A stretch of 64,000 nt of DNA from Rariglobus sp. (GTDB taxonomy: Bacteria > Verrucomicrobiota > Verrucomicrobiia > Opitutales > Opitutaceae), in the NCBI GenBank assembly GCA_029266495.1, contig JAQSWS010000013.1, positions 1 to 64,000 of the forward strand, in the 5' to 3' direction. Shown here piece by piece: positions 1-64,000 of the stretch. The notes under the pieces are model-generated. The model was not told the origin of the DNA. It made no database searches and worked only from the letters and a program-made list of their open reading frames with translations. The number at the start of each line of letters is the position of its first letter. Position 1 is the stretch's first letter. A program made the translations under genes and the position numbers.

Positions 1-10
1 CCCCGGTGCC

Positions 11-427
11 GTGCTCGTCCAAATTCAAGGCCAGCCCCACTCCGTCTATGCGGATGGCTCCCAACTCCAGCCGGGCGACTACAAACATCCCCCGTTTGAA
101 GGAGAGATGAAAGAGGCCATCCAGTCGCTGGTCATCGACCTGGCCGAAGTCCGCCCTCTGTCGCTCGAAGAGTGGGAAGATGGTTTTCGGAGAGACCGGA
201 CTCCGGACAGAGAAATCGCCGGATGGCTCCATTTGGCCGCGATCCTCACAACCATGACCGACCGGTTTTCTCTGGATCTCCAAAAGCGCAAAGAATGTTA
301 CCGAGTGTTGGTCGCCTGCTACACCGGTGAGCGGACAACCGTGCGGGAACGCTCCGATCCTCAATTGTTGTCCGACGAACAAATCGACCTGGCTGTTAAA
401 TATTTTTTCGAAGGCGGCTATCGTTAG
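11..427 (+). CDS. Hypothetical protein, possibly 5'-partial
   Basis: A 138-residue reading frame begins with GTG at position 11, but the frame stays open to the first base of the window, so the true start may lie upstream. The product is soluble, charged and rich in Glu and Arg, with no signal peptide or membrane segment. I do not recognise a family. The C-terminal half looks helical, with a Leu/Ile-rich stretch around residues 75-100. It ends with TAG and is followed by a possible terminator hairpin. Function unknown. Confidence 0.55.
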   Translation: MLVQIQGQPHSVYADGSQLQPGDYKHPPFEGEMKEAIQSLVIDLAEVRPLSLEEWEDGFRRDRTPDREIAGWLHLAAILTTMTDRFSLDLQKRKECYRVLVACYTGERTTVRERSDPQLLSDEQIDLAVKYFFEGGYR

Positions 428-449
428 GTCCAACGCATAACTCGCCGAG

Positions 450-494
450 CCCCTCTCCACCTGTGGGGGATTAAAAAGGAGTCGGGGAGTTTTT
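450..494 (+). terminator. Candidate intrinsic terminator after the first gene
   Basis: CCCC-T-CTCC (450-458) can pair with GGAG-TC-GGGG (478-487), and a run of five T follows at 490-494. The stem is imperfect and the loop is long, so this is only a candidate. It sits 23 bp after the stop codon of the upstream gene, which is the expected place. Confidence 0.35.
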
Positions 495-628
495 CGTAAT
501 TTCGGGAACGGCGCGGCAACCAAACGGCTCACGAAATGATAGAGCACCCCCCTTTCCCATTCGTTTGTTCTCACCTCCTCAGTTACACCGTCGCCCCATC
601 CCGCGGGCGTTTAAGGTTCCGGCGTTCT

Positions 629-3600
629 TTATGACAGCGGCACGGGGGCAATGGTCGTCACTCGGGATTGGTTGGTGAAGAGGAGGGCGCACAGGTTGGC
701 GCCGTCGCCGACGATGCTCATGACGGAATTTTGGGCCACGAATCCGAGCTCGCGCAGACTCCAGTTGGCGCCGGTTTTGCTGACCCACAGGTCACCGGTG
801 GAGGTGATCGCCACAAGGCCGGCCGTGAAGGCGGCCATGGCCACGACCGTTTGGGCCTTCTGCGGCAACCCCGACGGCAAGCTGGCGTTCGTCCATATTA
901 CTCCGGTCTGACTGGTGGCGATCACGCTTTGTCCAAAGGCCACAAATTGGGAGCGCGCGGCGTCCCAGATGCCATCGGTGACCCCTTGCGACAGCGGCGT
1001 CTCCACCCATTGCCGGGTCCCCGACCGGTAATAAACCGCGTAACTGCGACCGCCGATCCCCACGGCTTGGCTGCCGTTGCGCAGCAGGCGTTTGAACGTG
1101 AGGACGTTTTGGGCCTGATGCACCAGTTGGAGCGTGCTGATCGTCTCTCCGGCGTAGAGCGAGGTGATGCCATTCACCACCGCCAGCGCTGCGCACAGCA
1201 CGACGCCGTTGGGGGCGATCTGCGCGATCTGCGTGAGGGCGAGCGTGCTGAAATAACCGCCACTGTGACTTGGCAGCTGGGTGTAGGTGTCCACCAGGGT
1301 CTTGCCGTTCCCGGAGTAGTTTCCGATCAGGTCGAAGCCGAGGCCGTCGAAACAAAAGGCCTGCGGAGAGTCCTGCGTGGGCAGATTGTTGAAGCTGCCG
1401 GCCGGATCGGCTCCGTAGTAGATCGCGGTGCCGGTCCAGAAGCCGAACTGCCCGTTGCCGTAGGCGGCTTGTTTGATGGGTTGCGTGTTGTTGCCGACGG
1501 AGACGTTGGAGACGGCACGCAAGACCACGGTGGAAAACGTGAACGGCGCACTGGAGACGCCGTTCGCAATGACGGTGACGGTCGAGGATCGAATGCCGGC
1601 GGGCACCACCGCGGAAATCGTTATGGGGGTTGACCCCGTGTAGCTGGCTTGAAGGTCTCCGAAGAAAACCTGAAGCGTCTCGCCGGGTAGTTTTGCGCCG
1701 GTCGACGCCCGGAAGTTCTTGCCGAAGAGGATGAGGTGCTGGCCCACCAATACAAAGCCGGTGTTGGGCCCGGTTCCGTTGTCGTCCACTTCGGTGATGA
1801 CGGGCGGCTGCTGCACGATGAAGGAAACGCCCGTGCTCTGCACGCCGTTGCAGGCGACGGTGATCATGCCGGTCTGCGTGGCGGCGGGAACGACAACGGT
1901 CAGGGTGTTGCCCGAAATGCTCGCGGGCGACACGGGGCCGTCGACGCCGGCGAATTGAATCTGCACGTTTTCGACGGATGGATCGAGGTATTGCACTTGC
2001 AACGTGATCGTGGCGCCGAGTCCGGCGGCGGGCGTTGAAGCGGTGATGACCGGGGTCTGCTGGATGAGCAGGGGGGTGGCCGAGAGCAGGCCGTTCACGC
2101 TATTCGCCTGGACGAACACGGAGCCCGAGAAGGCGCCCGACGGAATCGTGACCGTGAGCGTGGCGCTGGCCGTGGTGCCTTGAATGGTCTGGGCGAGCGC
2201 CGAGACATGCTGACCGGGTTTGGTGAAGAACACGCCGTTGGCGGCGGCATTCGTCACATCGAAGCCCTGTCCGACGATTTGGATGGTGGCGCCGATTTTT
2301 TGCGGGCCGGAGGGCAGTTGCGTGACCACGGGGTAGTTGACGCTGAAGGTGAGCACCTCGCCCAAATATTGGGCAGTGGTGGCGGTGGGCTGCGCGTAGG
2401 CGCGAATATATATCGGCGTATAGAACGTGATCGCGCTCAGCGGAATGGTGACTTGAAAAGAGTTCGTGCCGGCAGTGGTGGTCGCCGCTGAGGATGCAGA
2501 GATGCCGGGATCAGGAGTGGTCGAATAATACGCACCGAACGTGTAACCGGCCGAAAAAGCGGGGTCCAAGGTGCAGGTCAGCACCACGCCTTGCGGGGTG
2601 ACCTGCACGGTGGTTTGGAGCAGGGGCGAACGCGTAGGGCAGGCGTAAAGGGTGTGCGTGCTGTTGACGACGTCGACCAGCACCAGCTTGGAGGACGGGT
2701 GGGCGAAGATATGATGGATCGTGCCGGAGACATCGGTGAGGAAGGAAGCACCCGCGGTCAGCGAGCCATCCTGGGCGGCGGACAGCCATTGAAGATTCCC
2801 CAGGGCGTCGGAATAGCCGCTGTTCGAGACACACCAGGCGAGCGATTCCATCGGTAGCGCGGCCATGGACACCGCACCTGATGCCGCCGGATTGGAGAGA
2901 GTGAACGGGCTGCCCGGGATCGCAGTCAGGGTGCCGTCGCTGTTGAGGACGAATCCTTGTGCCGTGCCCACACCGAACTGCAGACCGTCCCTCGGCGGGA
3001 AAGAGTAAGGGTTGAGGACGGCATAGACGAAGGCCCCCGAACCGCAGAGCTTCATATCGCAGCAGCGTATCGAGCCGACCAGGGTGGTTGTTTGGACCAA
3101 GGTCAGGGAGCCGGTTGTGGCATCCGGGGAAAAAACTTGGAGGAAGCAGGGCTGCGTCGAATCGTTCGCGTATTGGGCGGTGATGAGATAGCCGCCCATC
3201 ATGAGCATGCTGATAACGGTGCCTTGCAGGGAAACGGTGGAGGCTGGATTGGCCTGCGTGACGCCGGTCGGCCCCACCGGATAGATCGCGAGCGAGTCAC
3301 TCGTAGTGTTGATCGAAGTCGGCCCGTAGAGGAAGGTGCCGGCGGTGTTGAACAACAGCCAAAAAAGACAGCTGGGAGGATAAGGCGGCCCGGAGATCTC
3401 ACTCGAGGCGGTCAGAGTCCCATCCGTCCCGACCGTGTAGTTGAAGACGGCAAGCTGCGCCACCGCCACCAGCAGCGTGCCGGCGGGGTTGAGCGCCATG
3501 CTTTGGATGGTTTGCTGATGCGGGATCGCGGCGCCGATGGGGGTTAAGGATGGAGCGGGAGCACCGGTCACCGCATACGCCTGCAGCGTGGAGCAACCGG

Positions 3601-3703
3601 CGATATCGGTCGTGACCACATACGCATAGCGACCGTCGGCCGAGAAGAGCAGGCTTGAGATGGAGTCACTGGTGGAGAGCAGCGGGGTGAGGGGAGTGGA
3701 CAT
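629..3703 (-). CDS. Large protein with beta-propeller-like ends and tandem IPT/TIG domains
   Basis: 1024 residues from the ATG at 3703; an in-frame ATG 48 bp upstream is possible, but the 3703 start directly precedes the structured part. Residues about 5-330 contain repeated units such as SADGRYAYVV and MALNPAGTLLV, typical of lactonase/YVTN-type beta-propellers. Residues about 430-730 hold at least three Ig-like IPT/TIG domains, recognisable by phrases such as GQGFDVTN and LILFGKNF. The last 280 residues look like another propeller with WTG and WT motifs. No clear signal peptide is seen, although an extracellular role is usual for this architecture. It stands alone and is divergent from the GFA gene. 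Binding partner or substrate unknown. Confidence 0.75.
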   Translation of the reverse strand: MSTPLTPLLSTSDSISSLLFSADGRYAYVVTTDIAGCSTLQAYAVTGAPAPSLTPIGAAIPHQQTIQSMALNPAGTLLVAVAQLAVFNYTVGTDGTLTASSEISGPPYPPSCLFWLLFNTAGTFLYGPTSINTTSDSLAIYPVGPTGVTQANPASTVSLQGTVISMLMMGGYLITAQYANDSTQPCFLQVFSPDATTGSLTLVQTTTLVGSIRCCDMKLCGSGAFVYAVLNPYSFPPRDGLQFGVGTAQGFVLNSDGTLTAIPGSPFTLSNPAASGAVSMAALPMESLAWCVSNSGYSDALGNLQWLSAAQDGSLTAGASFLTDVSGTIHHIFAHPSSKLVLVDVVNSTHTLYACPTRSPLLQTTVQVTPQGVVLTCTLDPAFSAGYTFGAYYSTTPDPGISASSAATTTAGTNSFQVTIPLSAITFYTPIYIRAYAQPTATTAQYLGEVLTFSVNYPVVTQLPSGPQKIGATIQIVGQGFDVTNAAANGVFFTKPGQHVSALAQTIQGTTASATLTVTIPSGAFSGSVFVQANSVNGLLSATPLLIQQTPVITASTPAAGLGATITLQVQYLDPSVENVQIQFAGVDGPVSPASISGNTLTVVVPAATQTGMITVACNGVQSTGVSFIVQQPPVITEVDDNGTGPNTGFVLVGQHLILFGKNFRASTGAKLPGETLQVFFGDLQASYTGSTPITISAVVPAGIRSSTVTVIANGVSSAPFTFSTVVLRAVSNVSVGNNTQPIKQAAYGNGQFGFWTGTAIYYGADPAGSFNNLPTQDSPQAFCFDGLGFDLIGNYSGNGKTLVDTYTQLPSHSGGYFSTLALTQIAQIAPNGVVLCAALAVVNGITSLYAGETISTLQLVHQAQNVLTFKRLLRNGSQAVGIGGRSYAVYYRSGTRQWVETPLSQGVTDGIWDAARSQFVAFGQSVIATSQTGVIWTNASLPSGLPQKAQTVVAMAAFTAGLVAITSTGDLWVSKTGANWSLRELGFVAQNSVMSIVGDGANLCALLFTNQSRVTTIAPVPLS

Positions 3704-3990
3704 GGGCTGATGGTGGGAGGGCGGGGTGAAAAACGGATTGGGTAATGGCAAAGATCAGGCGATGTGCGATATCTCTTTGCGTGCAAAACGAAAACGACCC
3801 TTGCCCGCGTAGAAAGCCTTCGTCGCCGGCTCGGTTTCGATGGGGACTGCGATCACGACCGCCAGCGGGATGGGCGGCCGCGTCTTTCCATTTCAAGATA
3901 ACGGCCTGCTTGACCGGCGGTGTCCGAAAAGTGCGGGGCCGTTCGTTGAATAGGGGAACCGGGCAATAAAAATCCTCTCCACCTCTTCCC

Positions 3991-4422
3991 ATGAATCTTC
4001 CCCTTACCGGCGGCTGCGTGTGCGGTGCGGTTCGCTACCAGTGCGACGCGCGTCCGATTGCCATGTTGAAATGCCATTGCCGCGACTGTCAGCGAGTCTC
4101 CGGCGGACCCCATGTCTGCGCGGTCCTGCTCCCTTCGTCCGCGTTCCGCTTTACCCAAGGCATGCCGAAATACTACTGCACTTCGAGCGAGGGAGGCGGC
4201 TTGCACCGGCGCGGCTTTTGCAGCGAATGCGGCTCACGGCTCACCGGCGGCGAAGATCCCGATCAGCCGCGCGATTTCATCGGTGTAACCGCCGGCAGCC
4301 TGGACGAAGCCGGCTGGTTCGCGCCGGAGATGGAACTCTGGACCTGCGATGCTCTGTCGTGGGACCCGCCCCGGGCGGACGTGGCGGCCTTCGATAAAAA
4401 TCCGCCCGACCCGCAGGAATAA
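3991..4422 (+). CDS. GFA-family (CENP-V/GFA) zinc protein
   Basis: A 143-residue protein with the zinc-ligand pattern of the glutathione-dependent formaldehyde-activating enzyme (GFA) family: C9-x-C11, C28-x-C30-x2-C33 and C77-x2-C80 within FCSECGSRL. The family is defined by the fold and zinc sites. Most members have no proven formaldehyde activity, so a specific reaction cannot be assigned. Length is normal for a single-domain member. It is divergent from the large propeller protein across a 287-bp gap and is followed by the ECF41-type promoter of the AhpD-like gene. Confidence 0.85.
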   Translation: MNLPLTGGCVCGAVRYQCDARPIAMLKCHCRDCQRVSGGPHVCAVLLPSSAFRFTQGMPKYYCTSSEGGGLHRRGFCSECGSRLTGGEDPDQPRDFIGVTAGSLDEAGWFAPEMELWTCDALSWDPPRADVAAFDKNPPDPQE

Positions 4423-4560
4423 AAACCGGGCCCAAAAAGGCGTCAGAGGCCTCGAGCCAACAGGTTTAGGAGCCAACAGGGTCCGGCCGCTAATTGTTGA
4501 TTTTCTCTCCCGACACACGTCATCGGATAGCCAGGAGCAACCTGTCGGTCTTCGGGCGGC

Positions 4561-4587
4561 TGTCACAAAACGAAACCGTGTTTCGTC
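4561..4587 (+). promoter_or_regulatory. ECF41-type promoter of the AhpD-like gene
   Basis: TGTCACA (4561-4567) is followed after exactly 16 bp by CGTC (4584-4587). The gene's ATG lies 10 bp further on. This matches the -35/-10 pattern I recall for ECF41 sigma factors. The same two elements with the same spacing stand before the SDR-ECF41 operon at 15493. The short distance to the ATG implies a leaderless or nearly leaderless mRNA. Confidence 0.75.
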
Positions 4588-4597
4588 TGATTCTGTG

Positions 4598-5086
4598 ATG
4601 AACACTCGCACCACCACCGCCTCCGCACCCGCCACGGTCCTCAAGCCTCGCATGGACCACTGGTCAGTCGCCCCCGCGCTCATGCAGGGGCTGCTCGACC
4701 TGCAAAAAGTCGCTGATTCCGCCGGCATCGAGCGCAGCCTTCACTTCCTGATCACCCTTCGCGTTTCCCAGATCAATGGCTGCGCCTTCTGCATGAACAT
4801 GCATTCCGCCGAGGCGAAGGCCCACGGCGAATCCGATCAACGCCTGTTCCTCCTCTCCGCCTGGCACGAGACCAACCTCTTCACTCCTCGTGAACGCGCC
4901 GCCCTCAACTGGGCCGAAGTGCTCACGCGCCTTCCCGGCGGACACGTCTCCGATGCCGATTTCGCCGCCATGCGCGCCGAGTTCACCGAATTCGAAATCG
5001 CCGCCGTCACCCTCGCCATCGCCACCATCAACGCCTGGAACCGCTTCGGCGTCGGCATGCGCCCGTCCATCGACCCCGTTGGTTGA
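4598..5086 (+). CDS. AhpD-like / carboxymuconolactone decarboxylase family protein
   Basis: A 162-residue protein starting MNTRTTTASA; the ATG at 4598 is chosen because it sits 10 bp after the promoter element. It contains the redox motif C62-x2-C65-x3-H69 (GCAFCMNMH) of AhpD-like alkylhydroperoxidases in the carboxymuconolactone decarboxylase (CMD) superfamily. Such proteins use the Cys pair and the nearby His for peroxide or disulfide chemistry; the exact substrate is unknown. The upstream promoter matches that of the ECF41 sigma operon in this window. CMD-family proteins are a classic ECF41 partner, so this gene is very probably a sigma target at a separate locus. Confidence 0.9.
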   Translation: MNTRTTTASAPATVLKPRMDHWSVAPALMQGLLDLQKVADSAGIERSLHFLITLRVSQINGCAFCMNMHSAEAKAHGESDQRLFLLSAWHETNLFTPRERAALNWAEVLTRLPGGHVSDADFAAMRAEFTEFEIAAVTLAIATINAWNRFGVGMRPSIDPVG

Positions 5087-5461
5087 TTCCTCTCTCAACC
5101 CACGCGTGTCAGCGACACGCCCAAGAGCATCCCTCGGTCGCCGGTCTTCCCTCCACGGAGCGCTTGGAGGCGACTCCCGGGCGGAAGTTAAAATTTCATA
5201 GCTGCAATCGCGGTTTTGCAGCCAAATCGCCATTACTTCTCGTTTGGATTGTGCACGGTTGAGGTCGTTATCCCCCACCCGCCTTCACCGCCTGCGCCCG
5301 CGTAATCAGTCGCCCCGCCGCAGCGCGTCCGCCCACCCCGACACCCCGAAAGCTCACTGCTCTTCAAGCAGTCAAATCCGACCGGCTCCCGCCTGTCCCC
5401 AGCCTCCGGCTTGCCCTTTTTCCCCGGTATCCTCCGGGGAACCGTCACAAATAATCCCCCC
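5087..5461. other. Intergenic region without a supported gene
   Basis: 375 bp between the AhpD-like gene and the GH5 gene. It holds a perfect small hairpin, CGTGTC-AGC-GACACG (5105-5119), just after the AhpD stop codon but without a T-run. A second inverted repeat is GCTGCAA (5201-5207) with TTGCAGC (5216-5222). A TTG-initiated extension of the GH5 frame enters the last 50 bp but is unlikely to be used. No clear promoter was recognised. Confidence 0.5.
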
Positions 5462-7774
5462 ATGATTCGATCAAATACCCCCTCGATGATGCGCTGGGAA
5501 TCGCTGCGGCGATCCCTGGCTCGCAAGGTCCGTTGGTCCGCACTCACAGTCACCCTGGCCGCCGCCACCCAGCTCCAGGCCGACCCGCCCGAACTCAAAA
5601 CCCTGGGCAATCAAATCGTGGTCAAGGCCACCAACGAACGCGTTCGTCTGGCCGGCGTGAACCTCAGCGGACTCGAAGACAACATCGACCGCAATTTCAT
5701 GAACTCGCTCGATGTGGCCACCGGAACGTGGAAGGCCAATGTCTTCCGCCTGGCGGTCAAAAACTCGTATTGGTTCCACTCCACCATCGGCCCCGGCTAC
5801 AAGGCGAAGGTGGATGCGCTGATCGAACGCGCCCGCCAGTTGAACGTCTACATCATCCTCGATCTGCACAACTACGAGAAGGCCCGGACTGCGGACGCCA
5901 CGTTCTGGACCGACGCCGCCAATCGCTACAAAAACAATCCCGTCGTCTTGTTCGGCCTGCTCAACGAGCCGCATGGCACCGGCTGGGAAATCTGGCGCAA
6001 CGGCGACTCCGAGGGCCCGGGCATGCAGGGCTTGCTCAATGCCGTGCGCGCGACCGGCGCTAACAACATCGTGTTGGCCGGCGGCGGCGAATGGGGCTAC
6101 AACTTGAGCGGGATTATGCCCGGCTTCAACGGCCTGACCAATGGCTACGCACTCACTGAAACGACCTCGGGCAACGGCATCGTCTACGACAGCCATGTGT
6201 ATCCGTGGAAGAGCAACATCCAGCTCAACGTGGGCAACGCGTCGTTCCTTTATCCGGTGTTGCTCGGCGAGTTCGCCCACCCCGGCGGCACGACCTTCTC
6301 CGGTCAGTCCTCCTTCGAGTCCGACGTGACCTGGGTGCCGCGCATGATGGACTGGGTGAACACCAACAACCTCCACTGGACCGGTTGGAATTTCAGCAAC
6401 GGCTCCCATCCCGCCATGCTGGTGGACTGGAGTTATCAACCCACTTCCTACTGGGGCGAGATTGCCCGCGCGCACATGCAGTCCTACGCCGATCCCGCCG
6501 CCCAGCGCGTCGTCGGCGGCACACCCATCGGCATCGGCGACCTCTTCAATGTTTCACAAGGCCCGGCCGCGCCCTTCAACAACAGCAACACTTACTACTA
6601 CCATGTTCTCAACGGCTGGAGCGGTCTCGACCTGGGCGCGCCCAAGCGCATCACGCAGATCAAATACATGCCGCGAAAGGACAACGGCCACCTCATGATC
6701 GGCGGCGTTTTCCAAGGATCCAACTCGGCGGACTTCAGCAGCGGCGTGGTCACCCTGCACACGGTTTCCACCGAACCCGTCGACACCTTCGTGGGCAACA
6801 CCGGCACCTACACCACCATGCCCGTCACCGACACCGGCACCTACCGGTATGTTCGCTACCAAGGCCCCGCCGGCGGCTACAGCAACATCGCCTCGATGCT
6901 TTTCTTCACCGGCGACGACAGCGGTCCCGGCGTGAACGACAACGTCATCATCATCGATAACTCCGGCACGGGCAGCATCGTCAGCACCGGTTGGGCCGAC
7001 GCCAACGATTCCGGCTTTCACGGCTCCCGCTGGGTGAGCGACGGCAACAGCGGCAAGGGCACCAAGTCCATCCGCTACACGCCCACCCTCATGCAGGCCG
7101 GCCAATATGAGGTGTTCACCATCTGGAGCGCCCATCCCACCAGCCGCGATCTGGCCGTGCCCTACACGATCACCCACGCAGGCGGCTCCACCACGGTGCC
7201 CAAGAACCAGCGTGAAAACGGCGGCACCTGGCAGTCGCTCGGAACGTATACGTTCAACGCCGGCACCACCGGCAACGTCCTCGTGAGCAACACCGGCACC
7301 ACCAGCTGGGTCACGGCCGACGCCGTGAAGTTCGTCTATCAAACGCCCGTCGAAATTATCATGGACAAAGCGTCCGCGGACACGCCCGGCATCACCAGTT
7401 ACGGCGGCTGGGCCGCCACCACCACCCCGACGCCCTACGGCACCCACTCCTACCACGATGGCGATTCCGCCAAGGGAACCAAGTGGGTGCGCTTCACTCC
7501 GCCCATTCCGTCCTCGGGCCAATACGCCGTCTATGTCTGGTGGACCTCCCACCTCAACCGCGCCACCAACACGCCGTTCACCGTGAGCCATGCCGGCGGC
7601 ACCGCACCCGCCATCCGCCTGAGCCAGGAAACCGGCGGCGGACAGTGGCAGCTTTTGGGCACCTACACGTTCAACGCCGGCTCCAGCACCACCAATGGCA
7701 GCGTGCTGATCACCAATGACGCCAACGAATACGTCGTCGTGGACGCCGTGCGTTTCCTGAAGGTCGGAAACTAG
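5462..7774 (+). CDS. Secreted GH5 glycosidase with discoidin-like and two golvesin-like modules
   Basis: 770 residues from the ATG at 5462. An N-terminal basic region and hydrophobic stretch (SALTVTLAAATQ, ending near QLQADPP) form a signal peptide. Residues about 38-335 are a glycoside hydrolase family 5 barrel: LLNEPHG contains the acid/base E169, and VLLGEFAHP contains the nucleophile E270. Residues about 343-490 resemble an F5/8 (discoidin) beta-sandwich. Two related modules follow (about 493-628 and 629-770), each with a TGW or GGW start, a KGTK motif and a closing DAV(K/R)F motif, as in golvesin C-terminal-like domains. It probably cleaves a beta-linked plant or algal glycan outside the cell; the exact substrate cannot be read. 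Monocistronic with a strong terminator. Confidence 0.9.
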   Translation: MIRSNTPSMMRWESLRRSLARKVRWSALTVTLAAATQLQADPPELKTLGNQIVVKATNERVRLAGVNLSGLEDNIDRNFMNSLDVATGTWKANVFRLAVKNSYWFHSTIGPGYKAKVDALIERARQLNVYIILDLHNYEKARTADATFWTDAANRYKNNPVVLFGLLNEPHGTGWEIWRNGDSEGPGMQGLLNAVRATGANNIVLAGGGEWGYNLSGIMPGFNGLTNGYALTETTSGNGIVYDSHVYPWKSNIQLNVGNASFLYPVLLGEFAHPGGTTFSGQSSFESDVTWVPRMMDWVNTNNLHWTGWNFSNGSHPAMLVDWSYQPTSYWGEIARAHMQSYADPAAQRVVGGTPIGIGDLFNVSQGPAAPFNNSNTYYYHVLNGWSGLDLGAPKRITQIKYMPRKDNGHLMIGGVFQGSNSADFSSGVVTLHTVSTEPVDTFVGNTGTYTTMPVTDTGTYRYVRYQGPAGGYSNIASMLFFTGDDSGPGVNDNVIIIDNSGTGSIVSTGWADANDSGFHGSRWVSDGNSGKGTKSIRYTPTLMQAGQYEVFTIWSAHPTSRDLAVPYTITHAGGSTTVPKNQRENGGTWQSLGTYTFNAGTTGNVLVSNTGTTSWVTADAVKFVYQTPVEIIMDKASADTPGITSYGGWAATTTPTPYGTHSYHDGDSAKGTKWVRFTPPIPSSGQYAVYVWWTSHLNRATNTPFTVSHAGGTAPAIRLSQETGGGQWQLLGTYTFNAGSSTTNGSVLITNDANEYVVVDAVRFLKVGN

Positions 7775-7802
7775 AGCCTTCCAAATACAGTCGGGTTGTC
7801 GT

Positions 7803-7879
7803 GTAGCCACGCCCGTGCCGGGCGTGTTCCGCGCTACATCCCCGATTTCGAACCGCGCGGCCGACACGGCCGCGGCTAC
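7803..7879. repeat. Pair of inverted GTAGCC hairpin repeats
   Basis: On the plus strand GTAGC is followed by the hairpin CACGCCCG-TGC-CGGGCGTG (7803-7826). On the minus strand GTAGC is followed by CGCGGCCG-TGT-CGGCCGCG (7879-7856). The two units share the same layout and loop (TGY) while the stems differ by compensating changes, as expected of a mobile or structure-selected intergenic repeat. They lie between the GH5 stop codon and its terminator. Confidence 0.6.
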
Positions 7880-7884
7880 ATCGC

Positions 7885-7915
7885 AAGACGGGCTCTCCGG
7901 AGCCCGTCTTTTTTT
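7885..7915 (+). terminator. Strong intrinsic terminator of the GH5 gene
   Basis: AAGACGGGCTC (7885-7895), loop TCCG, GAGCCCGTCTT (7900-7910): a perfect 11-bp stem that runs into seven T residues (7909-7915). It lies about 110 bp after the GH5 stop codon and directly behind the hairpin repeats. Confidence 0.9.
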
Positions 7916-8013
7916 GTGCACCGACCGCCACCTTCCACCACCTCCTCAATCAGCGGGCCACCTCTGTTTCCTGATTTCCTGAGTTCCCCATTCATGCTTT
8001 TGTTTTCCAACCC

Positions 8014-8463
8014 ATGAGCACCCAATTCCCCGTCAGCGATCACGTCAAAACCCGCGGCATCGTCTACTTCGCCCGCATGGTGGACAAAATCCGTCTCCAC
8101 GCCGCCGGCCAGCTCCCCGCTGCCTACATCGGCCACCTCGGCTTCGCCGACAATACGAGCTTCGACGCCCGCTGCTGCCGCTTCTGGGGACTCGATTACG
8201 AACAGGTGAAGGCCCGCACGCTCAAGGGCGGCACCGCCGAGGAAATCTTCGACGATCTCTTTGCCGGGCGTCCGCCGCTCAACGTCGAGCAGGTCTTCGT
8301 ATGGAATCTTTTCCTTCTCAAACGCGGCTGGCGCGATAGCGGCACGCCCGGTGTGGTCGCCGAAAAAGCCTCCGCCGGCATCGGCCATCGCGCCGACGTC
8401 CAGACCTACGTCGACATCCACGACTTCGAGGAAGGCCGCGAACCGCAGGCGGTCCTCGGCTGA
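8014..8463 (+). CDS. DUF5069 domain-containing protein
   Basis: 149 residues from ATG 8014. The pattern GIVYFARMVDKIRLHAAGQLP, then GFDARCCRFWGLDYE-like and GRPP segments, matches the DUF5069 family, which is common in Verrucomicrobiota and Planctomycetota and has no known function. The protein is soluble, with no signal peptide or metal motif. A second DUF5069 member lies at 19231-19677 on the opposite strand; the two are only distantly similar and represent different subgroups. Apparently monocistronic. Confidence 0.75.
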   Translation: MSTQFPVSDHVKTRGIVYFARMVDKIRLHAAGQLPAAYIGHLGFADNTSFDARCCRFWGLDYEQVKARTLKGGTAEEIFDDLFAGRPPLNVEQVFVWNLFLLKRGWRDSGTPGVVAEKASAGIGHRADVQTYVDIHDFEEGREPQAVLG

Positions 8464-8777
8464 CGGATCTCCCAATCCTCGCATGCAGGGCCGCCGCTTG
8501 CGGCGCGCGCCTCCCCTGCGTTTACCGCGAAGTTCGGTCTTCATTAAAGCCCCCAATGTGTGACATGAATTAATTCCTGTTTTGCGTCCCCGTTGAGTTC
8601 GGCGGACTTCCCGCCGCTCACGCAGCAGGCTATAATTCGGATGTCGTCCTGAGCGTGAACTCATGCAGTTCCGCCGCAGTCGTTAAGATTCGACGTGCAG
8701 CATCCCGCAGCTTCAATTCCCCCCGCACGACCCCGCCACCCCGTCCCATTTCGGCGCCTTTGTATTGGCCACAAAAC
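8464..8777. other. Intergenic region with a possible -10 box
   Basis: 314 bp without a supported gene. A GC hairpin CGCCGC-TT-GCGGCG lies shortly after the DUF5069 stop codon but lacks a T-run. A perfect TATAAT occurs at 8631-8636, about 140 bp before the VOC gene, but no convincing -35 element stands 16-18 bp upstream. Base composition changes here from GC-rich to more AT-rich. Confidence 0.4.
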
Positions 8778-9143
8778 ATGAAAATCACCTCAGCCTCGCC
8801 CATTCTTCAGGTGAATGACCTGACTAAATCGATTTCCTTTTATTGTGACGTCCTCCGCTTCACGAAAGAATTCGCCTACGGAGAACCCCCTTTTTATGGC
8901 GGCGTTAAACGAGATGGTCTGATTCTTCATCTATGTTCGTCCGGCGAAAACAAAACCAGAGCAGGCATGGGATCGGTCTACATCTTCTGCGACGAGGTGG
9001 ACTCCTATCACGCAGAGATCACCGCCATGGGCGCCAAAGTAACTTCACCGCTCAACACCTACCCTTACGGGATGAGAGATTTCCAAATCAAAGACCTTGA
9101 TGGAAATCTGATCAGCTTCGGAACCCCGGTGGAAGAGCGCTAA
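8778..9143 (+). CDS. VOC-family (glyoxalase/bleomycin-resistance-like) protein
   Basis: 121 residues starting MKITSASPIL at ATG 8778; the frame is open upstream but the homologous part begins here. It shows the vicinal oxygen chelate layout: ILQVNDLTKSISFYCDVLRF in the first beta-alpha unit, a central GSVYIFCDEVD strand and the closing MRDFQIKDLDGNLISFG motif with the conserved D-x-x-G-N and a metal-ligand-like environment. VOC proteins range from glyoxalases to drug-binding proteins, so no substrate is proposed. It is the first gene of the more AT-rich cluster. Confidence 0.85.
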   Translation: MKITSASPILQVNDLTKSISFYCDVLRFTKEFAYGEPPFYGGVKRDGLILHLCSSGENKTRAGMGSVYIFCDEVDSYHAEITAMGAKVTSPLNTYPYGMRDFQIKDLDGNLISFGTPVEER

Positions 9144-9197
9144 CCATTTTGTCCAGCGGACAGCAAAGCTGCAGCGCTGGTGGTCGACGTCAGCAAA

Positions 9198-9617
9198 ATG
9201 AAATTCGCCATCCTATCGCTCCTGCTCCTCACCGCGGCGATTGCCGCCCCTGCGGAGCTGCAGTTTTTGGAAGCACTTCTTCCGAACTCAAAGCATGTTC
9301 GCACCTCTGTGCTGAAGAGCACCCCCTCCGGTATAATTTTTTCGGAGTATGTGGGCTCTGACGACATACCTGTTATTAAGGAGTGCCTGCAGAAATCCTT
9401 GGGAACAGAAATCCGGGAAGTGCCTGTCATAAAGGACGAGATGACGTTTCTCTCTGCCTGGGCAATCGGGATGGGACTCGATCAGAAAAAGCACACGCTT
9501 GTCCGGCTACAAGGAGCAGACTTAAGCATCGATATACTCATATACCACTTGAACGACGATGCCACGGGCATTTCCAGTAGACATGTCGCGCTGCAAATCA
9601 TCCGAAAAGGTGCTTAA
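9198..9617 (+). CDS. Small exported protein of unknown function
   Basis: 139 residues from ATG 9198; a GTG 18 bp upstream is less likely because it would put polar residues before the signal peptide. The start MKFAILSLLLLTAAIAAPA is a typical signal peptide. The mature part is mixed alpha/beta with no Cys pair or lipobox and no recognised domain. It precedes the Nudix gene by 88 bp and could belong to the same transcription unit. Codon use is less GC-biased than in the flanking genes. Confidence 0.6.
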   Translation: MKFAILSLLLLTAAIAAPAELQFLEALLPNSKHVRTSVLKSTPSGIIFSEYVGSDDIPVIKECLQKSLGTEIREVPVIKDEMTFLSAWAIGMGLDQKKHTLVRLQGADLSIDILIYHLNDDATGISSRHVALQIIRKGA

Positions 9618-9705
9618 CAAGCTGCTGACCACAGCGGCCACCTCCGCCCTCAGGCGTTGGACGGAGATTCCAGTCCGGTATGTCTGACCTGAAACGCTTA
9701 AAAAA

Positions 9706-10182
9706 ATGAAAATCAGGCACAGAGCATACGCATATATCACGCACGGATCGCGCCTGTTATTATTCACACAGCCCGATCCAAAGGCAGGAATTCAGGTGCC
9801 GGCTGGAACCGTGAAAGAATGTGAAAACCCAGCGGACGCCGTGTTGCGCGAGTCGCTCGAGGAGACCGGACTCACTGCGCTTCGACTTGTTAAGTTTCTA
9901 GATCAGGACGTTCGGGACATGCGTGACTGCGGCGTGGAGGAACTGCAACATCGCTGGTTTTATCACATCGCTTGTGACGAGACCCCGCCGGAAAAGTGGA
10001 GACATGGCGAATTCGATGACGCCGGCAATCTGGTGCATCCCTTCGATTTTTTCTGGGCCCCATTATCCGAAAAAATCCCGGCCTTGGTCGCCAACTACGA
10101 CGATAAGTTACCACTCCTGCAGGAATCCCTAAAAAGCCTGACAAGTGCTACGGATCCCATGTCGCAACATCGACAACACTGA
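9706..10182 (+). CDS. NUDIX hydrolase
   Basis: 158 residues. The Nudix box is complete: G34-x5-E40-x7-R48-E49-x2-E52-E53-x-G55-L56, which binds the metal ions and diphosphate of NDP-X substrates. The N-terminal strand IRHRAYAYITHGSRLLLFTQP is also typical. Substrate is not predictable from the motif. Its TGA overlaps the ATG of the next gene by one base (TGATG), so it probably heads a four-gene operon with an SLBB-like protein, an exported protein and a lipoprotein, an unusual set of partners for a Nudix enzyme. Confidence 0.9.
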   Translation: MKIRHRAYAYITHGSRLLLFTQPDPKAGIQVPAGTVKECENPADAVLRESLEETGLTALRLVKFLDQDVRDMRDCGVEELQHRWFYHIACDETPPEKWRHGEFDDAGNLVHPFDFFWAPLSEKIPALVANYDDKLPLLQESLKSLTSATDPMSQHRQH

Positions 10183-10526
10183 TGAACTTCAAATTAATCG
10201 TCCTGCTTCTGGTCTTCTCACTATCGCTTTTACACGCGGGAGATACTCCGCTCCTTGCGATCAATGTTCTCGGACAGGTCAAGCAGCCTCAAGCCGTCAG
10301 AGTCGAGGGGCCTACGTCCCTTAATGCGCTTGTTAAGTCCGCCGGCGGCATAGACCGGTTATGGGGAGGAGTGATCATTATCACGAAAAAGGAATCGGAG
10401 ATCCTCACCGTTTCACGACGATATGAGTTCAAGCGAAGAATAAAGGACGAGGAAGCAGACGTGGTGTTCGGATCGATTACAGTCACACCCGGCGAATCAG
10501 TATTTTTCCAAGAAATTTATGACTAG
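10182..10526 (+). CDS. Exported SLBB-like protein
   Basis: 114 residues with a signal peptide (MNFKLIVLLLVFSLSLLHAG). The mature part INVLGQVKQPQAVRVEG followed by LNALVKSAGGI fits a soluble-ligand-binding beta-grasp (SLBB) repeat, as found in polysaccharide-export outer-membrane proteins. Here a single SLBB unit stands alone, without the Poly_export domain. Such domains bind polysaccharide or small ligands. It is translationally coupled to the Nudix gene and followed after 16 bp by another exported protein. Confidence 0.65.
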   Translation: MNFKLIVLLLVFSLSLLHAGDTPLLAINVLGQVKQPQAVRVEGPTSLNALVKSAGGIDRLWGGVIIITKKESEILTVSRRYEFKRRIKDEEADVVFGSITVTPGESVFFQEIYD

Positions 10527-10542
10527 GATAGTCGCCCCAAAA

Positions 10543-10914
10543 ATGAAAAAATTCCTCATCCTTGCCTTTCTCCTGTCCGGCATCGTAGCCCGCGCGTCCG
10601 ACACAAAAATACTCCTGGGCATGGTTCCCGAACGAGGCTCCAATGATATCATCCTGGTGGTCTCGGCGACCTTCACAAACCAGTCGGAATTCAAGACGCT
10701 CGGCATAAAACAGAACGATCGCTTTCAAGCGATTGAAACGTCCGGAACCAGAAGTTGGAGCCCGGGCAAAGGCCAGTTTATTGCCGCCTATATCATCCGG
10801 CCCAAAATGAAGGGTGCGAAAATCAGCCATGCAGATTTCACAGGGCTTCCGGATGACGTGATATTTACCCGCGATCTCATTTCGGAGAAATACAGGGAAG
10901 AGCCCCAAACCTGA
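10543..10914 (+). CDS. Small exported protein of unknown function
   Basis: 123 residues from ATG 10543; an in-frame ATG at 10519 would overlap the previous gene by 8 bp. The start MKKFLILAFLLSGIVARAS is a signal peptide. The mature protein is basic with no Cys and no recognised domain. It sits between the SLBB-like gene and a lipoprotein gene with very short gaps, so it should share their transcript and probably their cell-envelope role. Confidence 0.6.
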   Translation: MKKFLILAFLLSGIVARASDTKILLGMVPERGSNDIILVVSATFTNQSEFKTLGIKQNDRFQAIETSGTRSWSPGKGQFIAAYIIRPKMKGAKISHADFTGLPDDVIFTRDLISEKYREEPQT

Positions 10915-10918
10915 ACTC

Positions 10919-11506
10919 ATGAACCGCACTCTTCTTATCGGCACTTTGCTTTGGTCTCTGGCCATCGTCATGAGCAGCTGCCGAAAGGCCGGGGTCCCGT
11001 CAGCGCCGCCCGTCGCACCTCCGCAAACCTATCACGAGAGCCAGACACCACGGATTCTCTCGGAATGGCGTAGTTCGAGCGATGGAGCGGTCTCGGTTTG
11101 CGCTTATGTGGACAAAACGACCTTTGGCGCAACGGAATCGATTCCCCTGCGATGCGCCCTCAGAAATAATACCGGCAAGCCGCTGACCATTCTACGTCCG
11201 TTCGGAGACAGGTGGTATGCGCAGACCTCAGGCATCAGCATTGTGGGTCCTGGCGGGGTCGTTCCGTATCGCGGCCCCATTGCAGGCTACGTTCTCGGAA
11301 CGGGCGCATTTATTGAACTGGCACCGCACACCGTAACGGAGGGCGTGATTGAGTTGAAACCGGACGTTTTCCCCTCCTTGGGAGAAAAAGGCCTCTACAC
11401 GATCATCTACACGTTCCTGTCGGGTGGATACCCGCACAAAACCACTCCGCAAAATTACTGGGAAGGCATCATCACCGCCAACCCCGTATCGGTTTTATTT
11501 AAATGA
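10919..11506 (+). CDS. Predicted lipoprotein
   Basis: 195 residues. MNRTLLIGTLLWSLAIVMSSC is a lipoprotein signal peptide with Cys21 as the lipid anchor site. A Pro-rich linker follows, then a beta-rich domain (about 55-190) with segments such as IPLRCALRNNTGKPLTIL and GVIELKPDVFPSLGEKGLYTI, which reads like an Ig-type fold of the kind seen in bacterial macroglobulin-related proteins; that is only a resemblance. It begins 4 bp after the preceding gene and ends the Nudix operon. Confidence 0.65.
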   Translation: MNRTLLIGTLLWSLAIVMSSCRKAGVPSAPPVAPPQTYHESQTPRILSEWRSSSDGAVSVCAYVDKTTFGATESIPLRCALRNNTGKPLTILRPFGDRWYAQTSGISIVGPGGVVPYRGPIAGYVLGTGAFIELAPHTVTEGVIELKPDVFPSLGEKGLYTIIYTFLSGGYPHKTTPQNYWEGIITANPVSVLFK

Positions 11507-11608
11507 ACCGGTGAGAGGGAAGCCATGCTCGGCCAAGGCGGTCGAGGCGAAGGCGGACCAGCGGCACGTGCCGCCGAAGGACAACACCCGCCCGGCGTGA
11601 TGTCCGGG

Positions 11609-11797
11609 TCACCCGCAGGCCCCCGCATCCTGCTCCAGTTCGGCAGTGTGCAATTCGTCAATCCGCGCCGCAATAATCGTGGCGAGATCGGCGGCCGCGT
11701 GGCTGCCCTGGCGGTCGAGCACAAAGGCGAGGTCGCGTAGTTCGGTTTGCAACCGGATCCAGCGCGCGTCCATCGGAAGGGAGACAGGAAGGTTCAT
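11609..11797 (-). CDS. Small coupled protein downstream of the MBL-fold gene
   Basis: 62 residues starting MNLPVSLPMDARWIRLQTEL. The ATG (11797-11795) overlaps the TGA of the metallo-hydrolase gene in an ATGA arrangement, which argues for translational coupling and makes this short frame credible. The product is a soluble, strongly helical peptide without Cys motif or membrane segment except for one Cys near the end. No family is recognised. It could be an accessory subunit of the hydrolase, but that is inference from position only. Confidence 0.55.
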   Translation of the reverse strand: MNLPVSLPMDARWIRLQTELRDLAFVLDRQGSHAAADLATIIAARIDELHTAELEQDAGACG

Positions 11798-13029
11798 TGG
11801 GCGAAGGCAGCGGGTTTCCGACCGTCGAAGGTGGACACGATCGGCGTCTCGTCCGCGCGGCTCCAAGGGAGCTCCGGCCACCAGCGCGTCGTGGCAGGCG
11901 GCGCGGCCGGCTCGACGCTTTCGCCGGGACGGGGAGTGGCCACGGTTACACCCGCGCCCGCGGCGGCGGCGAGCACGCGCTCGACCGGCTCGGTCCACGT
12001 GTGCGGAGCGAGGTTGAAGAGGCCCCAGTGGATCGGAATCAGCACCCCTCCTTTGACGATGCGGTGCGCGGCGACCGCCTGCTCGGGTCCGATGTGCCAG
12101 TCGGGCCAGCTGGCGTTGTATTCGCCCGCCTCGATCAGCGTCGCGTCAAACGGACCGAGCTTTTCCGCAATGTCGGCAAACGCCGCCTGCATGCCGGTGT
12201 CGCCGGAAAAATACACCCGGTGCCCGGGGCCGGTGAGCGCATAGCCGGACCAGAGCGTAAGGTCTTTGTCGAACACGACGCGACCGGAAGCATGACGCGC
12301 GGGCGTGCTCGTAATCCGCAGCGAACCGATGCGCGTCGTCTCCCACCAATCGAGTTCGACGATGCGCGCCTTTGGCACGCCCCAGTATTCGAGATGCGCG
12401 CCGACCCCGAGCGGGACAATGAAGGTCGCCGGATTGTTTTTGAGGGCGATGATCGTGCGGTGATCGAGGTGGTCGTAGTGGTCGTGCGATATCAGGATCG
12501 CATCGATCTCCGGCAACTCCGCCAGCGCAAGGGGCGGCTCATACCAACGCTCCGCGCCGAGCCAATCGACCGGCGAGGCTCGTCCGCCCCAAACGGGATC
12601 GGTGAGCACGCGAAAACCATCGATCTCGATCAAGGTCGTCGAGTGACCGAGCCAGGTGATGCGCAGGCCGGTTTCGGGCGCGACGCGCAGCGCGGAGGGA
12701 TCGACCTTCGCTGTCGCGAGAAGCCCGGGCGGACGGGCGTGAGGAGACGGTCTCATCGCGGCGCCGATCGCTTTCCAGAAATCGCTCCGGATGGGCTGGG
12801 GGTTATGGAAGCGTCCGTCACGCCATTGCGGCGAACGCTCCATGCGTTTGCGGCGCCCGGCGTCGGGCCGGCGGCCCAGCCCGGTCCAGGTGTCCGCAAG
12901 GCCGGCCGCAAAAGCCAGCGGCAGTGCGGCACCGGCTCCGAGAGTCCGGCGGCACAACCAGCGCCGGCGGTGGAGCGAGGGTTTGGCCTGAATCAGCGGT
13001 GGAGATGAAAGCGCGGCGATCGTGGACAT
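11794..13029 (-). CDS. MBL-fold metallo-hydrolase (NAPE-PLD/UlaG-like)
   Basis: 411 residues from ATG 13029, chosen because it precedes the Tat-like or membrane-anchor region RRRWLCRRTLGAGAALPLAFAAG (about 21-43). The metal motif H182-x-H184-x-D186-H187 lies in ILISHDHYDHLDH. The N-terminal sequence ITWLGHSTTLIEIDG and the later SGDTGM and HWGLF motifs fit the NAPE-phospholipase D-like branch of metallo-beta-lactamase-fold hydrolases, which cleave phosphodiester or lactone bonds. The substrate is unknown. Probably exported or membrane-anchored. Divergent from a TetR gene and followed by a small coupled gene. Confidence 0.85.
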   Translation of the reverse strand: MSTIAALSSPPLIQAKPSLHRRRWLCRRTLGAGAALPLAFAAGLADTWTGLGRRPDAGRRKRMERSPQWRDGRFHNPQPIRSDFWKAIGAAMRPSPHARPPGLLATAKVDPSALRVAPETGLRITWLGHSTTLIEIDGFRVLTDPVWGGRASPVDWLGAERWYEPPLALAELPEIDAILISHDHYDHLDHRTIIALKNNPATFIVPLGVGAHLEYWGVPKARIVELDWWETTRIGSLRITSTPARHASGRVVFDKDLTLWSGYALTGPGHRVYFSGDTGMQAAFADIAEKLGPFDATLIEAGEYNASWPDWHIGPEQAVAAHRIVKGGVLIPIHWGLFNLAPHTWTEPVERVLAAAAGAGVTVATPRPGESVEPAAPPATTRWWPELPWSRADETPIVSTFDGRKPAAFAQ

Positions 13030-13149
13030 GGTCGTGAAGGATAAATGCGGGTGAATGAAAGAAGCGCTGCCGGCGGGCTTGCCGGCCTCGGGCACCGGCC
13101 CGTAACTTGATTTTAATGAATCAAAGGACCGACCGTAAAATGGACTCAA

Positions 13150-13192
13150 TTGACAATATGGGCATAATTTGTCTATTTTAACAAAATGTCAA
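13150..13192. promoter_or_regulatory. Candidate TetR operator/promoter between the MBL and TetR genes
   Basis: An imperfect palindrome GACAA(T)..(A)TTGTC spans 13152-13173, and TGTCAA follows at 13187-13192. TTGACA at 13150-13155 could be a -35 element of the TetR gene, whose ATG at 13186 would then be almost leaderless; no good -10 is seen. The location between a divergent TetR gene and its neighbour is the classic place for an autoregulatory operator. Confidence 0.45.
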
Positions 13193-13797
13193 CTGCCAAA
13201 AAATCCGCCGTGTCCGAAGGGGTGCCCGCCGAGGACTCCCGTCGCGCGCAGTTGCTGGAAAGCGCCCTCGGTGTTTTCGCCCGTTTCGGTTACCGGAAAA
13301 CGTCGATGGACGAGGTGGCCCGCGCGGCGAATGTTTCGCGCCAGGGCCTTTATCTTCATTTCGCCAACAAGGAGGATCTCTTCCGCGCGACGGTGCGCCA
13401 CACGATCGGATCTTCGCTCGCCGACGCCAAACGCGCCCTGGCGGTCGAAGGCGCCGTGCTTGCTGAGCGCCTGCGCGGGGCGTTTCACGCGTGGGTGGGA
13501 CGGTATGTCGGGCGTTTCGGCGCCGATGCCTCCGACCTGATGCAGGCGGCCGAGGGGTTGCTTGGCACGCTGGTGTTCGATCAGGAAAAACTGTTTGTCG
13601 ATGCCGTGGCCGCCACCCTGCGTGAGGCCGGGCTCGCGGCAGCCTACAAGCCTGCAGGCGTCACTCCCCGCCAGCTCGCGGAAAACCTCTGCGCCACCGC
13701 GCGCGGACTGAAGCACAGCTGCGACACGCAGGAGGAATTCGAAGAGGCCTTTGCCGTCGCGATCCGCATCACCTGCGCGCCGCTCGTGCAGGACTAG
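13186..13797 (+). CDS. TetR/AcrR family transcriptional regulator
   Basis: 203 residues. The N-terminal domain (about 18-65) has the TetR helix-turn-helix: LLESALGVFARFGYRKTSMD, then EVARAANVSRQGLYLHFANK and EDLFRA. The C-terminal half is the helical ligand-binding and dimer domain. It is transcribed divergently from the MBL-fold hydrolase gene across 156 bp that contain TGACA-type inverted repeats, so it most likely represses that gene and itself. The inducer is unknown. Confidence 0.9.
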   Translation: MSTAKKSAVSEGVPAEDSRRAQLLESALGVFARFGYRKTSMDEVARAANVSRQGLYLHFANKEDLFRATVRHTIGSSLADAKRALAVEGAVLAERLRGAFHAWVGRYVGRFGADASDLMQAAEGLLGTLVFDQEKLFVDAVAATLREAGLAAAYKPAGVTPRQLAENLCATARGLKHSCDTQEEFEEAFAVAIRITCAPLVQD

Positions 13798-13901
13798 GGT
13801 GTGTGAGACCGTGTTATGATCCCACCTTGATCTGTTTTTGGCAGAATCTAACGCGGCTCAAGGACCCGGCGTGGCCCCCACCCACCGAGACCGTGTGAGT
13901 T

Positions 13902-13950
13902 AAAAAAAAGCAGTGCCGACGAGAGCGGGCGGGGCTCGATCGTCGGCACT
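13902..13950 (-). terminator. Orphan minus-strand intrinsic terminator
   Basis: Read on the minus strand, AGTGCCGACGA/TCGTCGGCACT (13950-13940 and 13922-13912) forms a perfect 11-bp stem, extended by pairing of inner GAGC/GCTC bases. A run of eight T follows after a GC pair (plus-strand A8 at 13902-13909). No minus-strand coding sequence lies upstream for several kilobases, so it does not end a known gene. Confidence 0.75.
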
Positions 13951-14043
13951 TAGACGCCGAAGCGTCAGCGATCACGCTGCGGAGGGCGGAATTCAGCAGC
14001 GGACCGGCAGCCCCCACTCCACCCACCGTGCACCCGCTGTCAA
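13902..14043 (-). ncRNA. Candidate small structured RNA
   Basis: The 414-bp gap 13798-14211 has no supported gene. On the minus strand it contains a stem GACGC-TTCG-GCGTC (13966-13953) with the very stable C(UUCG)G tetraloop, a GCTGC/GCAGC stem just before it, and the strong terminator at 13950-13902. TTGACA at 14043-14038 could be a -35 box, but no good -10 follows, so the 5' end is uncertain. No match to tmRNA, RNase P RNA, SRP RNA or a tRNA was recognised. The transcript would be about 100-140 nt. Confidence 0.35.
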
Positions 14044-14211
14044 CACCTCGGCTCACAGGTCAGCCCGTCCCCTGGTTGGAAAAAGCCCGCCGCCACCCGG
14101 ATCGGGCGTCCCCAAAACACTCGACGCGCCCGCTCCTGCGGTCTCAAGTCTGCCGAACCGGTTGGAAATCAACCATCGTCATCACCCCACCCTTTACGAC
14201 GCTCCAACCCT

Positions 14212-14448
14212 ATGGCAGGCATCGCCGTTCTCTCCGCTCTGTTTACTTTGGTCGTTACCATTCTGTGGCTGGTGATTGGCTGGCGCGCCATGCGAGCGCA
14301 CGAACGTGTGGCGGACAACCTCACGACCTTGTCTCATCACGTCAGGAAAATCGCTGATTCCAAAGAAGCCGCCCCCGCCCGCGCCTCCTCCCTTGGTCAG
14401 ACGATCGACCCATCGAAGTTGCCCCGCATCCGGGACGATCAGCCCTAG
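14212..14448 (+). CDS. Small single-pass membrane protein
   Basis: 78 residues: one hydrophobic segment (about 3-22, VLSALFTLVVTILWLVIGW) followed by a positively charged, soluble tail with RAMRAHERVADNL. The layout resembles short membrane-anchored proteins of unknown role. It precedes the peptidase gene by 47 bp and may be co-transcribed. No clear ribosome-binding site is visible. Confidence 0.55.
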   Translation: MAGIAVLSALFTLVVTILWLVIGWRAMRAHERVADNLTTLSHHVRKIADSKEAAPARASSLGQTIDPSKLPRIRDDQP

Positions 14449-14495
14449 GCGGCGGAAGCGGGATCGAATCCATCGTTTTCGGAACTCATCATTGG

Positions 14496-15395
14496 ATGCT
14501 CCCATTGCGTAACATCGATTCCCGTTTTCCCATCCCCGAGTGGGAGGAGGTTGCGGCTACAGCTTCCAATTTGGCCGATGCCGATGCGCATGCATTCTGG
14601 ACCGAACGCGGACGTGAATGGGTTCATCAACTTCGCCAGGCGCTCGGTTCAGGCTACATCGGCTACGAATCCACGCATTTCTGGCTGATTTCGAGTCAGC
14701 CCGAATCCATCTCCCGACGCTTCATTCCCTGGTTGGAAACTACACGCACCAAGGTGCTCAAGGCCCTGGAGCTCGATGTTTCAGCCCATCTTTATGGCAA
14801 GTGCCCGGTGTTGGTGACGCATGACCTCGAAACTTATTACGACTACGTGTCCGGCTATTTGGAGGAAGGCGAGCACGCGCTGAGCGGCGGCATGTATATC
14901 AATCAGGGCTACGGACATTTTGTTTTCACCTATCTGGACATGGGGCAGGCGGAGTTGGTCCTGGCGCATGAACTCACCCATTCGCTGGTTGCCCATCTGC
15001 CCCTGCCCGCATGGGTCAACGAGGGAATCGCCCAACTCTGCGAGCAAGCCGCAACCGGTCGCGACACCGCCGACTACGAACAGATCCGGGAAACCTTGGA
15101 AACGTATTGGACTGCCGAAACCATTCAGGACCTTTGGACCGGACAGGGTTTTAACCGTCAGGACGAAGGGCAGTTCCAGAGTTACCATCTCGCCAAGGTG
15201 CTCACCGGCAAACTCGCGGGTGAGGCTTCCCGCTTCCAAGCCTTCTTGCATGAAGCACACTTTGCCGACGCCGGCAGTAAGGCGCTGATGAAACACTTCG
15301 GACTGTCCTTGGAAGAACTTGTCACCGACTACCTTGGAGAGGGTAATTGGAGCGCACTACCCACAACGCCTGACGTGCCGCCGAAGGAAAAATAA
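14496..15395 (+). CDS. Gluzincin-type metallopeptidase-like protein
   Basis: 299 residues. The zinc motif H158-E-L-T-H162 is followed 14 residues later by WVNEG with E176 as the likely third ligand, the layout of gluzincins (peptidase MA-like superfamily, related to DUF1570 proteins). No signal peptide is evident, so it may act in the cytoplasm. The C-terminal helices after residue 190 (YEQIRETLETYW, FQAFLHEAHF) match the helical tail of this group. Substrate unknown. Confidence 0.75.
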   Translation: MLPLRNIDSRFPIPEWEEVAATASNLADADAHAFWTERGREWVHQLRQALGSGYIGYESTHFWLISSQPESISRRFIPWLETTRTKVLKALELDVSAHLYGKCPVLVTHDLETYYDYVSGYLEEGEHALSGGMYINQGYGHFVFTYLDMGQAELVLAHELTHSLVAHLPLPAWVNEGIAQLCEQAATGRDTADYEQIRETLETYWTAETIQDLWTGQGFNRQDEGQFQSYHLAKVLTGKLAGEASRFQAFLHEAHFADAGSKALMKHFGLSLEELVTDYLGEGNWSALPTTPDVPPKEK

Positions 15396-15492
15396 CCCCC
15401 GCTTTCCCGGAGCGGGCAGGAGCATGTTCGGAGTTCGACTACTCGCTACCCGCTACTCACCACTCGCTACTTTTCCCCTCTTCCCGCCCCTC

Positions 15493-15519
15493 TGTCACAA
15501 AAGAGAACGCTGGCCCGTC
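15493..15519 (+). promoter_or_regulatory. ECF41-type promoter of the SDR-sigma operon
   Basis: TGTCACA (15493-15499), 16 bp, CGTC (15516-15519), then the ATG of the SDR gene after 11 bp. It is the same arrangement as at 4561-4587. It indicates autoregulation of the operon by its own sigma factor and a leaderless or near-leaderless transcript. Confidence 0.75.
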
Positions 15520-15530
15520 TGGATTGGTGT

Positions 15531-16352
15531 ATGAACACCCACTCCTCCTCCCCAACGCCTTCGGGCAAGAGCCAGAAAATCGTCGTCATCGGTGGCACCG
15601 GTCTCATCGGCAAGCCCATCGTTGAAAAACTCCGCCGCCTCGGCCACGAGGTCGTCGCCGCCTCGCCTTCCAAGGGCATCAACGCCATCACCGGCGAAGG
15701 TCTCGCCGCAGCCCTCGCGGGCGCGCAGGTCGTGATCGACGTCGCCAACTCCCCCTCGTTCGAGGACCAGGCCGTGCTCGAGTTTTTCGAGCGCTCCAGC
15801 CGCAATCTCCTCGCCGCCGAAGCCGCCGCCGGCGTCCGCCATCACGTGGCGCTCTCGGTCGTCGGCACCGACCGTCTGCCCGACAGCGGCTACTTCCTCG
15901 CCAAGCTCGCGCAGGAGTCGCTCATCAAAGCCTCGCCCGTGCCTTACACGATCGTGCGCGCCACGCAGTTCTTCGAATTCGCCCAAGGCATCGCCTACGT
16001 CGCCACCGAAGGCACGACCGTGCGCGTTCCGCCCGTCCGCATGCAGCCCGTGGCCGCGGCCGACGTCTCCGCCGCCCTCGCCGACATCGCGCTCGCCGCT
16101 CCCCTCAACGGCATCGTCGAGCTCGCCGGCCCCGAGCCGATCACCCAGGACGCCTTGGTGCGCCGCCTCCTTGAAGCCACCGGCGACACCCGCACCGTCG
16201 TCGCCGATCCTGCCGCCGGTTATTTCGGCGCGGTGGTGGACGACCACAGCCTCGTGCCGACGCCCGGCGTCGCCCCGCTGCTCGGTGCGACGCGTTATAC
16301 CGACTGGCTCGCCAAACACGCGGCGGCCCGGGCAGTCTCTTCCCCGGCATGA
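15531..16352 (+). CDS. NmrA-like atypical SDR (NAD(P)-binding oxidoreductase/epimerase)
   Basis: 273 residues. The Rossmann motif IVVIGGTGLIGKPIVEKL (G21-x2-G24-x2-G27) binds NAD(P). Sequence features such as ALSVVGTDRLPDSGY, then LAKLAQESLIKASPVPYTIVRATQFFEF, are typical of atypical SDRs of the NmrA/SDR_a5 type, which act as reductases or redox sensors. The gene overlaps the ECF41 sigma gene by 4 bp (ATGA). An oxidoreductase or epimerase next to ECF41 is the standard arrangement for this sigma group, and the gene's own promoter matches the expected target sequence. Confidence 0.9.
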   Translation: MNTHSSSPTPSGKSQKIVVIGGTGLIGKPIVEKLRRLGHEVVAASPSKGINAITGEGLAAALAGAQVVIDVANSPSFEDQAVLEFFERSSRNLLAAEAAAGVRHHVALSVVGTDRLPDSGYFLAKLAQESLIKASPVPYTIVRATQFFEFAQGIAYVATEGTTVRVPPVRMQPVAAADVSAALADIALAAPLNGIVELAGPEPITQDALVRRLLEATGDTRTVVADPAAGYFGAVVDDHSLVPTPGVAPLLGATRYTDWLAKHAAARAVSSPA

Positions 16353-17227
16353 TCGATGTCTTCAACACCCATCGTCCGCTGCTCTTCGGCATCGCCTACC
16401 GCATGTTGGGCCAAGTGGGCGAAGCCGAGGACGTCGTGCAGGATGTCTGGCTGCGCTGGCAAAAACAGGACGCCGCCGCCATCCAGTCGGCGAAGGCCTG
16501 GCTGGTGTCGGCAACGACGCGGCGGTGCATCGACCAGCTGCGCTCGGCACGGCGCCAGCGCGAAGACTACTATGGCGTGTGGTTGCCGGAGCCCTTGACC
16601 CCCGCCACGGAGACCGATCCCGCGCAGACGGCGGAACTCGCCGATTCGTTGAGCATGGCCTTCATGCTGATGCTCGAGGCGCTCGGGCCGGCGGAGCGCG
16701 CGGTGTTTCTCCTGCGCGAGGTGTTTGGTTATGATTATGCCGAAACGGCGGCGATCGTGGGCAAAAGCGAGGCCAACTGCCGCCAGATCGTGCGACGTGC
16801 GAAGGAGCATTTGCAGGCGAACGCCCGGCCCCCCTCGCCGTCGACGGATCAGGCGCGGCGCCTCGTCGAGGAATTTCTCGCCGCCACCGGATCCGGCGAT
16901 GTGCAGCACGTGCTCTCGTTGCTGACGGAGGAGAGCACGGTTTACAGCGATGGCGGCGGAAAGGTGAAGGCCGCGGGCCGCGCGATCCGCGGAGCCGACC
17001 ACGTGAGCCGGTTCCTGCTGGGCATCTGGCCTCGCTTCATGGCGGGCGTGAAGCCTAGCCTGATCAACATCAACGGCGCCCCGGGCTTTGTCGTAAGCTC
17101 TGGCAGCCAAGTCCATTACGCCCTGTCATTCCAAGTGGAGGGCGCCCGGATCCAGGCCGTCTTCATCGTCTGCAACCCGGACAAACTGCGGCATCTCGCG
17201 ACCGCGCAGAGTCATTTGCCGGCTTGA
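16349..17227 (+). CDS. ECF41-group sigma factor with fused SnoaL-like regulatory domain
   Basis: 292 residues. Region 2 occupies about 5-72 (YRMLGQVGEAEDVVQDVWLRW) and region 4 about 100-158 (YAETAAIVGKSEANCRQIVRRAK). The C-terminal 125 residues form a SnoaL/NTF2-like domain. Three signatures of group ECF41 are present: WLPEPL at 78-83 in the linker, DGGGK at 201-205 and NPDKL at 276-280. In this group the fused domain replaces a separate anti-sigma factor. Coupled by ATGA to the SDR gene; the operon promoter and the one before the AhpD-like gene carry the matching target sequence. The inducing signal is unknown. Confidence 0.95.
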   Translation: MIDVFNTHRPLLFGIAYRMLGQVGEAEDVVQDVWLRWQKQDAAAIQSAKAWLVSATTRRCIDQLRSARRQREDYYGVWLPEPLTPATETDPAQTAELADSLSMAFMLMLEALGPAERAVFLLREVFGYDYAETAAIVGKSEANCRQIVRRAKEHLQANARPPSPSTDQARRLVEEFLAATGSGDVQHVLSLLTEESTVYSDGGGKVKAAGRAIRGADHVSRFLLGIWPRFMAGVKPSLININGAPGFVVSSGSQVHYALSFQVEGARIQAVFIVCNPDKLRHLATAQSHLPA

Positions 17228-17321
17228 GTGGTGAAGCCACCGGAGAAAGAACGAGCGCGCTCTCCCCGCGGAATGCGTTCTGTTGATAAAAAAATGTCCC
17301 GCGACTCCTTGACGCAAAAAC

Positions 17322-17340
17322 CGTAATACATAGTTTTACG
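17322..17340. promoter_or_regulatory. Candidate operator of the toxin-antitoxin operon
   Basis: CGTAA (17322-17326) and TTACG (17336-17340) form an inverted repeat directly before the antitoxin ATG at 17344. TTGACG at 17309-17314 is a plausible -35 box. AbrB-type antitoxins usually bind such repeats to repress their own operon. Confidence 0.4.
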
Positions 17341-17343
17341 TCC

Positions 17344-17571
17344 ATGATTAAGACGATCTCGAAGGTGGGTAACTCACAGGGCGTGATTTTTGATAGTGCG
17401 CTCATGGAGTTGGCGCGCCTCAAGGTCGGAGATGCGGTAGACGTGGTGGTGCATGACAGCGGCGCGATCACGCTCACGCCTTTGCGTCCGGTCATCACGC
17501 CGGAACGGGCCAAGGAGGTCGCTGAAGACGTGATCCGGGACTACAACGAAGTCTTTCGTCGTCTCTCGTGA
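17344..17571 (+). CDS. AbrB/MazE-type antitoxin
   Basis: 75 residues with a swapped-hairpin AbrB fold: IKTISKVGNSQGVIFDSALMELARLKVGDAVDV is the DNA-binding beta-hairpin element, followed by a short C-terminal helix-rich tail (TPERAKEVAEDVIRDYNEVFRRLS) that would wrap the toxin. Its TGA overlaps the GTG of the Doc toxin gene (GTGA), so the two proteins are made together. It should neutralise Doc and repress the operon through the inverted repeat just upstream. Confidence 0.9.
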   Translation: MIKTISKVGNSQGVIFDSALMELARLKVGDAVDVVVHDSGAITLTPLRPVITPERAKEVAEDVIRDYNEVFRRLS

Positions 17572-17975
17572 GCACCCCGATCGCCCATCTGACGGTGGCC
17601 GCGACCGAGGCCATTCATGCCGCGGCCTTGCGTGCGCATGGAGGCGGTGCGGGGTTACGAGATCGCGGCATGCTGGAGTCCGCCATCGCGGCACCCCAAG
17701 CCACGGCGTTTGGCGAGCCGGTCATGACCGATTTGGTGGAGATTGCCGCCGCTTATCTGTTTTATCTCTGTCGCAATCACGCGTTCGTCGATGGCAACAA
17801 ACGCGTGGCGTTGGGCGCGTGCCTGGTGTTTTTACGCTGCAACAATGTCATCGACCGCCCGCCGCGCAACGAAGCCGAGATCGCCGCGTGGGAGGCCTTG
17901 GTCCTGGACGTCGCCGCCTCAAGACTCGACCGCGAGCACACGACCGCGCGGCTGCGGGCGTTGTTAAGCGGATGA
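17568..17975 (+). CDS. doc: Doc (death-on-curing) family toxin
   Basis: 135 residues from GTG 17568, which overlaps the antitoxin stop. The Fic/Doc active-site motif H71-AFVDG-N77-K78-R79 has the Doc form H-x-F-x-(D/N)-(A/G)-N-K-R, so by family knowledge it is expected to phosphorylate elongation factor Tu and stop translation. The remaining helices (GGAGLRDRGMLESAIAAPQA and the C-terminal helix) are also typical. Partner: the AbrB-type antitoxin immediately upstream. A complete, apparently intact chromosomal TA module. Confidence 0.9.
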   Translation: MSTPIAHLTVAATEAIHAAALRAHGGGAGLRDRGMLESAIAAPQATAFGEPVMTDLVEIAAAYLFYLCRNHAFVDGNKRVALGACLVFLRCNNVIDRPPRNEAEIAAWEALVLDVAASRLDREHTTARLRALLSG

Positions 17976-18285
17976 TCCAAGCCCGACCTAGATCCGTGCG
18001 CCATCGGAAGAACGGTCTCTATTACACGCAGGACATATCACCCAGGCGGCTCAGATGCGGGCACCGACAGCACCCCCCATGTCAAAATAATGAAAGGCTT
18101 CGGCGTTATTTTGTAATATCCCGGACGACCTGACGCTTGAAGCCCTCGCACTCAAACCAGCGAAGGCAGAACAACCCCGCGTGGTTCTCCGCACCCTGCC
18201 GCTCCGTGTGATCCGCGGTCAAAACTCCGGTTCATAATACCTCCGCCTGTTTACCTTTCGCCCATGCCGGGTAGACTCCCGAACC
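17976..18285. other. Intergenic region with an AT-rich hairpin
   Basis: 310 bp between the toxin gene and an SDR gene. CAAAATAA (18083-18090) and TTATTTTG (18106-18113) form a perfect 8-bp stem with a 15-base loop; without a GC-rich stem it is a weak terminator candidate for the TA operon. CATAATAC near 18232-18239 might be a -10 element for the SDR. No gene or RNA was recognised. Confidence 0.4.
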
Positions 18286-19074
18286 ATGGACCTTCAACTC
18301 ACCGGAAAACTCGCCCTCGTCACCGCCTCCACCGGAGGAATCGGCCGTGAAATCGCCCGCTCGCTTGCCCGTGAAGGCGCCACCGTCATCGTCAACGGAC
18401 GCTCCGTCGCCAGCGTCGAGGCCGCGATCGCCGACATCCTCGCGAGCGTGCCTGCGGCGAAGTTGAAAAAACTCGCCGCTGACAACGGCACCGCCGCGGG
18501 CGTCGAGACTACGCTCCGCGAGTTCCCCGAGGTGGACATCCTCGTCAACAACCTCGGCATCTACGAAGCCGTCGGCTTTTTCGACGAGACCGACGAAGCG
18601 TGGCAACACCTGTTCGAGGTCAACATCATGAGCGGCGTGCGTCTCGCGCGGCATTACCTGAAGGGCATGCTCACGCGCAAAACCGGCCGCGTGATTTTTA
18701 TTTCCAGCGAATCCGCGATCAGCCCGTCGCCGGAAATGGCGCACTACGCGGCGACCAAGACCATGCAGCTCTCCCTCGCGCGCAGCCTCGCCGAGTTGAC
18801 GAAGGGCACGGCGGTGACCGTGAACGCCGTGCTGCCCGGATCCACACTCACGGAAGGCGTCGAGACGTTCGTGCAGGATATTTTTCCGGATCTGTCGCCG
18901 GTCGAGGCACAACGAAAGTTCATGCAGCAAAACCGCCCGACATCGCTGCTCGAGCGTCTGATCAACCCCGTGGAAATCGCCGACTTCGTCACGTTCGTGA
19001 GCAGTGCACGGGCGTCGGCGATCAACGGCGCGGCGTTGCGCGTGGACGGAGGCCTCGTGCGCAGCGTCTTTTGA
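18286..19074 (+). CDS. Classical short-chain dehydrogenase/reductase
   Basis: 262 residues. Cofactor motif T13-ASTGGIG-20, structural NNLG at 88-91, and catalytic S141, Y154 and K158 (YAATK) define a classical SDR. NNLG instead of NNAG, together with an added loop near residues 195-225, resembles the 3-oxoacyl-ACP-reductase-like subgroup. Substrate unknown. It is monocistronic and lacks the ECF41-type promoter. Confidence 0.9.
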
Positions 19075-19230
19075 TCTCTCTTGTTATTTTCCGGGATCTT
19101 CACAGACGCCCGGATTTCCAGGCCGCCACGAATCCACAGAGGGGAAACGCTTCTAATCCGGCGCGCCCAGCGGTCGCCCCACCCCATGCCCCAGAACTCC
19201 CGCGGACAAAACCCGGCTCAACGGATCGAG

Positions 19231-19677
19231 TCAGGCTTTGCCGCCAAAGGTGCAATGGTCGTCGAGGTCCAGCAGGTCGAACCAGGTTTTGATGTCTTCG
19301 CGCGTGGTGGTGAACTTGGCGAGGCTCTTGGCGAAGTCGGCGGACGTCTCGGCGTCGCTGTCGGGTCCGCGGTGGAGGTGATACTCGCTCCACGCGGCGA
19401 TTTCCCAAGGTTGCCGGGTGTGTTTCGCGTTGGCTTCGATCCACGCGAGGATTTCACCGTCACCTTTGCCGCTGGCGAGTTCGGTGAGAAGCGCGTCGGG
19501 ATCGATGCCGGTGAAGTTGAAGAAATGGCGATCCATGCTCTTCGCGCCGTAACGGTAGGCGCCGATCTTTCCGGCGTTGAGCGCGCGACCTTTGTCGAGG
19601 ATGCGCGGAAGCATGACGTAGCCGCCGAGGCGGACGCGGTGGCTGCGGGGCGGGCGTTGGGTGAGGTCGATGGACAT
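19231..19677 (-). CDS. DUF5069 domain-containing protein
   Basis: 148 residues. MSIDLTQRPPRSHRVRLGGY, followed by VMLPRILDKGRALNAGKIGAYRY and the C-terminal TWFDLLDLDDHCTFGGKA, is the canonical DUF5069 sequence. The family is unstudied and soluble. This member is closer to the family core than the one at 8014. It is flanked on its 5' side by a 19-bp inverted-repeat element and converges with the SDR gene at 18286. Confidence 0.9.
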   Translation of the reverse strand: MSIDLTQRPPRSHRVRLGGYVMLPRILDKGRALNAGKIGAYRYGAKSMDRHFFNFTGIDPDALLTELASGKGDGEILAWIEANAKHTRQPWEIAAWSEYHLHRGPDSDAETSADFAKSLAKFTTTREDIKTWFDLLDLDDHCTFGGKA

Positions 19678-19736
19678 GTGCTGAGAAGTTGAGAGTTGAG
19701 GGATGAGTGTTTAGAGCCGTAGTCGGATGCAGAAAT

Positions 19737-19821
19737 TTTAACCACAGATTGCACAAATTTTATAAGACAGGGATGCCCTCGGGTTTTCTATCTGCGCCCA
19801 TCTGTGCAATCTGTGGTTAAA
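19737..19821. repeat. CACAGA-type inverted-repeat element
   Basis: TTTAACCACAGATTGCACA (19737-19755) and TGTGCAATCTGTGGTTAAA (19803-19821) are perfect 19-bp inverted repeats separated by 47 bp. Elements of the AACCACAGATT-N-CACAG type recur in intergenic regions of many Verrucomicrobiota and other environmental bacteria. This copy lies between two minus-strand genes and would form a long hairpin in the SDR transcript. Confidence 0.8.
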
Positions 19822-19834
19822 CCGGTTTGGAGAC

Positions 19835-20593
19835 TCAGCGCATGCCGCCGGCGATGACGATGGCTTCACCCGACAGCCAGGCAGAGTCGTCAGAAGCGAG
19901 GAAGACGGCGGCAGTCGCGATGTCTTGCGGTTGGCCGATGCGGCCGAGCGGCGTCTCGGATTCGACCTTCTTGTGCAGGTCGCTCTCGATGACGCCGGCG
20001 GTGCGCGCACCTTCGGTGTCCACCATGCCGGGGTTGATGGAGTTGACGCGGATTTTTTTCGCGCCGAGTTCGACCGAGAGCACGCGGGTGATCGAATCGA
20101 CGGCGGCTTTCGTCGCGCTGTAAACGGAGGTGTGGGGGAGCGCGTTTTTCGCCACGATGGAACTGATGTTGATCACGCTGCCGCCGGTGGCGGGGAAGAG
20201 CGGCAACGCGGCTTGCGTGGTGAGGAGGAGGCCGAGGACGTTGATGTTGAACTGGCGGTGGAAGAGCTCGGGCGTGACGGCTTCGAGCGGGGCGAATTCG
20301 TAGACGCCGGCGTTGTTCACAAGGATGTCGAGGCGTCCGCCGAAAGCGGCTTTGGTGTCGGCGAGGAGGCGCGTGATGTCCTCGGGCTTGGAGACGTCGC
20401 CCGCGACGGCGAAGGCTTTTCCGCCGGCGGCGATGATCTCGGCGACAACTTTGTCGGCACCCGCTTTGGAGGACGCGTAGTTGACGGCGACGGACGCGCC
20501 GGCGGCGGCGAGGTGCCTGGCGATGGAGGCGCCGATGCCTTTGGAGGCGCCGGTGACGAGGGCGGTTTTACCGGCGAGTTTTTGTGTGCTCAT
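19835..20593 (-). CDS. FabG-like short-chain dehydrogenase/reductase
   Basis: 252 residues with every classical SDR motif: T14-GASKGIG-21, NNAG 93-96, catalytic S145, Y158 and K162, and the C-terminal GEAIVIAGGMR. The length and the motif set resemble 3-oxoacyl-ACP reductases and quinone- or aldehyde-reducing relatives; substrate unknown. It lies 3' of the efflux-pump outer-membrane gene. A 25-bp palindrome 53 bp before its ATG is identical, in opposite orientation, to the one before the RND pump gene, so pump and reductase probably answer to the same regulator. Confidence 0.9.
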   Translation of the reverse strand: MSTQKLAGKTALVTGASKGIGASIARHLAAAGASVAVNYASSKAGADKVVAEIIAAGGKAFAVAGDVSKPEDITRLLADTKAAFGGRLDILVNNAGVYEFAPLEAVTPELFHRQFNINVLGLLLTTQAALPLFPATGGSVINISSIVAKNALPHTSVYSATKAAVDSITRVLSVELGAKKIRVNSINPGMVDTEGARTAGVIESDLHKKVESETPLGRIGQPQDIATAAVFLASDDSAWLSGEAIVIAGGMR

Positions 20594-20645
20594 GATGGTT
20601 TGTTTTCTGATTTTTGTGTTCGTTAATCCGAAGGAAGCATCGATC

Positions 20646-20670
20646 CAAAGTAACCTATTGGGTTACTTTG
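20646..20670. promoter_or_regulatory. 25-bp palindromic operator, copy 1
   Basis: CAAAGTAACC (20646-20655), TATTG, GGTTACTTTG (20661-20670). It lies 53 bp upstream of the FabG-like SDR ATG and 10 bp beyond the stop codon of the outer-membrane factor. The only other copy seen, at 25524-25548, is its exact reverse complement. GTAAC-type palindromes are common for HxlR/MarR-like repressors; the regulator is not in this window. Confidence 0.75.
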
Positions 20671-20679
20671 TAATTCTGG

Positions 20680-22074
20680 CTATGACGTGGGTTGGGACCA
20701 GCCACCGCCGAGGGCTTTGATAAGGGAGACACGGGTGATCCAGCGCTGGCCGGTGAGCCGGGCGTCGGCGCGTTCAACATCAAGCGCGGTGCGTTGCGCG
20801 TCGACGACTTCGAAATAGCTCACGTAGCCGGCATCGTAGCGGATCTGGGAAAGTTTCGCGCCGCGGCGGGCACTCTCGACCGCGCGGGCTTGGGCGGCGG
20901 CCTGGTCTTCAAGCAGGCGCGAGGCGGTCAACGCATCCTGCACCTCGCGGAAGGCGATCAGCACGCGTTGGCGATAAACAGCGAGCGACTCTTCAAATGC
21001 GGCGCGGCTGCGGGCAAGGCTGGCCTTGTTCCGTCCGCCTTGGAAGAGCGGGAGGTAGAGGCTCGGCCCGATGGACCAGAGACGACTGTCGCTTTTGAAA
21101 AGATCGCTTATATCGGCGCTGGCGTAACCGGCGCTTCCGGTGAGTGAAATCGCGGGAAAAAACGAGGACTTGGCCACGCCGATGCGGGCACTGGCGGCGG
21201 CGAGCGCGCGTTCAGCGACGGCGATGTCCGGACGGCGGGTGAGAAGGTCGCTCGGCAGACCGGCGGGAATCCCGGGCGTGGCGACGGAAGCGGTGGCGAT
21301 GCCTGCGGAGAACGAAGGGGCGGCTTCTCCGAGGAGGACGGCGAGAGCGGTCTCGGTGGACGCGCGCCGAATCGCAAGCGCAGCGGCATCGGCTTCCGTG
21401 GAGGCGAGCTCGGTTTCGGCGCGGGCCACGTCGAGTTCGCCGGCGGTGCCTTGTTTGAAGCGCGAGGCGGTGAGGCTCAACGCGTCGCGGCGAACGCCGA
21501 CGGTGCGGTTGACGATGCGCAGTTCCTCATCGATGGCACGAAGCGTGAAGTGCGTGGTGGCGACCTCCGCGGTGAGGGCGAGGCGCGCAGCGTGGTAGGT
21601 CGCACCGGCGGCGGCGAACTCGGCGCGGGCGCTTTCGTTGAGGCGACGCACGCGGCCGAAAAGATCGAGTTCCCAGCTCAGATTCAACGGCAGCGTGTGG
21701 GTCGTGGCGGGCGAATCGGTCAAGCGGTTGTCAACGGTGCGGGAGGTGCGTTCGCGGTCGACCGAAGGAGCCGCGGAGACGGACGGCAGGTAGGCCGAGC
21801 GGGCGACACCGGCGAGAGCGCGGGCCTGCTCGACGCGGGCGAGCGCGGCGCGCAGGTCTTGGTTGGCGGCCAGGGCGCGGGCTTCGAGTTCGTCGAGAAC
21901 CGGGTCGTTGAAGGCGCGCCACCAATCAGGTGAAAGGACGACGGAGGGAGTATCGGTGATGTCGCGATAGGCGGCAGGAGCGGAGACGTCGGGGCGCTGG
22001 TAATCGGGACCGACGGAAGGCAGCGCTGCGATGGCTGAGGCTGCGGTGGTGAGGGAGAGAAAAAATGTTTTCAT
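20680..22074 (-). CDS. NodT/OprM-family outer-membrane efflux factor without lipid anchor
   Basis: 464 residues from ATG 22074 (MKTFFLS). A signal peptide is followed by PSVGPDYQRPDVSAP, the usual N-terminus of RND outer-membrane factors, but the lipobox Cys that normally precedes VGPDY is missing. Two OEP repeats with long coiled-coil helices (about 60-250 and 270-455) and segments such as LSWELDLFGRVRRL and LLTRRPDIAVAERAL confirm the family. It forms the outer-membrane channel of the pump encoded upstream by the MFP and RND genes. Confidence 0.93.
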   Translation of the reverse strand: MKTFFLSLTTAASAIAALPSVGPDYQRPDVSAPAAYRDITDTPSVVLSPDWWRAFNDPVLDELEARALAANQDLRAALARVEQARALAGVARSAYLPSVSAAPSVDRERTSRTVDNRLTDSPATTHTLPLNLSWELDLFGRVRRLNESARAEFAAAGATYHAARLALTAEVATTHFTLRAIDEELRIVNRTVGVRRDALSLTASRFKQGTAGELDVARAETELASTEADAAALAIRRASTETALAVLLGEAAPSFSAGIATASVATPGIPAGLPSDLLTRRPDIAVAERALAAASARIGVAKSSFFPAISLTGSAGYASADISDLFKSDSRLWSIGPSLYLPLFQGGRNKASLARSRAAFEESLAVYRQRVLIAFREVQDALTASRLLEDQAAAQARAVESARRGAKLSQIRYDAGYVSYFEVVDAQRTALDVERADARLTGQRWITRVSLIKALGGGWSQPTS

Positions 22075-22095
22075 GGGTGGTTTTTTCGGGAGTGA

Positions 22096-22198
22096 GTCAC
22101 AGAGGCGGAAGGAGGTTGCACAGAGTGTCACAGAGGACGGATTGGTGGTTTGGACTCATGCTGTGCTCTGTGGGCCGCGCTCTGTGTAACTCTGTGAC
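22096..22198. repeat. CACAGAG-type inverted-repeat element
   Basis: GTCACAGAG (22096-22104) is mirrored by CTCTGTGAC (22190-22198), and TTGCACAGAG (22116-22125) by CTCTGTGTAA (22180-22189). A third GTCACAGAG lies at 22127-22135. The element fills the gap between the RND and OMF genes and could form a large hairpin in their transcript. It resembles the CACAGA element at 19737. Confidence 0.7.
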
Positions 22199-22209
22199 GA
22201 AGATCGAAC

Positions 22210-25200
22210 TCAGGTGGCCGCGGGTTCGGGCTGCGGGACTTCGGCGACGGCGGGCGCGGGCTTTTTCACGCCGAGTTTTTCCAGGACGACGTAAAAGATC
22301 GGCGTGAGGAAGAGGCCGAAGATCGTCACGCCGATCATGCCGGCGAAGACGGCCACGCCCATGGCTTGACGCATTTCGGCGCCGGCACCGGAGGAGAACA
22401 CGAGGGGAATCACGCCGGCGATGAAGGCGATCGAAGTCATCAGGATCGGACGTAGGCGGAGGCGGCTGGCCTCGAGCGCGGCTTCGACAATACCCTTCCC
22501 TTCCTCGCGGAGTTTGACGGCGAACTCGACGATCAGGATCGCGTTCTTGGCGGCGAGTCCGATGAGGACGATCAGGCCGATCTGGGTGAAGATGTTGTTG
22601 TCGCCGGCGGTTGCCCAGATGCCGAGCATCGCGGAGAGCAGCGCCATGGGAACGACGAGTAGAACGGCGAACGGGAGGCGGAAGCTCTCGTATTGGGCGG
22701 CAAGGACGAGGAATACGAGGAGGATGCTCAGCGGAAAAATGAACAGACCTGTATTGCCGGCGATGATACGCTGGTAGGTGAGATCGGTCCAATCGAGGAC
22801 GACGCCCTTGGGCAGGACTTCGGCGGCGAGTTTTTCCATGATGGCCTCGGCTTCGACGGAGCTGTAGCCGGGGGCAGGCGCACCGCTGAGGTCGGCTGCC
22901 GCGTAGCTGTTGTAGCGCATGGCGCGGTCGGGGCCGTAGGACTCCTTCACGGTGGCGAGGGTGCCGAGGGGGATCATCTGGCCGGCGGCGTTGCGGACCT
23001 TGAGGCGGTTGATGTCGGTGGCGTGCGTGCGGAACTCGGCGTCGGCCTGGGCGACGACCTGGTAGGTGCGGCCGAAGCGGTTGAAATCGTTTACGTAGAG
23101 CGAGCCGAGGTTCACCTGGAGCGTCTCGAAGATGTTGGAGAGCGGGACGCCCTGCTGCTTGGCCTTGGCGCGGTCGACGTCGATCTCGAGTTGCGGGGTG
23201 TTGACGGTGAAGCTGGAGTAGACGCCGGCGAGGCCGGGAGTCTGGTTGGCCTTGGCGATGAGCTCCTGCGTGGCGCGGTAGAGTTCGTCGTAACCGACGG
23301 CGGCGCGGTCTTGCACGTAGAGCTTGAAGCCACCGGTGGTGCCGAGGCCGTTGACGGGGGGCGGCGGGAAGATGGCGACGAAGGATTCCTGGATCTCATT
23401 GAACTTGGCCTGGAGGTCGGCGGCGATCTCGGGGCCGGACATGCCGGGGCCTTTGCGCTCGTCGAAGGGCTTGAGCATCGTGAAGGCGATGCCGGAGTTG
23501 GGGCTGTTGGTGAAGCCGTTGATGGAGAGTCCGGGGAAGGCGATCACGTCGGCGACGCCGGGGTGCTGCATGGCGATCTCGGTCATGCGGCGGATGACTT
23601 CGTCGGTGCGCTCGAGCGACGCGGCGTCGGGGAGTTGCGCGAAGGAGATGAGGTATTGCTTGTCCTGCGAAGGGACGAAACCGGAGGGGACTTTGCTGAG
23701 GGTGAAGCCGGTGAGCGCGAGCAGGCCGACGTAAACGACGAGGGCGAGGGCGCTGACGCGGATGAGACGGGCGACGCCGTTGGAATATTTTTGTGAGGCC
23801 CAGTCGAAGAAGCGGTTGAAGGGACGGAAGAGCCAGCCGAAGAGGCGGTCGATCACGCGGGTGACGCGGTCCTTGGGCGCGTGGTGCGAGCGGAGGAGGA
23901 GTGCGGAGAGCGCGGGCGAAAGCGTGAGGGAGTTGAAGGCGGAGATGACCGTCGAGATGGCGATGGTGAGCGCGAACTGCTTGAAGAATTGTCCGGTGAG
24001 TCCGCTGATGAACGCGGTAGGCACGAAGACGGCGGAGAGCACGAGGGCGACGGCGACGATGGGACCGGTGACCTCGCGCATGGCGATCTTGGTGGCCTCG
24101 AAGGGCGTGTGGCCGAGGGCGATGTTGCGCTCGACGTTTTCGACGACGACGATCGCGTCGTCCACGACGATGCCGATGGCGAGCACGAGGCCGAAGAGCG
24201 AGAGGGCGTTGATGGAGAAACCGAACGCGCTCATCACGGCGAAGGTGCCGACGAGCGAAACGGGGACAGCGGCGAGCGGGATGATCGAGGCGCGCCAAGT
24301 TTGCAGGAAAAGCAGCACGACGATCACGACGAGGATCAGCGCTTCGATCAGCGTGTGGACGACGGACTTGATGGAGCTGCGCACGAACACGGTGGGGTCG
24401 TAGGCGATGGCGTAGTCGAGGCCTTCGGGGAAATCAGCCTTGAGTTTCACCATGGTGGCGCGGACTTCGTCGGAGAGCGCGATGGCGTTGGCGCCGGGGA
24501 GCTGGAAGACGCCGATGCCGACGGCGGTCTTGTTGGTGAGGAGCGAGCGCAGGGAGTAGTCGGAGGCGCCGAGCTGGACGCGGGCGACGTCGCGGAGTTG
24601 CACGCGTTCGCCGCGGGCGCCGTTTTTCACGATGATGTCGCCGAACTCTTCCTCGCTGACGAGGCGGCCCTTGGTGTTGATGAGGAGCTCGGTTTCGGCG
24701 CCGTTGGGATTGGGCTGGCGGCCGACGGATCCGGCGGCGACCTGGACGTTTTGCTCGCGGATGGCGGCGACAACATCGCCGGCGGTGAGGTTGCGGGCGG
24801 CGACTTTGTTGGGGTCGAGCCAGACGCGCATGGCGTAGTCGCCGGAGCCCCACATGTTGACCTGGCCGACACCGGGGAGGCGGGTGAGCGGGTCTTTGAT
24901 GTTAATCGCGGCGTAATTGCGGACATAGACATCGTCGTAGCGGCCGTCCGGCGAGAAGAGGTGGACGACGAGCGTGATGTCGGGAGAACTCTTCTGCGTG
25001 GTCACGCCAAGACGGCGGACCTCCTCGGGGAGCTTGGGGAGGGCTTGCGCGACGCGGTTCTGAACCTGGACCTGGGCCTTATCGACGTCGGTGCCGAGTT
25101 TGAAAGTGACGGTGAGCGTCATCAGGCCGTCGCTGGTGGCCTGCGAGAACATGTAGAGGGAGTTCTCGACGCCGTTGATGGATTGCTCGAGCGGCGTGGA

Positions 25201-25389
25201 GACGGTCTCGGCGATGGTCTTCGGATTGGCGCCGGGGTAACTCGCGGTGACGATGACGGTCGGCGGGATGACCTCGGGGTATTCGCTGATCGGCAGCTGA
25301 AAGAGCGAAATCGCGCCGACGATGAAGATGATGATCGATAACACGCCGGCGAAAATCGGGCGCTTGATGAAGAAGTCGGAGAAGTTCAT
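22210..25389 (-). CDS. RND efflux pump inner-membrane transporter (HAE1/AcrB type)
   Basis: 1059 residues from ATG 25389 (MNFSDFFIKRPIFAGVLSI), the standard start of AcrB-like transporters. Twelve membrane segments and two large periplasmic loops are present. The proton-relay pair lies in GIVVDDAIVVVENVERN, and the second half has FPLSILLVFLVLAAQYESFRLP, all typical of hydrophobe/amphiphile exporters. It works with the MFP encoded just upstream and the OMF just downstream. A 25-bp palindrome 135 bp before its ATG may be a second control point in addition to the TetR operator upstream of the MFP. Confidence 0.97.
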   Translation of the reverse strand: MNFSDFFIKRPIFAGVLSIIIFIVGAISLFQLPISEYPEVIPPTVIVTASYPGANPKTIAETVSTPLEQSINGVENSLYMFSQATSDGLMTLTVTFKLGTDVDKAQVQVQNRVAQALPKLPEEVRRLGVTTQKSSPDITLVVHLFSPDGRYDDVYVRNYAAINIKDPLTRLPGVGQVNMWGSGDYAMRVWLDPNKVAARNLTAGDVVAAIREQNVQVAAGSVGRQPNPNGAETELLINTKGRLVSEEEFGDIIVKNGARGERVQLRDVARVQLGASDYSLRSLLTNKTAVGIGVFQLPGANAIALSDEVRATMVKLKADFPEGLDYAIAYDPTVFVRSSIKSVVHTLIEALILVVIVVLLFLQTWRASIIPLAAVPVSLVGTFAVMSAFGFSINALSLFGLVLAIGIVVDDAIVVVENVERNIALGHTPFEATKIAMREVTGPIVAVALVLSAVFVPTAFISGLTGQFFKQFALTIAISTVISAFNSLTLSPALSALLLRSHHAPKDRVTRVIDRLFGWLFRPFNRFFDWASQKYSNGVARLIRVSALALVVYVGLLALTGFTLSKVPSGFVPSQDKQYLISFAQLPDAASLERTDEVIRRMTEIAMQHPGVADVIAFPGLSINGFTNSPNSGIAFTMLKPFDERKGPGMSGPEIAADLQAKFNEIQESFVAIFPPPPVNGLGTTGGFKLYVQDRAAVGYDELYRATQELIAKANQTPGLAGVYSSFTVNTPQLEIDVDRAKAKQQGVPLSNIFETLQVNLGSLYVNDFNRFGRTYQVVAQADAEFRTHATDINRLKVRNAAGQMIPLGTLATVKESYGPDRAMRYNSYAAADLSGAPAPGYSSVEAEAIMEKLAAEVLPKGVVLDWTDLTYQRIIAGNTGLFIFPLSILLVFLVLAAQYESFRLPFAVLLVVPMALLSAMLGIWATAGDNNIFTQIGLIVLIGLAAKNAILIVEFAVKLREEGKGIVEAALEASRLRLRPILMTSIAFIAGVIPLVFSSGAGAEMRQAMGVAVFAGMIGVTIFGLFLTPIFYVVLEKLGVKKPAPAVAEVPQPEPAAT

Positions 25390-25523
25390 TTTCGGAGGCG
25401 CGCGGGGACGCGCGACGAGTTGAGAGCTGAGAGATGAAAGTCGAGAGACCGGAGGGATGCGGACCGGAGGGAGTTGGCAAAGCAGTGGCTGGAGGCTGCG
25501 AGGGCGGGTGCTTTTCAAAGAAT

Positions 25524-25548
25524 CAAAGTAACCCAATAGGTTACTTTG
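25524..25548. promoter_or_regulatory. 25-bp palindromic operator, copy 2
   Basis: CAAAGTAACC (25524-25533), CAATA, GGTTACTTTG (25539-25548): the exact reverse complement of copy 1. It lies 135 bp before the RND ATG and 12 bp after the stop codon of the MFP gene, suggesting an internal promoter or control point within the pump operon. Confidence 0.75.
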
Positions 25549-25560
25549 CCTTGGATTGAC

Positions 25561-26775
25561 TTAATTCAGGGCGACCTTGGTGGGGGCGGCGGGCGCGGGG
25601 GCGGTTTCGGCGACGACGGTCATGCCGGGGCGGACGCGCTGCAGGCCGTTGACGATCACGCGGTCGCCGGGAGCGAGGCCTTCGCGAACGACGCGCCGGC
25701 CGTCGATGATGGAGCCCAGTTTGACGGTGCGGTAGGCAACGGTGTTAGCCGCGTCCACGGTGAGCACGAACTTCTGGCTTTGGTCCGTGCCGATGGCGCG
25801 TTCGCTGATGAAGAGCGTGGGCTCGGGAGCGCTGACCGGAAGCCGGACGCGGGCGGAGAGGCCGGGGATGAGCTGGCCGTTTGTATTCGAAAATACCATA
25901 CGCAGCACGAGGCTGCCAGTGCCGGAATCAAGGCGGTTGTCGGCAGACTCGATCACGCCGCGGTGCGGGAAACCGGTTTCGTCGCTGAGCTCCATCTCGA
26001 CGGGAACAAGGCCGGCGGGATTGGTCGCGAGGCGTCCTGCGGCCTGGAGGCGGTTGAAAGCGAGCACGGTGGCCTCGTCGACGTCGGCGTAAACGTAGAC
26101 TTCGCCCGTCGATACGATGGAGGTGAGCAGCGTGGCCGAGCCCGGCGCGCCGGAGACCAGGTTGCCGGCGGTGACGTAGGCGCGGCTTACTCGGCCGGTG
26201 ATGGGCGAGCGCACTTCGGTGTGCTCAAGGTCAAGGCGGGCGGCGGCGAGCGCGGCTTCGGCGGCGAGCAGGCCGGCACGCGCCTCGGCGAGACGGGAGC
26301 TGCGGGTGTCGGCCTCCTCGACGGAGATGGCACGCTCCTTGAGGAGTTCGTCGGAGCGTTTCGCTTCACGTTCGGCGATGCTGACGCGGACACGAGCGCT
26401 CTCAACCTGCGCGGTGGCGAGGTCGAACTGGGCGCGATACCAGCGCGGATCAATCGTGAAGAGAATGTCTCCCTTGCTGACGAGCTGACCCGCCTGGAGG
26501 CGCACCTCGTCGATATGGCCGGAGACGCGCGGACGAAGCTCGACGGATTCGACGGCGTCGACCCGACCGAGAAGTTCACGGTGCTCAACCACGGTGCGTT
26601 GCTCGACAGGGGCGACGGTGACCTTGGGTCCGGCAGGTGCGGAGACCGGCGCCGCGGAGACCGCAACCACGGTGACCAAGCTCAGGCCGAGAAGGGAAAC
26701 GAACAGGCGATAACGTGACAGCCGGACGACCCGGGACGCGGCGGTAAAAGTGGAGGCGGAGATGGGAGTGCTCAT
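25561..26775 (-). CDS. RND efflux membrane-fusion (periplasmic adaptor) protein
   Basis: 404 residues from ATG 26775. An N-terminal membrane segment (YRLFVSLLGLSLVTVVAVSAA, about 22-42) is followed by lipoyl halves (VELRPRVSGHIDEVRLQAGQ and ARLDLEHTEVRSPITGRVSRA), a helical hairpin between them (about 115-195) and beta-barrel and membrane-proximal domains, as in AcrA/MexA. No lipobox Cys. It links the RND transporter to the outer-membrane factor. First gene of the pump operon, preceded by a TetR operator-like site. Confidence 0.95.
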   Translation of the reverse strand: MSTPISASTFTAASRVVRLSRYRLFVSLLGLSLVTVVAVSAAPVSAPAGPKVTVAPVEQRTVVEHRELLGRVDAVESVELRPRVSGHIDEVRLQAGQLVSKGDILFTIDPRWYRAQFDLATAQVESARVRVSIAEREAKRSDELLKERAISVEEADTRSSRLAEARAGLLAAEAALAAARLDLEHTEVRSPITGRVSRAYVTAGNLVSGAPGSATLLTSIVSTGEVYVYADVDEATVLAFNRLQAAGRLATNPAGLVPVEMELSDETGFPHRGVIESADNRLDSGTGSLVLRMVFSNTNGQLIPGLSARVRLPVSAPEPTLFISERAIGTDQSQKFVLTVDAANTVAYRTVKLGSIIDGRRVVREGLAPGDRVIVNGLQRVRPGMTVVAETAPAPAAPTKVALN

Positions 26776-26805
26776 GGCAGGATGTGTGAAAAGACGGTCA
26801 GAATA

Positions 26806-26823
26806 GACTACTAGATAGTAAAC
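26806..26823. promoter_or_regulatory. TetR operator-like site before the pump operon
   Basis: This 18-bp site (plus strand GACTACTAGATAGTAAAC) matches the perfect palindrome in front of the TetR gene at 14 of 18 positions and keeps the half-site TAGTAAAC. It lies about 30 bp upstream of the MFP ATG at 26775, a suitable repression position. Confidence 0.6.
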
Positions 26824-26843
26824 AATTATGGCAAAAAAAGGGC

Positions 26844-27458
26844 TTACGAAGAGGTGTGGGCGGCCGCGGCGCCGAGCATGCCCAAAGCGCTTTCGGGAAG
26901 GATGCGGAGGAACTCGAGATCGTTTTGGATGCGGGCTTGACCGAGGCTGCCTTCGAACAAGGCAAACAGGCATTTGGCTTTGGCGGCAGCGTCGCCCGGG
27001 GGAACGGAACCGCCGGCTTGGGCGTCACGGATGGCCGATTCAAAATAACGGATCTGACGCTGGAGGATCTCCTGGACCTTCAAGCGAATGGTTTCGTCCT
27101 GGGTGCTGGTCTCGGATCCGACAGAAAAGCACGGGCAGCCAAGCACTTGTCCATGCTCTTTCTGCAACTCAGCCTGAGAGTCATAGACGTGCTTGAAGAA
27201 GTCCCTGATACGATCGAGAGGCGCCACCGAGGCAGAAAAGAGAGTATCCCATTTCTGTTTGCCGCACTCGTTCCAGTCAGCCTCAAGAGCAGCGACCGCC
27301 AAGGCCGACTTGGATTCGAAGAAGTAATAAAAACTGCCCTTCTTCACGCCGGCTTTCTCGCAAATGGCATCAATGGTAACGACGCCGTAGCTGCGCTCCC
27401 AAATGAGATCGAGCGCCGCTTCGAGCAGCTTTTCTTTGGCGTTACTGGTGCGTCCCAT
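26844..27458 (-). CDS. TetR/AcrR family repressor of the efflux operon
   Basis: 204 residues. The N-terminal helix-turn-helix (about 10-55) reads LLEAALDLIWERSYGVVTID, then AICEKAGVKKGSFYYFFESK. The helical C-terminal domain contains a CPCF motif near residue 107 that could be redox- or ligand-sensitive. It lies directly upstream of the MFP gene in the same direction. A perfect palindrome 13 bp before its own ATG and a related site before the MFP ATG point to repression of both itself and the pump. Confidence 0.93.
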   Translation of the reverse strand: MGRTSNAKEKLLEAALDLIWERSYGVVTIDAICEKAGVKKGSFYYFFESKSALAVAALEADWNECGKQKWDTLFSASVAPLDRIRDFFKHVYDSQAELQKEHGQVLGCPCFSVGSETSTQDETIRLKVQEILQRQIRYFESAIRDAQAGGSVPPGDAAAKAKCLFALFEGSLGQARIQNDLEFLRILPESALGMLGAAAAHTSS

Positions 27459-27470
27459 GGGCAGACGATT

Positions 27471-27488
27471 GTTTACTATTTAGTAAAC
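27471..27488. promoter_or_regulatory. Autoregulatory TetR operator
   Basis: GTTTACTA-TT-TAGTAAAC is a perfect palindrome with 8-bp arms, 13 bp upstream of the TetR ATG. The half-site recurs at 26806-26823. The position is compatible with blocking the promoter or early elongation. Confidence 0.7.
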
Positions 27489-27552
27489 TACAAGTCCAAA
27501 AAGCAAAATTTTTGTTTTCTGCAGGGCTAGACTCGAAGCGGTTCGCGCCGCG

Positions 27553-28524
27553 TCAACTCCGCACGGGCATTTCCAAGGGAATGATGGCATGGCGGCGCAG
27601 TTCGACGCCGCGTAGGAACGTGACGATTGCGCGCTCGCCGATGCGATCGCCAGTGAGTTGCTTGTGCAGTGCATCGACAGCCGGAGTCACGGCGTCGTCG
27701 AGCTTCAGCACGATGTCACCTTCAAGCAGACCGGCCCGCGCGGCGGGACTGTCCGGCTCGAGGCCGGCGACGAGCACGCCGGTTTCCTGCGCGAGGTGGT
27801 GATACCGGGCGACCTTGCGGATCAGGGGCACGGTTTGCCCGGCGACGCCGATGAAGCTGCGGCGGATGCGTCCGTCTTTGATGAGCAGGCCGACCACCCA
27901 GCGCGCGGTGTTGCTGGCGATCGCGAAGCAGATGCCTTGCGCGGGGCGGATGATGGCGGTGTTGACGCCGATGACCTGACCGTGGGTGTTGACGAGTGGT
28001 CCGCCGGAATTGCCGGGGTTGAGCGCGGCATCGGTCTGGATGATGTTGTCGATGAGCCGGCCCGAGGCACCGCGCAAGGATCTCCCCAGCCCGCTGACGA
28101 TACCGGCGGTGATGGTCTGTTGAAAGCCCATCGGCGAACCGATCGCGATGGCGATCTCGCCGGGACGCACGGCATCGCTGTCGAACAACGAAAGGTGGGA
28201 GAGGTCGTCGGCGCTCACGCGCAGCACCGCGAGGTCCGTGTCGGGATCGTCGCCGATGAGATCGGCGGCGAGCTTCCGCCCGTCGGCGAGAAAAACCCGC
28301 AATTCGCGGGCGCCGTGCACGACGTGGCTGTTGGTTAGCAGATAGCCGTCGGGCGAAATGAAAAAGCCCGAGCCGGAGCCACCGGGCGTGTTGTTACCAC
28401 CGACTTCAATGTGAACAACCGCGGGGTGGGCCGCGGCGGCGGCGCCGGAAACCGCGAGCGAATAAGCATCCAGGAGGAGATCGGCGGCGGGCTCCCCCGA
28501 GACGGGTGTGAGCAGTGTGGTCAT
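27553..28524 (-). CDS. HtrA/Deg-family serine protease with one PDZ domain, no visible signal peptide
   Basis: 323 residues from ATG 28524. The trypsin-like domain has the complete triad: H67 in TNSHVVHG, D97 in DPDTDLAVLRV and S173 in GNSGGP. One PDZ domain follows (about 225-318; GVLVAGLEPDSPAARAGLLEGDIVLKLDD). Unlike DegP/DegQ the N-terminus (MTTLLTPVSGEPAADLLLDA) carries no signal peptide or membrane anchor, so the protein may be cytoplasmic; an upstream start giving an export signal was not found. The role in protein quality control is inferred from the family. Confidence 0.9.
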   Translation of the reverse strand: MTTLLTPVSGEPAADLLLDAYSLAVSGAAAAAHPAVVHIEVGGNNTPGGSGSGFFISPDGYLLTNSHVVHGARELRVFLADGRKLAADLIGDDPDTDLAVLRVSADDLSHLSLFDSDAVRPGEIAIAIGSPMGFQQTITAGIVSGLGRSLRGASGRLIDNIIQTDAALNPGNSGGPLVNTHGQVIGVNTAIIRPAQGICFAIASNTARWVVGLLIKDGRIRRSFIGVAGQTVPLIRKVARYHHLAQETGVLVAGLEPDSPAARAGLLEGDIVLKLDDAVTPAVDALHKQLTGDRIGERAIVTFLRGVELRRHAIIPLEMPVRS

Positions 28525-28714
28525 GATGGATGCAAGGAGCCGACAAACCCGGTTTATGCAAACGGGCGGAACCGCGCGCACCTGTAAACATAGCCGCGTG
28601 CGGACAATTAAATTTTCAGCACAGAGGTCGTTGCGCTGAGAAGTCGGAAAGGCGCGGTGCAAGCGCCGGCCCCACGGGACCCGCAGGCTACAGGGATGAG
28701 AATGACGCGCGTGC

Positions 28715-29293
28715 TCAGGCGTGCTGGCCGGCATGCACGCCTTCGGCGATCTCCTCGATCATCTTGCGATTGAATGCCGGGATGTCGGAGGGCTTGCGGC
28801 TGGTGACGAGGCCTTGATCGCACACCACCTCTTCATCGACCCAGTCGGCCCCGGCGTTGATGAGGTCGGTTTTGATGGCCTCATAAGAAGTCATGCGCCT
28901 CCCCTCGACGACGTCCGCCTCGATCAGCAGTTGCGGGCCATGGCAGATCGCCGCCACAGGCTTTCCCGCCTCAAAAAAAGCGCGCGCAAACTCCACGGCC
29001 GCCGGGTCGATGCGGAGCTTGTCGGGATTGAGCACGCCACCCGGAAGCAGCAGCGCGTCAAAGTCACCGGCATCGGCTTTGCCGACGTGAAGATCCACGG
29101 CGATGCTTTGGCCGAAGCCTTCGCCGGTCCAGCTCTTCACCGACTTCTGGTTGGTGGAAACAATCACGGTGGTCGCGCCCGCGGCATCGAGCGCGGCGCG
29201 TGGCTTGAGGAGTTCACTTTCTTCAAAGCCATCAGCGGTGAGGATGGCGATTTTTTTGCCGGCAAGCGAAGGAGGGGTGTCGTTGGTATTCAT
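28715..29293 (-). CDS. DJ-1/PfpI (YhbO-like) family protein
   Basis: 192 residues from ATG 29293. KKIAILTADGFEESEL holds the conserved Glu (24 or 25), and VAAICHGPQLLIEADVV has the nucleophilic elbow C117-H118. These are the catalytic features of the PfpI/YhbO branch, which have been described as glyoxalases, deglycases or stress chaperones; the in vivo role is disputed. It lies between the HtrA-like protease and topoisomerase III genes, all on the minus strand, with gaps of 140-190 bp. Confidence 0.92.
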   Translation of the reverse strand: MNTNDTPPSLAGKKIAILTADGFEESELLKPRAALDAAGATTVIVSTNQKSVKSWTGEGFGQSIAVDLHVGKADAGDFDALLLPGGVLNPDKLRIDPAAVEFARAFFEAGKPVAAICHGPQLLIEADVVEGRRMTSYEAIKTDLINAGADWVDEEVVCDQGLVTSRKPSDIPAFNRKMIEEIAEGVHAGQHA

Positions 29294-29342
29294 AATCTCC
29301 GTAACGAACACCCGGCCGGGAAGAACGTCACGGCGTGGAGGT

Positions 29343-29384
29343 GAAAACAGGCGGCTCCCCGGGGACCTCGTGGGGAGAACCGCC
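29343..29384 (-). terminator. Terminator downstream of the topoisomerase gene
   Basis: On the minus strand GGCGG-TT-CTCCCC pairs with GGGGAG-CCGCC (29384-29350) and is followed by TGTTTTC. It lies about 50 bp after the topB stop codon and separates that gene from the DJ-1 gene. Confidence 0.65.
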
Positions 29385-29436
29385 GATATCGGATGCGTCC
29401 GCCGGAAAGCTCCGGCACCTGGCGGATTCCCCGCGA

Positions 29437-31770
29437 CTAGCCGCCGAAATCGAGCTTCACCTCTCCGCCGATCACCTTGAGCTTCGCATCGAACGTCTTG
29501 CCCGCCTTGGACGTGAACCCGGTCATCGTCCCGGTCACCCCGGTCTTCAAAAGCTGCTGGACGACATCGGTCGTGATTTCTTTTTGAGCGATCACCTTCC
29601 ACACGACGAAGCGACAGCCGTTGCGCCAGTTGGAACAACCATATGCTTTCTTGCCGACGACGACATCGCCCGCGCACACCGGACACGGGCCAAGCGACTC
29701 CTCGGCGTCCGTGGCCTTGTGAGCGGCGTCGGCAACGTCGTAGGCGGGCGCCCCTTTTTTATCGAACCGCAGATGCGCAAAGTGCCGCGTGCCGTTCACA
29801 TCGATGGGATGCGGCGTCAGGCTTCGTTTGTGGACGAGTATCTCCCGTGCGAGCACCGGCGATATCTCCAGACCCCAGAGCACGCCCGGCAGAACGAATT
29901 TGCAGCCCTCCCTCCACTTCGTGCAGCCATAACCCGTGCGTCCGCGCATGACCGGGGCATGACAGCACGGGCAGGGGCCGAGATTCGTGAGGTCAATGGT
30001 GGCCCCGGCCTTGCCTTGCAAAATCTCCCGCGTGTAGGCCTCGACCTCCTGCATGAAGATGCGGGGCTCGTATTCGCCGCGTTCGATCTGCTTGAGACGG
30101 AACTCCCATTCGCCGGTGAGCTCGGGGGATTTGAGGCGTTCGTCCTTCACCAATGCGATGAGCGCCCGGCCGGAATCGGTGCTCACGAGGTTTTTTTTGC
30201 GGCGCTCGACGTATTTGCGCGTGATGAGCACCTCGATGATCGAGGCGCGCGTGGCGGGGGTGCCGACACCCTTGTCCTTGAGCGCCTCCTTGAGGGTTTC
30301 GTCGGTCACGTTTTTGCCGGCGGTTTCCATCAACTGAAGCAGGCTCGCTTCGTTGAAGCGCTTGGGCGCGGAGGTCTTCAGCTGCGCGAGCTTCGGCTCG
30401 TGCGGGTTGCGTTCACCTTCCTGGAAATCGGGAAGTTTTTGCGCGGGCTCGGCGTCCTTTTCCCTGTCATCGGAAACATCACCGCCGTAAAGGGCCTCCC
30501 AGCCGGCGTCGATCAACACCACGCCGCGCGCGCGAAACGGCTCCCCGGCGGCGTTCGCGTCCACGGTCGTGATGGCGCGGACGCATGCCGGATAAAACAC
30601 CGCGATCAAGCGCGTGACGACCGCGTCGTAGAGCCTGGCCTCGTCGCCCTCGAGTTCGCGGCCAAGGACGTGCGTGGGGATGATGGCGTGGTGATCGGAG
30701 ACTTTTTTGTCGTCGATGATGCGCTTGGAGAACGGGAGCGCGGCGAGATCGAGCCTGGCGATCTCGGCGGGTTTGATTGCGCGAAGCTTCTCCAGCAGCG
30801 GGGCGATGGTCGGCTGGATGTCGGCGCTCAGGTAGCTGCTGTCGGTGCGGGGATACGTGAGGAACTTTTTTTCGTAGAGGCTCTGCGCAAGCTTGAGCGT
30901 CTGGTCCGCCGTGAACCCGTGGCGCTTGTTCATATCGCGCTGAAGCGTGGTGAGATCGTAGAGCAGCGGGGGATGCGCGAGGGTGTTTTTTTTGGAAACT
31001 CCCGTGATGACAAGGTCCTGGCCCGTGATCCGTCCGACAACCGCGTCGGCATCGGGCCGGGCGGTGAATTTGCCCGTGGTGTGTTTGAACACGGCTCCGC
31101 GGCAGCGCGTATGGACCTCCCAGAAATCCTCGGCCACGAAACGCTCCACTTCGAGGTCGCGGCCGACGATCATCGCAAGGATGGGCGTCTGCACACGTCC
31201 GAGGCTGAGGAGCAGGTTGCGGCGGCCGTATTCGACCGTGAAGAACCGCGTGGCGTTGAGGCCCACGATCCAGTCGGCCTCGCTGCGGCAGCGCGCCGCA
31301 TGATAGAGCCGGTCGAAGTCGCCGCCGGGAGCGAGCCCGGCAAAGCCCTTTTCGATGGCTTCGTTGGTGAGGGAGCTGATCCAGAGGCGGCGGAAGGGCT
31401 TTTGTTCGCAGCCCGTCCAGGTCTGGATGTAGCGGAAGATCAACTCGCCCTCGCGCCCGGCGTCCGTCGCGCAGATGATCTCCTCGGCCTCGAGGAAGAG
31501 GCGTTTGATGGTTTCGAGCTGCTCGGTGGCGGAGCCATCAGCCCGGGGGCGCAACAGGAAATTTTCCGGAATGATCGGCAGGTGGGAGAGACGCCAGGAC
31601 TTCCACTCGGGGTTGTAGTCCTCGGGTTCCTGAAGCTCGACCATGTGCCCAAACGCCCACGTGACGGTCCAGCCATTGCCCTCCAGCCAGCCATTCCCGC
31701 GCTGGTTTGCGCCGAGATGCCGGGCGATGTCGCGGGCGACGGAGGGTTTTTCGGCGAGGACAACTTTCAC
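29437..31770 (-). CDS. topB: DNA topoisomerase III
   Basis: 777 residues. The Toprim domain starts with MKVVLAEKPSVARDIARHLG and has the metal-binding motif CATDAGREGEL. The catalytic tyrosine is Y306 in FLTYPRTDSSYL. The C-terminal region has two zinc-ribbon-like repeats, GPCPCCHAPV..CTKWREGCKF and GPCPVCAGDV..CSNWRNGCRF, normal for topoisomerase III. Length is slightly above the E. coli enzyme. It relaxes negative supercoils and decatenates DNA as a type IA enzyme. Apparently monocistronic. Confidence 0.97.
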   Translation of the reverse strand: MKVVLAEKPSVARDIARHLGANQRGNGWLEGNGWTVTWAFGHMVELQEPEDYNPEWKSWRLSHLPIIPENFLLRPRADGSATEQLETIKRLFLEAEEIICATDAGREGELIFRYIQTWTGCEQKPFRRLWISSLTNEAIEKGFAGLAPGGDFDRLYHAARCRSEADWIVGLNATRFFTVEYGRRNLLLSLGRVQTPILAMIVGRDLEVERFVAEDFWEVHTRCRGAVFKHTTGKFTARPDADAVVGRITGQDLVITGVSKKNTLAHPPLLYDLTTLQRDMNKRHGFTADQTLKLAQSLYEKKFLTYPRTDSSYLSADIQPTIAPLLEKLRAIKPAEIARLDLAALPFSKRIIDDKKVSDHHAIIPTHVLGRELEGDEARLYDAVVTRLIAVFYPACVRAITTVDANAAGEPFRARGVVLIDAGWEALYGGDVSDDREKDAEPAQKLPDFQEGERNPHEPKLAQLKTSAPKRFNEASLLQLMETAGKNVTDETLKEALKDKGVGTPATRASIIEVLITRKYVERRKKNLVSTDSGRALIALVKDERLKSPELTGEWEFRLKQIERGEYEPRIFMQEVEAYTREILQGKAGATIDLTNLGPCPCCHAPVMRGRTGYGCTKWREGCKFVLPGVLWGLEISPVLAREILVHKRSLTPHPIDVNGTRHFAHLRFDKKGAPAYDVADAAHKATDAEESLGPCPVCAGDVVVGKKAYGCSNWRNGCRFVVWKVIAQKEITTDVVQQLLKTGVTGTMTGFTSKAGKTFDAKLKVIGGEVKLDFGG

Positions 31771-31893
31771 GATGCGCCTAGGAAGGATTCAGCAACGCCC
31801 GCGTCGATACCTAATCACGCTAGGATCGCGCCGGCGGCGTAGCCGCGATTGCCGGCCGAGCCCGGCACAGGGGTGGCTTCAACCGCATCCGCA

Positions 31894-32265
31894 CTATGCT
31901 TCCGGACGTTGCTGGATATGCCACAACACGCCGGCGGGATCGGTCAGGTAGAGGATCGTCCCGTGCGGCCCGCTTTTCGCGTCGCTCACTTTTACTCCCT
32001 CGAATCGATCGAGGATGCCGGCCGCTTGAATGTGCCGCGCCCAGGCGGCGACATCGGCAACCACGAGGTTCATCATGCAATTCTTCGCCCAGCCCTCGTG
32101 GTAGTAGTTCTGCACGAAAAATTGAGCTCCTTCGGATTGAAAAATCGCCAGCCCGTCCCCCTCCCACGTGAGTTCGAATCCCAAGGCTCCATAAAAAGCC
32201 TTCGAAACCTCAAAATCCCTGGACGGCAGGAACGGGCGTAAATCAATAATCTTGGGCGTGATCAT
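31894..32265 (-). CDS. VOC-family (glyoxalase-like) protein
   Basis: 123 residues from ATG 32265; a start 45 bp upstream is possible. The fold signature is LRPFLPSRDFEVSKAFYGALGFE, then the central NLVVADVAAWARHIQAAGI, and finally the closing GTILYLTDPAGVLWHIQQ. It resembles bleomycin-resistance/dioxygenase superfamily members of unknown substrate. Divergent from the giant histidine kinase. Confidence 0.85.
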   Translation of the reverse strand: MITPKIIDLRPFLPSRDFEVSKAFYGALGFELTWEGDGLAIFQSEGAQFFVQNYYHEGWAKNCMMNLVVADVAAWARHIQAAGILDRFEGVKVSDAKSGPHGTILYLTDPAGVLWHIQQRPEA

Positions 32266-32589
32266 GGCAGGGACGGAGCGAAAGGACGGGGGTCTGGCTC
32301 GGCACATCATGCCAAGGGGTGTCGGGGTAAACTTGCCTCATGGAGGCTTCACCCTGTCAATAACCAACGCCCCCGGCCCCATTCACCCTGGTCGATACCG
32401 CCATCCGCTTGATTATGGAACGCGTCAGGGGGGACGCGGAAAGCTCCCGCCAATGCCCCATGGAATGGAATTTGCAGGCGTATCCAAATCGCCAGCACGA
32501 CCCTCACACCTGCTTGCTTTTGCAAGAAACCTCTTATCCTCGGCAGACATTACGGGAGTCCGCCTGATTCCTTTTCGCGCACTCCGCCC
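32266..32589. other. Divergent intergenic region before the giant histidine kinase
   Basis: 324 bp between two divergent genes. A small perfect hairpin CTTGC-TTTT-GCAAG lies at 32513-32526, about 65 bp before the kinase ATG. No promoter consensus was recognised and no additional gene is supported. Confidence 0.4.
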
Positions 32590-35500
32590 ATGGCTCCATC
32601 TCACGATTCCAACGGGGGTCATCCTCAACACCTTTGCAACCGAGCACGGGCCCGCCGCCGGCTTTTTCTGGTGCTGATCGCCACCTGTGGCGCGGCAATG
32701 ATGCAAGCCGCGCCCGACGAGCCCGTTACCTTGTGGCTCAAGTGGCGGCATCAATTTCAATTCGCCGGCTATTACGCCGCTCAAGCCCGGGGCTATTACG
32801 CCGAGGAGGGGCTCGACGTGCGCATCGAGGCCGGCCGGCCCGGAGTGTCGTCCATCAACGCGGTGCTCAACGGGGTTGCGCAATTCGGCGTCAGCGATTC
32901 CGACGTCGTGCTCGCCCGCCTCGAAGGCAAGCCCCTCGTGGCATGCGCGGCCGTCTTCCAGCACTCGCCGCTCATCGTCCTCAGCCGCGCCGACCGGAAC
33001 ATCCGCGCTCCCGCCGACTTGGCGGGCACCAAGGTCATGATGTCCGACCGGCAGAGCTCCGCCCAGTTGTGGGCGATGATCATGCGGGCGGGGGTTCCGG
33101 CGGACTCGCTGCGGAGCGTGCCGCACACGTGGCGGCTGGACGACTTGATCGAGGGGCGGGTCGATGCGATTTCGGCCTATGCCACGGTCGAGCCGCCGCA
33201 GATGCGCGCCCGCGGGATCGAGCCGGCGATGCTGCATGCCATCGATTATGGCGTCGATTTTTACGGCGACATGCTCTTCACCCGCGAGGACGAGATCCGG
33301 GCGCACCCGGAGCGCACCGATGCCTTTATTCGCGCCAGCCTGAAGGGTTGGGACTACGCCCTTCGCAACCCGGAGGAGATCGCCGGCCTCATCCTAGAAC
33401 TCAACGGCGTGAAACAACGCGGCGCCACCCGTGAAACCCTCCTCGCCGAGGCGGCGGCCCTGCGGCCGTTCATCCTCCCCGACGTGGTGCAGATCGGCCA
33501 CATGAACCCCGCGCGTTTCCGGCAGATCGCGCAGACATTTTTCGACCTCAAGATGGCGCCGCCCGGCGGCTCGCTGGACGGGTTCATCCATGCGCCCGAG
33601 CCTGCGGCCCCGATCACCCGGGGACGGCTGCTGAAGGTGGGCGCGGGCATCGCGTTCGGCATCCTCCTCGTGCTCCTGTGGAACCTGCAGATCCGGCGCC
33701 GCGTCAACCAGCGCACCCGCCAGCTGAAGGACGAGGTCAGGCTGCGCGCGCATGTCGAAACCGAGCTGCGCGCCAGCGAAGAACGGTTTCGCCTGATGTT
33801 CGCCGGCGCGGCCACCGGCATCGCCGTGACCACCCCCGAAGGGCGTTTTCTCCAGGCCAACCCCGCCTACCTCGCCTCCGTCGGCTATTCGGAGGCCGAG
33901 CTGCAAACCCTGAACCTCACCGCCCTGCTTCATCCCGAGGATCAGGCGGACTATCGCAGGCTGGTCGACGGTCTTTTGGCCGGGGCCAAGAATCATTTTG
34001 TAAGCGAGGCCCGCTGCCTGAGGAAAGGCGGCGGCACCACCTGGAAACGCGCCAGCGTCTCCCTTTTGCGGACCAACGACGGCAGGCCCGCCAGCATCGT
34101 TGTCGTCGCCGAGGACATCACCGCGCGTCGCGAGGCGGAGGAGGCCGCCAGCGCCAGCGCCGAACTCCTGCGCATGGCCAGCGGCATCGGCGGCATGGGC
34201 GCTTGGGCGATCGAGTTCCCCGGCAAGCGCGTCACCTGGAGCGACGAGGTTTTCCGCATCCACGAAGTGAATACGAGCTACCGTCCTGATGCGGAAAGCG
34301 CGCTGAAGTTCTTCACCCCCGCCTCGCGCGACCAGCTCAGGGCCGCCCTCGACGCCGGCGAGCCCTACGACCTGGAGCTCGAGTTGATCACCGCCCGGGG
34401 CAACCACCGCTGGGTCCGCACCACGAGCAATGTCGACCGGGAGGACGGCGTCCTCAAACGAATCTACGGCATCTTCCAGGACATCACCGACCGCAAGCTG
34501 GCGCGGGAAAAACTCACCGCCTCCGAGGCCCAATACCGCCTCCTTTTCACGCACAACCCCCTCCCGATGTGGGTCTGCGAAGCCGGCACCCTCCGCTTCC
34601 TTGCGGTCAATGCCGCCGCCTGCGACCACTACGGCTACAGCGAGGCGGAGTTCCTTGGCATGACCATCACCGGCCTGCGCGTCCCCGGGCCGGACGGTCC
34701 CGTCGAGCGGCATCGCACGAAGAGCGGAAGCCTTATCGACATCGAGATGAGCTCCGACCAGATCGTCTTCGATGGTCGCGCCGCCTTCCTCACCATGGCG
34801 CACGACGTGACCGAGCTCGCCCGCGTCAACCGCGCCCAGCGCATGTTGAGCGCGTGCAACGAAGCCCTCATCCGCACCGAGGCGGAGCACGACCTGCTCA
34901 ACGACATCTGCCGCATCGCGGTGGAGATCGGCGGCTACCGCATGGCATGGGTGGGGTTTGCCTTGCAGGACTCCGGCAAAACCATCCGCCCCGTCGCGCA
35001 CGCCGGTGAGGAAACCGGCTACCTGTCCGAAATCGAACTCAGCTGGAGTGAGGATCTGCCGACCGGCCGGGGCCCCGCCGGCCGCACCATCCGCAGCGGC
35101 TGCGCCGTTTTTTGCGAGGACATCTCCCTGGACAGCCGCTTCAGCCGGTGGCGGACCTCCGCGCTCAACCACGGCACCCACGGCGTCATCTGCCTGCCTT
35201 TGCGCGATGAAACCCGCACCCGCGGCCTGCTCAGCCTCCACTCCTCCGAAACCCTCGCCGTCAGCCCGGATGAGATCAAACTCCTCCAGCAGCTCGCCGA
35301 CGACCTCGCCTTCGGCCTCAACATCATTCGTGCCCGCGTCGAGCGCCAGAAAACCCAGGAGGCGGTGTTCACCATGGCGCGCAGCGTGTCCGCCACGATT
35401 GGCGGCGCCTTCTTCGACCAGCTCACCCAGAGCATGGTCGCCGCCCTCGGCGCCGATGCGGGCATCGTCGCGATGATCGATCCCGCCAATCCCCTGCTGG

Positions 35501-37332
35501 TCCGCACCCTCTCGGTCGTGACGGACGGCACCCGCCGGGAAAACCTCACCTATCCGCTCACCAACGCCCCCTGCGCACAAGTCGTCCCGGGCGGTCCCTG
35601 CGTCATCCCGCGAGACGTGCAGCAACGTTTTCCCGCAAGCCAGCTCCTGCCCGAGCTCGACGCGCAGGCCTACGTCGGGCATCCCCTCGTCACCGCCACC
35701 GGGCAACGCATCGGTGTGATGGCGGTTCTCTTCCGCCGGCCGCTCGAACAGACCGATTTCATCGCCTCCACGCTGCAAATCTTCGCAACGCGCGCCTCCT
35801 CGGAACTCGACCGCCAGCAAGTCGACTCGCGCGTGCGCGAACAAGCCGCCCTCCTCGACAAGGCGCAGGACGCCATCCTCGTGCGCGACCTCGATCACCA
35901 CATCACCTTCTGGAATAAAAGCGCCGAGCGGCTCTACGGCTGGACCGCCGAGGAGGCCCTGGGACGCTCCATCGCCAAGCTGCTCTACGAAGAACCGGAC
36001 GCCTTCCACGAAGCCACCCGGCAGGTCGTCGCCAAAGGTGAATGGATCGGCGAGCTCCACCAGATCAACAAGCAGCGCAACCGCCTCGTCGTCGAATGCC
36101 GGTGGACCCTCGTGCGCGACGATGCCGGCACCCCCCGCGCCGTCCTCGCGATCAACACCGACATCACCGACAAAAAGAAACTCGAGCACCAGTTCCTCCG
36201 CGCGCAACGCATGGAAAGCATCGGCACGCTCGCCGGCGGCATCGCCCATGACCTGAACAACGTCCTCTCCCCCGTGATCATGGCGATCGACCTGCTGATG
36301 ATGGACGAGCGCGACCCCAAAAAACGGTCGCTGCTGGAAACCGTCGAAGCCAACGCCCGCCGCGGCGCCGACATGGTCGGCCAGGTGCTTTCCTTCGCCC
36401 GCGGGATGGAAGGCCGCCGCGTCGAGGTGCAGCTCCGGCACGTCATCCACGACGTCGAGAAAATCTCCCAGGACACCTTCCCCAAAAACATCCAGATCGT
36501 CACCACCCTCGACCATTCCCTGTGGCCCCTCGTCGGCGATCCCACGCAGCTCCACCAGGTGCTTCTCAACCTCTGCGTCAACGCCCGCGACGCCATGCCC
36601 GAGGGCGGCCGGCTTGCGATCACCGCCGAGAACGTCCACCTCGACGCCCACTACGCCGCGATGAACATCGAGGCCAAGGCCGGTCCCCACGTCGTCATCG
36701 AAGTCGAGGACACCGGCACGGGCATCCCACACGCGATCATCGAAAAAATCTTCGATCCTTTCTTCACGACCAAGGAGGTCGGCAAAGGCACCGGCCTCGG
36801 GCTCTCGACCTCGATTGCGATCATCAAAGGCCACGAAGGTTTTATCCGCGTTTACAGCGAACCGGGCAAAGGCACGCGCTTCCGCGTCTACCTCCCCGCG
36901 AAACCCACCGCTGAAAATCCCGCCGCGATCGCCGAGTCCACCGACCGGCCTCGCGGGCGGGGCGAACTCGTGCTCGTCGTCGACGACGAAGTCGCGATCC
37001 GCGACATCACGAAACAGACGCTGGAGGCGTTCGGTTACCAGGTCCTGCTCGCAGCCGACGGCGCCGAGGCGGTCGCCCTCTACGCGGCTCACCGGGACCG
37101 TGTCGCCGTGGTGCTCACCGACATGATGATGCCCGTGATGGACGGCCCTGCGGCGATCCAGGCGTTGATCAAAATCAACCCCGCGATCCGCATCATCGCC
37201 GCCAGCGGTATCACCGCCAACAGCAGCGTGGCCAAGGCCGTCGGCTTCGGCGTGAAGCACTTCCTGGCCAAGCCCTACACCGCCGGCACTCTCGTCAAGG
37301 CACTGCGCGAGGTGCTGCAGGCCGCGCCCTGA
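32590..37332 (+). CDS. Giant hybrid histidine kinase with a THI5/NMT1-like periplasmic sensor
   Basis: 1580 residues in one frame. After an export signal (about 24-41) comes a periplasmic substrate-binding domain (about 43-335; [20 protein letters not shown]) of the NMT1/THI5 type, then a membrane helix (about 347-368). The cytoplasmic part has three PAS domains (about 395-515, 523-640, 646-740), two GAF domains (about 745-910 and 925-1080), a fourth PAS (about 1085-1200), the HisKA box with H1220 in GIAHDLNN, an ATPase domain (about 1310-1440; [11 protein letters not shown]) and a receiver with D1511. It probably senses a small ligand related to pyrimidine or amine precursors; the ligand is unknown. 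No partner regulator is adjacent, so output is through its own receiver or a distant one. Confidence 0.93.
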
Positions 37333-37349
37333 GCCGGGGAAATTCAGTC

Positions 37350-37428
37350 AAGGTGGAACGCGTTGACCCCAACGCGTTGCGGCGCAGCCGTCGCGGAAAA
37401 GCGCGTTAGGGACAACGCGCTCCACCTT
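37350..37428. repeat. Intergenic inverted repeat between convergent genes
   Basis: AAGGTGGAACGCGTTG (37350-37365) and CAACGCGCTCCACCTT (37413-37428) are inverted copies matching at 15 of 16 positions. Each arm also holds its own small hairpin (CGCGTTG-ACCC-CAACGCG on the left). A further CTCCACCTT occurs near 37474. Located between the convergent kinase and secreted-protein genes, it could act as a bidirectional terminator or be a dispersed repeat. Confidence 0.6.
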
Positions 37429-37502
37429 CCCGACTTCATTTGAGAGGAGTGTCTGTCCGACTGCATGGCCGCTCCACCTTGAGCCCCGCTCACGATCACA
37501 CG

Positions 37503-40019
37503 TTACTGCCCCGGCATGGGCTCCGGACGCTCCCACCAGCGCAACTCCGGCTCCCCCTTCACCGACATCGTGAACGCCGTGCGGTCGAAGGCCGGTGCGC
37601 GCGCTTCGCACGCCGCCATGAAGGCCTCCAGCGTTCCGTCCTTCTCCACGCTGCCGCAGATCGCCAGCCAGGCCGCCGCAGATCCCTCGGCGCGCAACTC
37701 CCGCCCCGTGAGAATGTCGTCGTGCGGAACCAATTTTTCGCTGCACCACAGGCCGATCAAGCCCGCGTCTTTTTGCCCGAAGACCCAGCCGCCACGGCGC
37801 ACCTCCCGGTCAAACGCATCCGCCGGCCAATACGCGTGGGTGAACGCAACCGGATGCACATGGTAGGGCCGCATCGTCGAAGCGTTCCCCCATTGCCACA
37901 CGTCCGGCGTGATCTCGGGGCGCGTCCAGCGCCCGTCCGCGATCACATGGATCGCCTGCAACAATCCGCCGCGCTGCCGCACCCGCGGAAGCATCCCGTT
38001 GCCATGCCAGTAGCCGGGACGCGACTTGGTCCCGTCGAACGTGCCTCCCGGATGATTCACGAAGACGTGGCAATCCCGACCGAGCGTCGCCTGCCACAGG
38101 TGCTGCTGGTAGCCCGCGCCTCCGGGCCGCAGGTCATTGGCGGGCTGCTCGCCTTCGCGCGGCACCGCCGGCACCGCGAGCGAGGTGAGAATCGTATCGG
38201 CGGTTTTCTCCACCACGATCTGCACGTCGGCGTGACGATAAACCATCGACACCGGCTCGCGAATCAACGCCGCCAGATCCGCGGGCGCACGATACCGAGG
38301 CGAACTCGCCGGGAACACCGCCCAATCCCCGCCGCGCCCGGCCGCGGGCCTCGGCCCCGCCAGTTGCACGTCGGTCACCGGCGTCGCCAGCGCCAGGAAA
38401 ACCTGCGTTCCCGTTTCCTCGGGCAACAGCACGTCCCGGTAGATGCGTCCCTGCGGCGAGATCACACCGCCCCCAAATGAATGGCGCGCCAGATCCCGGT
38501 AGATGCGGTCCACCTGCGCGCTCATCCGCGCAGCCAGCTCCGGATCGCCGCCGAAATCGACGATGTTGAGCATGGCCGCGATCGTGATCGGCATGTAGGT
38601 GCCGCTGTTGAATTCCTCAAAACCCCGCGCCTCGATTTTTTCCAGCCACGCGCGGATGCCCGACAGCGCCCGCCGCGCCTGCGTGTCGCCGTCACGGCCC
38701 GAATTGACAAAGGTCCTCCCCGCATAGCGCAACCCCGCCAGCAACTGGCAGCCGTGAAACATCAGCGTGTGGTTCTCACTATCGAAACACATCGCGTCGC
38801 TCCCCGGCTCATCGTTCCAGTAACGGAAGCCCAGCACCGCGCGCTCGATCTCGGCGGACTCCTCCGGTGTCGCCAGCCCCAGCAACTCCAGCCGCAACAG
38901 GCCCGCGAGCGTGAAATCGGCGCAGTCCTGCCGCGCATCGATGATCGCGATCGCAGCCGCGAAGTCGCGCGCGTCGTTCGCCGTCGTCTGCCCCAGCAAC
39001 CGCCGCGCGAGCAACGGCAGCGCGACCGCGTTCCACGCGGCAGGCGCCTCCTGGCCGAGACCCGCCTTGGCAATGAACGCCAGATGCGCCGCGCGACGAT
39101 CGCCTTCGGGCGGCCGCACGGGTGCACGGTTGCCCGGAAACTCAAACTTGCGATGCAACTCCGCGCCTCCCGTGCCGCGCACCGACACTTCGGCGGACAC
39201 CGGTCGCGCCTCCACAAACGCCAGGGTGCGTCCTCCCTCAGGCCATTCCTTCGCCCCGCCGCCGGGCATCGTCACGCGTGCGCCCGCGGGCGCGGGTTCC
39301 GCCGCGATCAAGCCGTGATTGCCGTCGCCGCGCACCGAGTCGAGCCAGCGTGCCGCCACCGCCAGCCCGCCCGCGCCCGGCAGGCGCACCGTCACGCCCC
39401 GCGGCTCCGGCAACGCCAGTCCGAACAAAATCCGCGAGTCACGAATGCCCAGGCACTGCAACCGCACACAAAGCCGGTTGACGCCCCGCCGCACCCGCAG
39501 CGTCACGTCGCGGGAATCGGGATTGCGATAACGCGTGACATTGAACCGCGTGACCGGCTCGTCGTTGAGCCACAGGTCCACCGTTCCCGCCGCCCATAAC
39601 CGCGCCGCCAGGTCCCCCTCCTCGGGGACCACGATCTCGGTGAACGCGTAGTATTCGACGACCGCGAGGTTGCGGTAAAACGTCGAGAATTCGATGAAGT
39701 CGTTGTTGCCCGGATAGTGAAACGCCCACGTCAACCCGGACGGCCCTGGTCCGCCCGGAACCGCCGTCGCGGGCGGCGTCGGAGTCCGCGGGTCGGGCGC
39801 GTCGCGCCGGAGAATATGATCGGGACCGGGAGCGCCCGTGTAAGGTGTCTCGCGCGGACCCGCCACCAGCCAGTGGCGGAGATAACCTCGGCTGTTGGGC
39901 GCAAACACGCCGGGAGCCTCGGCGGAGGTTCCACTGGCGGTCGCGGAGTCGGCCAACGCCGTCGGTGCGGCCATCCAGCCGGAGAGGAAACTTAGGCACA
40001 GAAGGAGGCTTTTCTTCAT
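37503..40019 (-). CDS. Large secreted protein, possibly carbohydrate-active, unknown family
   Basis: 838 residues from ATG 40019 (MKKSLLLCLSFLSGWMAAPTALA, signal peptide). Residues about 50-230 read like a beta-sandwich with a carbohydrate-binding flavour (FHYPGNNDFIEFSTFYRN, TVDLWLNDEPVTRF). Residues about 330-800 are helix-rich with aromatic patches (FRYWNDEPGSDAMCFDSENH; WHGNGMLPRVRQR; YHVHPVAFTHAYWP), which suggests an (alpha/alpha) toroid like those of glycosidases or polysaccharide lyases. No catalytic motif was identified with certainty. Function unknown. It converges with the giant kinase gene. Confidence 0.75.
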   Translation of the reverse strand: MKKSLLLCLSFLSGWMAAPTALADSATASGTSAEAPGVFAPNSRGYLRHWLVAGPRETPYTGAPGPDHILRRDAPDPRTPTPPATAVPGGPGPSGLTWAFHYPGNNDFIEFSTFYRNLAVVEYYAFTEIVVPEEGDLAARLWAAGTVDLWLNDEPVTRFNVTRYRNPDSRDVTLRVRRGVNRLCVRLQCLGIRDSRILFGLALPEPRGVTVRLPGAGGLAVAARWLDSVRGDGNHGLIAAEPAPAGARVTMPGGGAKEWPEGGRTLAFVEARPVSAEVSVRGTGGAELHRKFEFPGNRAPVRPPEGDRRAAHLAFIAKAGLGQEAPAAWNAVALPLLARRLLGQTTANDARDFAAAIAIIDARQDCADFTLAGLLRLELLGLATPEESAEIERAVLGFRYWNDEPGSDAMCFDSENHTLMFHGCQLLAGLRYAGRTFVNSGRDGDTQARRALSGIRAWLEKIEARGFEEFNSGTYMPITIAAMLNIVDFGGDPELAARMSAQVDRIYRDLARHSFGGGVISPQGRIYRDVLLPEETGTQVFLALATPVTDVQLAGPRPAAGRGGDWAVFPASSPRYRAPADLAALIREPVSMVYRHADVQIVVEKTADTILTSLAVPAVPREGEQPANDLRPGGAGYQQHLWQATLGRDCHVFVNHPGGTFDGTKSRPGYWHGNGMLPRVRQRGGLLQAIHVIADGRWTRPEITPDVWQWGNASTMRPYHVHPVAFTHAYWPADAFDREVRRGGWVFGQKDAGLIGLWCSEKLVPHDDILTGRELRAEGSAAAWLAICGSVEKDGTLEAFMAACEARAPAFDRTAFTMSVKGEPELRWWERPEPMPGQ

Positions 40020-40274
40020 TGAAGCGGCAAAGTTCACGACCTCTCCCTCCCCCGGGCGCCGGCTTCCGGCGTGCCACCGTTTCCCATCAACGTGATGCTG
40101 CCTTGGTGAAAGGAGGCGAGGGGTGGATTGAGGCATGACCTCACACGTTACCACCTTCCGGCTGCCGGAGGTGAAGACAGTGCCGACCTTGGATGTGTCG
40201 TTTCCTGACAGAAATGGTCAGCGCGAACTGTAACTGCGCAAGGGATGCCGCCAGGCGGGTGCGGCGAAGACACG

Positions 40275-41636
40275 CTAATCCTCCGCCCGCAACTGATCCA
40301 ACGGTGCGACGGTTTTGAGCTGTGGCACGGCGCGGGCGATCACCAGCACGGTGAGGATCGTGCCGACCCCACCCCACACCACCGCGGCAACCGGACCGAC
40401 GAGCGCGGCCATCAAACCGGCGCGAAGCGTGCCGATCTCGTTGGAGGAACCGACGAAAATCTGGTTCACCGACGTCACCCGTCCGCGCAGGTGGTTGGGC
40501 GTGAGCAACTGCACGAGCGACTGGCGCACCACCACGCTGACGTTGTCAAACGAGCCGGTTGCCAGCAGCGCGATGAACGAGAGCCAGAACCAGTGCGAAA
40601 GTCCGAAGACCACGATGGCCACACCGAAGCCGGCCACCGCCCACAGCAACATCAACCCCGGTCGCTGCATCGGGCGGCGGTGCGCAATCCACATCGCCAT
40701 GCCAAACGCACCGATGCTCGGCGCCGCCCGCAGCCAGCCGAGCCCGATGGGACCAACGTGAAGAATCTGGTCCGCGTAAATCGGCAGAAGCGCGACCGCC
40801 CCGCCAAGTAACACCGCGAACATGTCGAGCCCGCTCGCCGCGAGGACGACTTTCTTGTTCCAGATGAATTCAGCGCCGGCGAGAAGGCTGCGCCAGGAGC
40901 GTTTGCCCATCGCAACCACCGGTGCGACCGGCGGCGGCACGTGAACGCGCGTCAGCAGGACCAGGAGCGAAAGACCGCAGAGCGCGTCGAGCACGTAGAC
41001 GACCGGAAAGCCGGCCCAGGCGATGAGAAAGCCGCCGATCGCCGGACCCGTCATGGTGGCGATCTCAAAGGCACTGGAGTTCCAGGTTAGCGTGTTGCTC
41101 AACACGCCGGGCGGGACGAGTTGCGGCACGATCGCCGAGCGCGCCGGCCAGCCAAGAATGCGAACCACGCCCATCACCAAAAGGATCGCGTAAACGACGG
41201 GAAGCGCGGGGTGCGTGAAATCGAACGAAATGGGATCGGCTTGCTGCTCGAACAACATGGCGAGGCGTCGCAAACCGCCGTTGAGCAAATCCAGGATCGC
41301 CAGCCGTGGCACGGCCTCATGAAAAAACGCCACGCAAGCGAGCAGGACCGACAAACAGGCAAGGGCGGCGGTGCTCAGCGTGATGATGCGCTTGCGATCG
41401 AAGCGGTCGGCCAGCGCGCCCGCCGGCAGCAAGCACACGAGAAGCGGGATCACATTGAGCAAACCGACCAGGCCGAGCGCGGTGGCGGAATGCGTCCACT
41501 GATAGATCTGCCATGCGACCGCAACGGAGGTCATCTGCCGTCCGACGTTGGCGCAAAACGTCCCGATCAGATACCGCCGGTAAGCCGTGTGGCGAAGCGC
41601 GGCGTAGGGATCGTGCGGAGCGTAAGGCGCGGACAT
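40275..41636 (-). CDS. MFS transporter (EntS-like exporter)
   Basis: 453 residues from ATG 41636. About twelve membrane segments are visible, with the MFS motif GALADRFDRKRIITLS after the second helix and a related motif (PNHLRGRVTSVNQIF) in the second half. The sequence pattern is that of EntS-like drug or siderophore exporters. An unusual 35-residue loop with DFTHPALP is inserted between helices 4 and 5. Substrate unknown. Only 69 bp separate it from the next minus-strand gene upstream, so co-transcription is possible. Confidence 0.92.
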   Translation of the reverse strand: MSAPYAPHDPYAALRHTAYRRYLIGTFCANVGRQMTSVAVAWQIYQWTHSATALGLVGLLNVIPLLVCLLPAGALADRFDRKRIITLSTAALACLSVLLACVAFFHEAVPRLAILDLLNGGLRRLAMLFEQQADPISFDFTHPALPVVYAILLVMGVVRILGWPARSAIVPQLVPPGVLSNTLTWNSSAFEIATMTGPAIGGFLIAWAGFPVVYVLDALCGLSLLVLLTRVHVPPPVAPVVAMGKRSWRSLLAGAEFIWNKKVVLAASGLDMFAVLLGGAVALLPIYADQILHVGPIGLGWLRAAPSIGAFGMAMWIAHRRPMQRPGLMLLWAVAGFGVAIVVFGLSHWFWLSFIALLATGSFDNVSVVVRQSLVQLLTPNHLRGRVTSVNQIFVGSSNEIGTLRAGLMAALVGPVAAVVWGGVGTILTVLVIARAVPQLKTVAPLDQLRAED

Positions 41637-41705
41637 GCGAGGTGTCACTCACACGCCAACGAACACTTGCGTCAAGAGACCTTCCCGGAGCGCGTCCAGC
41701 CGGCG

Positions 41706-43418
41706 CTATTGCCGTCTCAAATAACCCCGGCTCAACACCAACCCGCCTGCCCATAACGCGAGTCCGACAAACGCCGGCACGATGTGGCGCCAGTCGGTGT
41801 AGCCCACCCACGCGTGCATGCCCAGGGCCGCCGCATACGCCGGCAAACCCAGTCCCGCGACGGCCCACCACAACCACGACGCGCCTCGCTGGTGACACCA
41901 CAAGACCGGCAGCAACATCCCCACGCCCGACGCCCACAACATCCCGCCCAACGTCGCCCGGTCATGCGCGACCACCGACACGACGCGCTCCCCCATCGCC
42001 CGCACCTGTCCCGCATCCATGCAGAGAAACGCCAGATCCTCGCTCACGAAGACCTGGGTCATCCCGATCGCCAGAATCACACAACCCGCCAGCACCAGTC
42101 CCACCGCGTGCACCACCCAGAGCAACTGCCCCCATTGCGCCCGCCGCCAGCTCCCATCCTCGTCATCGCGCGGCACCGCCACAGGCCCGCGTCCGCCGTC
42201 CGCGCCCACCATGAGCTGCACCGTGAGCTGAAACAGCACCACCGCCACAAACGCGTGCAACGTGTCGAAATACCCAAAGCCCAAAAACGAGAAGAAGCTC
42301 GAGAACCCCGCCAGCGCCGAGGCCGCCACCGCCGTCTTTGCGCCCGCCACCGCGTGACGGATTCCCCTCCACGCCACCACCGCGTAAAGCCAGCCCAGTC
42401 CGAGCATCACGCCCGCGAGCGTGCCGCGGTCATGCGCCATGAACGCATGCAGTTTCGGCGAGTTGCGCCGCAACACCTCCGCCGTGAACCCCAAAAACTG
42501 TTCGTCGTAAGGCAACAACACGCGCCCCAACGACAGCCCCAGCGCCAGCACCCCTCCCCCCGCCAAAGCCACGCCCAACGCCAGCGCCCAAAACCATGCC
42601 CGCCGCATCGCCGGGCAATCCACCTCCACGCCTTCCGCCGCCCCCAGCCGGCTCAAGAGCGCCGCGTTGCAGCGCTTCACCAACCCCGGACCGTTGAACA
42701 CCAACCCCGCGTCGATGAGCAGCAGGTTCGCCCCCGCATCGATCAACGCCACCGCGTCGGCCGGCTCCGCCACTCCGCCCGCCACGATCACGACGCCACC
42801 CCCGCCCACATGCTCGCGCCAGACTCGCACCCGCTCCGCCAATCCGGACGACATCTCCACCGGCACCCGCCAGCCCCCGTCCGCCCCACGCATGCCCGCT
42901 TGCAACACCACCCCGCCCGCCGGCGATCGACCCGCCGGCACCGCGCCATCCCAGGCCACGACCGGCAGCACCTCACCCGAAGGCAACCGCACCACCTCGC
43001 CGCCGCGCCCGTCCTCACTCCGCCATAAAAACACCCCGCCGCCCGCGTCCGGCACCGGTCGCGCTCCCGGCACCCGCGGACCCTCGCACAACTCCCGCCC
43101 CACTCCGCGCAGGACCGATCGAAACCCCGCTTCACGCCGCTCGAGGCAACCCACGCCGAATCGTTGCAACGCCCGCGTCGCGCGGCACTCCGGATCCACC
43201 CGCCACCCCAGCCCGATCGGCGAGGCAAACGTCGTCCCCCCCACGCGCACGGCCAGCCGCGGACCGGCATGCATGTGCCCCATAAAATCAATCAACGCCC
43301 GCCCCGCCCGAGTCGCCCCCAATGCGCCCATCACCCCGAGCGCCACCGCCCGCGCCGCCTTGTCGGGCAGAACAAAGAGAACCGGCTGAGCCACCGTTCG
43401 ATAAAACCAGTCAGGCAC
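41706..43418 (-). CDS. Dihydroorotate-dehydrogenase-like protein fused to a duplicated membrane module
   Basis: 570 residues if GTG 43418 is used; the frame is open further upstream but then overlaps the GNAT gene, and the homologous part starts at PDWFYRTVAQPVLFVLP, the usual class-2 DHODH N-terminus. LAVRVGGTTFASPIGLGWRVD and the end GLVFNGPGLVKRCNAAL match the start and end of a DHODH barrel. The central FMN and catalytic segments are shortened or missing, so it is probably not an active PyrD. Residues about 290-570 form 6-8 membrane helices containing two related units, each starting AHDR(G/A)TL (H329 and H485). Function unknown. Confidence 0.7.
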   Translation of the reverse strand: MPDWFYRTVAQPVLFVLPDKAARAVALGVMGALGATRAGRALIDFMGHMHAGPRLAVRVGGTTFASPIGLGWRVDPECRATRALQRFGVGCLERREAGFRSVLRGVGRELCEGPRVPGARPVPDAGGGVFLWRSEDGRGGEVVRLPSGEVLPVVAWDGAVPAGRSPAGGVVLQAGMRGADGGWRVPVEMSSGLAERVRVWREHVGGGGVVIVAGGVAEPADAVALIDAGANLLLIDAGLVFNGPGLVKRCNAALLSRLGAAEGVEVDCPAMRRAWFWALALGVALAGGGVLALGLSLGRVLLPYDEQFLGFTAEVLRRNSPKLHAFMAHDRGTLAGVMLGLGWLYAVVAWRGIRHAVAGAKTAVAASALAGFSSFFSFLGFGYFDTLHAFVAVVLFQLTVQLMVGADGGRGPVAVPRDDEDGSWRRAQWGQLLWVVHAVGLVLAGCVILAIGMTQVFVSEDLAFLCMDAGQVRAMGERVVSVVAHDRATLGGMLWASGVGMLLPVLWCHQRGASWLWWAVAGLGLPAYAAALGMHAWVGYTDWRHIVPAFVGLALWAGGLVLSRGYLRRQ

Positions 43419-43544
43419 GTTGCCTCGACCGTGCACCACACTCCGCCCATCGCCAAGACGGGACTCGCCGCCCCACGCCGGAAGGTTGCCGCTTTGGTCC
43501 GGTGGTTGACGCGAGACTGAAACCACTTCCGGCTTTTCCGCATC

Positions 43545-44429
43545 ATGATCCGCGTTCACCGCTTCACCGACGCCGTCGCGTTTGCACGCCTGGTTACACC
43601 GTTCCTGCTGCGCCACGAGGCGGCGAACCACCTGAGCCTTCGCATTCTCGGACGCCTGGCCACGGGCGGGCAACCGGTGCCGCCTGACGTTTATCTGGCG
43701 GCGGCATTCGCCTCTGACGCACCCGGCACCCCCGTGGCCGGCGTGGCGATACGCACACCGCCGTTCAATGTCTGTCTCGCTTATCCCAGTTGCGACGCGA
43801 TTGACGCGTTGGTGGCCGACGCATGCGCCGTCGGCCCGGTGCCCGGGGTGATTGGAGAAACCACCGAGGTCCAGGCCTTCGTCGCTCGCTGGAGCGGGCG
43901 GCAAAACGGCCGACCCCGGCGGGTGGTGGCATTGCGAGTCCACGAACTCACAACCGTGAACACAACCCCCTCGCGGGGTGTTTTGCGCGCGGCAACCCCG
44001 GCCGACAACCCGCTCCTGTCCGCCTGGAAGAGAAGCTTTCACGCCGAGGTCACGCCCGAAGATCCGCCGCCACCCGAAATGCTTCCCGATGTTGACGGGT
44101 TTTATTTGTGGGAGGTGGACAATCTGCCCGTGACGATGGCGTGCGGTCTGCCATCGACTCCGAATACCGCGGTGATCAACGCGGTTTACACCCCGCCGGA
44201 CCATCGCCGGCGTGGCCATGCGACGTCGGCGGTGGCAGCCCTGAGTGCACATCTGCTGGCCGGGGGCCGTTCCGCCTGCGTGTTGTTTACCGACCTCGCC
44301 AACCCGACGAGCAATGCGATTTACCGTCGCATCGGTTACACACCGGTCGTCGATTTCGAAAACATCGTTTTCGAGCGCCAGGCCGCGTTTGAAAGAAACC
44401 CGCAGCCGTCATCAGCAGCCTCACGGTAA
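43545..44429 (+). CDS. GNAT-family N-acetyltransferase
   Basis: 294 residues. The C-terminal half (about 150-280) is a GNAT domain: VYTPPDHRRRGHATSAVAAL is the acetyl-CoA-binding motif A (R/Q-x-x-G-x-A form) and NAIYRRIGYTPV the motif B region. The N-terminal half is an unclassified domain (VTPFLLRHEAANHLSLRIL) seen in related two-domain acetyltransferases. Target unknown. Divergent from the DHODH-like membrane protein. Confidence 0.88.
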   Translation: MIRVHRFTDAVAFARLVTPFLLRHEAANHLSLRILGRLATGGQPVPPDVYLAAAFASDAPGTPVAGVAIRTPPFNVCLAYPSCDAIDALVADACAVGPVPGVIGETTEVQAFVARWSGRQNGRPRRVVALRVHELTTVNTTPSRGVLRAATPADNPLLSAWKRSFHAEVTPEDPPPPEMLPDVDGFYLWEVDNLPVTMACGLPSTPNTAVINAVYTPPDHRRRGHATSAVAALSAHLLAGGRSACVLFTDLANPTSNAIYRRIGYTPVVDFENIVFERQAAFERNPQPSSAASR

Positions 44430-44517
44430 GGCGGGACTTCTGGAAGAGAGACCTTCAGTGACGGGACTCCAGGAGCTGTCCGGAAAAAACGGACCGCCGA
44501 AGATAATCCCCGCCCCC

Positions 44518-46281
44518 TTATTCCGCCGGCATGGTGCGGTAGGCGATGCGGTGAAACACCGTCGGGCTCCTCCACGCGCACAACCCCAGGCCGATGCCCG
44601 TGCCCGTCTCCCACAATGCCGTGCTGTCGAAACGGTGTCCGGTCAAATCCCACGTCATGCGGGGCTCGCCATTCCACGTCACCGACACGCGCGAACCACG
44701 CACCTGCAGGACAACCTTCTGCTTCTCCCCGTTCGTCAATTTCGCCGGAAAATACTGCCCGTGATCGCGCATGTCCTCGCCGTTGATCCGCTGCAGGCCG
44801 CCAATCCCCCGATCCCATGCATCCAGCTCAAAGACGCCCTCGCCTGAACGCGTCGGCAAAAACACCCCGATCGAGTTCCGCCCGCCCGTGCGCGTGAACT
44901 CCACCGCAACATCGTAATTCTCCGCCACGTGCACCGGCAGACGCAGCACGCAGATATCGCTGCCCGCCACCAGTTCCTTGCCGCGCATACTCCACGTCCC
45001 GCGCAACGCATGCTCGGCCGGGCGCACCTCGCCCAGCACCCACGTCCAGGGAACCTGCTCCACGGGCTTCGCCGCCGGAGTCTTCCCCGCCGGAGCCGGC
45101 GCCGTGACCACCGGCGGCCCCATTGGGGCAACCACCAATGCAGGCTCTGGCTCCACCGGCGCCATCTCCACGGGCGCAACCGCCGGCCCGGGCTCGGGAC
45201 TGGCCGGCATCGCCACCTCCACCGGCGGCGACGGCGCGACCACCGCGGCGGCCACCGCAACCGGCACCGGCTCGGAACGCGCAACGGGCGGTTTCACGGT
45301 CGCCTCCGGTCTCAACGTCCACGCCACCACCACCGCACCCGCCGCCGCCGCCAGTGCCCCGCCCGCAATCCACACGCGCTTCGACTTCGGTTTCACCCCG
45401 GCGATCGCGGACATCTTTCTCGCAAAATCCCCGGCCTTCCCCGGACGCAGCTCCGCGTCGTTGGACATCGCCGCGTCGATCAACGCATCGACCGCCACCG
45501 GCGCATCGGTGAATCGCGACGGCCGCGTATAAGCCCCCTTCGGCACACGCCCCGTGATCATCTGATACGACATCACGCCCAGCGCATAGATATCGGTCAG
45601 CGGAGTCACCGGCGCGCCCGGCGTCATCTGCTCCGGCGACATGTAATCAAAGGTGCCAAAAATCATCCCCGTCATCGTGAGCGAGGTCGTGAACCCCTGC
45701 CCCTGCGCGTGCGCCAGGCCGAAATCCGCCAGTGCCAGCCGCCCGTCGGCGCGCACCAGCACGTTGGCCGGCTTCAAATCGCGATGCACGATCCCGCGCG
45801 CATGCGCCGCATCGAGCGCCGACGCGATCTGCGCCACCCAGTCCTGCACCAACGCCATCGGCTGCGGCTTTCCGCCCAGCAACTGCGCGAAATCGCCGCC
45901 CTCCGCCCACTCCGTCACCAGATAAAGCGTCCCGTCCGGCAGCGCCCCGAAATCGAAAATCTGCAGCACATGCGGATGATTCAGCCCCGACAACACCCGC
46001 GCCTCCCGCTCGAAACGTTCCCGCGCCATCGGGTCCGGCGCCGCCTCGGGGGGCAGGATTTTCACCGCCACCGGACGCCCCAGCCGCGTCTGCTCCGCAA
46101 GGTAAACCGCCCCCATCCCGCCGCGCCCCGCCAGCGAGATCACCCGCAATCCCGGAAACAAATCCGCCAGCAACGCGGCATCCGGCGCCTGCCACGCCGC
46201 CGGCCTGGCACCGGCCGAACCCAGCCCGCGGGCCAGCAAATCCGCCGTCGGATCGCGCGGTTTGCCTGGCTCCGCGCTCAT
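44518..46281 (-). CDS. Transmembrane Ser/Thr protein kinase with C-terminal jelly-roll domain
   Basis: 587 residues. Kinase domain at about 40-295: glycine loop AGRGGMGAVY (51-60), K74, HRDLKPANV (166-174) and DFGLA (186-190). A single membrane helix (about 303-323) leads to a Pro/Val/Ala-rich extracytoplasmic linker (about 325-415) and a beta-rich domain (about 415-587; WTWVLGEVRP, TWNGEPRMTWDLTGH) like DUF1080/lectin-type jelly rolls, a plausible sensor. The gene overlaps the upstream sigma-factor gene by 4 bp (ATGA), so kinase and sigma are made together; phosphorylation of the sigma factor is an attractive but unproven link. Confidence 0.93.
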   Translation of the reverse strand: MSAEPGKPRDPTADLLARGLGSAGARPAAWQAPDAALLADLFPGLRVISLAGRGGMGAVYLAEQTRLGRPVAVKILPPEAAPDPMARERFEREARVLSGLNHPHVLQIFDFGALPDGTLYLVTEWAEGGDFAQLLGGKPQPMALVQDWVAQIASALDAAHARGIVHRDLKPANVLVRADGRLALADFGLAHAQGQGFTTSLTMTGMIFGTFDYMSPEQMTPGAPVTPLTDIYALGVMSYQMITGRVPKGAYTRPSRFTDAPVAVDALIDAAMSNDAELRPGKAGDFARKMSAIAGVKPKSKRVWIAGGALAAAAGAVVVAWTLRPEATVKPPVARSEPVPVAVAAAVVAPSPPVEVAMPASPEPGPAVAPVEMAPVEPEPALVVAPMGPPVVTAPAPAGKTPAAKPVEQVPWTWVLGEVRPAEHALRGTWSMRGKELVAGSDICVLRLPVHVAENYDVAVEFTRTGGRNSIGVFLPTRSGEGVFELDAWDRGIGGLQRINGEDMRDHGQYFPAKLTNGEKQKVVLQVRGSRVSVTWNGEPRMTWDLTGHRFDSTALWETGTGIGLGLCAWRSPTVFHRIAYRTMPAE

Positions 46282-47015
46282 GCCTTGCCCTCCTTCAACG
46301 CCGCCGCGAGTTCGCGCAACTCCGCCTCGACGTCGCCGTCCGCCGGCAGGGTGTCGGCCACCACCGCCCGCAAGGCCTCGGAAAACCGCTTGCGCAGACG
46401 GTGGACCGCGACACGCCGCGCCCCCGCCGACAACGACCGCCCGCCTGCATTCGGACTTTCACCACCCGCCGCGTCCTCCAGCGCCTCACTCTTCAACGCG
46501 TCGAACACCTCCCGCTTCCCTTCGGCGGCATAGCGCGCCTCCAGCCGGATCATCGCCTGGGCGATCAATGCCCTCGCCCACTGGCGCTCATAGGCCGCGT
46601 CCGGCGCCGCGCTCGACTCCTCCACGCGCAACCACTCCGCCTCGGCCTGCGAAAAATCAATGTCGGCCCAGCCGCCTTCCGGCCGCCGGCGCGCCGCGCC
46701 TTCCCGGGCCGCACGATCAATCAGGTGATGCTTCATCGCCGTGAGCAAAAAACTCCGCAGCTTGCCCTCCGTCGCCTCCGCCCGCTGAAACAACTCCCGC
46801 CGCAACGCCGTCGCAAAAAACTCCTGCACCGCGTCCTCCGCATCCGCCCGCGCCAGCCGGCGACCCCGCGCGTAGGCATACAGCGGACGCCAGTAAGTCC
46901 GGCACAATTGATCCAACGCCGCCCCCACCGCGCGTCCGTCGGTGTCGCGGCTCTGTCGCACCAACGTCCAGCTTGTTGGTGGAAATCCCCATACGGTCTG
47001 CGGATCGAGCGTCAT
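46278..47015 (-). CDS. ECF-type sigma factor linked to a Ser/Thr kinase
   Basis: 245 residues. Region 2 (about 38-105; LCRTYWRPLYAYARGRR, ADAEDAVQEFFATAL, SFLLTAMKHHLIDRA) and a divergent region 4 (about 180-235; SAGARRVAVHRLRKRFSEALRAVV) are present. The spacing with a long variable middle part is typical of sigma factors paired with Ser/Thr kinases in Planctomycetota and Verrucomicrobiota. Its ATGA overlap with the kinase gene supports a shared function. No anti-sigma gene is nearby. Target promoters unknown. Confidence 0.88.
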   Translation of the reverse strand: MTLDPQTVWGFPPTSWTLVRQSRDTDGRAVGAALDQLCRTYWRPLYAYARGRRLARADAEDAVQEFFATALRRELFQRAEATEGKLRSFLLTAMKHHLIDRAAREGAARRRPEGGWADIDFSQAEAEWLRVEESSAAPDAAYERQWARALIAQAMIRLEARYAAEGKREVFDALKSEALEDAAGGESPNAGGRSLSAGARRVAVHRLRKRFSEALRAVVADTLPADGDVEAELRELAAALKEGKA

Positions 47016-47176
47016 GTCGTCGGCATGGGATCGTTCCCATCAAACGACGCATGGCAACACCGGGACGCGCCCCCCGGTCTTGGGCGCACCCAAGGCGCGC
47101 CTCGTGCACGCCCGTCCGAAAAATTTCCCGCAGCCCCGGTAACAACCGCCCGCCGTTCCCGTAGCAGAGGATGCAT

Positions 47177-47422
47177 ATGAACCGCTTCTTCATCGCCCTC
47201 TTCGCCGGCCTTCTCCTGACAGCCTCCCTCGCGACCTACGCTGATGCCCAGGTTGCTGTTAGCGACCCGACCTCCCCCGCCCCTTGCACCAAGCCCAAAG
47301 CCACGCCGCCCCCGCCCGCCTGTCAGAAAAAACCAAAGACCTGTCCGCCCGCCGCCCCCGGGGAAACCTGCCCTTCGCCAACGTCACCTGCGTCCGCAGC
47401 TCCCGCCGCACCCTGCCGCTAA
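47177..47422 (+). CDS. Small Pro/Cys-rich exported protein
   Basis: 81 residues from ATG 47177, preferred over the ATG at 47171 because AGAGG lies at a better distance. A signal peptide (MNRFFIALFAGLLLTASLATYADA) precedes a mature tail made almost entirely of Pro, Cys, Lys and Ala (CTKPKATPPPPACQKKPK; ending CR). It has several Cys residues but no lipobox in the right place. No family recognised. It is followed after 19 bp by a PEP-CTERM protein gene. Confidence 0.6.
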   Translation: MNRFFIALFAGLLLTASLATYADAQVAVSDPTSPAPCTKPKATPPPPACQKKPKTCPPAAPGETCPSPTSPASAAPAAPCR

Positions 47423-47441
47423 CCGTCTTCCTTTCATCGTC

Positions 47442-48218
47442 ATGACCACTTTTGCCCTCCGCTTCATCGCCGCTTCGATTCTCGCATCCGTCGCCGCGCT
47501 TTCCTCCGCCCGCGCCGAATTGCTCGCGATTCAAAACGCCGGCTTCGAAACTCTCTTCCTCGCCAACAACACCTTCAACGTCGCCGCACCCGGTCCGGCC
47601 GGCTGGAGCGTGTATGGCACGATTGACCACGGCTACCGCTCCATCGGCGTGCTCAATCCCACCGGATCGACGCTTTACACGGGCAACGCGCCCGAAGGCC
47701 GCAACGTCGGCGTCGTGTTCCTCCTGGATAATGCCTTCAACCAATCCCAATTCGCCGGCATCGAGTCCGGCCTGGTGCAGACCCTCGCCGCGACGTTGCA
47801 GACCAACACGCGCTACACGCTCACGGTCGAAATCGGCAATATCGCCAACGCCGTCCCGAACCCGCAGCCACCCTCCGATGTGATTTTCGCAGGCTTCCCC
47901 GGCTACCGCGTCGATCTGCTCGCCGGCGGGCAGGTCATCGCGTCCGACAACAACAGCCTGCTCCCCGCCGAGGGCGCGTTTCTCACCTCGCAATTTGAAC
48001 TCTCCATCGGCGCAAGCCACGTCCTCGCCGGCCAAGCCCTCGGCATCCGCCTGGTGAACCTCAACGCCGGTCCCGGCGTGGAAGTAAACTTCGATCACGT
48101 CCGTCTCGACGCCACCGCGATTCCCGAACCCGCCGCCGCCGCCAGCCTCCTCGGCGCCGCCACGCTCGCGCTGGCCTTGGTGCGGAGACGCAAAACGGGA
48201 AGCTGCCAATCGAGTTAA
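47442..48218 (+). CDS. PEP-CTERM sorting-signal protein
   Basis: 258 residues from ATG 47442. A signal peptide ending ARA is followed by a beta-rich domain with NAGFETLFLANN and NFDHVRLDATA, the pattern of small secreted PEP-CTERM proteins of Verrucomicrobiota. The C-terminal sorting signal reads IPEPAAAASLLGAATLALAL then RRRK; it continues with seven further residues (TGSCQSS), which is longer than usual. An exosortase elsewhere should process it for surface or matrix location. Binding partner unknown. Confidence 0.88.
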   Translation: MTTFALRFIAASILASVAALSSARAELLAIQNAGFETLFLANNTFNVAAPGPAGWSVYGTIDHGYRSIGVLNPTGSTLYTGNAPEGRNVGVVFLLDNAFNQSQFAGIESGLVQTLAATLQTNTRYTLTVEIGNIANAVPNPQPPSDVIFAGFPGYRVDLLAGGQVIASDNNSLLPAEGAFLTSQFELSIGASHVLAGQALGIRLVNLNAGPGVEVNFDHVRLDATAIPEPAAAASLLGAATLALALVRRRKTGSCQSS

Positions 48219-48260
48219 GAAGCGTTCCATGGAGGAGAAACGCTTTCACGCCGGCGCTCG

Positions 48261-51248
48261 TCACACCCCCGGCAACGTGAAGCAAAACTTAGCGCCTTTC
48301 CCCAGCTCCGCCTCGGCCCAGATGCGGCCGCCATGTCGCTGAAGAATCCGCTGCGCCGTGGACAGGCCGATGCCCGTGCCCTCGAACTCATGGTAGCCGT
48401 GCAGCCGCTCAAACACGCCAAACAGGCGCGAGGCCTTGGTCATGTCGAACCCCACGCCATTATCCTTCACAAAATAATACATCTCCCCGGCGTCCGTGAC
48501 GGCGCTGCCGATTTCGATGATCCCCGGGTCTCGCGGACGCGTGAATTTGAGCGCGTTCGTCAGCAGATTCACAAACACCTGCCGGATGAGCGAACGATCC
48601 CCCACGCCGTCCGGCAGCTCCGCGAGACGGAACTCGAGCGAGCGCGACGGCTCGGATTTTCTCAGTTCCTCCACCACCCCGCCCGCCAGCCCGGTCATGT
48701 CCACCCGCACACACGCCAGGTTGCCCTGGCCCAGCCGGGCAAAGTTCAGCAGATCGTCGATCAACCGGTCCATCCGGTTCGTGTTCTCGGTGATCAACGC
48801 GAGGTAGCGGCGCGCCCCGTCCGGCAGTTGAGGCGCGAACTCCTCCTGCAAAATGCCCGTGAACCCCGCGATTCCCCGCAGCGGGGAGCGCAAGTCATGG
48901 GAAATCGTGTAGGAAAACGACTCCAGCTCCTTGTTCGCCGCCTTGAGCTGGCGCTCCCATTGCCGCCTCAGCTTCGCCATTTCCAGATGCGTGCGCACCC
49001 GGGCGAGGAGTTCGCGCGCGACGAACGGCTTCACCAGATAATCATCCGCCCCCGCATCCAGTCCCTCGATCGACGATTCCTCGCCCGCCCGCGCGGACAG
49101 CAAAATCACCGGAATGGTTTTCGTTTCCGCATGGGCGCGCAACTGCCGCAACAAACCAAAGCCATCCAGGCCCGGCATCATCACGTCGCTCAACACCAGG
49201 TCGGGCGGCGCGTCGAGCGCCGCCGCCAGGGCCTGCTCGCCATCCGCGACCGCCTCCACCCGGTAGCGCGTCGAAAGCAGCCTGCTCACATACTCGCGCA
49301 TGTCCGCATTGTCGTCCGCCCACAAAATCCGCGGACGCACCGCAGCCGGGTTTCCGTCGCGGGCGGCTCCGCTGATCCGACCCGAAGGCGCTGGCGACAC
49401 CGAAGCGACCGAAGCCGCCGGAGCGGCGATCTCTTGCGGGTGGGCGATCCAGTGAAGCGCTTCCTCAAAATAAGCGGTGGCCCGCGTCGCCGTGGAGTCC
49501 GGCTCCGCCCCCGCGCCGATCTTGTCCGCCGGCAGGTGCGCGCGGCCGGTTTTCAAGACCACGAAAAACCGGGTGCCAATGCCCTCGGTGCTCTCCACGC
49601 GGACCGTGCCGCCGTGCGCCTTCACCAATTCCTGCACGAGCGCCAGCCCGATGCCCGTGCCTTCATGCGTCCGCGCCCGCGCCCCTTTCACGCGATGAAA
49701 CCGGTCGAACAACCGCGGCAACTCATCCGCGGACACGCCGATGCCCGTGTCGCGGATCTCCAATTCCACCTGATCGCCCGACGCGGCGAGCCTGACGCCA
49801 ATCTCGCCGGCAAAGGTGTGCTTAAACGCATTCGAGAGCAGGTTGAGCACGATCTTCTCCCACATCTCGCGATCGACATACACCGGCGCGGGCAGCGGCG
49901 GACAATCGACGCTCAGGATCAACCCGCCCTTTTCGATGGCGGAGCGAAACCCGCTCGCCAGCTCGGCCGTGTAATGCGCCAGCTCCGTCGGCTCGAACCT
50001 CGCATGGATGCGCCCCGCCTCGATCCGGGAAAAATCGAGCAGCGTGTTCACCAGCTTGAGCAGGCGCAGCGTGTTGCGATGCGCGACTTCCAGCCGCTCG
50101 CGGCGCGGCGCAGGGAGGGACCCGGCGGTCTCGTTCAACTCGTCCTCGATCGGCCCGAGCATCAGCGTCAACGGCGTGCGGAACTCGTGACTGACGTTGG
50201 AGAAAAACGCCGTCTTGGCCCGGTCGATTTCCGCCAGCGCCTCCGCCCGCTTGCGCTCCTCCTCGTAGGCGTTCGCGCTCGCGACCGCCGAGGCGACCGA
50301 GGAGGCGAGCAAGTCATAAAACGCGCGATACGCCTCGTTCAACGGCAGGCGGGAGCTCACGCCCGTGATCATCACGAAGGGGGCACGCTCCGCGCCCGGC
50401 AGAGGGATTGGAAACATCAGCGCCTGCTTGGACGGCTCGGGATACGGTCCGCTTGCAAACGCACCGAAACGGCTGGGCAGGTTGTCGATCAAGACGGCCG
50501 CGCCCGAGCCGGCGACCCCGGCGAGCGGCCAGCCGGCAGGTGAAGACGCCGTGCCGGCCGCGGATCCTGACGCCGCGTCCGGCGCGACTCCGCACTTCGC
50601 CACGAGACGGGGCTCCGTGCCGCCTCCGTCCATCGCATAAAAGAGTGCGAACGGCACATCCAAGTCGCAGGCCGCCAGGGTCGAGGCGGCGGCGACCAGC
50701 GCCTCGTCACGCGAGTGCGCGTTGCCCGCGCGAGCCGCGAGGTCGCGCAACACCCGCGTGCGCCGTTCGCCCAGCATGTTGGCGGTGGTTTCGGTGACCG
50801 GGTGAAACAACCCGCCGACGCCGCCGGTTTCATCGCGGATTGGACTGAACGAAAACGTGAAGAACGTCTCCTCGAGATAGCCGTTGCGATCGAGAAACAT
50901 CCGCTGGTTTTCCAGAAACGACGTCTCGCCCGCGAGCGCCCGTTCGAAGGAGTCCCCGATGACGGGCCACGCCGACGCCCAGCACTCGCTGAAATCCTGC
51001 CCCACGGAACCCGGATGTTTACCGCCCGTGATCGGCCAGTAGCCGTCGTTGTAAATCTGGGTGTGGTGCTTCCCCCACGCCAGGGAGATCGGGAAATTCG
51101 ACGCCAGACAAAGGCTCACCGTGGTGCGAAGACTTTGCGGCCAGCCGGAGATGGGGCCGAGCGGTGTCTTCGCCCAATCCATGCTGCGCACGAGCTTTCC
51201 CATCTCACCACCGCCGACCAACCAGTTTTCCGGGTTCGTTGCAGGCAT
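48261..51248 (-). CDS. Hybrid histidine kinase with two transmitters around a receiver
   Basis: 995 residues. N-terminal PAS-like domain (about 20-155; LAWGKHHTQIYNDGYWPITG) and GAF domain (about 165-325), then HisKA with H354 (FFSNVSHEFRTPL), an ATPase domain, a receiver with D688 (LVLSDVMMPGLDGFG), a second HisKA with H784 (YTISHDLRSPLRG) and a second ATPase domain (ending about 990). No membrane segment is visible, so the sensing is cytoplasmic. The order HK-REC-HK suggests internal phosphotransfer between transmitters. No partner regulator is adjacent. Confidence 0.9.
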   Translation of the reverse strand: MPATNPENWLVGGGEMGKLVRSMDWAKTPLGPISGWPQSLRTTVSLCLASNFPISLAWGKHHTQIYNDGYWPITGGKHPGSVGQDFSECWASAWPVIGDSFERALAGETSFLENQRMFLDRNGYLEETFFTFSFSPIRDETGGVGGLFHPVTETTANMLGERRTRVLRDLAARAGNAHSRDEALVAAASTLAACDLDVPFALFYAMDGGGTEPRLVAKCGVAPDAASGSAAGTASSPAGWPLAGVAGSGAAVLIDNLPSRFGAFASGPYPEPSKQALMFPIPLPGAERAPFVMITGVSSRLPLNEAYRAFYDLLASSVASAVASANAYEEERKRAEALAEIDRAKTAFFSNVSHEFRTPLTLMLGPIEDELNETAGSLPAPRRERLEVAHRNTLRLLKLVNTLLDFSRIEAGRIHARFEPTELAHYTAELASGFRSAIEKGGLILSVDCPPLPAPVYVDREMWEKIVLNLLSNAFKHTFAGEIGVRLAASGDQVELEIRDTGIGVSADELPRLFDRFHRVKGARARTHEGTGIGLALVQELVKAHGGTVRVESTEGIGTRFFVVLKTGRAHLPADKIGAGAEPDSTATRATAYFEEALHWIAHPQEIAAPAASVASVSPAPSGRISGAARDGNPAAVRPRILWADDNADMREYVSRLLSTRYRVEAVADGEQALAAALDAPPDLVLSDVMMPGLDGFGLLRQLRAHAETKTIPVILLSARAGEESSIEGLDAGADDYLVKPFVARELLARVRTHLEMAKLRRQWERQLKAANKELESFSYTISHDLRSPLRGIAGFTGILQEEFAPQLPDGARRYLALITENTNRMDRLIDDLLNFARLGQGNLACVRVDMTGLAGGVVEELRKSEPSRSLEFRLAELPDGVGDRSLIRQVFVNLLTNALKFTRPRDPGIIEIGSAVTDAGEMYYFVKDNGVGFDMTKASRLFGVFERLHGYHEFEGTGIGLSTAQRILQRHGGRIWAEAELGKGAKFCFTLPGV

Positions 51249-51496
51249 GGAAGTGTGGGGAGGGGTAATCGGATTTCAGACGCCGGAAATCTTACGCCAA
51301 AGGATCCTGACGCACAGCCCAGGGCCGCACGAGAATCACAACCTGAATTCACTCAGGAATCCCCCGATAGACCACCTCTTTCTTCGGCCCCCGCCCGCGC
51401 CGCGACCCATGCAGCCGCGGCCTTCCGCGGTTTTCCCCGGAGCACTTGACCTCCCGGAGTCTCGCGTTGATCAGGGCAGCCGTCTCAGTCAGTGGC

Positions 51497-53224
51497 ATGA
51501 AAATGGCCAAGTCAAAATGGAGATTCTCGTTTAGACACGTGCTCGCGATGACGGCGTTGCTCGGCGCGGTTGCGGTCACGGCTCGAGCGGATGGCATTGT
51601 TCTCCCTCCGGTGCTGACGCCACAGCAAGTGACCATGCCCGATCAGCGTGCACTGCTGGCGTGGAAGGACGGCGTGGAGACCCTCGTCATCGAGTCGGCC
51701 TTTGTAGGCAAAGGCACGGACTTCGCGTGGGTCGTGCCCCTGCCGAGCAAACCAGAGGTGTTTCCCGCGACCCGCGGCACCCTGCCGGCCGCGGTCGCCC
51801 TGATGCAGCCCACGTTAGCGGAGCCTTGGCCGGAAGAACACTGGATCGCGGCGGCCGCGCTTCTGGGGATCGGGTTCGTCGCACTCGCGTTCGGCTGGAG
51901 TGCAGTGGGCAAGACGATGCGAATAGTGATGTCACTGGGTGGTGTGGCGGTGATTGCGCTGATCGTTGGAGGGGTGGCCCAGTCGGCGGCACTAGGGGTG
52001 CTCGTTTTCGGAGTGGGCGGTCTGGTTGGGTGGGCGCTGCGAAGACAGTTCCAGAAGGGGACGACCATGGGCGAGGTTCTCATATGTCTCCTGATCGGAT
52101 TGGTTTTGGCCGCAATCGTCATACCCACCGTCGGAACAGCTGGAGGGTCCGCCGCGGCAGGCATGTCGCCAGATGGCGGTGTCACAGTCGAGCGACATCA
52201 AGTGGGTGATTATGACGTCGCCGTGCTCTCAGGAATGGAAGGCGAAGGCGTGATCGCCTGGCTTGAAAGCAACGGGTTCGCGCTGGGAATTGCGGCGAAG
52301 AAGATCACCATTGAACACACCTCCGCAGGTGGATGGTTTGTGGCAAGTCGCGTGCGCCGTGACTTCACACAAAGCGGGCGTAGCGTCCCCGCCCCGCTGG
52401 CATTCCGGTTTGCGGCCAAGAACGCATTTTACCCCATGCGACTCACCGGCGCCGGGGCCGAACAATCATTGACCGTAGAACTCGTCGTGTTTGGACCCAG
52501 TCAAGCGGAGGTGGCCGGGCTGGCGACACGCTCCACCGCACCGCTCAACTATGAGAAGCCGCAGGCTCAAACGGGCCGCTGGGGCGGGATTCAAGCGACC
52601 GACTTACGCAGCCTCTCCCACCCCGAACTAACTCGGTGGACGCAAGGGGCCACGGTGGCGACCTGGCTGCGCGGAAATCTTTCGCCGAAAGAAATGCAGG
52701 ACGATCTCGCCATTCGCTGGACAGGAAGCCACGCGGCCTTGGGGCTCAGTGCACACACCGAGGACGATGCGTGGCTGAAAGCGGCCTTGTTGGGCACGAG
52801 CATCTGCTTCGTCGGCGCCATCATGTTGGGCCTGAAATATGGAAACGGTGCCCCTCCAAGAAAATGGGCTGGAACGATAGCGCTCGTTGCACTGACAAGC
52901 GGAACAACCCTGCGAGCACTGACTCCGACCGTCCCGGTCACCAAGCATAGACCTTCGTCAATTTTAAACAGCTATGGACGGCAGGTCGTCGAGGCAGCGC
53001 GATATGCGCTCAAAGACTTACCTGGCACGGCCAGCGATGAGGCGGTCCAGGCCGTATTTTCAAAAGTGCTGGGTGAATACATGAAGGACTACACAATCGG
53101 GGACGCACCCGGTGACGTCACATTGCACAAACTGCCGGACGGAAGCTGGCGCGTGTGGTTCTTCAACGCCTACGGGCAACCGAGGTTTTTTGAGGACAAA
53201 GACGTGGCACCCAATCGCCCCTAG
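51497..53224 (+). CDS. DUF2330-like membrane protein
   Basis: 575 residues from ATG 51497 (MKMAKSKWRF); ATG 51503 is also possible. A signal peptide ends at ARADG. The segment LTPQQVTMPDQRALLAWKDG followed by GTDFAWVVPLPSKPEVFPAT is the hallmark of DUF2330. In this protein a block of about three membrane helices (about 115-215) is inserted between this N-terminal part and the rest of the periplasmic domain, and two more helices lie near 430-480. Function of the family unknown. Monocistronic. Confidence 0.65.
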   Translation: MKMAKSKWRFSFRHVLAMTALLGAVAVTARADGIVLPPVLTPQQVTMPDQRALLAWKDGVETLVIESAFVGKGTDFAWVVPLPSKPEVFPATRGTLPAAVALMQPTLAEPWPEEHWIAAAALLGIGFVALAFGWSAVGKTMRIVMSLGGVAVIALIVGGVAQSAALGVLVFGVGGLVGWALRRQFQKGTTMGEVLICLLIGLVLAAIVIPTVGTAGGSAAAGMSPDGGVTVERHQVGDYDVAVLSGMEGEGVIAWLESNGFALGIAAKKITIEHTSAGGWFVASRVRRDFTQSGRSVPAPLAFRFAAKNAFYPMRLTGAGAEQSLTVELVVFGPSQAEVAGLATRSTAPLNYEKPQAQTGRWGGIQATDLRSLSHPELTRWTQGATVATWLRGNLSPKEMQDDLAIRWTGSHAALGLSAHTEDDAWLKAALLGTSICFVGAIMLGLKYGNGAPPRKWAGTIALVALTSGTTLRALTPTVPVTKHRPSSILNSYGRQVVEAARYALKDLPGTASDEAVQAVFSKVLGEYMKDYTIGDAPGDVTLHKLPDGSWRVWFFNAYGQPRFFEDKDVAPNRP

Positions 53225-53372
53225 CGCAGTCTGGCTCGAGCATTCCCGCTCATGTGCAACATTCCTGCCTCCAAAGTGGGACACAAGTCACTCCGATGAT
53301 AAAGGGGACGAAACTCGTCCTTCAACTCGTCGTTAGATTAGCCAAGTCTCGACCAATAAAAATTAGCTAAAA

Positions 53373-54146
53373 ATGAATATCACGCATGAAGAGTTCGAGA
53401 AGGAGGCACAACGCAGGGGCCTGAAACTATCACGGGATTCAGCGAGCAATCGTTACCGCGTCGCGTTTGTTCAAGGCTCGGCACTCGTATCACTCGACAA
53501 CCTCGAGAAAGATATAGCATCTGACGGTGACTTAACACGCATCAGCCGGTTCATGGATACGGTAATGGAATTGTCCGTATCCGCGACTGACCGGATTACC
53601 CCCGAGGGACTGCTTTGGTTGCTTGAGCCATCGGATTACGTAGAAAAACCTGAATTGCGCGTTTGTATCAGCGATAAGGTTGATCGAGTCCTGGTTCACC
53701 TTTCACCAGATCGAAGTGCCGTGCCTTGGGTGACTCAGGCAATGTTAGCGTCGAAAACTATCACGGAGGCAGCCGCCGGAGATATTGCGTTTGCGAATCT
53801 CGACAGGGAGCTCAGCGACGCGAAAGTTGAATTCAAGCAGATAGGCGATGTGCGGCTTGGATTCATCTCCGCGACGGAGCCCGTAAAAGCTTCGCTCATT
53901 TTATCGCCTGGCTTTCGTCAAAAAGTCGAAGAGGTCATCGGGTGGCCTGTATTGGCGGTCGTCCCGGATAGAGATTTTTTATATTTCTGGGCCTCACGGC
54001 ACGAGGGGTTTGTCGGACAAGTTGGACGCATCGTTGTAGAGCAGTTTGCGCGTGCAGCATATCCGATTTCAACCGAGGTATACTTGATCGGAAACGATGG
54101 CGTCAGAGCTATTGGTGAATTTCCTCAGAACGCTGCCAGAATATGA
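53373..54146 (+). CDS. Hypothetical protein, AT-richer than its neighbours
   Basis: 257 residues. Soluble, with no signal peptide, membrane segment or Cys motif. Alternating strands and helices (VCISDKVDRVLVHLSPDRSA; EVIGWPVLAVVPDRDFLYFW) give a faint resemblance to YtpQ/DUF1444-like proteins, too weak for an assignment. Base composition is visibly lower in GC than in the flanking genes, which suggests recent acquisition. Function unknown. Confidence 0.7.
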   Translation: MNITHEEFEKEAQRRGLKLSRDSASNRYRVAFVQGSALVSLDNLEKDIASDGDLTRISRFMDTVMELSVSATDRITPEGLLWLLEPSDYVEKPELRVCISDKVDRVLVHLSPDRSAVPWVTQAMLASKTITEAAAGDIAFANLDRELSDAKVEFKQIGDVRLGFISATEPVKASLILSPGFRQKVEEVIGWPVLAVVPDRDFLYFWASRHEGFVGQVGRIVVEQFARAAYPISTEVYLIGNDGVRAIGEFPQNAARI

Positions 54147-54190
54147 GTAAAATGCTCACAGCAGATTCTATCTAGCCACTAACAGCTACA

Positions 54191-54514
54191 ATGCACCCGT
54201 TCGTCCATGTTATCGCGGTGGGAATGCCCATCTGGTGGACCGCCCTGACGATTCTGTTCCTTCGCGACTATGTCCGCCAAAGAAAGAACGCCAAGGTGAC
54301 GCCGCCGCTGACGGAAGAAGAACGGGCGGAGCTCGCCCAGTTCGAAACGGAATTGCCGCGCAAGGAATGGCATTCGCCACGATGGTATTTTCTCCACCCG
54401 AAAGAGGGGGTCCGGCTGAGCGGTGCGCTGCTGCTGCACCTTCCGATCGTCTTCTTTTTTCTTCCGATCGCCGTCCTCATCTGGTTGCTGCCTTGGGACC
54501 ATCACCGTCGGTGA
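54191..54514 (+). CDS. Small two-helix membrane protein
   Basis: 107 residues with a helix at about 8-27 (AVGMPIWWTALTILFLRDYV) and a second at about 78-100 (ALLLHLPIVFFFLPIAVLIW). The charged stretch between (TEEERAELAQFETELPRKEWHSPRWYF) would lie on one side of the membrane. No family recognised. Confidence 0.6.
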   Translation: MHPFVHVIAVGMPIWWTALTILFLRDYVRQRKNAKVTPPLTEEERAELAQFETELPRKEWHSPRWYFLHPKEGVRLSGALLLHLPIVFFFLPIAVLIWLLPWDHHRR

Positions 54515-54775
54515 AAATCGATCCAACAAGGCCGGCCGCGGCTGACCCTGCACGTTAGCAATAGTTTTTACTGGGTGTTGGCGGTAGCGACCGAACCCAA
54601 TTGGTCCGATGGCAGCGCGTCGGAGCAGAGGCGAATGTCACGCCTGGGCACCCTGATCTTCGGGAGATCGATCGTCAGTCGGGACGCCCGTTTCCGGCCG
54701 TCGTCGCGCCAAAATGCGTGGATCGCTACAGCCACGGGAGAAAGAGACGTAAGAATACGTTCGCCTACAAACCTC

Positions 54776-55480
54776 ATGCGCTCCCTGAAACCACTGCTGC
54801 TCGCTTTCACATCGTTGATTGCCGCCGTCGTCGCTGACGCCGTTCCGTTAACCTCTCTCCACTATCAGATATCCAGCGGCGGCCTGAATGGCACGCTCGA
54901 CGGCGTCGAGTTCAGCAATGCCACGTGGAGCATTTCCGCCTCTGGAAGTCCGGAGCTCGTCGGCGATTACGCCTTCAACCTGGGCACGGAGATTCCTTTC
55001 AAAGTGATCCCGGTCAACGTCGCGCCGGTCATGACCATCACCGACACGGTTAACTCCTGGTCATTCGACCTCGAGAACAGCGGGACGCTGGAGTGGTTCA
55101 TCATGGAGATCGACTATAGCCCGATGTTCGGGCCGGACACCACCGGCTATGGCTTCGGCCTGTTCGACCCAGCCGAGCTCCTGGCAGGAACCTCGAATAC
55201 CCATGGTTTCGTTGTTTTGGGGAGTGCGACCTTTGGCAATCTTGTCACCGGCGAATCGTTCGACGTGTCCGGCTCCAGCGGTGGCGGCAGTTCGGGCAAC
55301 GAAGGCGCCGAATTCCTCTTTCCGACCAGCAATGGAGACCTGCTCGCATTTGCCGTTTTCGGTGATGCCCCGGGGGCGTTCAGCGCCGCGGCCGCGGTGC
55401 CCGAGCCGGCCGCGTTCGCAGGCCTGGCGGGCTTGGGCGCGTTGGGATGGGCGGCCGGCTCGCGCCGCCGCCGGCGCTGA
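54776..55480 (+). CDS. PEP-CTERM sorting-signal protein
   Basis: 234 residues from ATG 54776; the frame is open upstream but the signal peptide MRSLKPLLLAFTSLIAAVVADA begins here. The central region is a beta-rich domain without known motif, with a Gly/Ser linker (GSSGGGSSGNEG) near its end. The C-terminus has VPEPAAFAGLAGLGALGWAAG followed by RRRRR, a clear PEP-CTERM exosortase signal. Probably surface or extracellular-matrix located; ligand unknown. Confidence 0.88.
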   Translation: MRSLKPLLLAFTSLIAAVVADAVPLTSLHYQISSGGLNGTLDGVEFSNATWSISASGSPELVGDYAFNLGTEIPFKVIPVNVAPVMTITDTVNSWSFDLENSGTLEWFIMEIDYSPMFGPDTTGYGFGLFDPAELLAGTSNTHGFVVLGSATFGNLVTGESFDVSGSSGGGSSGNEGAEFLFPTSNGDLLAFAVFGDAPGAFSAAAAVPEPAAFAGLAGLGALGWAAGSRRRRR

Positions 55481-55588
55481 AGGGAACGCGCCCGCGCGCA
55501 CCCTGATAATAGGCGCTGCCGGTGATTTTTAGGGGGGTCTTCGGATATCGACACTTCCCCTTTTCCCTTCTTCCGCTTGTCTGCCGCC

Positions 55589-56518
55589 ATGCCTGTCCTC
55601 TTCCGCCCCTACTTTGCAGCCATGTGGGTTTTCGGGTTTCTGTGCACCGTGACCTCGGCCCAGCAAGGACTCCCCTCCTTGGACCAGATCAACGAAGCCT
55701 CCCCGCTGACGTCATCACGCGAAACACGCCACGACTTCACCTCCAAAATCACCGGGCGCACCTACCGGTTGATGATCGCCGCTCCCTACAACCTCGACCC
55801 GGCCAAATCCTACCCGGTCGTCTATATCCTCGATGGCTACTGGTATTTCCGTCCCGCCGTGGATTTCACCACCGAGGCAGGCGATCGTCTTCAATCCGCC
55901 ATCATCGTTGGAATCGGGTATCCAACCGATGACTACAAGAGTCACTGCGACCTGCGCAGCCTCGACTTGTCCGTGCCGGCCGATCCCGCCAGACCGTCAG
56001 GCAAAAGCGAACCCGGGGACTGCGACGCCTTCCTCCGGATGATCCAGGACGAGATCAAGCCGTTCGTGGAAAAGAAGCTGCCGGTGGATGCAACCAAACA
56101 GACCCTCTACGGAAAGTCATTCGGCGGCATCGCGGTGCTCCGCCAACTTTTCCGGAATCCGGACGCCTACCAGACCTACGTGTCCGCCAGCCCGGCGATT
56201 TTCTGGAACAACCACGCCGTCCTCGCCGACGAGCCCGCGTTTGCGCAGAAGGCGCGGGACGGAACGTTGAAGCTGAAGCTCCTGATTACCACGGCCGAGG
56301 GTGAACAATACCGGGGCACCGATCCCAGGCAGCTGGAGGGAGCGAACCGCTTCCGGATGATCGACAACGCCTCCGAGCTGGCCGAGCGGCTTAAGGTGCT
56401 CAACCCGGAGCGGATCGCGGTGACCTATACCCTCTTCTCCGATGAGAGCCATTTTTCGGTCTCACTCGCCTGCCTTGGCCGCGGCCTGTCCTTTGCCCTG
56501 CCACCAGAACGGAAGTGA
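55589..56518 (+). CDS. Secreted esterase-D-like alpha/beta hydrolase
   Basis: 309 residues from ATG 55589 (signal peptide ending SAQQ). The alpha/beta-hydrolase fold of the esterase D/Fes family (Pfam esterase PF00756) is visible: RTYRLMIAAPYNLDPAKSYPVVYILDG, nucleophile elbow YGKSFGG and an ESHFSV motif with the catalytic His near the C-terminus. Such enzymes cleave siderophore esters, feruloyl esters or S-formylglutathione; the export signal favours an extracytoplasmic ester. Monocistronic. Confidence 0.88.
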   Translation: MPVLFRPYFAAMWVFGFLCTVTSAQQGLPSLDQINEASPLTSSRETRHDFTSKITGRTYRLMIAAPYNLDPAKSYPVVYILDGYWYFRPAVDFTTEAGDRLQSAIIVGIGYPTDDYKSHCDLRSLDLSVPADPARPSGKSEPGDCDAFLRMIQDEIKPFVEKKLPVDATKQTLYGKSFGGIAVLRQLFRNPDAYQTYVSASPAIFWNNHAVLADEPAFAQKARDGTLKLKLLITTAEGEQYRGTDPRQLEGANRFRMIDNASELAERLKVLNPERIAVTYTLFSDESHFSVSLACLGRGLSFALPPERK

Positions 56519-56612
56519 GCACGACGAGGGTCACCCCGAGGTCGGACGAGTTACCCTTTGGGCGGCCAAAGCCGAGCCGAAGGGGTCATGCTTACTGTTT
56601 ACCTTTCCAACG

Positions 56613-59600
56613 TCAGGGCTTTGCGCGGCGGCGGCGGAAGATCGCGAAGCCAACGATCGCCAGGCCGGAAAGCGCGGCAGTGGTGGCGGGCTCGGGGACC
56701 GCGGTGGCGGTGAGCTGGAAAAGGTCGCCGTTTTGCGCGAAGGTGTAGGTGTAACCCGCGATGGTCACGCCCAGGTCGAAGGACGTTGCACCGATGCTGC
56801 CGAGGGTCGCTCCGGTCGCGTCGATCAGGGTGTAGGTGCCGGCGGTGAAGCCGCCGGAGTTGGAGAGGTTGACGGTGATCGTGCCTGAAGTCGGGCCGGA
56901 GAGCGTGCCGCCGGTGACGAGGATGAGATCGCTGGTCGTGCCGAGTTCGAAGTCGAGGAACATGCCGCCTTCGAGGGCGAGTCCGCCGGTGAAGGTGATC
57001 GTGCCGGGGGAATTGCCGGGGGCGAGGTGCGCGCCGGAGGAGAAGGTGGCGGGTCCGCCGATCGTGCCGCTGCCGCCGAGGGTGGCGCCTGAGGCGACGG
57101 TGACGGCGGTGTTGGCGAGAGAGCCGTTCACGCGGAGGGTGCCGGCGTTGACGAAAGTGCCTCCGGTATAGGTGTTGAGGCCGGTGAGCGTGAAAACGCC
57201 GCCGCCGGTTTTGACCAGCGAGCCGCCGTTGCCGGAGATCACGCCGGCGAAGGTGGTGCTGGTGTTGTCACCGCCGGCGGTGAGGCGGCCGGAACCGAGA
57301 TAGACATTGCTCCCCGCGACGCCGGCGAGGGAGCCGATGGTCTGGGTGTAGCCGTTGAGGTCGAGGGCCGCGCCGCTGGCGGTGATGTTGACGGCGGTGG
57401 CCGTCGGGAGGGAGCCGGGAGTGAAGCTGTCGACCGGACTCGCGTAGGTCGTGTTGGTGTTCAACGCCAGGAGGGCCGCGGTCTGGACGGCGAACATCTC
57501 GTCCGGGGTGAGGACCGAGTCGTAGATGAGGAGCAGCGAAATCTTGCCGTTGAAGTATTCGTCGCCGTTGGCATTCGCGCCGATGAGAACCGTGGCGCCC
57601 GGATCGAAGGTGTAGTCGCCCGAGCCGATGCTGCCGGACAACGCCGTGTCGAAGTAGAAAGCCTGCTCGCCGCTGGTGCTCGTGCCGGTGACGAGATACG
57701 TGTCGCCGGCGGACACCCGTCGAAGACGAGCGCGGCGCGGCCGCCGCCAAGCGTGCCGAGGGTGACGCTGCCTGCGCCGGCGGTGGCGTGGTTGCCGGAG
57801 CCGCTGAGATCGGCCCAGGAGGTGACGGCGCCGGAGTTGGTCACGACGCCGGAGGTGGCATCGAGCACGGCCACGGGTGGGGAGTCCGCGAGGTGGGTTT
57901 GGATGCCGGTGAGGAGAAGCGTGCCGCCGCTGATGGTGGTGGCGCCGGTGTAGGTGTTGACGCCGCCCACGCTGAGCACGCCGGCGCCGGTCTTGGTGAA
58001 GGAGCCTGCGCCGGAGATCACACCAGTGTGGGAGCCATCGGTGGCTTGATTGAAAATGACCGCGGAGTGGTTCGCGATGTCGCCCTTGATGCTGGAGGCG
58101 TCGCCGACGAGGGTGCCGCCGTTGATCGTGTTGCCGCCGGTGTAGGAATTTTCGCCTTTCAGCACGGTGGTGCCGGCGGTGTTGACGATGGAGACGCGGC
58201 CGGTGATCGGCGTGGCCGTGCCGGTGGCGGTGCCATCGGCGGTGAAGTAAGTGGGCGCGAGGGCGGTGCCGGTGGTGTTGAACTGCACGATGCCGGTGCC
58301 CAGGCCGCCGGTGATGGCGGCGGCGCTGACGAAGCCGGCGGAGGCGGCGGGAGCGGAGGCGGCGGCGCCGATATTCAAGGTGCCCTTGCTGGTGGTGGAG
58401 CGCGAGCTGCTCAGCTGGATCGTGTTGTTTTCGCCCTGCACGGTGACTTTGCCGTGATCGGCCACGGTGAGTTCACCTTCGGCGCCATTAACGCCGAAGC
58501 TGTGGCTATGCCCGACGGCGATGCCGCCGGCATTGACGGTCCATTGGGAGCCCGCGCCGGAGATCGAGACCACGCTGGCACCGGGCTGGAAGGGGTCCGC
58601 GTTGGCGATCGAGGCCGACTGGTCGGCCGCTCCCGAGATGAGTTGAGCGCCGTCGGAGACCGAAATGGAAACGGGGCCCGATCTCCCGCCCGCCCGCAAA
58701 TACTGCGTGGTGAGGGAGGATCCGGCGCCGGAAATCGTGACCGTTGCCGAGCCTTGGCTCCCACCCGTGAAGGTAGAATGTCCCATCCAGAGCGAAGACA
58801 TCGACACGGATGCGCCGTCCGAGATGGCGAGGGTGGCGTCGGTGCCGCCAACGGCCATGGTGAGGTTGTTGTTGACGGACAGGGATGATCCAGCGCCGGT
58901 CACGTTGATCAGAGCGGTGACGGCGAACCCGTCGGGAACGATTGTGCCTACCGATCCCAGATTGACGATGTTTGCCGAAACACTCGCGCCCTGGCTGATG
59001 TTCAACGTGCCGCCGGAATCGCCGATGTAGTAGGAGCTGGTTGTCACCCGACCGACCGACAGCGTGTGCTCAATCTCCCATGATGCGTCCGGGCCGGAGA
59101 CATTCACCACGGCGGGAGGGGCCGCAGGTCCGCTCACGGCCGTGGAGCCGATGGAAGTGACATAATTGGAGATGGAAGCGCCGTCTTGGATCGTGAGGGA
59201 TCCGTCTTTTACGTAGAGGTAGCTGAAGGTGTTTTTGCCGGAGAGCGTGAGCGAGCCGGCGCCGAGCTTCGCGAAATCGGTGCGGCTGCCGGAGCCGAGG
59301 GCGGTGGCAAACGTGATGGCCTGGCCATTCGTATCGATATTGATGAACTGATCGCCATCGCTGGTGAAGCGGCTTGAATAATCAACGGTGTTCGCCGCGG
59401 AATATTGCAGCGTGCCGAAGGCGAAGGAAATGAGGCCCGAGCTGCCGAGCGCGCCGCTGCTGCCGAGTTTGAGCGTGCCTTCATTCAGCGAAACGGTGGA
59501 GAAATCGTTGGTGCCGGTGAGCAGGAGCGCGCCGGCGCCGGATTTAACCAAGCCGCTTCCGCCGTCACCGAAACTGGTCGGGACGGTGGCGGTGGTGCCG

Positions 59601-61492
59601 GCGTCGACTTCGATGGCGACGTCGCCGAGAAGGGAGCGGTTCAGGGTGAGGTCGGCGGTCGTGTGCAGGCTGCCGCCGCTGAAGCGGAGCTGCCCGGAGG
59701 AGTCGCCGAGCTGCGAGTCGGAGGAAATGGAGAGTGTTCCGCCCGTGAGATCGGTGCCGCCCTGGTAGCTGTTGCCACTCTGCAGGACCAGCGTGCCGCC
59801 GCCGGACTTCGTCAGATTGCTGCTGCCGCCAATGCTGTTCTCGAGGGTCAGCGTGGTGTCGTTGACCACGTCGAACGTGCCGGCGAAAGGCATGCCGTGA
59901 TTCAAGGTGAACGTTGCCGTGGTCTGCAGCGTGCCGCCGTCGAAGATAAGGAGGCCCGAGCCGAGCGAGTCGGCGGAGGCGATCGACAGCGTGCCACGGG
60001 TGATCTCCGTGTTGCCAAAAGAGCTGCCGCCGGCCAGCGTGAGGGTCCCGTCACCGGTTTTGGTGAGGGCGCCGCCGGAGAGCGCGGAGGCGAGGGTGAC
60101 GTTGTTGCCGTTGGTGTCGAAGGTCGCGCCATTGGCACCGAAGGCGCCGAGGCGGGAAGAAACGTCCGCCGTGTTGCCGTCGGCCCACTGGAGGCCGCCG
60201 CCGTTCAGCGTGATCGCGCCGGAACCGAAATTGTCGAGGTTGGCGAAGTTGACGAGACCGCCGGAAATCGTCGTGCCCCGCGAATAGGTGTTGGTGCCGG
60301 AAAGGGTCAACGTGCCGGCGCCGGCCTTGGTCACGTAGCCATCGCCGCTGATCACGCCGCCGAAGCTCGCCGCGTCGGAGCGGTTGAAGGCGAGCGTGCC
60401 GCCGGCGGAGAGCGCGACGTTGCCGTCGAGTGATCCGCTGGTGCCGCCGTTGCCGATCTGGAGGGTGCCGAGGATGACATTCGTGCCGCCGGTGTGCGAG
60501 GCGGCGCCGGTGAGCGTGGTCGTGCCGGAGAATTCGCGCTCGATGTAGCCCGCGCCGGTGATGGCGCCTGCGTAGGTTTGCGAATTGTTGAAGATCATTC
60601 GCGCACCGCTGGAGATGTTGACGGACGACGAGGCAAACGTGGAAGCCGTCCCGCCGTTGTCGGCGATCTTCAGCGTGCCGCCGGAAATCACGGTCGCGCC
60701 GGTGTAGGTGTGCGCGCCGTTGAGCGTGAGGATGCTGGTGCCGGTCTTCGTGAGGCCGCCGGTGCCGGTGACGTTGCCGTTGAGGGTGTAAAAGCCATTG
60801 CTCAGGGCAAAGTTGGCGCCGCCGGAATCGATCGTGGTGTTCCGGGTCGTCACCATGCCCGTGGTGGTGGAAAGCGTGCCGCCATCGAAGACGAGGTCGC
60901 CGGTGCCGAGGGCGGAATTGTTGGTGATGGAGAGAATGCCGCCGTTGAACAGGGTGTTGCCGCTATAGGTGTTGGCCCCCGAGAGCGTGAGTGTGCCGGT
61001 GCCGGTTTTCGTGAGCGAGCCGGAGCCGGAAATGACGCTGCTGACCGTCAGCCCGCCGCTCGCGGCATTCCACGTGGATGCTTCGCTGAGCACGATGCCG
61101 GAAGTCGCGATGGTCTGGGTGGTCGTGGCGTTGTTGGTTACGCTGACGCCGCTGGCGAGCGTAAGCGTGGAGCCGCCGAGCGTGAAGGCGCCGGCGTCAG
61201 AATTGAACGTGAGGCCGCCGATGCTCCAGGGCGCGTCCGCGCTCGGCAAGAGCCGGGTGGAGCCCGCGAAAAAAAGCTGGGTGGAGGTGTCATTGGCGGG
61301 AGCGGCGCCGCCCAGCCAGTTCGCGGCCGAGCTCCAGTTGTTGTCCGAGCCAAGTCCGTTCCAAGTATAGTCGGTGGCGACCGCCGGAGAACAAGCGGCG
61401 CCGGCAATGAGCAGGCCCAGGCGGCGGCCTGACGTCCGAGTCGCTGCGGAACGATGACGGGAGGGATGACGGAATGAGCGAAGATCGAGCAT
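56613..61492 (-). pseudogene. PEP-CTERM autotransporter-strand-repeat adhesin, interrupted by an apparent frameshift
   Basis: The reading frame starting at ATG 61492 (MLDLRSFRHPS, signal peptide ending AVATDY) runs through many autotransporter-associated beta-strand repeats (for example GGTLKIADNGG, GAGTLTLSGTNTYS) into a LamG-like domain, where it leaves frame at 57716-57718 after GGRAALVFDG. The continuation in the next frame (SAGDTYLVTGTSTSGEQAFYF...) completes the LamG domain, then more repeats and a PEP-CTERM end (VPEPATTAALSGLAIVG, RRRR). Restoring one base in the C-run gives a product of about 1626 residues. It may be a sequencing error, a real mutation or phase variation. Expected role: surface adhesin or matrix protein. 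Confidence 0.8.
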
Positions 61493-61680
61493 GGCGGAGG
61501 ATGTAAATGTGTGGAGAAACCCTTCGTCCGGACGTCGCGCCGGTGGCAGGGAGCGGGAAATGCGGCGGAGTCGACAGCCCGCCGGTCCGACGCTCAACCG
61601 GCGAAACCCCGTAGAAATTACTGGGTTTTCATCACAGGGCGGGCTTGCGGTCGGCGAACCGCCACGGCGAGGCTCGGGCC

Positions 61681-63708
61681 ATGGCTTCCGCTTCTCCCCG
61701 CCTCACCTGGCTGCCCATCTCAGGCATCCTCGCGATCGCGGGCAGCGCGCTGATCTGGCTGTTCTTCGGCCACGCCCGGCAGGACGGCGGGGCGATCGCA
61801 CTCATGGCCGCTGCGAGTGAGTCCGCGGCCGCGACGCGTCCGCAGGCGGTGGCGTGGATTGATGAAACCGGGACGCGTTCCTTCGCCGAGGTGCAGCAAT
61901 TGGCGGCGTCGGCCTGGCAGGCTCCGGTGGGGCACGGGTATGCAGCCCTCAGGGCCGGGCAAAAGCTCTGGGTGCGCGTGACGTGGAGCAATCCCTCGTC
62001 GCGACCGCTGCGCGGCGTGGTGACGGCGGGCAATTTCTTCGTGGACCGGATGGACGCGTGGATCGAGGTGTCGGACGGCTGGCGGCGGGAACGCACGGGC
62101 GAAAAAATTGCGGACGAGGCGAAACGGATTCCCGGTCGCGAAGCCGCCGCGACCATCGAAGTGCCCGCGCATGGCGGGACCGTCGCGTATTTTTGTTTCG
62201 AGAACGCGACGCCGATGGCGGTGCAGCCGCGGTGGTGGCCCGACGCGGGAAAATTTTCCCGACAGCAAACGCGCGGAATCCTGGCGGAGGGCGTTTATTT
62301 CGGCGGCCTGTTCGCGCTGCTCGGCTACAACCTCGTGTTGTGGGTGCGTCTGCGGTTCGCGGACATCGGCTACTATGTGTTCTACCTCGGCGCGCTGCTC
62401 GGCTTCATGTTGCTGGCGCGGGGCTGGCCCGCCGAATTCGGCTGGGTGCTAGGCTCGCCGGCACTGGACACGCTGCTGGTGCTGGCGATGGCGGGGACGG
62501 GAGTTTTTCTCATTCAGTTTTCACGCACGTTTCTCGAACTGGCCCCGCGGCTTCCGCGGGCCGATCGCGGACTGCGCGCAGGCGCGGGGGCGATGGGGCT
62601 GCTCGTGCTCGGAGCGCTGAGTATTTCGTGGACGGACTACCTGACGTGGATGCGACTGGCCGTGATCGCCGTCGGAGTGTTGCACGCGTCGCTGCCGTTG
62701 GTGGCGATCGGCGCGTGGCGCGCGGGCGTGCGGCAGGCGGGCTATTTTCTCCTCATCTTCGTCGGAGTATTTGCCGGCACCCTGGTTTCGGTGGTGATGT
62801 GGTTGCGAGGCGTCGTCGAAACGGACGCGGGATTGTTCGCGCTGATGATCGGGTCCGCGCTGGAGATGTTGATGCTCTCGCTCGCCGTGACAGATCGTTT
62901 CGCGCAGGTGCAACGACGGTTGATGGAGGAGACGGAACAGCGCCGGGCGATGCAGGAAGCCTACGCAAGCGAACTCGAGGACGAGGTGCGCGAGCGCACG
63001 CACGACCTCGAAGTGGCGAACGTGGACAAGGACCGGATGCTGATCGCGCTCGGGCACGATTTGCGCAGCCCGCTCTCGGCGCTCACGAAACGCGCGGAGC
63101 AGCTTCGGCAGCGCGACGACGTGCCCGGCACGCTGGAAACGCTGCGGGGATTTGCCGGCGAAGCGGCGGCCGAGGGGCGCCAAATGCTGTTGTTGATCGA
63201 GGACATCGTGCTCTGGGCGCGACTGCGCACCGGCGCCCGTCCGCTGGCGCAGCCGATGCTGGCGGCCCGGCTCGTGCTTCCGGTCGTGACTCTGCACCAG
63301 CCGCTCGCGAACCGACGGGGCGTGACGCTCACGGCGGACGTGCCGGAAAATTTCATGATCCAAACCGATCTCGTGCTCGCGCAGACGATGGTGCGCAACC
63401 TCGTCGGCAACGCCGTGAAATTTGCGCGCAGCCGCGTCGAGGTGAGCGTGCGCGCCGCCGCGGCGGATAAAGCAGCCATCCTCGTGCGCGACGACGGCCC
63501 GGGCCTGCCCGCAGCCGTGAGCGCGCGCCTTCACGGCAAGGAAAGCGGGGCCGGCGGAGGCATGGGCCTGCGGTTGAGCCAGGAAATCGGCGAGGCCATC
63601 GGTGCGACGCTCGCCGTCGCTGAACTTGCGGGTGGCGGCACGGAGATTTGTCTGACGCTCCCCGCGCACTCACCATCGCGCGCGTCGATCGAGGGAGGCG
63701 TGACATGA
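61681..63708 (+). CDS. 7TMR-DISM sensor histidine kinase
   Basis: 675 residues from ATG 61681. After a first membrane helix comes an extracytoplasmic DISMED2-like domain (about 45-205; LWVRVTWSNPSSRPLRG; VAYFCFENATPM), a seven-helix 7TMR-DISM block (about 205-405), a coiled coil (about 410-460), HisKA with ALGHDLRSPLSALTKR and an ATPase domain (VRNLVGNAVKFARS; ILVRDDGPGLP). It overlaps the response-regulator gene by 4 bp (ATGA). It probably senses a carbohydrate or other envelope signal, inferred from DISM domains in general. Confidence 0.93.
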   Translation: MASASPRLTWLPISGILAIAGSALIWLFFGHARQDGGAIALMAAASESAAATRPQAVAWIDETGTRSFAEVQQLAASAWQAPVGHGYAALRAGQKLWVRVTWSNPSSRPLRGVVTAGNFFVDRMDAWIEVSDGWRRERTGEKIADEAKRIPGREAAATIEVPAHGGTVAYFCFENATPMAVQPRWWPDAGKFSRQQTRGILAEGVYFGGLFALLGYNLVLWVRLRFADIGYYVFYLGALLGFMLLARGWPAEFGWVLGSPALDTLLVLAMAGTGVFLIQFSRTFLELAPRLPRADRGLRAGAGAMGLLVLGALSISWTDYLTWMRLAVIAVGVLHASLPLVAIGAWRAGVRQAGYFLLIFVGVFAGTLVSVVMWLRGVVETDAGLFALMIGSALEMLMLSLAVTDRFAQVQRRLMEETEQRRAMQEAYASELEDEVRERTHDLEVANVDKDRMLIALGHDLRSPLSALTKRAEQLRQRDDVPGTLETLRGFAGEAAAEGRQMLLLIEDIVLWARLRTGARPLAQPMLAARLVLPVVTLHQPLANRRGVTLTADVPENFMIQTDLVLAQTMVRNLVGNAVKFARSRVEVSVRAAAADKAAILVRDDGPGLPAAVSARLHGKESGAGGGMGLRLSQEIGEAIGATLAVAELAGGGTEICLTLPAHSPSRASIEGGVT

Positions 63709-64000
63709 GCCCGGCCAATCCTTCCCCACGCGTGCGAACCCTGATCGTTGAGGACCAGGGGATGTTTCGTGCGTTTCTCGTCGAGTGGTTCGCGGCGCGT
63801 CCGCAATTCGAAGTGGTCGGTGCGGCGGCGAGCGCGGAGGAAGGCCTGCGGCTCGCGGAGCAGCTGGCGCCGGATCTGTTGCTGGCCGACATGCACCTGC
63901 CCGGCATGGATGGGCTGGGGCTGGTGCGCGCGGTGCGGCAGACGCGTCCGGAAATCAATTCGCTCATCCTGACCTCCCTCACCGATCCGCTCGCCGTGAC
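63705..64000 (+). CDS. Response regulator, 3'-truncated by the window
   Basis: The ATG at 63705 overlaps the kinase stop codon (ATGA). The visible 98 residues are a receiver domain: acidic pocket E16-D17 in TLIVEDQGMFRAFL, phosphoacceptor D62 in LLLADMHLPGMDGLG and switch Thr near ILTSLTD. The start resembles NarL/FixJ-type regulators, so a C-terminal LuxR-type DNA-binding domain may follow beyond the window. Partner of the 7TMR-DISM kinase. Confidence 0.9.
   Translation, partial: MSPANPSPRVRTLIVEDQGMFRAFLVEWFAARPQFEVVGAAASAEEGLRLAEQLAPDLLLADMHLPGMDGLGLVRAVRQTRPEINSLILTSLTDPLAV

Follow-up and report, generated by a model that had tools for sequence, protein, structure and literature searches.

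Two copies of the motif TGTCACA-N16-CGTC are found on the plus strand of the window, that is, of the whole 64 kb stretch of DNA analysed here, at 4561-4587 and 15493-15519. The first, with its −35 element TGTCACA at 4561-4567, a 16-bp spacer and its −10 element CGTC at 4584-4587, is a putative ECF41-type promoter of a CMD/AhpD-like gene; the second, with the −35 at 15493-15499 and the −10 at 15516-15519, would drive an SDR-sigma operon. The sequence-only reading had placed both sites and their common N16 spacing correctly, and its assignment of the motif to the ECF41 sigma factors agrees with the consensus reported in PMC3426412, where TGTCACA-N16-CGTC is given as the ECF41 promoter. It had also called the two promoters identical, which holds for the −35, the −10 and the AAA with which the spacer begins, but not for the remaining spacer, which differs. 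The distance from CGTC to the ATG, put at 10-11 bp, is indeed 10 nt at the CMD gene and 11 nt at the SDR gene, and the two genes share the expected start, both opening with ATGAACAC.

The CMD/AhpD-like gene (4598-5086, plus strand, ATG at 4598) encodes 162 aa with C62xxC65 and H69 (PF02627, E 1.2e-18; TIGR00778 over the cut-off). Its residues 1-16 form a tail without alignment to solved homologues, which align from residue 16-19. On the same contig and strand, 11 kb away, lies the sigma locus. This begins with an SDR-type gene (NAD(P)-binding, NmrA-like; 15531-16352, plus strand, 273 aa; PF13460, E 3.3e-12; PF05368, E 4.3e-08), the protein of which carries a Ser/Pro-rich N-terminal tail of about 15 residues. 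The ATG at 15531 is the only in-frame ATG, GTG or TTG between the motif and the codons of the Rossmann GGTGLIG.

The sigma gene (16349-17227, plus strand, 292 aa) starts within the SDR stop, with an overlap of 4 nt (ATGA, 16349-16352). The motifs DGGGK and NPDKL mark the ECF41 group, and both are present, at 201-205 and 276-280, as had been noted before. The protein scores 363.5 bits against TIGR02957 (NCBIfam, SigJ-type; curated cut-off 323.25) and 326.6 against NF007214 (cut-off 271), so that its earlier naming as an ECF41 sigma was borne out. Pfam SnoaL gave no match in it at E 0.001. A profile of the window sigma and seven relatives nevertheless aligns with SigJ of Mycobacterium tuberculosis (5xe7; PMC8999054) over positions 4-280 (E 3e-67), a full-length match that includes the C-terminal SnoaL-like domain. 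No anti-sigma family was seen among the Pfam-scanned neighbours, several of which had no Pfam match of any kind. In the whole genome (4,892,833 bases, 172 contigs) one ECF41 was found, with 17 of 17 candidates scored. Two further features of the group are present, a COE-type gene (the SDR) adjoining the sigma and TGTCACA-N16-CGTC before that gene.

How much weight can the motif itself bear? In the window, two exact matches stand against 0.01 expected from shuffles, and none of 100 shuffles contained two. In the genome, the exact motif occurs at the two window sites only and the reversed control not at all, but for an 11-base pattern in a genome of this size with even base composition about two copies are expected by arithmetic, so the genome-wide copy number is no evidence, and it is the position of the motif that informs. 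With up to one mismatch and the spacer fixed at N16, there are 39 places (control, 23); of the 37 that carry one mismatch, 36 fall across reading frames of 150 codons or more, which are open but not proven to be genes, and none is followed at 7-14 nt by an ATG with 60 or more open codons behind it. Further regulon members under this relaxed motif were therefore rejected for the genome itself, and the motif, the frequent occurrence of which elsewhere would have spoken against the earlier reading, has no other exact genomic copy, and none of its one-mismatch copies precedes a plausible start.

At both genes the room left for a 5′ leader is very short. The 10 nt between the −10 and the CMD ATG (4588-4597) would hold a transcription start at about 4595-4597, hence a leader of 1-3 nt, and the 11 nt before the SDR ATG (15520-15530) a start at about 15527-15529 and a leader of 2-4 nt; these 5′ ends are predicted from the motif spacing and from mapped starts in other species. 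Neither stretch contains an SD-like 4-mer between promoter and start; among 34 related stretches, such a 4-mer occurs in 4. A motif-to-start spacing of 9-13 nt is common among Verrucomicrobiota ECF41 targets, and near-leaderless spacing is found in 19 of the 25 motif-bearing family loci once automatic starts were corrected by eye (L047, L048 and L058 to near, L065 to far). In the same survey of loci L155, L157, L158 and L161 were left out as repeats of family genomes, L154 was placed in "other", and L071 was left undecided because its motif lies far from the sigma gene. Such starts are not unique to Verrucomicrobiota, since 11 of 49 other named motif loci (10 from Betaproteobacteria and one from Lysobacter) start 6-10 nt after the motif. 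A constant promoter-to-domain distance applies to Verrucomicrobiota only and was rejected as a general rule, 18 CMD loci of other phyla having 177-258 nt. The genomes G012 (L062/L297) and G117 (L065) show the near-start pattern with AhpD-like frames that start at 45 and 32 nt, and were treated as leadered.

The relatives of the CMD gene are informative as to its origin. Among 150 genomes of the family, its best 15 non-self matches all lie at most 400 bp from an ECF41 gene, so that the CMD promoter looks inherited rather than accidental. Eight lower-ranking homologues in the same comparison have no adjoining ECF41; free-standing CMD genes are thus not rare, which we counted against an orphaning of the window gene. 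In a genome of the same genus (G041), a CMD gene 91% identical to that of the window stands immediately ahead of a sigma gene of CMD type, the frame of which contains a TAG, and this is the only ECF41 gene of that genome. Between the two CMD genes dN is 0.048 and dS 0.40 (dN/dS about 0.12, NG86), and the gene is under purifying selection in this comparison. In the sigma tree, the sigma of the window falls among SDR-associated sigmas (99/98) and that of G041 joins one CMD-associated sigma (100/96), the CMD-linked sigmas sitting in clades other than that of the window sigma. A search of the window with five CMD-type sigmas (tblastn) found the intact sigma and weak matches, and no sigma remnant beside the CMD gene; the best weak match (10041-10148, minus strand, E 0.005), which runs antisense within a NUDIX gene and includes a stop, was discarded.

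Distal promoters of this type recur. In three other genomes an ECF41-type promoter with the exact motif precedes a lone AhpD-like gene, an SDR-cupin pair and a lone cupin, respectively, and in each case the surroundings, out to about 10 kb, yielded no ECF41. The pattern motif-N7-12-ATGA occurs in 18 of 384 genomes of the class, 17 of which have an ECF41, whereas 32 of all 384 have one; the reversed control gave 2 sites. Presence of the exact motif in the family was rejected as evidence standing by itself: it is found in 71 of 150 genomes, the reversed control matches in about 45, and most copies lie away from starts. One class of copies that recurs, TGTCACAAGCTCGGCCTCAGCTACGTC together with close variants, is contained in a frame that reaches about 530 codons at most. 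Pattern matches without a partner gene were seen in G291 (L292) and at L014. G126 has a candidate orphan CMD with the motif and no ECF41 found, on a contig that ends about 570 bases past a CMD frame which itself has a stop.

We consider it probable, from these sequence comparisons, that the window holds an ECF41 circuit with two target loci that arose by orphaning, the CMD gene having lost its own sigma and kept its promoter while the SDR-type sigma serves it in trans. The earlier proposal that the CMD gene is wired into the SDR-sigma regulon is thereby supported. In the proposed mechanism the sigma would be under the control of the SnoaL-like domain fused to it, as is known for the ECF41 family. 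Once active, it would start transcription of its own SDR-sigma operon, a positive feedback, and also, since both promoters have the same −35 and −10, that of the CMD gene 11 kb upstream. The CMD gene would formerly have been part of a CMD-ECF41 operon of the kind seen in its relatives; we infer that the sigma has since gone from this genome, with enzyme and promoter retained, and that the CMD gene is now served by the SDR-type ECF41. Each of the two mRNAs would start about 1-4 nt before the ATG, hence the near-leaderless translation that we propose, and the G-poor N-terminal tails may fill the place taken by the 5′ leader in leadered relatives.

The CMD promoter could instead be an unused relic of the lost CMD-ECF41 operon, the gene being untranscribed, or transcribed from another sigma or by read-through from a GFA gene (3991-4422, same strand), the end of which lies 138 bp before the motif. 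The loss of the sigma may be recent, and G041 keeps its CMD promoter in spite of the in-frame stop in the one ECF41 gene that it has; if that TAG is real, a promoter kept with no intact ECF41 found in G041 fits a relic equally well. We nonetheless hold a relic to be unlikely: the −35 and −10 are unchanged between the window and G041 (0 of 11 bases) whereas the spacer differs at 3 of its 16 bases, the coding sequence is constrained, the three parallel distal cases retained exact motifs, and the genome has an ECF41 whose own promoter carries the same elements. At moderate silent divergence the unchanged elements could also reflect slow decay, and the 0 of 11 is suggestive only.

A split of one ancestral CMD, SDR and sigma locus by insertion or inversion, with no loss, would account for the two loci lying on one contig and one strand. 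It is disfavoured, and we regard it as quite improbable, as in none of the 30 family ECF41 loci did the retrieved flanks contain a CMD homologue together with an SDR homologue, and the window sigma belongs to the SDR clade. That one or both motifs are coincidental is more improbable still. The about two copies expected in 4.9 Mb speak for coincidence, as do the 88 of 106 distinct exact family sites that lack, 7-14 nt downstream, an ATG with 70 open codons and the presence of the motif in 71 of 150 genomes where an ECF41 was found in only 28; against this, apart from the low expectation for the window, both motifs stand directly before, and at a recurrent distance from, gene types that partner ECF41 in other genomes.

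The two-locus circuit that we favour can be set against the systems described so far. The circuits of Bacillus licheniformis (ydfG) and Rhodobacter sphaeroides (RSP_0606) likewise comprise an ECF41 with a C-terminal extension and no anti-sigma, a TGTCACA-N16-CGTC promoter and a CMD, oxidoreductase or epimerase target, but are described with a single adjacent target and a leader of 22/23 nt with a ribosome-binding site (PMC3426412), whereas here there is a second, distal target and near-leaderless starts are predicted. RpoE9 of Sinorhizobium meliloti is also an ECF41 with a CMD target and the same promoter type, but the CMD gene, upstream in the same operon, is reported as its sole target (PMC6180224). 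Single adjacent targets in these accounts (PMC3426412, PMC6180224) were counted against the two-locus model. In Azospirillum brasilense the ECF41 RpoE10, named in PMC8999054, has a reported role in motility and lateral flagella, beyond one adjacent enzyme.

ECF41 is a widespread ECF group, and the conclusion of PMC3426412 is that its members generally control one adjacent target. This generalisation, which is not a definition, would not hold for the present genome as judged by its sequence, with a second exact promoter at the distal CMD gene. It is possible, though we advance it tentatively, that in Verrucomicrobiota an ECF41 circuit is not a loop closed within a single operon: since members use a common promoter code, an enzyme whose sigma is lost may join the regulon of another ECF41 in the same cell, multi-locus regulons would grow in this way, and the mRNAs of their targets would be near-leaderless alike, the former leader having turned into a G-poor N-terminal tail. 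If the CMD gene does answer to the window sigma, the rule of one sigma and one adjacent target has exceptions, and loss of a redundant sigma is a simple route by which small self-contained circuits are joined into larger regulons. This route can be tested on genomes that represent different stages, with the operon intact, the sigma gene interrupted or the target orphaned, and the near-leaderless arrangement would be a recurrent case in which an ECF regulon goes with a single mode of translation start.

The motif TGTCACA-N16-CGTC lies at 4561-4587 and 15493-15519 of the window, both on the + strand, exactly where the sequence-only reading had placed it (two copies observed against 0.01 expected). 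The first copy precedes the ATG at 4598 of a + strand CMD-family (AhpD-like) gene of 162 aa, with C62xxC65 and H69 (PF02627, E 1.2e-18; TIGR00778 over cut-off). The second precedes the ATG at 15531 of a + strand SDR-type gene of 273 aa (PF13460, PF05368), whose end overlaps, via an ATGA, the start of a sigma gene at 16349-17227 (+). That reading had also called the sigma an ECF41 factor from its DGGGK and NPDKL motifs, and the call stands: TIGR02957 gives 363.5 bits (cut-off 323.25), the motifs are at residues 201-205 and 276-280, and a profile of the protein and seven relatives aligns with SigJ (5xe7) over positions 4-280, C-terminal domain included (E 3e-67). Scoring 17 of 17 candidates turned up no other ECF41 in its genome, the runner-up reaching 49.7 bits. 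Between the two loci lies a GH5 cellulase-type gene that also encodes a golvesin C-terminal domain (5462-7774, +), and right after the sigma operon a Doc-type toxin-antitoxin pair (17344-17975, +), in which a MazE-like antitoxin, scoring under the cut-off with TIGR02609 and with PF04014, comes before a Fic/Doc toxin that passes the cut-off of TIGR01550.

Over the whole genome (4,892,833 bases, 172 contigs, 99.75% complete), the search proposed in the sequence-only reading returned no third exact copy, and the reversed control returned none at all. Chance would put about two copies of an 11-base pattern into a genome of this size, so the exact-copy count alone proves nothing; what matters is the position of the copies. 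With one mismatch the motif was found at 39 places versus 23 in the control. All 37 one-mismatch places were examined: 36 overlap an open frame of at least 150 codons, and none has, 7-14 nt downstream, an ATG opening at least 60 codons.

How did a CMD gene come to lie apart from any sigma gene? Among 150 family genomes, 28 carry ECF41, at 30 loci (E up to 1e-40). Just upstream of it, tblastn with the window proteins found a CMD homologue at 16 loci, an SDR homologue at three (the window, G087 and G004) and neither at 11; at five of these 11 an AhpD-like CxxC partner lies further away. Homologues of the window CMD occupy 26 places in 23 of these genomes (E up to 1e-15). The best 15 non-self matches all lie less than 400 bp from an ECF41 gene, so the window CMD is the exception among its close relatives. 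Of the remaining ten places, eight adjoin no ECF41 gene found in the survey and one (in G117) does; the last (in G126) is on a contig that ends too early to judge.

The same-genus genome G041 carries a CMD 91% identical to that of the window over 159 residues, behind the promoter TGTCACAAAACGAAACACTATTTCGTC. A sigma gene sharing 54% identity with that of the window follows this CMD directly; it contains one in-frame TAG, either genuine or a sequencing error. This CMD-type ECF41 gene (L098 9517-10368; G041:C3:111017-111868), with no second ECF41 found in G041, is possibly a decaying sigma. Window positions 20.0-37.3 kb are syntenic with G041:C3:161-179 kb (79-94% identity) and the G041 CMD operon is on the same contig and strand, which makes common descent of the two CMD loci plausible. 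In the 13 genomes of the genus survey, ECF41 was found in five and a CMD match in six. Maximum-likelihood phylogeny of 47 ECF41 proteins places the window sigma next to its SDR-associated counterparts from G004 and G087 (support 99/98; the G087 row, L047, was shortened to 239 aa), nested in a clade of seven (99/97). In two members of this clade, L151 and L153, the promoter is followed by a different gene or by no gene that could be placed. The G041 sigma pairs elsewhere with the CMD-associated sigma of G005 (100/96). The window sigma is thus a different ECF41 and not the displaced former partner of the CMD.

The CMD would thus have lost its own adjacent sigma and kept its promoter, and would be served in trans by the SDR-type sigma; the case for this last step is promoter identity together with the orphaning history. 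The chief alternative is a CMD promoter that survives as a relic. DNA similarity between the window and G041 runs from 4551, 10 bases before the -35 element, to 5073, near the CMD end; none of the 11 -35/-10 bases has changed and three of the 16 spacer bases have, the CMD itself showing dN 0.048 and dS 0.40 (NG86). This promoter retention is suggestive, not strong, evidence.

Similar distal promoters exist in other genomes. Of 106 distinct exact-motif sites examined across family and genus, 18 are followed at 7-14 nt by an ATG that opens 70 codons or more: at 15 of them an ECF41-type partner gene begins, two (L062, L065) are ECF41 loci with the partner starting further on, and one (L014) is inside an unrelated frame. 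One of the 15, in G144, is a lone AhpD-like gene; the only ECF41 among the 15 of 29 candidates scored there is on another contig. In the class, 18 of 384 genomes contain TGTCACA-N16-CGTC-N7-12-ATGA, with 20 sites between them (reversed control, two sites). ECF41 is present in at least 32 of the 384 (up to six candidates scored per genome) and in 17 of these 18, the exception, G291, being without a frame at the site. In G256 a distal motif on C5 precedes an SDR-cupin pair (L309 9919-11186), and a CMD stands before each of the two reported ECF41 genes, which are on C2; in G503 a distal motif on C5 precedes a single cupin gene (L310 9989-9509), the reported ECF41 being on C19 behind an AhpD-like gene. 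Around the three distal sites, about 10 kb in either direction, no sigma gene was found (tblastn, two ECF41 proteins, E up to 1e-3). The gene order of G487 is SDR, cupin, ECF41, so that an intact counterpart of the SDR-cupin arrangement exists. G256 is the mirror image of the window, with an orphaned SDR and a CMD that retains its sigma. The secreted-looking cupin is a recurrent ECF41 partner (G487, G256, G503). Near-leaderless ECF41 promoters also precede a putative FMN-dependent NADH-azoreductase, judged by eye, in G311 (L290 1501) and G283 (L306 1501); in the latter the open frame extends to 341 aa.

Wecke et al. 2012 (PMC3426412) give, for two mapped species, leaders of 22/23 nt with a ribosome-binding site in the text versus 31/32 in Table 5, a difference that would fit a transcription start 9 nt past CGTC, provided that Table 5 takes the -10 element as its zero point. 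The promoter sequence given for S. meliloti in PMC6180224 likewise ends 9 nt past CGTC, apparently at the mapped start. A start 8-10 nt past CGTC predicts, from the spacing, leaders of 1-3 nt for the CMD and 2-4 nt for the SDR, and the window sequence offers no alternative SDR start codon between promoter and Rossmann motif. The motif, with at most one change in 11 bases, is found at 25 of the 30 family ECF41 loci. With starts corrected by eye, 19 of these loci begin 9-13 nt past it (17 ATG, and a GTG of the sigma gene itself in L057 and L063), five have longer leaders and one is undecided. Nine further named Verrucomicrobiota loci comprise five near, one far and three unresolved; of 67 other named loci, 49 have the motif (11 near, 36 other, two without a frame). 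In Massilia, Ramlibacter, Variovorax and Lysobacter (L188, L199, L207, L213, L215, L216, L223, L229), it is the ECF41 gene's own start that lies 8-10 nt past the motif.

In Verrucomicrobiota, CGTC and the CxxC codon are separated by a nearly constant distance, 169-193 nt for 13 near-leaderless CMDs of the type found in the window and 173-175 nt for three leadered ones (G058, G117, L140). Here the start codon appears to have shifted into a region that is leader elsewhere. As a general rule this constancy is contradicted by 177-258 nt in 18 CMD loci of other phyla. The 34 near-leaderless genes have 13.6% G in codons 2-11 versus 28.2% in codons 31-80 (in 10 of the 34, which come from a pattern requiring A after ATG, the second codon is biased by construction); 17 have exactly 10 nt from CGTC to ATG, and four an SD-like 4-mer in between.

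The sigma family and its promoter, defined as TGTCACA-n16-CGTC by Wecke et al. 2012, are already known. The same authors conclude that ECF41 proteins generally control one gene or operon, the adjacent CMD, oxidoreductase or epimerase (PMC3426412); S. meliloti RpoE9 likewise has one target, an adjacent CMD (PMC6180224), and an Azospirillum ECF41 controlling motility is mentioned (PMC8999054). Distal targets like that of the window are not described in the portions available of PMC8999054, PMC8103513, PMC9205884 and PMC3160421; neither these nor leaderless ECF41 transcripts appear in the titles and abstracts of the literature found, a coverage that mostly leaves out subscription papers. New here are a target at a distance from the sigma gene, its proposed origin by orphaning, the parallel cases in other genomes and a layout that is near-leaderless.

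In conclusion, the paired promoters are confirmed, and the proposed two-locus regulon is supported at the sequence level by promoter identity and the orphan history of the CMD. The overlap of SDR and sigma genes suggests translational coupling and positive feedback. The signal is likely a ligand of the sigma's SnoaL-like domain, and the output likely a thiol/peroxide-type enzyme (CMD) together with an NAD(P)-dependent reductase-type protein (SDR), for which a redox or detoxification role may be guessed from their families.
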